Shown piece after piece: positions 1-29,888 of a stretch of 29,888 bases of DNA. Numbering within the stretch: position 1 is the stretch's first letter; every line of letters begins with the position of its first letter. The notes beneath the pieces are model-generated. The model was not told the origin of the DNA. It saw only the letters and a program-made list of their open reading frames with translations, and did not search any database. This stretch comes from a virus: positions 1 through 29,888 of the IMG/VR virus record IMGVR_UViG_3300028388_001448; one strand, given 5' to 3'. Both the position numbers and the translations under genes were made by a program.

Positions 1-1003
1 CTTCTTCGTTGAAAATATCTTCAAATGTTAATTCTTGAGGTTTTGTACTTTCGCCAATTAACTTGTAAATGTAAGGAAATACATCTTTTAATTCTTCATT
101 GAATTGTTTGACTGTTAATTGATCTATCCAATTTGCTGCAACATCTTCTGGTACTTGTACAGACTCTTCTGCTACAAAGTTTTCAAATGTTTCTTTGTAA
201 TAGTTTGGCTTTTGCAAATTTTGAATTGTTTTCTTTACATTGGCAATGCGTTCGTTAACCGTACCCAAATGTTCAGCTAAACTTTCAGCCATTACACTTG
301 ATCTACCCATGTATGTTTTAAACTTACGGAGCTTGGCCAATTCTTCGCTAAGACTAGTAATATGCTTACCAAAGTCATCGTATGGCTTGCCACCTTCGCT
401 TACATGACGAGCCATTGCTCTAGCACCGTTTAAATGACGATATGGATATTTGAATCTTTCACCTTCTGTACTTTCTATATAAATGGATTCAAGGTGTTGT
501 GTTCTACCAGCTGCTAACTCTTGGTTAACTGGTTTAGAATGTTTTACAAGTATTCTTGCACTGCCTATATCTTGGTAACTTTGTCTACTTGTACCATACA
601 TCTTTGATTCATTCATTGTTCCATCCTCAGGGCGATTCGTTGATAAAAATTTATAATCTCTTTTATTTAAATTACTTTTAGTAATATCTCTAGTGTCAAA
701 ATTTAACATGCGTTTTCTTGCAAATTGACGTATTTCTTTAAGAAAGTTAAACCAATCATTTTTTGCAAGTTGATCATCTTCACCTATTAAATCTTGACCG
801 TATACAACTGCTATTTCTTTTTCGTCTAAGCTAATACTAACTTTGCCATAAGCGTTACCGTCGCGCATATAATCAAAGTCAAAGTATCTTGCTTGCGTAG
901 GTTCATTGGTTACATTACCTTCTGCATCGCCAATGGTAACACTAGGAAAACGTCCTCGTATTTTATTAAACAGTTCTTCTGATATTTTATCTAGCTTTTG
1001 CAT
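1..1003 (-). CDS. Conserved T4-like phage protein of unknown function, 3' end cut by window edge
   Basis: The frame is open from an ATG at 1003 to the left edge, giving 334 codons without a stop, so the C-terminus is missing. I do not recognise a named domain. The N-terminal half is mixed alpha/beta and rich in Asp, Lys and aromatic residues. Roughly residues 230-270 are a helical, Lys/Glu-rich stretch that could form a coiled coil, followed by a region rich in NFV and VPEDVA-type segments. It starts 12 nt after the gp17 reading frame ends and is read in the same direction. A late octamer GATAAATA overlaps the gp17 stop and ends 5 nt before the ATG, and no Shine-Dalgarno site is visible. Position after the terminase and late expression suggest a virion or packaging-related protein. 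That is inference. Confidence 0.8.
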   Translation of the reverse strand, partial: MQKLDKISEELFNKIRGRFPSVTIGDAEGNVTNEPTQARYFDFDYMRDGNAYGKVSISLDEKEIAVVYGQDLIGEDDQLAKNDWFNFLKEIRQFARKRMLNFDTRDITKSNLNKRDYKFLSTNRPEDGTMNESKMYGTSRQSYQDIGSARILVKHSKPVNQELAAGRTQHLESIYIESTEGERFKYPYRHLNGARAMARHVSEGGKPYDDFGKHITSLSEELAKLRKFKTYMGRSSVMAESLAEHLGTVNERIANVKKTIQNLQKPNYYKETFENFVAEESVQVPEDVAANWIDQLTVKQFNEELKDVFPYIYKLIGESTKPQELTFEDIFNEE

Positions 1004-1008
1004 ATTAG

Positions 1009-1016
1009 TATTTATC
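1009..1016 (-). promoter_or_regulatory. Late promoter octamer GATAAATA, leaderless type
   Basis: On the minus strand the octamer GATAAATA overlaps the gp17 stop codon and is followed by CTAAT and the ATG at 1003. It matches the T4 late -10 consensus TATAAATA at 7 of 8 positions. The 5-nt gap would put the transcription start on or next to the ATG. Confidence 0.7.
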
Positions 1017-2595
1017 AATAATTGCTACTTATGAAGATTGGCATTGGCGATTCGTAATCATCGTCTGGCTCCATTTGATTAAATGTTTTATATACTCTAG
1101 GATCCCAGTCTTTGAGAACACTCATCATTCTTAAGATTAACAATACCGAACTAACTAAATCATCCGTTTCTCCGGGCTTGGCTCTAAAACTACTTGCAGT
1201 TGCGACGAATGCTTTTAGTTCGCTGAGCAAGGGCGCACTATTAACGGTTAATTTATCATTTTCTACCATAGTTTTAAGTCTACTACATGCTGTGACTTTA
1301 GAACTGTGAGTAGTATTAAATCCTTTTCTAAATTTTCTGACATGACCTTTTCTAATAGGTTCACTTACAAATAGTCCTGGTATATTTTCTTCACCAAAAT
1401 CATTAATAACCAACAAGGCTGCTTCACCAATGCTGTTATTTTCCACACTCCAGTATATACCGGTTGGATTCTTTGTACATTCTTCTATGTATTTGCATAT
1501 ATCGCTTAGTACACGTATTTGTCCTGGTATGGCAGTGGTATTGTGTCTCCATTCAGCCACTTGTTCATATGTAGGAATTTCAAATACTTGTATAGCAGCA
1601 TAATCTCCGCCTGTGCCCATACTAGGATCTAGTGCTATACAATATGTATATTGATTTGTTGGTTTTTTGTACCAGCGTGTCTGTCCCATATTCATTATAG
1701 GAGTTTTGCTTTCCATTGCAGATAATTTTAAACTGTTGATGAGTGTTTCGTCAAAGATTAAAAATTCACATTCATATTCTCTACGGAACTTTTCTTCACC
1801 TATTCGACCTATTTCTTCGTCACGCCAGGCATCGTCTCTGTCCGGATGTTCACTCCAGTGGGCACGGAATGAATGGAAACCATTTATACCTATCTCTTGT
1901 TCATTACCGTGTTCGTCAAATTTTTGTTCTGCTTGTTTCCAAATAGTCGCAAATGTATCTTCGTCACTGTTTGGTGTACTAGTAATAATAGCTCTACCAC
2001 CTGTTGCCAGTGTAGGCGATATTGAAGTCCAGAATTCTTCACTGACATTAGGCTGAACAAATGCAAACTCGTCACAGTATAATAGCGAAATACTCATACC
2101 ACGTCCTGTAGTACCAGTAGTAGTTTGACTAACTATACGCGAGCCGTTATCAAATTCTATTGTACCTTTGTTATAGTTTACCACACCTGCTCTAATGTGA
2201 TCAGGACATAGTTCATACACATAACGTATGCGCTGCATAATTTCTTGGGCACCTGTGTATTTGTGTGCAGCAATTAGAATTGTTTGGTCTGGATTGTACA
2301 TTGCATACCACGCAAGATAGATAGCAGCACATGTAGTCTTGCCTGTTTGTCGTGGCATCATGTTGATGTTAAATCGGTAGTTGTGATAACTGTGCATCAA
2401 ACGCAGTTGGTATTCAAATGGCTCAAATAGTAATTTGCCTTTTACAGGGTGTTGTATATATGCAAATTTTCGTGCAAAGTAAAGATATCCGTCGTCGGGA
2501 TCCATACAGCCTACGATATCCTGAATCTGTTCTTCAGTATATGTTTCTTTTTGATTTGCTTTTTTGGTTAATACACCGTCTAAACTTTTACTCAT
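1015..2595 (-). CDS. gp17: Terminase large subunit gp17 (packaging ATPase-nuclease)
   Basis: This is the DNA-packaging motor that docks on the portal, translocates DNA into the prohead using ATP, and cuts the concatemer. The N-terminal ATPase has a Walker A at residues 81-88 (PRQTGKTT), a Walker B at 171-176 (LLYCDE) followed by the catalytic Glu, and the coupling motif STP at 206-208. The C-terminal RNase H-like nuclease supplies acidic residues at D323 (ALDPSMG), E385 (SVENN) and D478/D479 (ETDDLVSS), matching the family's Asp-Glu-Asp triad. Length 526 aa is slightly below T4 gp17 (610 aa). The ATG follows a late octamer with a 5-nt gap and sits directly downstream of a terminator, so it begins its own transcription unit. 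Its small-subunit partner gp16 is nearby at 3951-4451, but four other ORF boundaries lie between them, unlike the adjacent 16-17 pair of T4. Confidence 0.97.
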   Translation of the reverse strand: MSKSLDGVLTKKANQKETYTEEQIQDIVGCMDPDDGYLYFARKFAYIQHPVKGKLLFEPFEYQLRLMHSYHNYRFNINMMPRQTGKTTCAAIYLAWYAMYNPDQTILIAAHKYTGAQEIMQRIRYVYELCPDHIRAGVVNYNKGTIEFDNGSRIVSQTTTGTTGRGMSISLLYCDEFAFVQPNVSEEFWTSISPTLATGGRAIITSTPNSDEDTFATIWKQAEQKFDEHGNEQEIGINGFHSFRAHWSEHPDRDDAWRDEEIGRIGEEKFRREYECEFLIFDETLINSLKLSAMESKTPIMNMGQTRWYKKPTNQYTYCIALDPSMGTGGDYAAIQVFEIPTYEQVAEWRHNTTAIPGQIRVLSDICKYIEECTKNPTGIYWSVENNSIGEAALLVINDFGEENIPGLFVSEPIRKGHVRKFRKGFNTTHSSKVTACSRLKTMVENDKLTVNSAPLLSELKAFVATASSFRAKPGETDDLVSSVLLILRMMSVLKDWDPRVYKTFNQMEPDDDYESPMPIFISSNY

Positions 2596-2600
2596 GCATA

Positions 2601-2608
2601 TATTTAAC
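2601..2608 (-). promoter_or_regulatory. Late promoter octamer GTTAAATA before gp17
   Basis: The minus strand reads GTTAAATA, then TATGC, then the gp17 ATG at 2595. Spacing is the same 5 nt as at the other leaderless sites, though the second base departs from the consensus. It lies directly after the T-tract of the terminator at 2608-2636. Confidence 0.5.
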
Positions 2609-2636
2609 CAAAAAAATAGCGCCTTGCGGCGCTATT
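2608..2636 (-). terminator. Rho-independent terminator between the 71-aa gene and gp17
   Basis: A perfect 9-bp stem (AATAGCGCC / GGCGCTATT, 2615-2623 and 2628-2636) closes a 4-nt loop that reads GCAA on the minus strand, a GNRA tetraloop. On the minus strand the stem runs straight into a T-tract. It ends the upstream gene (stop at 2639) just before the gp17 promoter. Confidence 0.9.
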
Positions 2637-2638
2637 GA

Positions 2639-2854
2639 TTAAATTACTTCAAAACCGGTTACACCAACTTGTCGTGCTCTATCAAGTGCTTCGTCAAGTG
2701 TCCAACCTTCTGCATGTGCAACTAAAAAAATTGGAAATCTATCGCGTCTTACATCAATTGCTACTAAACGTAGTACTTCTTCTTTGCTATGACCTTGTGC
2801 TTCGTAATGAGCAACTCTAGCTTCGTACTGTTCAACTGTTGTAATAGTATCCAT
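2639..2854 (-). CDS. Small conserved phage protein, unknown function
   Basis: A 71-aa, mostly helical, charged soluble protein with no membrane segment and no recognised domain. The middle is Arg/Asp-rich (VRRDRFPIF) and the C-terminal half has a repeated helix pattern (GWTLDEALDRARQVGV). The ATG at 2854 is preceded by AAGGA about 11 nt upstream, within the last codons of the preceding gene, so translation is probably coupled to it. It is the last gene of its transcription unit, with a strong terminator beginning 3 bp past the stop. Being carried in a head and packaging gene block hints at a small late protein. The sequence gives no function. Confidence 0.75.
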   Translation of the reverse strand: MDTITTVEQYEARVAHYEAQGHSKEEVLRLVAIDVRRDRFPIFLVAHAEGWTLDEALDRARQVGVTGFEVI

Positions 2855-2860
2855 TATTTT

Positions 2861-3415
2861 TTAGTCCTTGTTTCTTAGCTCTTCGTATTGTGCTTTAAGA
2901 TTGTTGTAGATTTCATTTTCAACAGCCATTGCATTATCACCGGGTTGTGAAGCCTTAAATTGCTTTTTCTCTCTGTTAATGCCGCCACTGAGTTCTTTGG
3001 TCATGTACTCGTGATCTTTATATTCTTCTTCTGGCTCGTTGACATAGCTTTCGTCTGTCTCTTCATCGCAGCAACATGGACTTTCGCCGCAGTCTGGACA
3101 TTCTTCTGCTTCCATTTCTGGCTCGTCTACAATATCACGCAGTCTTTCCATATCCATGCGCATTGGCATCATTTGTGGTTCTACTTCTTTTGCACCACTC
3201 ATGCCTGCATTTTTCATCATGTTAATAAGATCTTCAACATGTTCTTTACCGCTTGCATTTAATGATACATTCATTGATACAGGATTTCCTTTGTCCATCT
3301 CTGGTGCCATTGGCATTCCCACAGGACCTTCATCCATACTGCATTCTTGTACACTTTCGTTAAGTTGTGTGTTGTTTAGATCCGTCATCTTCTGGATCAT
3401 GTCTTTCATGTTCAT
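2861..3415 (-). CDS. Conserved acidic Met-rich T4-like phage protein, unknown function
   Basis: A 184-aa acidic, methionine-rich protein. From memory, a protein with the same segments (SMNVSLNASG, LINMMKNAGM, EYMTKELSGGINR, NAMAVENEI) recurs in marine T4-like phages as a conserved hypothetical protein. No enzymatic domain is visible. Around residues 105-116 there is a compact Cys cluster (CPDCGESPCCCDE) that could bind zinc or another metal. The ATG at 3415 has a good Shine-Dalgarno site (AGGGAG) about 9 nt upstream, and the gene follows the 170-aa gene with a 2-bp gap. Position beside the capsid-targeted 170-aa protein and the terminase genes suggests a head or scaffold-associated role. This is inference only. 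Confidence 0.8.
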   Translation of the reverse strand: MNMKDMIQKMTDLNNTQLNESVQECSMDEGPVGMPMAPEMDKGNPVSMNVSLNASGKEHVEDLINMMKNAGMSGAKEVEPQMMPMRMDMERLRDIVDEPEMEAEECPDCGESPCCCDEETDESYVNEPEEEYKDHEYMTKELSGGINREKKQFKASQPGDNAMAVENEIYNNLKAQYEELRNKD

Positions 3416-3417
3416 AA

Positions 3418-3930
3418 TTAACTCCCTATTCCGTTGACTGGATCATGATTTCTTTCTTTACGAGCTTGTTCTAATTCTTTTAGTAAATCCATTACCCTGT
3501 TTTCACCTACATCTTTTTGTGCAGTATTAGCGTCTACAGGATCCTTTATGTCCGAGCCGATCATTGTTTCGTAAGCAGAATCATTGGCTTCCTTTTGATA
3601 ATCTTCTTGTGGTGCTTGTGGATCTCTAACAATTATATGACTCTGATCAATACCGCAACTTTGTCCGATATACTCTTGCATAATCTGCGGAGTAGTAGGA
3701 TAGCTAACTTCAGCTTCAAAGTATGTTACTTCGATATTTTCTAATTGTGGAAAATCTAAAGGACGTTTAGCAATAGGCGTTCTCTTGCCGTTTGTAATCT
3801 TCGTCAAGCCGTACTTTTTTAGTGCCAATTCCATCTGATCTTTACAACCTTCAGGAACTTCGCCTGCAATACCGATTTTAAAATCGTATGTTTTAGTGCT
3901 TTCGTTTAAATATTCTACAAAATTTTTCAT
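3418..3930 (-). CDS. Conserved phage protein with capsid-targeting-like N-terminus
   Basis: A 170-aa protein beginning MKNFVEYLNES. This resembles the T4 capsid-targeting sequence of the internal proteins (MKTYQEFI-EA type), which directs proteins into the prohead core and is cleaved by the gp21 protease. After it comes an alpha/beta region (residues about 14-105, including TYDFKIGIAGEVPEG and YFEAEVSYPTT) and then a polar C-terminal tail. I recall similar proteins as conserved hypotheticals in marine T4-like phages. A late octamer GATAAATA overlaps the gp16 stop at 3952-3959, leaving a 21-nt leader with a weak AGAG Shine-Dalgarno site. A head-internal or prohead-core role is inferred from the N-terminus and neighbours. 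Confidence 0.8.
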   Translation of the reverse strand: MKNFVEYLNESTKTYDFKIGIAGEVPEGCKDQMELALKKYGLTKITNGKRTPIAKRPLDFPQLENIEVTYFEAEVSYPTTPQIMQEYIGQSCGIDQSHIIVRDPQAPQEDYQKEANDSAYETMIGSDIKDPVDANTAQKDVGENRVMDLLKELEQARKERNHDPVNGIGS

Positions 3931-3950
3931 GTCAAACTCTCTTATATAAG

Positions 3951-4451
3951 TTATTTATCCACTTTTTTAAGTTTTTCTAATAAACTGTTACGGTCTGTGA
4001 CCACGTAACCTTCGCCGTTGACAATGTCTCCGTTGTCAGCTGTAGTGTCTTTGTCCATTTTTTCTTTCTTAAGTTGTAGATCTATCATTTTTAGTTTTTT
4101 ATCTAGTTTTGCTACTTTTGCATCTAGATTAGTTTTTAACATGCTGCCGGCAACTTCAAAAATTCTACCACTGTACCGACTTTCTACGTTCATTCCTAGG
4201 TCCATTAAATCGTCGTATGCTTGAGCTGCTTTATCTGCAATCTCGTCTAGCTCGTTATCTGCTTTTTCACCCAATCCCTTCACACTAGGCAAAGCACTTG
4301 CAATTTTATCAAACTCAGCAATGTCTCGTAGAGTTTCTTCTTGCTCTACAAGTGCAGTTTCTTTCTTTTCTTCAGACGCTTTTTCTCTTTGCTGGTCAAC
4401 AATTTCTTTAGAGTCTGGCATGTTTAGTAATTCTTCAAGTTTTTTGGTCAT
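3951..4451 (-). CDS. gp16: Terminase small subunit gp16
   Basis: gp16 recognises concatemeric DNA and regulates the ATPase and nuclease of gp17. The call rests on length (166 aa; T4 gp16 is 164 aa) and architecture. There is an acidic N-terminal segment, then a long helical hairpin at about residues 65-135 that ends in a Lys-rich coiled coil (KVAKLDKKLKMIDLQLKK). A short C-terminal segment, GYVVTDRNSLLEKLKKV, parallels the VFMGSPTELMDEIG tail of T4 gp16. The IFEVAGSMLKT segment also recalls the helical core of the family. It lies immediately downstream of gp4 and upstream of the capsid-associated genes. A late octamer overlapping the gp4 stop drives it, with a 26-nt leader and only a weak TGGAA site. 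Alternative: another coiled-coil core protein. Confidence 0.7.
   Translation of the reverse strand: MTKKLEELLNMPDSKEIVDQQREKASEEKKETALVEQEETLRDIAEFDKIASALPSVKGLGEKADNELDEIADKAAQAYDDLMDLGMNVESRYSGRIFEVAGSMLKTNLDAKVAKLDKKLKMIDLQLKKEKMDKDTTADNGDIVNGEGYVVTDRNSLLEKLKKVDK
3952..3959 (-). promoter_or_regulatory. Late promoter octamer GATAAATA before the 170-aa gene
   Basis: The minus strand reads GATAAATA across the last sense codons and stop of gp16, 21 nt before the ATG at 3930. It is a leadered late promoter with a weak AGAG ribosome-binding site in the leader. Confidence 0.6.
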
Positions 4452-4477
4452 CGTTCCACACCATTATATGCTAGTAT

Positions 4478-4485
4478 TATTTATC
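4478..4485 (-). promoter_or_regulatory. Late promoter octamer GATAAATA before gp16
   Basis: GATAAATA on the minus strand, starting at the last base pair of the gp4 frame and lying 26 nt before the gp16 ATG at 4451. The extended match GATAAATAATACTAG resembles T4 late promoters (TATAAATACTATT). Confidence 0.65.
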
Positions 4486-4922
4486 TATTTTCTGCGGCCT
4501 TTGTGGAATATGTCGCCTTCGTTGATTACCCTAAAAAATATGCCTTTTTGCTTGCAAAATGCCTGTGCTGCTTGCCACTTGGCTTGATTAACTACCCAAG
4601 CTGCTTGATTTGTTCGACTACGTCCTAGTTTTTCTTTAACTGTTTGATTTTCTGGCTTTACTTCAATCAATTCTACACGTTGTTTGCCCTTTTTATCACC
4701 ATATGCAATAAAAAAGTCTGGTACATAGATAGTATGCTTGCCAGTTAATGGATTTTTGTAAGGAATTTTTATGGCTTCACTGGCCCATTGACTAACACTA
4801 GGGTGTTCGTCACAAAATCGCATGAAGGCAAACTCCCAACTAGAACGATATGTTGGCGTTTTTGTGCCAATATACTTGTCGGGGTTCTTTAGAGTGTATT
4901 TTCCTGATGCAAATCTGCCCAT
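4485..4922 (-). CDS. gp4: Head completion protein gp4 (TnsA/PD-(D/E)XK-like nuclease)
   Basis: T4 gp4 (also called gp50/4) acts on the DNA-filled head before tail joining. The 145-aa length fits T4 gp4 (150 aa), and the block from GKYTLKNPDKY through SSWEFAFMRFCDEHPSV to SEAIKIPYKNPLTGKH is the family hallmark. A TnsA-like restriction-fold active site is visible: E30 (SSWEFA), D69 (YVPDFF) and E87-x-K89 (LIEVKP). The protein is basic at the C-terminus (HKGRRK). The ATG at 4922 lies just after the stop of the 121-aa gene, in a TGATATG arrangement that suggests re-initiation rather than a separate Shine-Dalgarno site. The gp16 promoter begins in its stop codon. Confidence 0.93.
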   Translation of the reverse strand: MGRFASGKYTLKNPDKYIGTKTPTYRSSWEFAFMRFCDEHPSVSQWASEAIKIPYKNPLTGKHTIYVPDFFIAYGDKKGKQRVELIEVKPENQTVKEKLGRSRTNQAAWVVNQAKWQAAQAFCKQKGIFFRVINEGDIFHKGRRK

Positions 4923-4923
4923 A

Positions 4924-5289
4924 TCATACTACAATATTTCGTTGTTCCAGTTTTTCTACCTCAGATTCGGATCTAAAGCCTAAAGTACTGATTTTTTGTC
5001 TATTATAGTTAAGAATAGTAGCTACTATGTTACTTAATTGCAATTTAGTAAGCCCTTTTAAGGTATCTATTAGTTCAAATACCTTAACATTATCAATTTT
5101 TGCCTGTTGTAGTAACACTGTTGCAACACTTTGCGCTGCTGTCTTTTCAAAACCTTTATTTTCGAAAAAACCTATTACTGCATCAACTTCGTTACTGGGA
5201 AAACTAATACTTTTGGTAAAATATTGGTTAAAAAACTCTTTTGTATCCTGTGCGCTATCGTTTATTTGTGTTTTTGGCAAATTAGACAT
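4924..5289 (-). CDS. Conserved T4-like phage protein, unknown function
   Basis: A 121-aa helical protein. The block SISFPSNEVDAVIGFFENKGF, followed by QSVATVLLQQAKIDNVKVFELIDTLKGL and NYNRQKISTLGFR, is one I recall as well conserved among marine T4-like phages, always as a hypothetical protein. No catalytic motif, membrane segment or signal peptide is visible. The ATG at 5289 overlaps the end of the tube-initiator gene by 8 bp and has GGAAA about 10 nt upstream, so the two are probably translated together. Place between a baseplate/tube protein and gp4 suggests a structural or assembly function. This is not shown by the sequence. Confidence 0.8.
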   Translation of the reverse strand: MSNLPKTQINDSAQDTKEFFNQYFTKSISFPSNEVDAVIGFFENKGFEKTAAQSVATVLLQQAKIDNVKVFELIDTLKGLTKLQLSNIVATILNYNRQKISTLGFRSESEVEKLEQRNIVV

Positions 5290-6646
5290 TGGTTGTGTTT
5301 CCGTTAAGTTCTCTATTAGTTACAATTACGTTACTAGCGATATTTATAGCTTTAATATCTCCATTTTGAATAAGAGCGATTAACTCTGCTTCAAATGCAT
5401 CTTGATCTGCAGGGTCAAGTGTATCAAATGCGCCAACACCGTTAGCTTGATTGCCTACAACTCCGGTTGCATAGGCTTTTCTTAAACTACTTTGCAATAA
5501 TTCTGGTTGTGTAATGAAGTTACCTAGTATATCATTTGCTCCTAGGCGTTTAGTAGGCTTCTGTGTAGACACAGGCGCAGCTTCTGTACTGGTTGATCCT
5601 GTACCACCAGTCTTAGGAAAGCTAGTATTGGCTAATCCACTGACATTTACGCCAGCTCCTGCGCCTATAGCATTACCTGCTACTTGATAGGCTTCATTAC
5701 GTATACCTTCTGACGTTAATTCCTTCGCGTTTCTAAATGTGTTTACACCTTTAATGATAGTTCCTAGGCCAATGTTACCGCTAGCAATATCACTAGCAAC
5801 ACCACCAACTCCTGCTAGTACACCTCCACTACCAAACAAGCTGGTTGATCCGCCTCCAGCAACACTAATTGGACTTGGGGCACTATCGTAATGTTCTTCG
5901 CCGAATCCTTTAGGTGCATTGCCTTCTTCTACTCCGCCCCTAGCATAGAACACTGTTTCGTAAAGCACTGTCATGCTATTTGCACTAGGCTCTGCGCTTA
6001 AACTAGCGTCCATTGTATCGTGCTGGAAGTCACTTATAAGTGGATTTACCAATGTATATGTTGTATATTCATGTCTTGCTAATTGACTGATCTGTATACT
6101 GCTGAAGAAAGGCTCATAACTGTCGTTATCAAATCCGTATCTAGGTAAAGTTTGGCTTTCTTCGTATGTGCTAAGTCTACTGTAGGCACCGCTTGTTTGA
6201 TTAGGTCTTCCTGCACCATCTACACTACCAAAATTACCATCTCTATAGTAATATCTATAATAACCTTCCCACATTAAAGTTGCAATGCCTAGATTATCGT
6301 CGTGGAAGGTAATATTTACAGGACTGTAGTCTATACGTGTTTGTAAGTTTTTCTTTCTATTATACTGATTTTTAGTTTCTGTTTGTATTTGATATTTAGG
6401 CAAATCTACACTCTTTACAAGCATGTTTACTTCTTTTCCGTGCTTGCTTGTAAAGCCTGGTAATACTCTGCCTACAACTGCTTCATTGAGATTAAAACTT
6501 ACATGATAAAGAAACTTAGTTTTTGGTGCTAATCTGAGTTGATTATCTGTGTATAAACGAGAGGCGTGGGCATAGTCTGCCATATCCCCTTTAGGATTCA
6601 ACGCTCCGTTTACTAAATTGTCTAAAAATCCATTAAATAGTGCCAT
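5282..6646 (-). CDS. gp48/gp54-like baseplate-tail tube junction protein
   Basis: A 454-aa tail protein. In T4, gp54 and gp48 have tail-tube-like folds and form the first rings on which gp19 polymerises. Residues about 40-240 hold an all-beta tube-like domain: KFLYHVSFNLN, VKSVDLPKYQIQTETKNQYNRK, the tube-like NITFHDD, and a Tyr-rich loop at YYRYYYRDGNFG. The rest (about 260-400) is low complexity, rich in Gly, Ala and Ser, with a short ordered end. It is longer than T4 gp54 (320 aa) or gp48 (364 aa), mainly because of this tail. It follows gp19 downstream of a terminator and has a 5-nt-spaced late octamer before the ATG with no Shine-Dalgarno site. Which of the two T4 proteins it corresponds to I cannot tell. 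Confidence 0.75.
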   Translation of the reverse strand: MALFNGFLDNLVNGALNPKGDMADYAHASRLYTDNQLRLAPKTKFLYHVSFNLNEAVVGRVLPGFTSKHGKEVNMLVKSVDLPKYQIQTETKNQYNRKKNLQTRIDYSPVNITFHDDNLGIATLMWEGYYRYYYRDGNFGSVDGAGRPNQTSGAYSRLSTYEESQTLPRYGFDNDSYEPFFSSIQISQLARHEYTTYTLVNPLISDFQHDTMDASLSAEPSANSMTVLYETVFYARGGVEEGNAPKGFGEEHYDSAPSPISVAGGGSTSLFGSGGVLAGVGGVASDIASGNIGLGTIIKGVNTFRNAKELTSEGIRNEAYQVAGNAIGAGAGVNVSGLANTSFPKTGGTGSTSTEAAPVSTQKPTKRLGANDILGNFITQPELLQSSLRKAYATGVVGNQANGVGAFDTLDPADQDAFEAELIALIQNGDIKAINIASNVIVTNRELNGNTTNV

Positions 6647-6651
6647 ACTAA

Positions 6652-6659
6652 TATTTAGC
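6652..6659 (-). promoter_or_regulatory. Late promoter octamer GCTAAATA, leaderless type
   Basis: The minus strand reads GCTAAATA, TTAGT, then the ATG at 6646. There is no ribosome-binding site between octamer and ATG. It is positioned just downstream of the gp19 terminator, so it restarts transcription for the tube-initiator/gp4 run. Confidence 0.6.
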
Positions 6660-6684
6660 CAATATAATAAAGTGCGTAGATAAT

Positions 6685-6711
6685 AAAAAAGGGACCGGAA
6701 GGCCCCTTTTT
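6685..6711 (-). terminator. Rho-independent terminator after gp19
   Basis: A 6-bp GC-rich stem at 6691-6696/6701-6706 with a 4-nt loop lies between an A-tract and a T-tract. On the minus strand the internal pair is a G-U wobble (GGGGCC / GGTCCC), while on the plus strand it is an A-C mismatch. This says the hairpin serves minus-strand RNA. It sits 20 bp past the gp19 stop. Confidence 0.85.
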
Positions 6712-6730
6712 GTAATGCATATTAGCTATT

Positions 6731-7372
6731 TTAGCTACTTACGCCTGTTGTTTGTGGTACAGTGCTAATTGCTCTACCTACTGCTGTACCAATTCCGCCG
6801 CCAGCTTGTCCTTGTGTTTGGATAGCGTTGTCGTACTTGATACTTAGTGTAACAGTGACTGGTTCGTTTGTACCATACGCTAGTGAATTATAGTTTGCAC
6901 TTTCACAGTAACAACCATATAGTTCAAATGTTTCTAGCACTTCTGGTGCAAAATTACCGTTGCCGCCGTCTAGTATTTCAATTCTTGTAACAAACTTATA
7001 GTCTAAGCCTGATGCTGCACTTGATTGCTCTAAGAAATCAAATTGCTTTTGTAACTGCTCGCCAACTAGTTTTTGAACAGCACCTGTAGCATCGTCTCTT
7101 AATGTAAGCGTAATTGCTTCCCATGTGTGCTTACCTGCTAGGTATACACGTGAGTTGTATGAATCAATTGTCATTGTTTCAAAACTTACATTTGGTCTTG
7201 TTACGTCTTGTACTTGCTTCGTTAGCTCTGTTACTTCACCAGCACTTACTCCAAAGTTCTCTAAAGAAACTCTAAAGCGATACTGTAACTTAGGCATCAA
7301 CAGCCCTTGGTTAGCAGGGCTATTGTCCGAAGCTAATGGTACCGTAAATCTTGTTAGTGATGATATAGCCAT
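6731..7372 (-). CDS. gp19: Tail tube protein gp19
   Basis: gp19 hexamers stack into the inner tail tube through which DNA passes. The 213-aa protein has the T4 gp19-family layout. It has an N-terminal strand MPKLQYRFRVSLENFG, the VQDVTRPNVSFETMTIDSYNSRVYLAGKHTWE block, ITLTLRDDATGAVQKL, and the C-terminal strands TFELYGCYCESANYNSL and VTVTLSIKYDNA. Length is slightly above T4 gp19 (163 aa), with a Gly/Thr-rich C-terminal tail. It follows gp18 with a 35-bp gap carrying its own late promoter and an AGGAG site 10 nt before the ATG, and is followed by a strong terminator. This should allow the very high and separate expression expected of a tube protein. Confidence 0.95.
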   Translation of the reverse strand: MAISSLTRFTVPLASDNSPANQGLLMPKLQYRFRVSLENFGVSAGEVTELTKQVQDVTRPNVSFETMTIDSYNSRVYLAGKHTWEAITLTLRDDATGAVQKLVGEQLQKQFDFLEQSSAASGLDYKFVTRIEILDGGNGNFAPEVLETFELYGCYCESANYNSLAYGTNEPVTVTLSIKYDNAIQTQGQAGGGIGTAVGRAISTVPQTTGVSS

Positions 7373-7396
7373 TTTATTTTGCTCCTACGTTAATAT

Positions 7397-7404
7397 TATT
7401 TATC
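7397..7404 (-). promoter_or_regulatory. Late promoter octamer GATAAATA before gp19 (leadered)
   Basis: GATAAATAATATTAAC on the minus strand, 3 bp past the gp18 stop, with a 24-nt leader that carries AGGAG ahead of the gp19 ATG. Confidence 0.7.
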
Positions 7405-7407
7405 ATT

Positions 7408-10400
7408 TTACAACCCTGCTATTTCACCAGTATTTTTCAATCTCAGCGGAATGTAAATAAATTCAACTGCTTTTACTGGTTCAATTGCTATGTCTAAGTA
7501 TAGTTCGTTACGATCAATTCTAGCCGGTGTGTTGTTTGATTCGTCGCACACTACTAGGAAGTCGTAAAGTCCTCTTGAACCAACTAGTTCAAGCATTAGA
7601 CTTTCTGCTGCTTGTTTGATTTGATCTCTAGTGATCTTATCATTAGGTTCAAAGATATAAGGCTTAGCAAGTTTGTTAAGTTGACTACGTAAGAAGATTA
7701 CTAGTCTTGCAACATTAATTCTATCTAATGAGCTAGATCCTCTTGCACGAGTCTTCTGTCCAAAGTTAACAAGTCCTGCACCTGTAATGAATGTAATTGG
7801 GTTAACATTCTGTGCATACAATGTGTCTCTTTGTCCTTCATTGAGTGCAATACTTACAAATTCGCCCTCGTTATCAATGTATCCTGTTGCCGTAGCATTT
7901 GTAATGCCACCGCGTCTTGTACCTGCTGGTGCAAACCATGGATAACTTACTTGATCGCTTAGTGCAATTGTGCGTAGCATCATGTGACTTGGTGGAACAA
8001 CTACATTGTTACCTGCGTTGTCACTTGTAAATCCTGCTGGATAAAAGATTCCTAAGTACTCGTCTCTGCTTACTAGTCCTTGATCATTATCTTCTACTGC
8101 AAGGTTTACGTTTGTTGCCCACTCATTAAGTGATGTTGCGTCTGGTGTTAGTCTCATTGGACTATCACCTAGGATAAATGCTGTTAAACCTCTATCATAG
8201 TTTAAAGTAACCATTTCACCAATTAATTCTGGATATCCTGGTGTTGCCATCAAGTTAAAGATACGTGATTCGTTGTCTCTAATGTCTTGATTGCTGTTTA
8301 CCATAGCTTGTAGCTGCTGCACAACAACTTTACGCTGTGCAATTCTGCCAAAGCTACCTGAACCGTCTTCTTGGTTAGCACTTTCTGTTACCCATCTGTG
8401 CGGATAGTATGCATCCATTGATTCATCGTTAAAGCGAATATTGTCGCCTGTTGTGTCAACATAGTTGCGTACAAACTTCTTAACATTAAATCCGCTTCTG
8501 CGTGTATTCCATAGCATCATGCCTTTTGGATACAGTGCAGGATCTGGACAATCTGTGTCAACATAGTTGCTTGCTAGTAGATCTTCAATATCTCCTGCTG
8601 CGCTACTGTTTGCACCTGCTGTATTGTAACGTGCATCAGCAAAGATAATACCATTTTCTGTAGTACCATCTGTTTTGTCAACTAGTTCCCACTTGAGTAA
8701 TGCACCGTTATACTTGTAAATTGTTGGATAATTTTCCAAATCCGCTGTGCTTACCCAAAGGTCGCCATTTTTAAGTGCTGTACCGTCTGACTGTGTAGTA
8801 GGCTCACTTGCACTTACAATTGGTCCTGTTGGATTTGTTTGATCACTTGCTGAAGCAACCCAGTATGGAGATGTAGCAGTTAGGTATCCTACCCACTTGC
8901 TGCCATCGTTGATTAGAATGTCTACTTCATCAACAATACTGTTGTACCATAATGCGCCATCTGCTGTTAGTGCTGTTGGTGCATCTTCTCCTGCTGTGTA
9001 GCTTAGTACTTTGAATGAACTTGCAACAAAGTCATTTGCTGTATCACCTGCTGGAGCAGCATATAGATTTGGTGTACCTGTATTTGCATCTACATAAGCA
9101 GCAAAGCCCATAAGTGCTAAAGCACCGTCTGTGTCTGCAATACGGAAATCACCACCTGTTCTGTGCTTGATTACAACTCTATTTTGTGCATCAACTTCTG
9201 CTTCAATGTTAGTAAATCCTGCATCGTTGATTGCGCCTGCAATTACGTCTGCATCACTGCTAGCACCAGTTGTTGTAATACTTACTGTAACTGCACTGTT
9301 TAATGCAGGTTGATTTGTAATTGACTCTTGAATGTCAAATGTGTAAGTAGATGCTGCAACCTGTGTAGTAATCTTGTCACTTGTAATTGTAGTTCCGCCT
9401 GCAACACTCTTACGGAAAATCTTAAATGTTGCTAGTGGATTTGATTCTTCTGCTACGTTGCTTTGAACATATACAGCACCTACTGGAAGATTAGCGCCGC
9501 CGCCTGCTCTATCTAACCAATATAATGCTTGATGGTTTGTTGCATAAATTGGTGCATCAACCTGTTCAAATAGCTGTGTATCAGCATTGTAAACTTTTAC
9601 TCTGTAACGAGCACCTAAATTTGGTTCTGTAGTTTTAACCCAAATAGAACCAGTTGGACGAGGCTCGCTGTCAGCTGTTTTAAACTCTGGAACTTGTGTA
9701 TGTGGAGCAATGTTTAGCTTAGGTGCATAATAAGTTCCTGGTGTTATACCTACTTCTGCTGCTAAACCTGTGCCTTCAGCAATAACAAGTGCTTCGTCTG
9801 TGGATCCGTCATTGAAGACAACCAACTTACCGTCAACAACACTAGCAGTAATACCGTCTGCAATTAAGTTTGTTGTTATGTCTTGTGCAACTGCTGATAG
9901 TGTAGTACCTGTGCTTGTAACAGTAGTACCGTTCATGATTATTGTTGCACCATTTGTTACTGTAGGATTACTTACAGAACCTGTAATTGAACCCCAGCTC
10001 TTTCTCCACTCGTTTCCACCAACTTGTACCCATGCTGTAGAATTTCTGTAGTATAGCTTGTTAATTGTAGTTGTTGTTACAACTGCATAGTCGCCTGCTG
10101 TACCTACTGAAGTTAAAGGAGCACCTGTTGCTTGTCCGCCTACAAGTTTTGTAGTGTCGTTAATAACGATTGGTGTTTTTACTGTAAATGCTTGACCGCC
10201 TGGCACTGTTGCTGCCGAGCCATTCCATTCAAAAATACCAAATGATGTTGTTTGAATGTCAAACCAATATGTGCCGTCTGCAGGATCTGCTGCTGGTGCG
10301 TCTGCGCTTGGTTGTAGTGCGCCTAAGTCAACATCTGCTCTTACAACAAAAGCTCTGTTGCTTACACCTAGCATTGAGTATGCTGCTTGTAATCCGTATT

Positions 10401-10671
10401 CATTAAGTTCTCCACCGTGTATTGGATTATTGTTAGTATCGGTGTAGAATGTTGGATCGCCAAAGGTCTCAGTCAAGTCACGCTGTGATGTAAGCAAGTA
10501 TGGCTTACCAGCATTTGCCTTAAGTGTACCTGGAGCGATACCTGTGCCAGCGCCATTATTTTTGTTTTCGGCGGTGGCAACGAAAATCATTGGAACTGTA
10601 CCTGGTTCAGCTGGAGTGTAAAAACTTTCGTCTATTACGCTGACCTGTACGCCTGGTGATGTTAGTGCCAT
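7408..10671 (-). CDS. gp18: Contractile tail sheath protein gp18, with large internal insertion
   Basis: gp18 subunits wrap the tube and contract to drive it through the host envelope. The N-terminus (MALTSPGVQVSVIDESFY, GTVPMIFVATAENKNNGA, YGLQAAYSMLGVSNRAFVVRADVDL, residues 1-115) and the C-terminal third (about 670-1087, with IAQRKVVVQQLQAMV, NLMATPGYPELI, INVARLVIFLRSQLNKLAKPYIFEPND and AVEFIYIPLRLKNTGEI) are the conserved sheath core. Between them lies an insertion of about 545 residues (120-665) rich in Thr, Ser, Ala and Gly, with repeated Trp/Tyr modules. At 1087 aa it is far longer than T4 gp18 (659 aa). A late promoter at 10708-10715 and an AGGAG site at 10679-10683 precede the ATG. 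The insertion probably forms surface-exposed domains on the tail. This is inferred from the location of variable domains in known sheaths. Confidence 0.95.
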   Translation of the reverse strand: MALTSPGVQVSVIDESFYTPAEPGTVPMIFVATAENKNNGAGTGIAPGTLKANAGKPYLLTSQRDLTETFGDPTFYTDTNNNPIHGGELNEYGLQAAYSMLGVSNRAFVVRADVDLGALQPSADAPAADPADGTYWFDIQTTSFGIFEWNGSAATVPGGQAFTVKTPIVINDTTKLVGGQATGAPLTSVGTAGDYAVVTTTTINKLYYRNSTAWVQVGGNEWRKSWGSITGSVSNPTVTNGATIIMNGTTVTSTGTTLSAVAQDITTNLIADGITASVVDGKLVVFNDGSTDEALVIAEGTGLAAEVGITPGTYYAPKLNIAPHTQVPEFKTADSEPRPTGSIWVKTTEPNLGARYRVKVYNADTQLFEQVDAPIYATNHQALYWLDRAGGGANLPVGAVYVQSNVAEESNPLATFKIFRKSVAGGTTITSDKITTQVAASTYTFDIQESITNQPALNSAVTVSITTTGASSDADVIAGAINDAGFTNIEAEVDAQNRVVIKHRTGGDFRIADTDGALALMGFAAYVDANTGTPNLYAAPAGDTANDFVASSFKVLSYTAGEDAPTALTADGALWYNSIVDEVDILINDGSKWVGYLTATSPYWVASASDQTNPTGPIVSASEPTTQSDGTALKNGDLWVSTADLENYPTIYKYNGALLKWELVDKTDGTTENGIIFADARYNTAGANSSAAGDIEDLLASNYVDTDCPDPALYPKGMMLWNTRRSGFNVKKFVRNYVDTTGDNIRFNDESMDAYYPHRWVTESANQEDGSGSFGRIAQRKVVVQQLQAMVNSNQDIRDNESRIFNLMATPGYPELIGEMVTLNYDRGLTAFILGDSPMRLTPDATSLNEWATNVNLAVEDNDQGLVSRDEYLGIFYPAGFTSDNAGNNVVVPPSHMMLRTIALSDQVSYPWFAPAGTRRGGITNATATGYIDNEGEFVSIALNEGQRDTLYAQNVNPITFITGAGLVNFGQKTRARGSSSLDRINVARLVIFLRSQLNKLAKPYIFEPNDKITRDQIKQAAESLMLELVGSRGLYDFLVVCDESNNTPARIDRNELYLDIAIEPVKAVEFIYIPLRLKNTGEIAGL
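8677..10314 (-). repeat. Insertion with repeated Trp/Tyr modules inside gp18
   Basis: Encodes gp18 residues about 120-665. Related modules recur at about 131-152 (DGTYWF to FEWNGS), 340-372 (TGSIWVKTT to VKVYN), 571-597 (DGALWYN to DGSKWVGY) and 635-664 (NGDLWVST to YKYNGALLKWEL). Each has a G-x-L/I/Y-W strand, then an aromatic-x-x-N/D-G turn and another Trp. The repeats are divergent at the DNA level. Confidence 0.55.
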
Positions 10672-10707
10672 TTTATTTCTCCTATAAGGTATAAGTTGTG
10701 CTATATG

Positions 10708-10715
10708 TATTTAGT
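10708..10715 (-). promoter_or_regulatory. Late promoter octamer ACTAAATA before gp18
   Basis: Minus strand ACTAAATACATATAG, 36 nt upstream of the gp18 ATG, with AGGAG at 10679-10683 in the leader. Six of eight bases match TATAAATA. Confidence 0.55.
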
Positions 10716-10763
10716 CATCTGCAATCAAAAATACCTAAAATAGCAGTATAAAAAGGGGTCAAA

Positions 10764-10778
10764 AAGGTGAGGTAAATA
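10764..10778 (+). promoter_or_regulatory. Shine-Dalgarno overlapping a late-like octamer before the HNH-like gene
   Basis: AAGGTGAGG (10764-10772) lies 10 nt before the ATG at 10783 and is a good ribosome-binding site. It overlaps GGTAAATA (10771-10778), which ends 4 nt before the ATG. If the octamer were the -10 element the ribosome site would not be transcribed, so only one reading can be right. I favour the ribosome site. Confidence 0.45.
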
Positions 10779-10782
10779 CAGT

Positions 10783-11118
10783 ATGAGACCGTTATGTGTA
10801 TGCAGAGCACGACCTGCTGCTATAAATTATAAAAAAGATGGTAAAACTTACTATCGAAAATTATGCGAACGCTGTTTACGCAACGGTAAACATCACGGTA
10901 TACCAAAATGGAAACAGCGCGGATATGTTAAGAAAGATACCTGCGAAAAATGCGGTTTTCATTCACAACACAACGAACAATTTAATGTTTTCCATATAGA
11001 CGGAGATCTAAATAATTGTAGACCCAGTAATCTAAAAACTATCTGTGCTAACTGTCAGCGTATTCTTCAAAAGGACGGGGTGCGCTGGAAGCAAGGTGAT
11101 CTAATCCCTGATTTCTAA
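10783..11118 (+). CDS. Small HNH-like zinc-ribbon protein
   Basis: A 111-aa basic protein with nine cysteines. C5, C7, C28 and C31 can form one zinc site. C54/C57 (CEKCGF) and C88/C91 (CANC) bracket an HNH-type core with H71 (FHIDG) and N83 (SNLKTIC). The usual final His of the HNH motif is Gln92 (CANCQR), so the nuclease may be inactive or use a different residue. I recall close relatives as small conserved proteins in marine T4-like phages. It is the only plus-strand gene in the left 12 kb and converges on the kinase gene, overlapping its 3' end by 71 bp. Possible roles are a DNA-binding accessory protein, an HNH nuclease aiding packaging, or a homing-type remnant. None is proven. Confidence 0.8.
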   Translation: MRPLCVCRARPAAINYKKDGKTYYRKLCERCLRNGKHHGIPKWKQRGYVKKDTCEKCGFHSQHNEQFNVFHIDGDLNNCRPSNLKTICANCQRILQKDGVRWKQGDLIPDF

Positions 11119-11608
11119 ATATAGTTCGTATTAGTACATCTACATTTTTGTGGAGTCTGTCTAGGTCGCCGTTGTTGTCAATTGTGTAGTCACACATCCA
11201 CTGTTCAATGCTCATTGAACTAGGATCCTCAGTAGGCAAGTGGTCGCAACGATCTACCCAAATAGCATAATCAAAAATTTCTTCGTTTTGCATAGCAAAG
11301 AATTCGCGCTTGTTGCGTAGTCCGCAGTATATGTCATGTTTAGCAAACAAATTACGTCCTAGTCGTGCTAGATCATCTTTGCAATAATCGTGTATCATAT
11401 TATACCACTCTGTGCGATGATTATGACGATCTGCATAACATTCTTCTTCACTAGTATATCCGTACTGTGCTTTTAGCTTATCGAATATAAAAAGTTCTGA
11501 ACAAAACTTGCTCGAAGATTCGAATGTGTATCCGTATGTTTCTAACATTTCACAAACAGTATCTTTGCCATGTCGGCCGTGTCCAACTACCAATAGTTTA
11601 GGTAACAT
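11048..11608 (-). CDS. P-loop nucleotide kinase, probably dNMP kinase (T4 gp1-like)
   Basis: A 186-aa P-loop kinase. Residues 6-17 read VVGHGRHGKDTV, a Walker A of the G-x4-GKD-T form used by phage deoxynucleoside monophosphate kinases such as T4 gp1 (241 aa), which phosphorylate dNMPs for phage DNA synthesis. DDLARLGRN (about 78-86) and FDYAIWVDRCDHL (about 111-123) fit the lid/base-binding parts and the aspartate-bearing strand of the fold. A typical bacterial sigma70 promoter, not a late octamer, stands upstream, with AAAGGA 10 nt before the ATG. That fits early expression. The 3' 71 bp overlap the convergent HNH-like gene. Dephospho-CoA kinase or adenylate-kinase-like activity cannot be excluded. 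Confidence 0.7.
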   Translation of the reverse strand: MLPKLLVVGHGRHGKDTVCEMLETYGYTFESSSKFCSELFIFDKLKAQYGYTSEEECYADRHNHRTEWYNMIHDYCKDDLARLGRNLFAKHDIYCGLRNKREFFAMQNEEIFDYAIWVDRCDHLPTEDPSSMSIEQWMCDYTIDNNGDLDRLHKNVDVLIRTIFRNQGLDHLASSAPRPFEEYADS

Positions 11609-11636
11609 AGATTACAATTCCTTTAAGTTAGCTTAT

Positions 11637-11665
11637 ATTATAGTGGAATTTATACGTGATGTCAA
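11637..11665 (-). promoter_or_regulatory. Perfect-consensus sigma70 promoter upstream of the kinase
   Basis: On the minus strand TTGACA (11660-11665) and TATAAT (11637-11642) are separated by exactly 17 bp (11643-11659). Transcription would start near 11630, giving a leader of about 23 nt with AAAGGA (11619-11624). It lies in the 64-bp gap between gp13 and the kinase and would be read by unmodified host RNA polymerase. Confidence 0.88.
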
Positions 11666-11672
11666 GTGTTTT

Positions 11673-12431
11673 TTAGCCGATTGTAAAACCGTAACCTGTG
11701 CCGCCGGATACTGCTTGGCTTACTTCAATTTCTAGTTTTTCCATCTCAGCTTGCGCTTCAGCTTTTAGCGTTTCGCCGTTTAACGCACTGCCGCCTTGTG
11801 GGCCAGCAATAGTAGCAAACTTACTACGTGCTTCGCCTAGCATATACTTACAACTAGCAAGTGTATAATCTTTAAGCCATTGTTTAGCCAAGTAATCGTC
11901 TAACAATTGGCTGTCTGGACGATAATTGTAGCAGTATAACATAACTTCTTCATCGGCTCTAGGACGCTGTAAAATTGTTAGCTTTTTAGTTGTGGTGTTC
12001 CATTTAAATTCAATAAATGAACCAAACATTCTGCCTACTAGTTCTTGATATCCAGCAAACAGTTCGTAAGTAGCTAGGCCACCCATATTACTACTGCTCA
12101 AAAGATAAGTGTTTGTGTATGCTAAATTAAATGGTTCAAATATTGTTCCACCGTCGCCGCCACCTGAACGTGACCCGATACTTCTGCGGAATGCTTTTCT
12201 TACTTCAACAATCTCATTAGGTAATGTGTACTCATTTTGGTCTATGACTAAAGGAAGGAAAATATAACTTTCTTCAACAGAGTTATCAGAACGCTGTCTA
12301 AATCTAGTTAGTGCCTTTGTTAGAGCCGTTTCATAGTGTGAAGGATCTAACTCTACGTCTACCATACCTCCTCCGAGCATATTATAAACGTAATCAAATA
12401 TTTCCTGTTTTTGAGTTGCTAAGTTTGCCAT
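11673..12431 (-). CDS. gp13: Neck protein gp13
   Basis: gp13 is a T4 neck protein that joins with gp14 to seal the filled head and receive the tail. The 252-aa protein is recognisable by a chain of segments I associate with marine T4-like gp13. These are ALTRFRQRSDNSVEESYIFL, EVRKAFRRSIG, a Gly-rich loop GSRSGGGDGGT, YELFAGYQELVGRMFGSFIEFKWN, the strand ITILQRPRADEEVMLYCYNYRP, and KYMLGEARSKFATIAGPQGG near the C-terminus. It is shorter than T4 gp13 (309 aa). The ATG at 12431 has CGGAG 8 nt upstream, placed in a short leader of the minus-strand half of the divergent late promoter. Its usual partner gp14 is divergently transcribed across 38 bp. It has no membrane or signal segment. Confidence 0.82.
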   Translation of the reverse strand: MANLATQKQEIFDYVYNMLGGGMVDVELDPSHYETALTKALTRFRQRSDNSVEESYIFLPLVIDQNEYTLPNEIVEVRKAFRRSIGSRSGGGDGGTIFEPFNLAYTNTYLLSSSNMGGLATYELFAGYQELVGRMFGSFIEFKWNTTTKKLTILQRPRADEEVMLYCYNYRPDSQLLDDYLAKQWLKDYTLASCKYMLGEARSKFATIAGPQGGSALNGETLKAEAQAEMEKLEIEVSQAVSGGTGYGFTIG

Positions 12432-12448
12432 AGAAGTTCTCCGTATAG

Positions 12449-12464
12449 TATTTATCGATAAATA
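12449..12464. promoter_or_regulatory. Palindromic divergent late promoter between gp13 and gp14
   Basis: TATTTATCGATAAATA is a perfect 16-bp palindrome made of two abutting GATAAATA octamers, minus strand 12449-12456 and plus strand 12457-12464. The minus copy serves gp13 with a short leader. The plus copy ends 5 nt before the ATG at 12470 and would make gp14 leaderless. Two polymerases cannot occupy both at once. Confidence 0.72.
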
Positions 12465-12469
12465 TGTTT

Positions 12470-13639
12470 ATGCCAAGATTAAGTTTATACAAACCAGAGC
12501 GCGGAAAAGATTACGAATTTTTGGACAAACAGATACGCGAAATGTTTACAGTGGGCGGCACTGACATTCATGTACACAAGTATCTAGGTCCAGAAAATCC
12601 TGACGATGACAGCGCCACAGCTGATAAGCCTCAGTATGATGCTGTCAAAGAAACAAATATTCAAGATTTGTTGTTCATGGAAAATCGTGATAGAAAATAC
12701 GATCCTAGCATTTATCAAATGCGAGGAATTTACAATGTACAAGATATCGATTTTGATCTTAGCCAGTTTGGATTATTTCTTAGCAACGATACACTTTTTA
12801 TGACTGTGCATATAAAAAGCAGTGTAGAAACTATCGGTAGAAAATTAATGCCGGGTGATGTACTAGAATTGCCTCACCTTAAAGACGAATATGCACTCAA
12901 TGATCACAGTGTTGCACTCAAAAGATTCTATGTTATAGAAGATATTAATCGTGCAGCAGAAGGATTTTCACCAACTTGGTATCCACATTTATACAGATTA
13001 AAACTTAAACAAATTATGGATAGTCAAGAATACAAAGAGATATTAGATTTACCTGCTGACGAAGATAACGAAACAGGTAATACTCTTAGAGACTTGCTGA
13101 GTACTTACGAAAGAGAAATGCAAATCAATGATGCAGTTGTGGCACAGGCAGAAGCAGATGCACCTAAAAGTGGATATGATATCAGTCACTATTATACTCT
13201 TGCTACCAACGATGACGGTAGCGTAGCACTGCAAACTGCGGACGAAACTGATATAGATGCTAGTAATATTAGTCAAACTACAGATGAAGTTACTGACAGA
13301 CCAGAAAGAGAAGGTTACCAAGGTTATTTACTAGGTGTGGAAGATACACCCAATGGTGCTAGTTTTGGTCACGGAATACAATTTCCTTCAAATAATGTTG
13401 AGGGAGACTATTTTTTAAGAACAGATTTTATGCCTAAAAGAATGTTTAGATATGACGGTACACGCTGGGTAAAAGTAAAAGAAGATGTACGTATGACACT
13501 ATCTAATACTGATACTAGGCAGACGCAGAAAACCAGCTTTATTAATAATACTAGAACCAACGAAATTGGTGGTGAACAGGTTACAGAGCGCCAAAGCCTC
13601 AGCAAAGCACTGCGCAAAAAACCAACGGCGGATAACTAA
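12470..13639 (+). CDS. gp14: Neck protein gp14
   Basis: gp14 forms the lower neck ring and with gp13 completes the DNA-filled head. The protein of 389 aa starts MPRLSLYKPERGKDYEFLD. Segments GDVLELPHLKDEYALND, ALKRFYVIEDINRAAEGFSP and WYPHLYRLKLKQ correspond in place to the GDLIYFP and FEINWVEPYDPFY blocks of T4 gp14 (256 aa). The C-terminal part adds an acidic linker and a YDG/Trp module (NNVEGDYFLRTDF to MFRYDGTRWVKV, 13400-13477) that T4 lacks. I chose ATG 12470 over 12464 because 12464 is the last base of the late octamer, which ends exactly 5 nt before 12470. The stop shares bases with the gp15 start, so the two are translationally coupled. Confidence 0.78.
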   Translation: MPRLSLYKPERGKDYEFLDKQIREMFTVGGTDIHVHKYLGPENPDDDSATADKPQYDAVKETNIQDLLFMENRDRKYDPSIYQMRGIYNVQDIDFDLSQFGLFLSNDTLFMTVHIKSSVETIGRKLMPGDVLELPHLKDEYALNDHSVALKRFYVIEDINRAAEGFSPTWYPHLYRLKLKQIMDSQEYKEILDLPADEDNETGNTLRDLLSTYEREMQINDAVVAQAEADAPKSGYDISHYYTLATNDDGSVALQTADETDIDASNISQTTDEVTDRPEREGYQGYLLGVEDTPNGASFGHGIQFPSNNVEGDYFLRTDFMPKRMFRYDGTRWVKVKEDVRMTLSNTDTRQTQKTSFINNTRTNEIGGEQVTERQSLSKALRKKPTADN

Positions 13640-15066
13640 TGCAGCATTTTTATGACGGACAAATAAGAAGATACGTAACTCAAATGACTAGATTAATGAG
13701 TAACTTCAGCTATAAAGACGCTAAAGATCAATTGGTTCAGGTGCCGGTTATGTATGGAGACATTACTCGACAGGTTGGTAGTATACTTAGAGATAATTCA
13801 GAAAACAAAATTCCCAGCGCACCTAGAATGGGTGTGTATATTACTGGTGTAGAGCAAGATATGAACCGCATGGCCGACAGCAGTTATGTAAGCAAGATGA
13901 ATGTTAGAGAAAGAGCATATGACGCTAGTGGTGAGGAATATCTTAACTATCAAGGCAAAAATTACACAGTAGAAAGACTAATGCCTACACCGTATACACT
14001 AAGAATCAATGTTGATTTATGGACCACAAACACTGACCAAAAACTTCAGTTATTGGAGCAGATACTTACACTGTTTAATCCTACACTAGAAATACAAACC
14101 ACAGACAATTACATAGACTGGACCAGTCTTACCGCTGTAAGCATAGAAAATATCAACTTTAGTAGTAGAAGTATTCCAGTAGGCGTTGAGTCAGAAATTG
14201 ATGTAGCAACCATGGGATTTATTATTCCAATTTATTTAAGTCCACCTGTCAAAGTAAAACGCTTAGGTGTAATAACAAATATTATTGCAAGCATACACGA
14301 CGAAAGCAAAGGTACCGTTGAGCTAGATGTTGCTACTCCACAACTGGATGCATGGGACGATAGTATTATTGTTGGTCGTGTAGACAAAGACGGTAACGAG
14401 ATTTACGAAACCAGCAACAACACCAATGTAGTAACAACCACATATCGCGACTATGATTTGTTTGTAAACGGTAATATTGTACAACTGATTAACAATGGCA
14501 GAGTTGGAGACACTTATTGGACTGGCGTTTTTGATGCAATACCAGGAACATATCAACCAGGTATAAGTCAAATCTATCTACAAAGATTAGATTTTCAGGA
14601 TCAAGAATACAATATTGTAGGCACAGTAGCAATCAATGATGCTGATTCCACACAGCTTATTGTAAACTGGGACGCAGATACAATGCCCAACGACACGGTA
14701 ATAAACGGACCTAATGGCGATAAGAGTAAGATCGATTATATAATAGATCCTTCAAACTTCAATCCAAATGATATAAAAACAGCAGGCGTAAGAGTTTTGC
14801 TTCTGTCAGATATAGGCAATGCAGAAAATACCAGTGGACCTGCTGCATGGAAAAATGATAATGACTCTGACACCATAGCAGGCGCAAACGACATACTAGA
14901 GTGGAGCGGAACAGCGTGGAGTATTGTCTTTGATAGTAGCCAAGAAAACAACATAGCATACACCACCAATCTTAATACAGGAAAACAGTATCGCTGGGAC
15001 GGCGAAGAATGGTTACAGAGTGTAGACGGTGATTATCCAAGAGGTACTTGGCGTCTAGCACTATAA
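13639..15066 (+). CDS. gp15: Tail sheath stabiliser/completion protein gp15
   Basis: gp15 caps the tail tube and sheath and binds the neck. The N-terminal FYDGQIRRYVTQMTRLMSNFSYKD closely parallels FYNSSFRRYATLMGDLFSNIQIK of T4 gp15. The following VPVMYGDITRQ, the acidic LMPTPYTLRINVDLWTTNTDQKLQLLEQIL and the IPIYLSPPVKV segment cover the known 272-aa domain (about residues 1-215). The remaining 260 residues are an extension absent from T4. It ends in WSGTAWSIVFDSS and a terminal GKQYRWDGEEWLQSVDGD module similar to those in gp14 and gp18. The ATG overlaps the gp14 stop (TAATG), with GGCGG upstream. The Nudix promoter begins 2 bp after its stop. Confidence 0.9.
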   Translation: MQHFYDGQIRRYVTQMTRLMSNFSYKDAKDQLVQVPVMYGDITRQVGSILRDNSENKIPSAPRMGVYITGVEQDMNRMADSSYVSKMNVRERAYDASGEEYLNYQGKNYTVERLMPTPYTLRINVDLWTTNTDQKLQLLEQILTLFNPTLEIQTTDNYIDWTSLTAVSIENINFSSRSIPVGVESEIDVATMGFIIPIYLSPPVKVKRLGVITNIIASIHDESKGTVELDVATPQLDAWDDSIIVGRVDKDGNEIYETSNNTNVVTTTYRDYDLFVNGNIVQLINNGRVGDTYWTGVFDAIPGTYQPGISQIYLQRLDFQDQEYNIVGTVAINDADSTQLIVNWDADTMPNDTVINGPNGDKSKIDYIIDPSNFNPNDIKTAGVRVLLLSDIGNAENTSGPAAWKNDNDSDTIAGANDILEWSGTAWSIVFDSSQENNIAYTTNLNTGKQYRWDGEEWLQSVDGDYPRGTWRLAL

Positions 15067-15067
15067 A

Positions 15068-15075
15068 GATAATTA
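15068..15075 (+). promoter_or_regulatory. Late promoter octamer GATAATTA, leaderless type
   Basis: GATAATTA, then CTAGT, then the ATG at 15081. This is the GATAATTA variant also found at both promoters in 25584-25600, with the same 5-nt spacing. There is no Shine-Dalgarno site. Confidence 0.55.
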
Positions 15076-15080
15076 CTAGT

Positions 15081-15521
15081 ATGGACAATATCGTTTGTAG
15101 TGGCGCACTATACTATACATTATCAACCAATAGATTTTTGTTTTTGCATAGATCAAACGGCAAAAAACATAATGCTACCTGGGGTCTTGTTGGCGGAACA
15201 ACCAATGGTACAGAAACTCCTTGGGAAGGACTCAAGCGAGAAGTACAAGAAGAAATTGGAAGTTTACCCGAAAGTGTTAAAACCATACCGCTAGAAACAT
15301 TTGTAAGCAACGACAGCAAGTTTCTTTTCCATACCTATCTCATTGTAGTCAAGGAAGAGTTCATTCCGCAGTTAAATAAAGAGCATGACGGATATTCTTG
15401 GGTCAGTTTTGGACAATGGCCAAAACCTTTGCATCAAGGCCTAAGAAATACCTTGCAAAATAAAACAAATCTTGCTAAACTAGAAACAGTGTTTCAATTG
15501 ATAGATTTATTGGAGAAATAA
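15081..15521 (+). CDS. Nudix hydrolase
   Basis: A Nudix pyrophosphohydrolase of 147 aa, hydrolysing a nucleoside diphosphate linked to another group. The Nudix box is complete: G39-x5-E45-x7-R53-E54-V-x-E57-E58-x-G60, matching GX5EX7REUXEEXGU, so the enzyme should be active with Mg2+. The N-terminal strand and TWGLVGGT segment precede it as expected, and SWVSFGQWPKPLH follows as the closing helix region. The substrate cannot be read from the sequence. Phage Nudix proteins include sanitation, NAD-related and RNA-cap types. I chose ATG 15081 because of the octamer spacing. A TTG at 15048 would add 11 residues inside the end of gp15 and is poorly supported. It lies between gp15 and a small helical protein, 2 bp from the latter's start. 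Confidence 0.85.
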   Translation: MDNIVCSGALYYTLSTNRFLFLHRSNGKKHNATWGLVGGTTNGTETPWEGLKREVQEEIGSLPESVKTIPLETFVSNDSKFLFHTYLIVVKEEFIPQLNKEHDGYSWVSFGQWPKPLHQGLRNTLQNKTNLAKLETVFQLIDLLEK

Positions 15522-15522
15522 A

Positions 15523-15822
15523 ATGGCAGAACTAATTAGAGATCTAGAAAGATTTCAAAAAGATTGTAGACGTTATCAAACAATCATTGAGCGCATCGAA
15601 CCAGTAGATGCTGCTAGACATAGAAATCTAAACACCATGTATCACGATTTTTTGCTTAAAGTAGAAGCAGTAGATAAAAGTGTAGAAGATATGGTCAACG
15701 GATTTGTTGCTGTGGGCCTACAGCACGGAACTTATGTTGAAGAACTTAAGAAAGCAAGACTTAAACTAGATAACGCTGCTAAAGATGCAGAGAAGCTGTT
15801 GCTAAAGCATGAACAACAGTAG
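15523..15822 (+). CDS. Small helical protein, unknown function
   Basis: A 99-aa, almost entirely helical, charged protein with heptad-like segments (LERFQKDCRRYQTIIERIE and EELKKARLKLDNAAKDAEKLLLK). It resembles a two-helix coiled coil with no enzymatic motif. The ATG follows the Nudix stop by 1 nt and has GGAG about 8-11 nt upstream, so it belongs to the same operon. The last 14 bp overlap the next gene. I recall no named family. A structural or chaperone-like role is possible from its position between tail-completion and oxygenase genes. Confidence 0.75.
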   Translation: MAELIRDLERFQKDCRRYQTIIERIEPVDAARHRNLNTMYHDFLLKVEAVDKSVEDMVNGFVAVGLQHGTYVEELKKARLKLDNAAKDAEKLLLKHEQQ

Positions 15823-16414
15823 TGCATACGGTTTTAGTAATGTAGGATATTTACTAGAGGACGTTCCTAGCGAAATTCTATACATTTTTGATACGGCTAT
15901 CAGCCAGGCAACAAATCCATACAATCACAACCTAGCCGGCAATATAGAAAAAGAATTTGACCTTGCACACACGATACCGCAAGTACAAAACTACTTTTGC
16001 TGGCTAGCACTGCAATATAAAAATGTATTTCAATACAATCCTAGAGGTATAAAATCAGATAGTCAAATCGTGCTACAAGATCTTTGGGTCAATATACAAG
16101 AAAAACACGAATTCAATCCAGTGCATAATCACACAGGACTTTTTAGTTTTGTAGTTTGGTACGATATTCCTTATACAGTACAACAAGAACTAGAAGTTAG
16201 TCCAGGTAAAAAAAGCAATAACAATCTTGCAGGACATTTTGAATTTCAATATATAAATGCATTGGGCGAAATTACTACACTACCCATTCCTGCAGACAAA
16301 ACGTTTAACGGCAAAGTATGTTTCTTTCCAGCGCAAATGATGCACTGCGTGTATCCATTTTACAGTGACGGACAACGTATAACGATTAGTGGTAATATAG
16401 ATATAGGTAGATAA
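15809..16414 (+). CDS. Probable 2OG-Fe(II) oxygenase-like protein (tail-gene proximal, first)
   Basis: A 201-aa double-stranded beta-helix-type protein. H106 and H108 (NPVHNHTG), distal H179 (QMMHCVYPF) and R190 (QRITISGNID) are in the places occupied by the two metal ligands, third His and 2-oxoglutarate-binding Arg in the marine-phage 2OG-Fe(II) oxygenase family (I would assign PF13759-like). The second ligand is His rather than the classic Asp, as in the other three copies in this window. Segments LFSFVVWYDIP and GKVCFFPAQMMH are the core strands. The ATG overlaps the previous gene by 14 bp. It is the most divergent of the four copies, so activity is less certain. Substrate unknown, possibly a virion protein or host metabolite. 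Confidence 0.68.
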   Translation: MNNSSAYGFSNVGYLLEDVPSEILYIFDTAISQATNPYNHNLAGNIEKEFDLAHTIPQVQNYFCWLALQYKNVFQYNPRGIKSDSQIVLQDLWVNIQEKHEFNPVHNHTGLFSFVVWYDIPYTVQQELEVSPGKKSNNNLAGHFEFQYINALGEITTLPIPADKTFNGKVCFFPAQMMHCVYPFYSDGQRITISGNIDIGR

Positions 16415-16983
16415 TGGAAATTTCAAGTAAGAATCTTTTTGCAATCAAAGTAATGGAAGTCAAAGATTGTTTAAATAATAAACAAATAGGACAGTTAAAA
16501 AACATAGTCAAAGACATAGAATTACAAATTGAACCACATGGGTGGAATTGTAACGTAGAAACCAGCTTCAAAGACAAAAATCAACATTTAGATAGTTGGC
16601 TTTCTAATAATTTAAGTAATCATATCCTAAATTATATCACAGAAATTGTTAAATTAGATAAAAATAAATCATTGAACATCGATGCATGGATAAACAAATA
16701 CGGCCAAGGCATGTATCAAGAACAGCATAATCATAGTAATATAGATGTACTCCTTTGCGGAATACTTTATTTACAGGTACCTAAGGATAATACTGCCTAT
16801 ACACATTTTTTTGATCCTATAGAAACATTAAAACGTCAGTTAGGAGAGCCTGTACAAAGTGTGCAAATAGACAGTGAAGAAAATACTCTTATACTATTTC
16901 CGCCATACTTACAACATCTTGTAACTAAACAAAAAAGCCAACAGCATAGAATTACAGTTAGCTTTAATGTTGTTTGCGGTTAA
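16414..16983 (+). CDS. 2OG-Fe(II) oxygenase-like protein (second)
   Basis: A 189-aa member of the same family. H105 and H107 (QHNHSN), a middle H131 (THFFDP), distal H168 (PPYLQHLV) and R179 (QHRITVSFNV) line up with the ligands and Arg of the other copies. INKYGQGMYQ, LLCGILYLQ and LILFPPYLQ are the core strands typical of these phage enzymes. TAATG overlap with the previous stop and AGGTAG before it indicate coupled translation. The stop overlaps the convergent fibre gene's stop by 4 bp. The tandem pair is the last part of the plus block and is co-transcribed with gp15 or from the Nudix promoter. Substrate unknown. Hydroxylation of a protein side chain is one possibility, given the neighbouring fibre genes. 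Confidence 0.75.
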   Translation: MEISSKNLFAIKVMEVKDCLNNKQIGQLKNIVKDIELQIEPHGWNCNVETSFKDKNQHLDSWLSNNLSNHILNYITEIVKLDKNKSLNIDAWINKYGQGMYQEQHNHSNIDVLLCGILYLQVPKDNTAYTHFFDPIETLKRQLGEPVQSVQIDSEENTLILFPPYLQHLVTKQKSQQHRITVSFNVVCG

Positions 16984-19682
16984 CTAGTATACTTTAACAA
17001 TCCCCAGTTGAATACCAACTGATATCCGTTACTGCCCGTTACGTCCCAATTAGTTCCGCTTAGTCTATAATATCTATATGGTGTTTGATTATACACTGGG
17101 TGCCACTTGTGTGGGGAATCGATAACATTTGCATATACATTTTGCCTGCCGCTCCAAAGAAGATATCCTTCACCGTATCTTTGCTGATTTCCATTGTGGC
17201 GTGTCCAGCTACTGACCCTATTCCAAGTAGAACGATCGTTTGATCCTTCTACCCAGTTTTGGCCGCCATAGTGACTGCCCCCAGGATAACCAATTGCAAA
17301 TGTATAATCAAATGCAACCGGTGTGCCTAGATCTACTTCGATCCATCTGTAGTCGCTGCCGCCAAACTGCTGGAAACCATATGAAGGCCAATCGCCGGTG
17401 TTATCCCTGCTAGTTGCATCTGCAACATTGCTTGGAGTACCGCCCTGGTTGGCGCCCCCCGAATCTCTCCAAGTAAGACTTCTAGCATCACCTAATGGTC
17501 CAGATGGTGTTAGATAGTTTGTGTACCTGTTAGGATCTACATAATTTTCTGTTTCGAGATATATAAGAAGTTTATCTCCAGTGGCACCTCCACCGCTGCC
17601 AGATTTAGGATTCACGTCATTGATTAGACCACTGTAGTTACTAGTGCTATCAATTTGTCCCCAATACATACCTGAAGACCATACACTTCCGCTGTCATTG
17701 CCTAGTGTAGGAATATCATAAGCTTCACTACCGTTGTTGTTGTGTTGGAAATGCAATCCTGGTAATCCTTGATTACCAGTACCTACTTCAATACTGCTGC
17801 CTATTGTAGGAAATACACGATAGGTACTGTTTAAACTAATTCCGTAGCTAGGCCAATCGCTGATTGCACTAGTAAATAATTTGATTAGGTTTTCTATGAA
17901 TGGAGTTCTTTCAAAACGCCACATTACATCAGGATTATTGGCACTAGTAAAACAGGCTCGAGTCCATGATTCCCAATATGGTTGATCTTGCCAGCGAGTT
18001 ACACTATAACCGCTGTTGTTTTCTGTAAGATTACCGTACGATACAAAATTTGGATTTTGCACTGTGCCAACGCCTGTATTATCACTTATAACGGTACTTA
18101 ACCATCTTGTTCTTTCAAACGGTTGTAGATTTAAATTAAAGCTTCTATTGATGCTAATACCGTTACTGGCGGCTGCTACTGTAAATGGAATATTAGTGCT
18201 AGCATTGGTTTTTTGGAAGTACCCTTTAAGGTCTCCCGTTGCTGTGTCTAATTCTAAACCTGGTGGCAAACTGCCGCTTACCAAACTATAACTTACTGTA
18301 TCGCTACTGTCTGGATCACTGGCACTAAGACTTAATGCTACAGGTTTATCAACGTTAGCATTGTATCTTACTATAACTGTTCCATGGCCTCCGCCACCGT
18401 CTGGGCTATCACTATTAGTGGAGCCACCACCGCCGCCACCAAGACCGTTTACTCCGTTGTGTCCTTCTCTGCGTCCATTAATGCCTGCGCGGTCTCCACC
18501 CAATCCGCCACCGCCTAGTCCTCCTGGGCGGCCGTTGTTGTTACCAGACTCGCAACCTGCTGCACCACCGCCGGCGTAGTATTTTAGTGTGCCGTCTATG
18601 TCATATTGTAATCCATCGCCGCCTGCGCCTTGGCCATCAGTGTTGCCTGCTTCGGCAGCGCCGCCACCACCGCCACCATCTGCACCGCTTGAATTACCTC
18701 CAGCAAATCCTTGACCCGGTGTTCCTGGGTGTCCTCCGCCGTTTCGGTTACGACCGTCACCACCGCCTGAACCGCCCGATGTACCTAGGTTTACATTACC
18801 ACCTGTTCCGCCACCACCACCAATGGCTGTATATCCAAATGCACTTGAATTTTGTCCTTGTCTACCAGAACCGCCAGCACTGCTAGATCTTTCTGCACCT
18901 GATCCTACTACTATAGTATAATCTGTATTTTCATTTACACTTACATTAGACTGGTAAATTAAGCCACCGGCTCCGCCACCGCCACCATCATTGGAGCCAG
19001 CTGATCCGCCACCGCCAACAATTAGCACATCTATATTTCCACTGAATGGTGCTCTCCATATGTGATTACCCGGAGTAATAAATTTATGCACTTGATATGT
19101 TGTCGCGCCTTGTGTGTATGTATAACTTTCTGCACCAGGTAGTAGTTCTCTATCACTAAATGTTCCTATTGTTCCTGCGGCTGTATTCCACTGTACACTT
19201 CTATCTACTACGCCCGCAGGCTCTAGCAACGCACTTAGTCCACTAGGATTAGTAACACGCACGTTAAAGCTGGCGCCGCCTACATATCCTACAGAAGCTG
19301 CATTGGTATTAAATGTAAGCTCGCTACTGTTTACAAAGGTTGTAGGCACTGGTCTAGAAACATTGCTTACGCCTGGCCCTTCGATTTGCACTGTAGTTCC
19401 TGTACTAAAGTTACTTCCTAAAACTGTGATTGTGCTATCTGTATCTTCTCTAACAATGCCAGTAATACCTGTAATTGTTGGTGGCGCATCGATACCTTTC
19501 CAGCTTGCTTGTGCACCTACTCCTGTGTATTGCTCCACTAATTCAGTTGTGCTGTTATATCTAATTGTACCTGGTTCGGGTGATGGATTTCGTTGAGCAG
19601 TATTGCCACCGGGTAGTACTAGTCCTTGTTCACCACCAAATTCAGTGTCTGTATATTTTGTTTTTGAATATTTAATTGCCAT
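16980..19682 (-). CDS. Tail fibre/adhesin with IPT and Gly-rich domains
   Basis: A 900-aa multi-domain virion protein. The N-terminus (MAIKYSKTKYTDTEFGG, then PGTIRYNSTTELVEQY near 37-52) resembles a fibre attachment segment. Residues about 67-158 form an IPT/TIG-like Ig domain (PPTITGITG to LTFNTN). Residues 221-438 are extremely Gly-rich (GGGG, GGSGG, GGGLGG runs), like polyglycine-sandwich or Gly_rich adhesins. Residues about 446-520 look like a cadherin/He_PIG-type Ig domain (PVALSLSASDPD to GLELDTATGD). The C-terminal part from about 740 (WRDSGGANQ, WIEVDLGTPVAFDYTF to YRYYRLSG) recalls a discoidin/F5-8C-like carbohydrate-binding domain. It lies 1 bp after the 1672-aa fibre gene, with AGAGG before the ATG, in one operon. 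Likely role is receptor binding. Confidence 0.85.
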   Translation of the reverse strand: MAIKYSKTKYTDTEFGGEQGLVLPGGNTAQRNPSPEPGTIRYNSTTELVEQYTGVGAQASWKGIDAPPTITGITGIVREDTDSTITVLGSNFSTGTTVQIEGPGVSNVSRPVPTTFVNSSELTFNTNAASVGYVGGASFNVRVTNPSGLSALLEPAGVVDRSVQWNTAAGTIGTFSDRELLPGAESYTYTQGATTYQVHKFITPGNHIWRAPFSGNIDVLIVGGGGSAGSNDGGGGGAGGLIYQSNVSVNENTDYTIVVGSGAERSSSAGGSGRQGQNSSAFGYTAIGGGGGTGGNVNLGTSGGSGGGDGRNRNGGGHPGTPGQGFAGGNSSGADGGGGGGAAEAGNTDGQGAGGDGLQYDIDGTLKYYAGGGAAGCESGNNNGRPGGLGGGGLGGDRAGINGRREGHNGVNGLGGGGGGSTNSDSPDGGGGHGTVIVRYNANVDKPVALSLSASDPDSSDTVSYSLVSGSLPPGLELDTATGDLKGYFQKTNASTNIPFTVAAASNGISINRSFNLNLQPFERTRWLSTVISDNTGVGTVQNPNFVSYGNLTENNSGYSVTRWQDQPYWESWTRACFTSANNPDVMWRFERTPFIENLIKLFTSAISDWPSYGISLNSTYRVFPTIGSSIEVGTGNQGLPGLHFQHNNNGSEAYDIPTLGNDSGSVWSSGMYWGQIDSTSNYSGLINDVNPKSGSGGGATGDKLLIYLETENYVDPNRYTNYLTPSGPLGDARSLTWRDSGGANQGGTPSNVADATSRDNTGDWPSYGFQQFGGSDYRWIEVDLGTPVAFDYTFAIGYPGGSHYGGQNWVEGSNDRSTWNRVSSWTRHNGNQQRYGEGYLLWSGRQNVYANVIDSPHKWHPVYNQTPYRYYRLSGTNWDVTGSNGYQLVFNWGLLKYTS
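18371..19022 (-). repeat. Low-complexity Gly-rich coding tract in the adhesin
   Basis: Encodes adhesin residues about 221-438, with glycine in most positions and tetraglycine or longer runs at several sites. On the plus strand it appears as repeated CCGCCACC-type sequence, which opens a false Pro-rich frame in the antisense direction. Confidence 0.8.
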
Positions 19683-19683
19683 T

Positions 19684-22600
19684 TTATACCTCTAGTAGCT
19701 TCCATCCATATGTAGCGCCGCTGTACACAACTTCAAAACCTGCATCGTGCAGATCAACTAAAAGTGTATCATTTTGTCCATCAATTAAGTTTCCGTTATT
19801 ATCGACAGTTAACGGATTAGTTGCAAAAGTGCCTGCAAGATCCTTAATTCTTACACTGTCCCCAACAGCAGGAGTAGCTGGCAGAGTGATTGTAAAACTT
19901 CCACTCGATGTATCTGCAAAAATTCTATCGCCGTTGGTTGCTGTATAAGCAGTATCCTGTGTGATCCAAGGATTACCGCCTCCTATACCACTCCACTGAC
20001 TTCCGTTATAGCCTTCAAAACTCGACAGATCAGTGTTGTATCTAATCATACCAGCTGTAGGACTTGACGGTCTGTCTGCTGTTGATCCTGCAGGAACACG
20101 TATGTGTTGTAGTCCTATTTCACTAACATTCTGTCCAAATACATCAAATTCTACTGTGTCTGTTTGGGCTCCGCTTCCTACTACTTCAACTTTAGTTTTA
20201 TTAGGATCTGCACCAACTTGAATAGTACCTAAACTTTCACTTAGTTCAGAAGTTTTATTGGTAACATAAGTTACGACTGCTCGTTCAGTTGGAACTGCTG
20301 TATCACTGTTATCAGCAAAAGTACCATCTGTACTGAATTCATTAATTGTTGCACCTGCTCGACCTGCTGTAATACTACCAAGTTGTAGTTCATTGAGACC
20401 ACTTAGGTCAAATTCTTCTGAACTCAATGTAGCTCTACCAGTGGCCTGTTCAACCTTGAAGTAATCACCAACTCGGAAGTTACCATCTTGGTCAGTGGTT
20501 ACGTAGAACACTCTACCACCATCTGCACTATCAGTTTCTCTTGCTTGATCAGGTGCTTGCACGTAATCTTCTTGAATTATCACAGGATAGTTGGTATCAG
20601 CAAAGCCACCAGTACCAATATCTAGGAAGTCATGTCCTGTCATACGCACCTGGCTGAATGCTTCTCTAAACACTAGTGCTGTGTCATCATCTGGAGTCTT
20701 GTTACTCGGGATAGCTGGTTCTAATGCGATTTCACAAGAACCACTAGCTAATACAGACGGTGCCGCGTCTGGACCATTTGCAATTACATCCGTAATAATA
20801 TCTACACGATTATTGGTAAAAATATCTATACCAAGTTCCACTGTAGCATGCCCTGTTTCCTGTGTAACACCGCTATATGTATTTGCAGGACTAGACTTGT
20901 CTAGAGCATTTACTACTAATCCTTTTAGGTAACTTATAGCCGCAATAATTTGATTTTGTTCACCTTGAACTTGACTGTATATTCCGCTCCAATAGGTTAA
21001 CGCTACATCTATAGTAGAATCATTTTGTTCAAAACTTCCTAGTGTGCTGCTATCTATATCACTTATCAAAGCATCAACAATATTACCAAATTTATCGCTG
21101 TAATCCACTTGATCATATGTAAAGTTTTCCCAAATGCTACCCGGAGTTGCATTTGCAATTTGATCTGTAATCCAGCCAATTGTTTCTTGCTGAATCCAGT
21201 TCTTGTTAGATGTAAGTGCATCAACAGAATTTGGATTATTATCTTGATCTACACCAAAATTTTCTTTGAAGTTATTTACACCAATACAAAAATAAGTTTC
21301 ATCATCGCCTGTAATATGAACTACACTACCTTCTTTAGGCTTTCTAGCTAGGCCACTTACTGCAAAATTAATTCCTGTGCCAATACCTGCAAAGCCGGCT
21401 CTAGTTGCAGCGATTGTTCTTGTAATACCACTACTTTGATTTAGTGTTAGATTAGAATCAACCAATCCTAATGTAACTTGGTTAATTGTAGGATCAGCTA
21501 GATCTGCTTTTGTTACAATTGTATTTTGATCTTCAAATGTTGCTAGCACACCCACGTTATAGTTTCCACTAGTGACTGTACCAAAATTACCAGTACCGTC
21601 TCTTTGAATATTAATTAATAGTGAATCGTTTTGGTCAATGCCGCCTGCTATTACGTTTACACCGTCTAAAGATACACCGTTCAATACAACATTATTAATA
21701 TTATTAGTTACATATTGTATCCACTGGCTCGATCCGTTTGAATTATATCTTGCTACCATACCGGTATTGTTTGTGTTGGTTCCAGTATTCATGTAACCAA
21801 CAGCATAAATGTCATTACCAAATGGAAGAACTTCTTTAAATTCTCCTTCTTCGGAACCAAGATAACATTGTTCTTGCCATTGTACTTCACCTGTTAAACT
21901 AAGTCTAAAGATAATTGGTCTTCTAGCGGCATCCGGACTTGCATCATACCAACCGCAAGCTACCAAATAAATTCCATCTCCGTTGCCAGTATCAAGTTTA
22001 ATACTGTTTATATTAACGTCACCATAGTCATATGCATCTACATAAGCGCCTACATTTGATAATCTTATAACATAACTTTTGCTTTCTCCCGGATCCTTTA
22101 CAGCTATGTATAGATTATTTTCAGCAGTTGCATCACCTGATGCTTCGTATGAATCTTCGCTAGTGGTAGGAGTTCCTCCATATGTACAACTAGTTGCAAT
22201 CCAATCGCTATCGCCAAAAGTTCTCGACCATGTTTCTAAGCCTGCAGGCGTAAGTCTAGTAACACTAACACCACTAGATACATGCTTACCTATAACATAA
22301 AGATTTGTTCCGTCTGTAGTTGCATCGGTTATTTCAGAAACATCGCCTAATGTTTTTTGCCATTGGAATTCACCGTTTCGTGATATTTTTATAACAAAAG
22401 CCTTTTCAGTACCGTCATAAAGTAATCCTGTTGCATAAAGACTGTCGTTGATTTCTATTATGTTGTGTACAGCACCAAAGTTTGATTCATAAGAGTAAAT
22501 CCAATCTAGTGACCCTGCATTGTTTAATTTTATAATAATTGGATAACTTGCAGTGTTGTCGTATGTGCTAGTGTTATCTAACCCAGTAGGAGCAGTATGT

Positions 22601-24702
22601 CCTACACCGTAAATGTTACCTTGGAAATCTCTGTAGCTGGTAAAAATATGTATATCGTCTTCGAAAACTTGAACACTGCTAATAATATCATCGTTAAGTT
22701 GAAGTCTTCCTGCGAGAGGAGTTTCTGCTTGGCTAAAGCCTCTTGCTACTGCGCCAAAATCTCCATAAGAATTGTTACCTACAAGTGCCCTAATTTTAGC
22801 ACCACTCTCAGCTAGATATCCAATTCGACAGTAATATGTGAATACTGATACAAGCTCCACTCTTGCATCTGATTTTACATGAATACCAATACCGTCACTG
22901 TTTAATTGTGTCCAGTCATTGGCAACCATCGACTTATAACCACCGTTATGCAGAGAACCGTCTACAAGCATTCCTGTACCTTCAGGTGTAAAACTTGTAC
23001 AGTTTTGAATATAAGGTGACTGGCTGGTAATCCACACACTAGTGTCATCTGGACCTGTGCCCGGATCTAGTGCGGTACAAACTGCACCTGTACTAAATCC
23101 TCTAAACACAATATTTCTAAGTCTACATCCGTTATTCAGTTGGAAAATATCACTGTTAGCATTAGGCGTTGAACCGTCTTTGGATATACCGGCGCCGTAT
23201 CCTTTATCGTTAATATTATCCGGACTTATAGTTACAGCACCTAGTCCATTGCCTTCAATAACAACACTACGGCCTACACGCATAGGACACAATTCATCGT
23301 ATGTGCCTGCTGCAATATTAATTTTACATTGACCTAAATTAAAAGTTTGCTGACATGCATATTCTATAGTGCGCCAGCTTGTGGTTGCAGTGCGTCCGTC
23401 GTTACTATCATCGCCTTCTAAACTTACATAATATTCTGTCAGAGGACTTTGGTGACCCCATCTTACATCTGTTCCGTCACTGTATAATACCGACCCTGCA
23501 GGTCCAATAGGTAATCTATCTGCTTGAACTGCGCCTCTTACCAAAAGATCTCCACGTTGTGCAATTACAGCATTACTATCACCTTGAGCTATAAGGTTCC
23601 AGTTAGAACCATCGTCTGTGTCAGGTTGATTACCTTGATTGTCACTGGATACACTTATGTAGCTGCTTTGTGCATATTCTACAACATCACCAATTTCGTA
23701 TTGTATGGCCGGATCGTATGTGCCGTTCCATTTAAACCCGTCGATTAATAATTCCCAATATGTAGGATTAGGCGGCTCCGGAGTTGTAGATCCGTCATTC
23801 TCATATGTTTCTATACAGATGTATGCTCTACCGCCTAAACGAACTACATCTCCTGTAGTATAATCATTAAATTCTGACCATTCACCTTGCCAGCGCAAAC
23901 CGTCTAAAAATAATTCAAAATTACTATCTGAATCTGGATTTATACCTTGGGTAACTCCAACTGCTGCGTATAATTTAGCACCAAACTTTACAATATCTCC
24001 TGGCTTATATTCTGTTGGCAAATTATCATCATCGCCTTTAAAGAAATCACCCTTCCAAGTAAATCCGTCTAGTATTTTTGTCCAGTAAATTATATCAGTA
24101 GGCAAATTAGCTAAAGGACGTAAATTTTCGTTACAGACATATCTATTGCCACCGAAGCTAACTACTTCACCAGGCTTATATTGTTGTGAACTCGACCATT
24201 CCCCTACAAAAATAAATCCTTTAGAAAATATTGCCCAAAAAAGACTGTCTGTAGGATTATTTGCTTGTGTATTCTGTACGGCAACGTATAAGTATCCGCC
24301 GTAGTATACAATATCACCTTTTTGGTAATTGTTCGCTGCTGACCAATCTCCTTCAAACTGTTGACCGTCAACAAATTTTTGCCAATCGTTAGCAGCGGTA
24401 TAAGGATTTGCCGCAGTATTTTCTCGCAGTGCAATATACACTGCACCACCATAAGTAATTACCTGTCCTGCTTTATAGAGGGTTGAATCGTTCCATGTAC
24501 CTGCATTTTCAATACCAGCAACCATTAAGTCTACACTGGCTAGGTTTTCTGCAAAGGTTGTTCCTGAAGTATGACCGTCTGTTACTGTGTAAACATTAGG
24601 TCCATATTTAAACACATCATCTTTATCGTAGTTGGTAGAAGGAGTCCATGCTCCTGTCCAATTAAATTTGACTTTACCTAATGATATAGTACTGATAGCC
24701 AT
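19684..24702 (-). CDS. Very large tail fibre with carbohydrate-binding repeats, beta-helix and propeller
   Basis: A 1672-aa fibre protein. Residues about 13-372 hold seven copies of a 45-55-residue repeat (G-x-W/Y-x..Y-x-x-G-D/Q-V-x-x-G-x-x-Y), like CBM5/12 chitin-binding modules. Residues about 424-660 form a pectate-lyase-like right-handed beta-helix (YYVSLEGDDSNDGRT to FRGFSTGA and VAND). Residues about 672-1045 look like a seven-bladed beta-propeller with repeats of F/V-I-x-L/I-x-x-x-G-x-x-x-W-x-x-x and Y-x-x-G/D. Residues about 1050-1500 return to beta-rich fibre stem (INQVTLGLVDSNLTL, GITRTIAATRAGFAGIGTG). The C-terminus has a GMIRYNTDLSSFEGYNG segment and an end domain. The late promoter at 24730-24737 and AGGAAG before the ATG fit high late expression. 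The gene is co-directional with the 900-aa adhesin. This fibre probably binds and perhaps cleaves host polysaccharide. No catalytic residues are certain. Confidence 0.9.
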   Translation of the reverse strand: MAISTISLGKVKFNWTGAWTPSTNYDKDDVFKYGPNVYTVTDGHTSGTTFAENLASVDLMVAGIENAGTWNDSTLYKAGQVITYGGAVYIALRENTAANPYTAANDWQKFVDGQQFEGDWSAANNYQKGDIVYYGGYLYVAVQNTQANNPTDSLFWAIFSKGFIFVGEWSSSQQYKPGEVVSFGGNRYVCNENLRPLANLPTDIIYWTKILDGFTWKGDFFKGDDDNLPTEYKPGDIVKFGAKLYAAVGVTQGINPDSDSNFELFLDGLRWQGEWSEFNDYTTGDVVRLGGRAYICIETYENDGSTTPEPPNPTYWELLIDGFKWNGTYDPAIQYEIGDVVEYAQSSYISVSSDNQGNQPDTDDGSNWNLIAQGDSNAVIAQRGDLLVRGAVQADRLPIGPAGSVLYSDGTDVRWGHQSPLTEYYVSLEGDDSNDGRTATTSWRTIEYACQQTFNLGQCKINIAAGTYDELCPMRVGRSVVIEGNGLGAVTISPDNINDKGYGAGISKDGSTPNANSDIFQLNNGCRLRNIVFRGFSTGAVCTALDPGTGPDDTSVWITSQSPYIQNCTSFTPEGTGMLVDGSLHNGGYKSMVANDWTQLNSDGIGIHVKSDARVELVSVFTYYCRIGYLAESGAKIRALVGNNSYGDFGAVARGFSQAETPLAGRLQLNDDIISSVQVFEDDIHIFTSYRDFQGNIYGVGHTAPTGLDNTSTYDNTASYPIIIKLNNAGSLDWIYSYESNFGAVHNIIEINDSLYATGLLYDGTEKAFVIKISRNGEFQWQKTLGDVSEITDATTDGTNLYVIGKHVSSGVSVTRLTPAGLETWSRTFGDSDWIATSCTYGGTPTTSEDSYEASGDATAENNLYIAVKDPGESKSYVIRLSNVGAYVDAYDYGDVNINSIKLDTGNGDGIYLVACGWYDASPDAARRPIIFRLSLTGEVQWQEQCYLGSEEGEFKEVLPFGNDIYAVGYMNTGTNTNNTGMVARYNSNGSSQWIQYVTNNINNVVLNGVSLDGVNVIAGGIDQNDSLLINIQRDGTGNFGTVTSGNYNVGVLATFEDQNTIVTKADLADPTINQVTLGLVDSNLTLNQSSGITRTIAATRAGFAGIGTGINFAVSGLARKPKEGSVVHITGDDETYFCIGVNNFKENFGVDQDNNPNSVDALTSNKNWIQQETIGWITDQIANATPGSIWENFTYDQVDYSDKFGNIVDALISDIDSSTLGSFEQNDSTIDVALTYWSGIYSQVQGEQNQIIAAISYLKGLVVNALDKSSPANTYSGVTQETGHATVELGIDIFTNNRVDIITDVIANGPDAAPSVLASGSCEIALEPAIPSNKTPDDDTALVFREAFSQVRMTGHDFLDIGTGGFADTNYPVIIQEDYVQAPDQARETDSADGGRVFYVTTDQDGNFRVGDYFKVEQATGRATLSSEEFDLSGLNELQLGSITAGRAGATINEFSTDGTFADNSDTAVPTERAVVTYVTNKTSELSESLGTIQVGADPNKTKVEVVGSGAQTDTVEFDVFGQNVSEIGLQHIRVPAGSTADRPSSPTAGMIRYNTDLSSFEGYNGSQWSGIGGGNPWITQDTAYTATNGDRIFADTSSGSFTITLPATPAVGDSVRIKDLAGTFATNPLTVDNNGNLIDGQNDTLLVDLHDAGFEVVYSGATYGWKLLEV
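21568..22689 (-). other. Beta-propeller-like domain inserted in the large fibre
   Basis: Encodes residues about 672-1045. About seven degenerate blades are recognisable, each with a pattern such as IIIKLNNAGSLDWIYSY, FVIKISRNGEFQWQKTL and IIFRLSLTGEVQWQEQ followed by a NxLYV/NDIYAVG strand. The flanking fibre sequence (GNNSYGDFGAVARGF before, INQVTLGLVDSNLTL after) reads as one continuous stem that the propeller interrupts. Confidence 0.6.
23587..24666 (-). repeat. Seven CBM5/12-like tandem repeats in the large fibre
   Basis: Encodes residues about 13-372. Seven divergent repeats begin at about 13, 66, 116, 164, 214, 270 and 322. Each has an N-terminal W-x-G-x-W/Y strand, a YxxGDxVxxGGxxYxx core, and ends near a W-x-x-F/L. 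They are similar at protein level but not identical at DNA level. Confidence 0.7.
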
Positions 24703-24729
24703 TACTGTTTCTTCCTATTAATATAAGTA

Positions 24730-24737
24730 TATTTATT
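24730..24737 (-). promoter_or_regulatory. Late promoter octamer AATAAATA before the large fibre gene
   Basis: AATAAATATACT on the minus strand contains the stop of the 79-aa gene (TAA inside AATAAATA). It lies 27 nt before the ATG at 24702 and is followed by AGGAAG in the leader. Confidence 0.6.
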
Positions 24738-24972
24738 CCGCACTGTCGTATTCTATTACAAGGTCGCCAGTATCGTCAATTATGTAGGTTGACCCTGCAA
24801 CACCAACTTCGTACATAACATACTGGACAATTTGATCTTGATCTTGTACATCTATGTCACCTGAAGTTCCTTTAGTATACACCAAGTCACCGTTTTCATT
24901 TACAATAAACCCGTGGAATGCTGTGGTAGCTGCTGCGCCTTGTCCAAGGGTAATTCTTCTTATTCTGGCCAT
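24733..24972 (-). CDS. Small probable virion protein, unknown function
   Basis: A 79-aa, acidic, beta-rich protein beginning MARIRRITLGQGAAATT. It is mostly strand-forming with alternating hydrophobic residues (GFIVNENGDLVYTKG, DTGDLVIEYDSAE) and no catalytic motif. The ATG at 24972 has AGGAG 9 nt upstream in a leader from the GCTAAATA octamer at 24991. It stands just ahead of the large fibre gene and ends inside that gene's promoter. This fits a small fibre- or baseplate-associated protein, but I recognise no family. Confidence 0.75.
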   Translation of the reverse strand: MARIRRITLGQGAAATTAFHGFIVNENGDLVYTKGTSGDIDVQDQDQIVQYVMYEVGVAGSTYIIDDTGDLVIEYDSAE

Positions 24973-24990
24973 AGATATCTCCTGTTAAAG

Positions 24991-24998
24991 TATTTAGC
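24991..24998 (-). promoter_or_regulatory. Late promoter octamer GCTAAATA before the 79-aa gene
   Basis: GCTAAATACTTT on the minus strand. It contains the stop of the 2OG-oxygenase gene and is followed by AGGAG and the ATG at 24972, 18 nt further on. Confidence 0.6.
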
Positions 24999-25578
24999 AA
25001 GATTTAAGATCAACATAGTTGAAGCCAGATTCTTTCCCCAGTGCGCGAGGTAGTATATTAAAACTTACTGTTACTCTAGGACTGTTCTGTTCAACTGCTA
25101 CGCTGCTGTGTACCATGTCGCTAGGAAATAAAACCAATCTACCAGGAATACTTTCAACAGTAAAGTATCTTGAACTAAATTCGTTTTGTTGAATACTAGG
25201 TACTTGTACCATTTCTACGTCTTTGTGATGATAGAAAATAGTCGGTGAGCTTCTGTCAAAATATAATATACCGCTTACCAAACTATTTGAATGCACATGC
25301 GGAGTAATATTTTGTCCTTGTGAGTACTTGTTTGCCCACATCTGTGTAATCCATAACTCTTGCTTGCCGTAACCGCAACGATCCAGATACTCTTTTGCAA
25401 AATCTAATATTTGCATTACTGTTTGTTGCATAAAAGTTTTATTATGTAGATCACTTTGACTTTGTAAGAATGTACCTTTATCGTACTTCCAGTCAATACT
25501 GGAAAGTTCAGGTAACTCAATTTGAGTGTGGGCAATTGGTGTAGGAAATATTCCCATAACAGTCAGTTCGTTTTGCAT
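24994..25578 (-). CDS. 2OG-Fe(II) oxygenase-like protein (third)
   Basis: A 194-aa protein of the marine-phage 2OG-Fe(II) oxygenase family, counted from MQNELTVMGIFPTPIAH. Metal and substrate residues are visible: H94 and H96 (PHVHSNS), a Tyr/His pair FYHHKDV, distal H157 (DMVHSSV) and R168 (SPRVTVSFN). LVSGILYFD and GRLVLFPSDMVH are core strands and RALGKESGFNYVDL is the family's C-terminal piece. The ATG at 25578 is supported by a GATAATTA octamer exactly 5 nt upstream, so this start is preferred over a longer frame starting at 25656 that would cross the divergent promoter. The fourth copy (28435-29061) shares the same C-terminal signature, so the two are the closest pair. Confidence 0.8.
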   Translation of the reverse strand: MQNELTVMGIFPTPIAHTQIELPELSSIDWKYDKGTFLQSQSDLHNKTFMQQTVMQILDFAKEYLDRCGYGKQELWITQMWANKYSQGQNITPHVHSNSLVSGILYFDRSSPTIFYHHKDVEMVQVPSIQQNEFSSRYFTVESIPGRLVLFPSDMVHSSVAVEQNSPRVTVSFNILPRALGKESGFNYVDLKSC

Positions 25579-25583
25579 ACAAA

Positions 25584-25600
25584 TAATTATCGGATAATTA
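25584..25600. promoter_or_regulatory. Divergent late promoter pair, GATAATTA in both directions
   Basis: TAATTATC-G-GATAATTA: minus octamer 25584-25591 and plus octamer 25593-25600, separated by one base. Each ends exactly 5 nt before an ATG (25578 minus, 25606 plus). Neither side has a Shine-Dalgarno site. They must compete for polymerase. Confidence 0.7.
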
Positions 25601-25605
25601 CTATT

Positions 25606-26325
25606 ATGAATGATAAATTGAAGATAAAGTTCAGCAAGCCCGATAAAAGACTTCACGAATTTTCAGGAAAAAATATTGTAATTAACACATTTGACGACTG
25701 GGACAATATACCTGATCCGGTGCCTGCAAAGCGTAGTATTCCTGAATGGTTTAAACAACAGGGTCCTATGGATAGCAAAAATGGTTTGATAAAAACTGTT
25801 AAGAAGTGTGTTCCTTTTTTAGATGCACTTACTACTGGATATGTAATCAAATTTTGCAGCGATTTACAAATAGATATCACAGATAGACAAGTGGTTTATG
25901 ATGGTCCGGGAAAAATCTTTTGTAGCTTGCATCCAAAAAAACAATTTGACAAATTGCCTATTGCAGATTCCACAGTTTTAAAATTTAGCAGTCCTTGGGT
26001 AATACAAACGCCACCAGGGTGGAGCTGTCTTTTTTTACATCCGTTAAATAGCTTCAATGATAAGTTCGAAACACTCAGCGGTATAGTTGACACCGACACT
26101 TATAGATTGCCAGTAAACTTTCCGTTTATAGCTAAAAGTAACAACATTACACTAGATGTCAATACTCCAATGGTACAGGTCATTCCTTTTCGTAGACAAG
26201 AATTTGAATTAGAAATTGATACTGTAAACTATGATCAATGGATGGCACATCAACATGCAATTGGTGATCAGTGGACCAACGAGGGTTACAAGGATTTATT
26301 TCATCAAAAGAAAAAATACAACTAA
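25606..26325 (+). CDS. Conserved marine-phage protein of unknown function (possibly DUF6065-like)
   Basis: A 239-aa protein, counted from [14 protein letters not shown]. Landmarks are [48 protein letters not shown], a hydrophobic [36 protein letters not shown] and a final [13 protein letters not shown]. From memory this layout recurs in marine phages as an unannotated or DUF6065-like protein. I am not certain of the DUF number. No catalytic motif is certain, although the conserved Pro, Gly, Asp and Trp residues suggest a folded enzyme or binding protein. The ATG is set by the 5-nt octamer spacing. It converges with the DnaJ gene, overlapping by 4 bp. It is the only plus-strand gene in the last 13 kb and its job is unknown. 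Confidence 0.8.
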
Positions 26326-26621
26326 AGTTTTTCTACAGTAACAAATCCTGTGCCCATTTTAATTTCAACTTTTACTTTATCGTCTTGCAGTAGTTCGCCT
26401 AGTATAGGTATACGATCTTTAATTAGTGCATCATAACGCACACGTTTTTTTGGATCACTTAAAATTTCGTATGCTTCCTGCACGTTTTGGAATTCAGTTG
26501 GGTTACCGCCTTTGTCAGGGTGATGTTGAAGTGTAAGTTTTCTATATGCATCTTTGATCTCTTCAGGTGATGCATGATAGCTTATATACAGGATTTGGTA
26601 ATAATCTTTAGATTGAATCAT
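26322..26621 (-). CDS. J-domain (DnaJ-like) co-chaperone
   Basis: A 99-aa protein with a full J domain in its first 65 residues: [34 protein letters not shown], with the invariant HPD at 34-36, and [18 protein letters not shown] at the end. J-domains stimulate the ATPase of DnaK/Hsp70. A short C-terminal tail (about 30 residues) replaces the Gly/Phe and zinc regions of full DnaJ, so this is a minimal J protein that would work with host DnaK. I place the start at the ATG at 26621. A longer frame to 26678 lies inside the preceding gene, has no obvious ribosome site, and adds a non-J N-terminus. It overlaps the preceding gene by 14 bp. It may aid folding of large fibre or tail proteins. That is inferred. 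Confidence 0.85.
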
Positions 26622-26934
26622 CGTACAACAGATCAACTTCACTAATTGATATTGCACCTTGCGGCAGTGTGCTATCACCAGTATAATCTATAGGACGCAC
26701 ACTTATAAAACCGCCGATAATATTTGGTAGCAGTTCAACAGTATTTCTAGGAATAATCATGTCATAAAACTGAGCTTCGACCGTATCGTCAAGGTTTTCA
26801 CTGAATTGTACTTGCCAATCAATATTGCTAGTTGCTACCCTTACCTGTTCAGTAAAGAAAGGACCCATTCTAAAAGGCAATGTGTCTATTAAATTATGGG
26901 TCTGTGTTGTAAATATTTTCTTAATTAAGCTCAT
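26608..26934 (-). CDS. Unknown phage protein, beta-rich
   Basis: A 108-aa protein with hydrophobic strand-like stretches ([60 protein letters not shown]) and an acidic C-terminus. I recognise no family. It is the first gene of the DnaJ pair: its 3' end overlaps the J-domain gene by 14 bp. The octamer AATAAATA ends 4 nt before its ATG at 26934, and the halogenase stop is just upstream. Co-transcription with a co-chaperone could mean it is the client or a partner, but this cannot be shown. Confidence 0.7.
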
Positions 26935-26938
26935 AACG

Positions 26939-26946
26939 TATTTATT
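26939..26946 (-). promoter_or_regulatory. Late promoter octamer AATAAATA, near-leaderless
   Basis: AATAAATA then CGTT and the ATG at 26934, a spacing of 4 nt where most others have 5. It follows the halogenase stop by 1 bp and could start the 108-aa/DnaJ transcript separately. Confidence 0.5.
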
Positions 26947-26947
26947 C

Positions 26948-28438
26948 CTATTTGTATAAGTTACTCAAGTAATCGTAGTGATTTGGCCATATATCAAGGA
27001 TTTTGTCAGTCTTAGATTTTTCTGAATCAATAAACAGCTCTACATACGTCTTATAACTTTCTAGCATTAAAACATCTGAGTCATTGTAAAAGTTGCTGCC
27101 AATTAACATTTCTATCCACTGTCCGGTATGGAACATAGTAAACTTGCCAGGCTCAAACATTGAGTCTATGTCTCCGGTTAGGAATGTTTTCATACGTTCT
27201 CGTAGGGTGTCTGGATAGGATTTGGATGTTACTTCCTTCCAGAAGTCTGTATCATTTCTATTAGACAATTTGTAGTGTAAGAATATAAAATCTCTAATTT
27301 CATAGTACATAACTAGCCACTCTTGGTTAATCATGTTGCAGTTCTGTACACTCCAAACACCGTCGCTTAACCGTAAACTTTGCAATAAAAATTCTAAAGT
27401 TTTGGTTGTAAAAGTTATACCAGTGGCTTCTAATGGTTCTACAAAGCCACCGCTAAGACCAACTGCAACCACGTTTCCATGTGCTACGCCTTCGTGTGTT
27501 CCGATGCGCATGTCTAAGTGTCTAGCTTCGGCTTCATACTCTCCTATAACCTCACGCAATTCTGCTTCTGCTTCTTCTGGTGTGCAATATTTGTCACTGT
27601 ATACATAGCCGTTACCAATACGCTCATATGTTGGAATAGTCCAACGCCAACCATTTTTCATTGTCGTTGCCTTAGTGTACGGATGACATTCTTCTTGCGG
27701 ATTAGTATACTGCGTAGGAATAGCAACAGCTTTATTACAAGGTAAATTATTTGTCTCGTCAATCCATCTTGCTTGCATTGTCTTTTCTAACAAAATACTG
27801 TTAAATCCCGTGCAATCAATAAACAAATCAGCAAAATATTCATTACCGCCTTCATCGCGCAAACAGCTAATTCCGTCCTGATTTGTATCAACTTCTACTA
27901 TTTTTGCATCAACGGTATTAATTTTTTCCGATAGCAGTCCTTTAATTGTTTCGCCTATTTTAAAGGCATCAAAATGCACAGCGTCCCAGGTATCATGTTG
28001 ATATCCAAAATTAAAATCCATAACAGGCTGTAACTTTGGACTTAAATTATTTTTTGCTAATCTATAACTAGGAATCCAATCGAAAAATTTCTGCTTGTCG
28101 TTGCTTACCCAGTATTTGTGTGTGGTTACACCCGGACCTAATAAAAATGTACTGACGCTATCGTTATCAACAAAATATGGAGTATCACTCCAACCTGTGA
28201 ACTCTACACCTAACTTATAAGTTGCTTTCGCATCCTTCATCCAATCGTCTGGCTGTAATCCGCACTGCCGTAAAAACTCTGTTGTATATGGTTGTGTGCC
28301 TTCTCCTACTCCGATAATACCAACACTACTGCTTTCTATTAGTTGTATTTCGACTGCTTCGGGTATTTGATTTCTTAGATATGCTGCACTAAGCCAACCG
28401 CTGGTGCCGCCGCCTAGTATAATAATTTTTTTAATCAT
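26948..28438 (-). CDS. Flavin-dependent (tryptophan-halogenase-like) halogenase
   Basis: A 496-aa enzyme of the tryptophan halogenase family (PF04820 type), using FADH2, O2 and halide to halogenate an aromatic or other substrate. With the ATG at 28438 as residue 1, the FAD-binding GGGTSGW is at 9-15, GVGEGTQP at about 43-50, and the catalytic-Lys position at K75 (TYKLGVEF). The diagnostic W-x-W-x-I-P motif (WRWTIP) is at 264-269 and GGFVEPLEATG with its conserved Glu is near 330-340. A cyanophage halogenase of this type (VirX1) has been characterised and can iodinate. I know of it from the literature and infer a similar class here. The ATG overlaps the preceding stop as ATGA, so it is coupled to the fourth oxygenase. 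A GTG/ATG five codons earlier is less likely. Length is about that of the family (500 aa). Confidence 0.9.
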   Translation of the reverse strand: MIKKIIILGGGTSGWLSAAYLRNQIPEAVEIQLIESSSVGIIGVGEGTQPYTTEFLRQCGLQPDDWMKDAKATYKLGVEFTGWSDTPYFVDNDSVSTFLLGPGVTTHKYWVSNDKQKFFDWIPSYRLAKNNLSPKLQPVMDFNFGYQHDTWDAVHFDAFKIGETIKGLLSEKINTVDAKIVEVDTNQDGISCLRDEGGNEYFADLFIDCTGFNSILLEKTMQARWIDETNNLPCNKAVAIPTQYTNPQEECHPYTKATTMKNGWRWTIPTYERIGNGYVYSDKYCTPEEAEAELREVIGEYEAEARHLDMRIGTHEGVAHGNVVAVGLSGGFVEPLEATGITFTTKTLEFLLQSLRLSDGVWSVQNCNMINQEWLVMYYEIRDFIFLHYKLSNRNDTDFWKEVTSKSYPDTLRERMKTFLTGDIDSMFEPGKFTMFHTGQWIEMLIGSNFYNDSDVLMLESYKTYVELFIDSEKSKTDKILDIWPNHYDYLSNLYK

Positions 28439-29061
28439 CTCAGTTCCGCCCAATTAAAATGTTCTTGATTGCCCAATCTTGAAGGCAACAGATTGAAGCT
28501 CAAAGTATATCTACTTTTACCTGTGCTATTTTTTTCGCTTCGATGTTCTACATAGCTAGGCCATAATATCAATTTATTTGGTTCGGCCTTGCTTGCTACT
28601 TTTTCTGTTAAAAATATAGTATCGTCTCTAGTAACACTAATACTGTTACGCATTTTACTAACAGGATTAAAAAACTCTGTTCCGCCTTGATCCGGTGTAG
28701 TATTTAAATAAAATACTCCACTTAGTAAACTGTTTGTATGCGTATGTGGTCCTATGGTTTGACTTGTATCAAACTTGTTCATCCACATACTGGTTATATA
28801 CAAGTCGTATGGTTTATATCCTACTTGTGAACAGTAGGTCTTTGCGCAACTTAAAATAGCATCGCACAATTTTTCAAACAACTTATCATCTTGTAAATTT
28901 TGTTTGGTAATCTCGTACATAGGAAATTCGCTAAACCCTTGATGATGATTCATCCACTCAACTCTGTGAATCATATCATGGATTTCTGCATCGGAAAAAT
29001 CAAGTTTGAATTCTCCAAATGCAGTTGGGAAAAGTCCTGTTATATTATGTGATATGTTCAC
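28435..29061 (-). CDS. 2OG-Fe(II) oxygenase-like protein (fourth)
   Basis: A 208-aa protein of the same family as the one at 24994-25578. H106 and H108 (GPHTHTNS), an acidic EFFNPVS, distal H173 (SYVEHRSE) and R184 (KSRYTLSFN) are the expected ligands and Arg. LLSGVFYLN and LILWPSYVEH are core strands, and PSRLGNQEHFNWAELR is the shared C-terminal signature. The start is a GTG at 29061 with GAGG 7 nt upstream, and the first 17 bp overlap the methyltransferase gene. Its stop shares ATGA with the halogenase start. The three-gene chain methyltransferase, oxygenase, halogenase is therefore tightly translationally coupled, pointing to one pathway or complex. The substrate is not shown. Confidence 0.82.
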   Translation of the reverse strand: MNISHNITGLFPTAFGEFKLDFSDAEIHDMIHRVEWMNHHQGFSEFPMYEITKQNLQDDKLFEKLCDAILSCAKTYCSQVGYKPYDLYITSMWMNKFDTSQTIGPHTHTNSLLSGVFYLNTTPDQGGTEFFNPVSKMRNSISVTRDDTIFLTEKVASKAEPNKLILWPSYVEHRSEKNSTGKSRYTLSFNLLPSRLGNQEHFNWAELR

Positions 29062-29888
29062 GTTGTTTCCTCAATACAAATATGCCTAAGCCGTTCCAGT
29101 AATCGTTGGGATCTTCGCCTTTTGTAATTATTTCTTTTTCTAATTGAACTGTGTAGGCTTTTTGCTTTATATGATCTCTAGTAGCCGATTGTATTTGAGG
29201 CCAGTTCCAGTCATCTACAATTAGTATTACAGTTTCTTCAAATTTTTCACAGAATCTATCTAAAAAATTCTTTGTACTTTCGTATGTGTGATCGCCATCG
29301 TAAAAAACTACATTAGCACTATGCGGTAACTTATCAACATCTACACTTTCAACACTTTGATTATATCCTGTAACTTTATTCACCCCCTGTATTTTTTGTA
29401 GATTAGCAGTGAATATTTTTAATGGATTACCGTCGGGTGCATTCCAGCCGTCGACTTCTCGCATGGGCTTAATATCATTGGTGTGCCAGCTATCTATTGT
29501 AATAGCTTGAATGTTATTTCCTTCTAGTGCGCTACAAAAGGTTGCGCCGTGCCAACTTCCTACTTCGAGATATCTAATATCTTTAGTATTACAAATATTA
29601 TTTAAAAGGTGTTTAACTTTGTGACTAGTAAGTCCATCAATCTCTAATGTGATTGAAGTGCAATTACTTTGGTTGTTTAAACTAGCTTCTAATGAAGAAT
29701 TTACAGCATTTACAAAACGATTTTTTGTTTTAGCGTTGACAACATCTTCACAATAATGACATTTCCAACAATCAAACTTACAGTTTTTGATTTTTTGACG
29801 CCAAGCGTTGATAGGTTTATTTTCTAAATCGCCTAGCTGTATGTACGGGTTAAATTCATCAAACAATATTTCTTCTCCAGCAGCAAAT
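29045..29888 (-). CDS. SAM-dependent methyltransferase with SPASM-like Cys-rich leader, 5' end outside window
   Basis: The frame is open to the right edge, so the start is outside the window. The first in-frame TTG at 29866 has no ribosome site and is probably internal. The visible 281 codons begin with EEILFDEFNPYIQLGDL, then INAW, and a Cys cluster C-x3-C-x2-C-x2-C (NCKFDCWKCHYCED, 29747-29788). This is reminiscent of the C-terminal part of radical-SAM/SPASM proteins. A class I methyltransferase follows: motif I EVGSWHGATF, acidic strand TIDSWH and VFYDGDHTYES, with VILIVDDWNW later, which fits the Methyltransf_24 type. It is coupled to the fourth oxygenase and the halogenase. What it methylates is unknown. 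A fusion of a radical SAM enzyme with a methyltransferase is the simplest reading but cannot be confirmed here. Confidence 0.8.
   Translation of the reverse strand, partial: FAAGEEILFDEFNPYIQLGDLENKPINAWRQKIKNCKFDCWKCHYCEDVVNAKTKNRFVNAVNSSLEASLNNQSNCTSITLEIDGLTSHKVKHLLNNICNTKDIRYLEVGSWHGATFCSALEGNNIQAITIDSWHTNDIKPMREVDGWNAPDGNPLKIFTANLQKIQGVNKVTGYNQSVESVDVDKLPHSANVVFYDGDHTYESTKNFLDRFCEKFEETVILIVDDWNWPQIQSATRDHIKQKAYTVQLEKEIITKGEDPNDYWNGLGIFVLRKQREHIT

Follow-up and report, generated by a model that had tools for sequence, protein, structure and literature searches.

What do three overlapping genes for tailoring-type enzymes do in a T4-like phage, and on what do they act? The question is raised by the right-hand end of a 29,888-nt stretch of viral DNA (IMG/VR record IMGVR_UViG_3300028388_001448; hereafter the window), in which an earlier note had read a methyltransferase, a 2OG-Fe(II) oxygenase and a FAD halogenase in coupled order. 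All three reading frames are present on the minus strand: the C-terminal half of UMT (phrog_1458; 29045..29887; PF13578 E 8e-9, phrog_1458 E 1e-64), the oxygenase OXY of the 2OG-FeII_Oxy_5/TIGR02466 type with a GTG start (28435..29061; PF13759 E 9e-19, TIGR02466 E 3e-18) and the 496-aa flavin-dependent halogenase HAL with an ATG start (26948..28438; PF04820 E 2e-104). Both junctions described in that note, a 17-bp overlap of the UMT and oxygenase frames (29045..29061) and an ATGA stop/start overlap of oxygenase and halogenase (28435..28438), were read in the window. The overlapping frames and family profile matches bear out the description as three coupled tailoring-type enzymes, and the assignment to a T4-like phage is likewise supported. 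The UMT frame is open at the record end (29888), so the 5′ end of UMT is cut off. The ATGA (−4) junction recurs in relatives wherever it is readable; in relative L002 the frame runs to an upstream TTG, yet the homologous ATG (locus position 10001) gives the same −4 junction. The 17-bp junction is specific to the window phage, because in relatives L002–L011 and L031–L035 UMT and the oxygenase are separated by two extra 2OG genes. Purifying selection acts on each of the three genes in the relatives (dN/dS 0.02–0.15).

Judged by its sequence, the halogenase is a complete flavin-dependent enzyme with every catalytic motif. It matches PF04820 with 350 bits (cut-off 21) over positions 1–445 of 458, and contains GGGTSG (residues 9–14), K75, WRWTIP (264–269) and E337 within EPLEATG; the residue after the catalytic Glu is Ala, not Ser. 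Profile match and motifs together support the FAD halogenase identity. The GxGxxG and WxWxIP motifs and the catalytic Lys and Glu, whose loss in the family had been named in advance as a refuting observation, are conserved in an alignment of 47 phage halogenases. Its PDB matches include PyrH (2wet; 256 bits) and VirX1 (6qgm; 206 bits). The match to the QhpG NCBIfam profile is weak (25 bits, far under the 240-bit cut-off). QhpG is an FDH-fold monooxygenase that acts on peptide-bound tryptophan, and we cite it solely as a precedent for an FDH-fold enzyme working on protein.

The middle gene encodes a protein of the 2OG-FeII_Oxy_5 type, with both PF13759 (68 bits, cut-off 27) and TIGR02466 (66.6, cut-off 62.5) matched above cut-off. 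Its iron-site pattern is H106-x-H108...H173...R184, in which the acidic residue of the canonical 2OG hydroxylase motif, HxD/E, is replaced by His. The same replacement is found in 135 of 172 phage relatives, and the solved homologues 2rg4/3bvc likewise align with HxH at this place.

UMT is a protein of ∼570 residues (567–580 aa in full-length relatives), and the window fragment aligns to positions 242–519 of 519 in phrog_1458. It matches PF13578 (Methyltransf_24) with 37 bits against a cut-off of 26. In fold searches with the structure model of a relative's UMT (pLDDT 86.8), the C-terminal domain (residues 366–575) matched O-methyltransferases (Z 15–17.5), and the N-terminal domain (residues 10–290) matched U32 peptidase 5d88 (Z 15.8, 225 of 247 residues, rmsd 3.2). 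The model thus depicts UMT as a U32-like domain, a Cys-rich linker and a TylF/COMT-type O-methyltransferase domain. The Cys-rich stretch (CX3CX2C) between the two domains has lower pLDDT, and the invariant cysteines are C209, C213, C244, C335, C339, C342 and C345. The C-terminal domain shares its fold and acidic DxxH...DDxN residues with the TylF/MycF/NovP/COMT O-methyltransferases and differs from them in being part of a fusion. Of the earlier label 'SPASM-like/methyltransferase', the second half stands (PF13578, fold) and the first does not: radical SAM/SPASM was rejected for the Cys-rich protein, which has no Pfam radical-SAM or SPASM match and whose N-terminal domain fits 5d88 instead. It is the predicted fold that points to U32 membership. 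PF01136 (peptidase U32) gave no match in UMT in a Pfam search, no U32 protein was among the PDB hmmsearch matches, and hhalign against four Escherichia coli U32 proteins was not significant (P 0.025, probability 2%). The CX6CX15CX3/4C Fe-S motif of U32 proteins is also not matched, the spacing in UMT being C-X3-C-X30-C plus C-X3-C-X2-C-X2-C; UbiV deviates from the motif too. UMT would resemble the U32-family Fe-S hydroxylases UbiU/UbiV, RlhA and TrhP in the fold of its N-terminal domain, and differs from them in being viral, fused to a methyltransferase and unrecognised by PF01136; hydroxylation and then methylation by UMT would run parallel to TrhP–TrmR. The substrates of those U32 proteins that have been characterised are RNA or ubiquinone rather than protein (PMC6599085, PMC6747719). 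The two matches found as bacterial homologues of UMT lie on Dehalococcoidia-labelled and Euryarchaeota-labelled MAG contigs, both of which are probably mis-binned phage sequence.

On the other side of the halogenase lie g108 (26608..26934, minus strand), a small protein encoded directly 3′ of HAL in close relatives, for which profile searches gave no Pfam, PHROG or NCBIfam match; a J-domain (DnaJ) protein gene of conserved place (26322..26621, minus; PF00226 E 1e-21); the DUF6065/phrog_7084 gene (25606..26325, plus; PF19541 E 2e-11, phrog_7084 E 3e-41); and OXY2, a second 2OG-FeII_Oxy_5 oxygenase gene (24994..25656, minus; PF13759 E 1e-16). Downstream, on the same strand as the cassette, are two tail-fibre genes, which encode a 1672-aa tail fibre protein with CBM_5_12 modules (19684..24702; phrog_9851 tail fiber, E 2e-179) and a 900-aa tail protein with a Gly_rich_2 adhesin-type domain (16980..19682; PF21722 E 3e-22). 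Two more 2OG-FeII_Oxy_5 oxygenase genes (15809..16414 and 16414..16983, plus; PF13759 E 2.5e-10 and 4e-13) lie beyond the tail-fibre genes. The set exceeds three genes, with extra 2OG oxygenases and DUF6065 inside a tail-fibre gene cluster. The DUF6065 protein is modelled (pLDDT 77) with a dUTPase-like fold (Z about 10, 113–137 residues aligned; Foldseek E 2e-4); of the five dUTPase motifs, inspected by eye, just a motif-III-like Asp (D162) is nearly invariant.

The linkage of these genes was counted in a halogenase-seeded scan of IMG/VR that gave 39 non-redundant loci (<90% identity). UMT lies within five genes of the halogenase in 36 of them, directly upstream in 27, so the linkage is beyond chance and the neighbours, which in the earlier note were to be unrelated in relatives if its idea was wrong, stay together in diverged phages. 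The same loci contain p1409 (35/39), a 2OG oxygenase (32/39) and DUF6065 (29/39), and tail-fibre genes usually adjoin. A UMT-seeded scan recovered a core of TF, p1604, p1409 and UMT in nearly all loci, p1604 and p1409 being two small conserved proteins. The gene order in many lineages is tail-fibre protein, p1604/p1409, UMT, halogenase and/or 2OG oxygenases, and DUF6065. In a quick tree, the UMT-linked halogenases, the window enzyme included, form a single clade (SH-aLRT 100), within which the linkage persists down to 43–49% identity with the window halogenase.

Knowledge of viral halogenases dates back to the first cyanophage genomes; VirX1 is a celebrated iodinase among them. VirX1 of cyanophage Syn10 (6QGM) is a phage FDH with the same motifs as the window enzyme, and its locus is similar: a Gly-rich tail-fibre-assembly/adhesin gene adjoins, several 2OG genes are near and the DUF6065/phrog_7084 gene lies directly 3′. 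It differs in falling outside the UMT-linked clade, where it groups with S-CREM1 in the quick tree, in its ∼32% identity to relatives of the window enzyme, and in the Syn10 genome as a whole, which has no UMT and carries a tandem second halogenase. UMT is also absent from the halogenase-bearing genomes of Sf-CH11 and HTVC008M and is therefore not needed by all phage halogenases. The tail-fibre position is seen outside the clade too, in Syn10 (VirX1), P-TIM40, P-RSM6, S-CREM1 and S-SRM01, the last with its halogenase between tail fibre and adhesin-tip genes. Of the 13 annotated phages outside the clade, four carry the halogenase at other places, close to psbA, hli or genes for replication, and in one IMG/VR lineage it adjoins DNA polymerase.

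A halogenase/2OGFeDO/carbamoyltransferase cluster of cyanophages S-SSM7, S-SSM6a and P-SSM2 was described by Iyer et al. 2021 and interpreted as decorating a metabolite or capsule (PMC7824862). It is like the window locus in its halogenase and 2OG oxygenases, with O-methyltransferases in variants, and differs in its carbamoyltransferases and sugar-related genes and in the absence of UMT and DUF6065 from the stretch read. Among the window ORFs scanned, no carbamoyltransferase or HemK-like methylase was found beside the halogenase. The earlier remark that the set was not known to be described thus needs narrowing: a different cyanophage halogenase and 2OG cluster was already published (PMC7824862), whereas the UMT–halogenase–oxygenase–DUF6065 cassette at a tail-fibre locus appears to be undescribed in searchable papers.

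TATAAATA occurs as a single copy in the window, at 5341, which is fewer than expected by chance, and a search around the cassette turned up no T4-type late promoter; the position of the cassette is what would make this a 'late region'. Scans for sigma-70 promoters and terminators stayed at shuffle level, a search of the cassette for repeats or a precursor-like small element gave no more than chance-level pairs, and no tRNA was found in the window. The columns that stood out in a residue scan of TF, p1604 and p1409 were general or weakly biased, with phylogeny as a confounder, and none gave a usable aromatic or Pro/Lys/Cys position specific to halogenase-positive phages.

We tentatively favour, at just short of an even balance, the reading that this region belongs to a conserved tailoring operon, linked to tail fibres, in marine T4-like phages, and that its enzymes decorate tail-fibre/adhesin proteins. 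The earlier note had proposed modification of a single target, and the place inside a tail-fibre gene cluster favours its 'virion protein' option over a host metabolite, although this falls short of proof; gene position suggests a tail-fibre/adhesin protein as the substrate. While virions are being made, the enzymes would work on a protein encoded in that operon itself; the likeliest target would be an aromatic or aliphatic side chain, either on a tail-fibre/adhesin protein or on one of its small partner proteins. Hydroxylation would fall to the oxygenase(s), perhaps also to the U32-like domain, and O-methylation of a hydroxyl to the TylF/COMT-like domain. The halogenase, supplied with FADH2 by a host reductase and using O2 together with bromide, iodide or chloride from sea water, would halogenate an electron-rich ring; together these steps would diversify the receptor-binding surface chemically. 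Points against the tail-fibre reading are the halogenases sited elsewhere, the null residue scan, the HxH of OXY, the RNA and ubiquinone substrates of U32 proteins and the lack of a late promoter.

That the products are instead small molecules or surface glycans, made or decorated (halogenated, hydroxylated, O-methylated) in infection, for example a metabolite aiding host competition or altering the surface, seems rather unlikely, at about half the weight of the tail-fibre reading. Such a role was proposed for the different, carbamoyltransferase-containing cluster (PMC7824862), many small aromatic compounds serve as VirX1 substrates in vitro (PMC8407142), and the closest folds to the UMT C-terminal domain, O-methyltransferases of the TylF/MycF/NovP type, work on sugars and antibiotics. 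However, neither the window cassette nor its relatives showed a recognisable gene for a carbamoyltransferase, sugar enzyme, carrier or synthetase, and the place in the tail-fibre operon is fixed across diverged phages. We consider it improbable that a nucleic acid is the target, with UMT hydroxylating and methylating a tRNA or DNA pyrimidine and DUF6065 handling the nucleotide. TrhP and TrmR make 5-methoxyuridine, and the U32-like and COMT-like pairing resembles them (PMC6599085; TrmR 5zw3, Z 16.1 against UMT); the dUTPase fold of DUF6065 would also fit. Yet the genes sit with tail fibres, not with replication or tRNA genes, the canonical U32 cysteine motif is unmatched, and DUF6065 retains a single dUTPase motif by eye. 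We also know of no nucleobase halogenation by the flavin-dependent halogenase family.

It is more improbable still that the three are unrelated accessory (moron) genes, chance neighbours in a variable region with separate roles. The 2OG genes of the region are freely gained and lost, the window lacking two that relatives carry, and the halogenases of Syn10, Sf-CH11 and HTVC008M do without UMT; the retention of UMT near nearly all halogenases scanned, the single clade with its deep linkage and the adjacency of halogenase and DUF6065 in 14 of 15 annotated records argue against mere chance.

The tail-fibre reading can be extended to a wider and more doubtful proposal, that marine T4-like phages run a line of hydroxylation, O-methylation and halogenation on their own tail-fibre/adhesin proteins, that this is the native role of viral halogenases including VirX1, and that DUF6065 is a dedicated partner. 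Host metabolites or antibiotics had been the earlier guesses at what viral halogenases act on in nature; a recurring cassette with fixed partners in a tail-fibre operon offers a concrete, testable candidate, the receptor-binding proteins of the virion. The models also give a first fold-based hint on two families without assigned function, phrog_1458 (U32-like and O-methyltransferase) and phrog_7084/DUF6065 (dUTPase-like). If the tail-fibre reading is true, receptor binding in these phages would be diversified by chemistry and not by sequence alone.

Record IMGVR_UViG_3300028388_001448, all 29,888 bp of which lie in the window, carries genes of a T4-like phage fragment (terminase large subunit, sheath, tube, neck, and tail fibre). 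The nearest terminase relatives are Pseudomonas PA5oct-like jumbo phages (54% identity), which sets the phage apart from typical cyanophages. The cassette occupies the right end of the − strand and is composed of UMT (29045–29887), a 2OG oxygenase gene (28435–29061), and a flavin-dependent halogenase gene (26948–28438). The three frames and both overlaps claimed in the earlier note matched exactly in a reading-frame check: the halogenase start codon (ATG, 28438) lies in an ATGA shared with the oxygenase stop. The 4-bp junction is also seen in relatives. The 17-bp methyltransferase/oxygenase junction is specific to this phage, as near relatives hold two extra 2OG genes there. Gene overlap by itself is frequent in phages; it is the conservation of the gene set, not the overlap, that is above chance. 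All three genes are under strong purifying selection. Elsewhere in the window, a small ORF between the sheath and neck genes (10783–11118, + strand) contains paired CxxC-like cysteines (CRAR...CERC...CEKC...CANC) and possibly encodes an HNH-type endonuclease, judging from its sequence.

In a UMT-seeded scan, nearly all loci contained the core tail fibre–p1604–p1409–UMT (p1604 and p1409 are small conserved proteins), followed by variable mixes of 2OG oxygenases, halogenase, and DUF6065 (PF19541). A separate halogenase-seeded scan gave 80 loci, of which 39, non-redundant at 90% identity and with sufficient upstream sequence, were used for counting. UMT was located within five genes of the halogenase in 36 of the 39 and immediately upstream in 27; a 2OG oxygenase was present in 32, p1409 in 35, and DUF6065 in 29. 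At 70% non-redundancy, UMT linkage was retained in 19/21 halogenase loci. Since the scan pattern favours the UMT-linked clade, these counts are valid for that clade and not for phage halogenases overall; UMT was not found in Syn10, Sf-CH11, or HTVC008M. The p1409 and p1604 genes (phrog_1409 and phrog_1604; L004:5772–6509 and 4970–5725 in one relative) separate the tail-fibre gene from UMT at almost every locus, and in p1409 a nearly invariant Tyr comes before a Trp that is invariant; both proteins are possible tail-fibre chaperones or substrates. A stand-alone J-domain protein within the cassette (26322–26621), found at the same place in relatives and unusual for a tail-fibre operon, is compatible with a role in folding a virion protein.

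Only the C-terminal half of UMT is present in the window. Its full-length relatives (567–580 aa) form phrog_1458, which occurs in 123 annotated cyanophage records and >500 IMG/VR loci. An AlphaFold model built from 41 sequences (pLDDT 86.8) comprises two domains. In fold searches, residues 366–575 matched TylF/COMT-type O-methyltransferases (Z 15–17.5), in line with the methyltransferase call of the earlier note, and residues 10–290 matched U32 peptidase 5d88 (Z 15.8, 225 residues), so the proposed SPASM identity of this Cys-rich protein was rejected. UbiU/UbiV, which are O2-independent Fe-S hydroxylases, and RlhA and TrhP, which are RNA-hydroxylation factors, all belong to the U32 proteins (PMC6747719, PMC6599085). 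The cysteine spacing of UMT is different, and all sequence-level tests for U32 membership failed; we therefore call the modelled N-terminal domain U32-like rather than a U32 member. UMT homologues on short contigs of one Dehalococcoidia-labelled and one Euryarchaeota-labelled MAG are probably misbinned phage contigs.

The halogenase scored 350 bits against PF04820 and matched every solved tryptophan-type halogenase, with PyrH best and VirX1 of cyanophage Syn10 among them. GxGxxG, catalytic Lys K75, WxWxIP, and catalytic Glu E337, motif assignments that follow the halogenase literature, are all present and kept across UMT-linked relatives. The residue after the catalytic Glu is Ala instead of Ser. 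In a quick tree, with some long branches outside this group, UMT-linked halogenases formed a single clade separate from VirX1 and other cyanophage halogenases. Profile matches placed the oxygenase in 2OG-FeII_Oxy_5/TIGR02466. Its iron-site pattern is HxH...H...R, with the usual acid replaced by His in the window and in 135/172 phage relatives; as solved homologues 2rg4/3bvc also align with HxH, oxygenase activity of the predicted protein is likely, though not certain. In the relative L004, the product of 8115–8750 belongs to a PHROG family named 'ferrochelatase', a name that may be wrong, as the protein's HxD...H pattern (HRDRP...VMHWR) looks like that of a prolyl-4-hydroxylase-type 2OG oxygenase.

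The DUF6065 gene (phrog_7084; 25606–26325, + strand) adjoins the cassette on the opposite strand. A family member directly follows VirX1, the Syn10 gene having been confirmed against 6QGM, and a search with this member returned 15 annotated records. Based on halogenase positions and the annotations under the matches, a halogenase was adjacent in 14 of them. DUF6065, almost always a neighbour of phage halogenases, VirX1 included, thus seems to be their dedicated partner. Another family member is found at L028:11084–11872. Modelled DUF6065 adopts a dUTPase fold (Z about 10), although near-invariance is confined to the motif-III-like Asp.

Downstream of the cassette, on the same strand, are a tail fibre carrying CBM_5_12 modules (1672 aa) and a Gly-rich adhesin-domain protein (900 aa). 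Of the 13 annotated phages inspected outside the UMT clade, nine carry the halogenase in the tail-fibre or neck region and four carry it elsewhere; in S-SRM01, it lies between a tail fibre and the gp37–gp38 adhesin tip. In one lineage without UMT (L151/L153–L156/L192–L196), the halogenase adjoins the DNA polymerase gene; in L153, the polymerase is followed by a ferredoxin/flavin-reductase-like gene (L153:10290–10997; NAD_binding_1 + FAD_binding_6) that could be a source of reduced flavin. At L186:3849–7485 and L178, a halogenase–oxygenase–halogenase triplet lies by tail-sheath-stabilizer-type genes, with no UMT nearby.

Published work already covers halogenases of phages and a single halogenase/2OG cluster of a different kind; no description of the UMT–halogenase–2OG–DUF6065 cassette was found among open-licence PubMed Central papers. 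Two main rivals compete with a virion-protein target. One is a small-molecule or glycan role, as proposed for another cluster (PMC7824862); the other is a nucleic-acid role, to which the combination of U32, TrmR-like methyltransferase, and dUTPase folds in the cassette set would point. We infer from gene position that the cassette enzymes would modify a tail-fibre/adhesin protein or its small partners. The analysis establishes which enzyme types are encoded, that they are linked, and where they lie; this substrate, the order of the steps, and an effect on host binding are all presumed.
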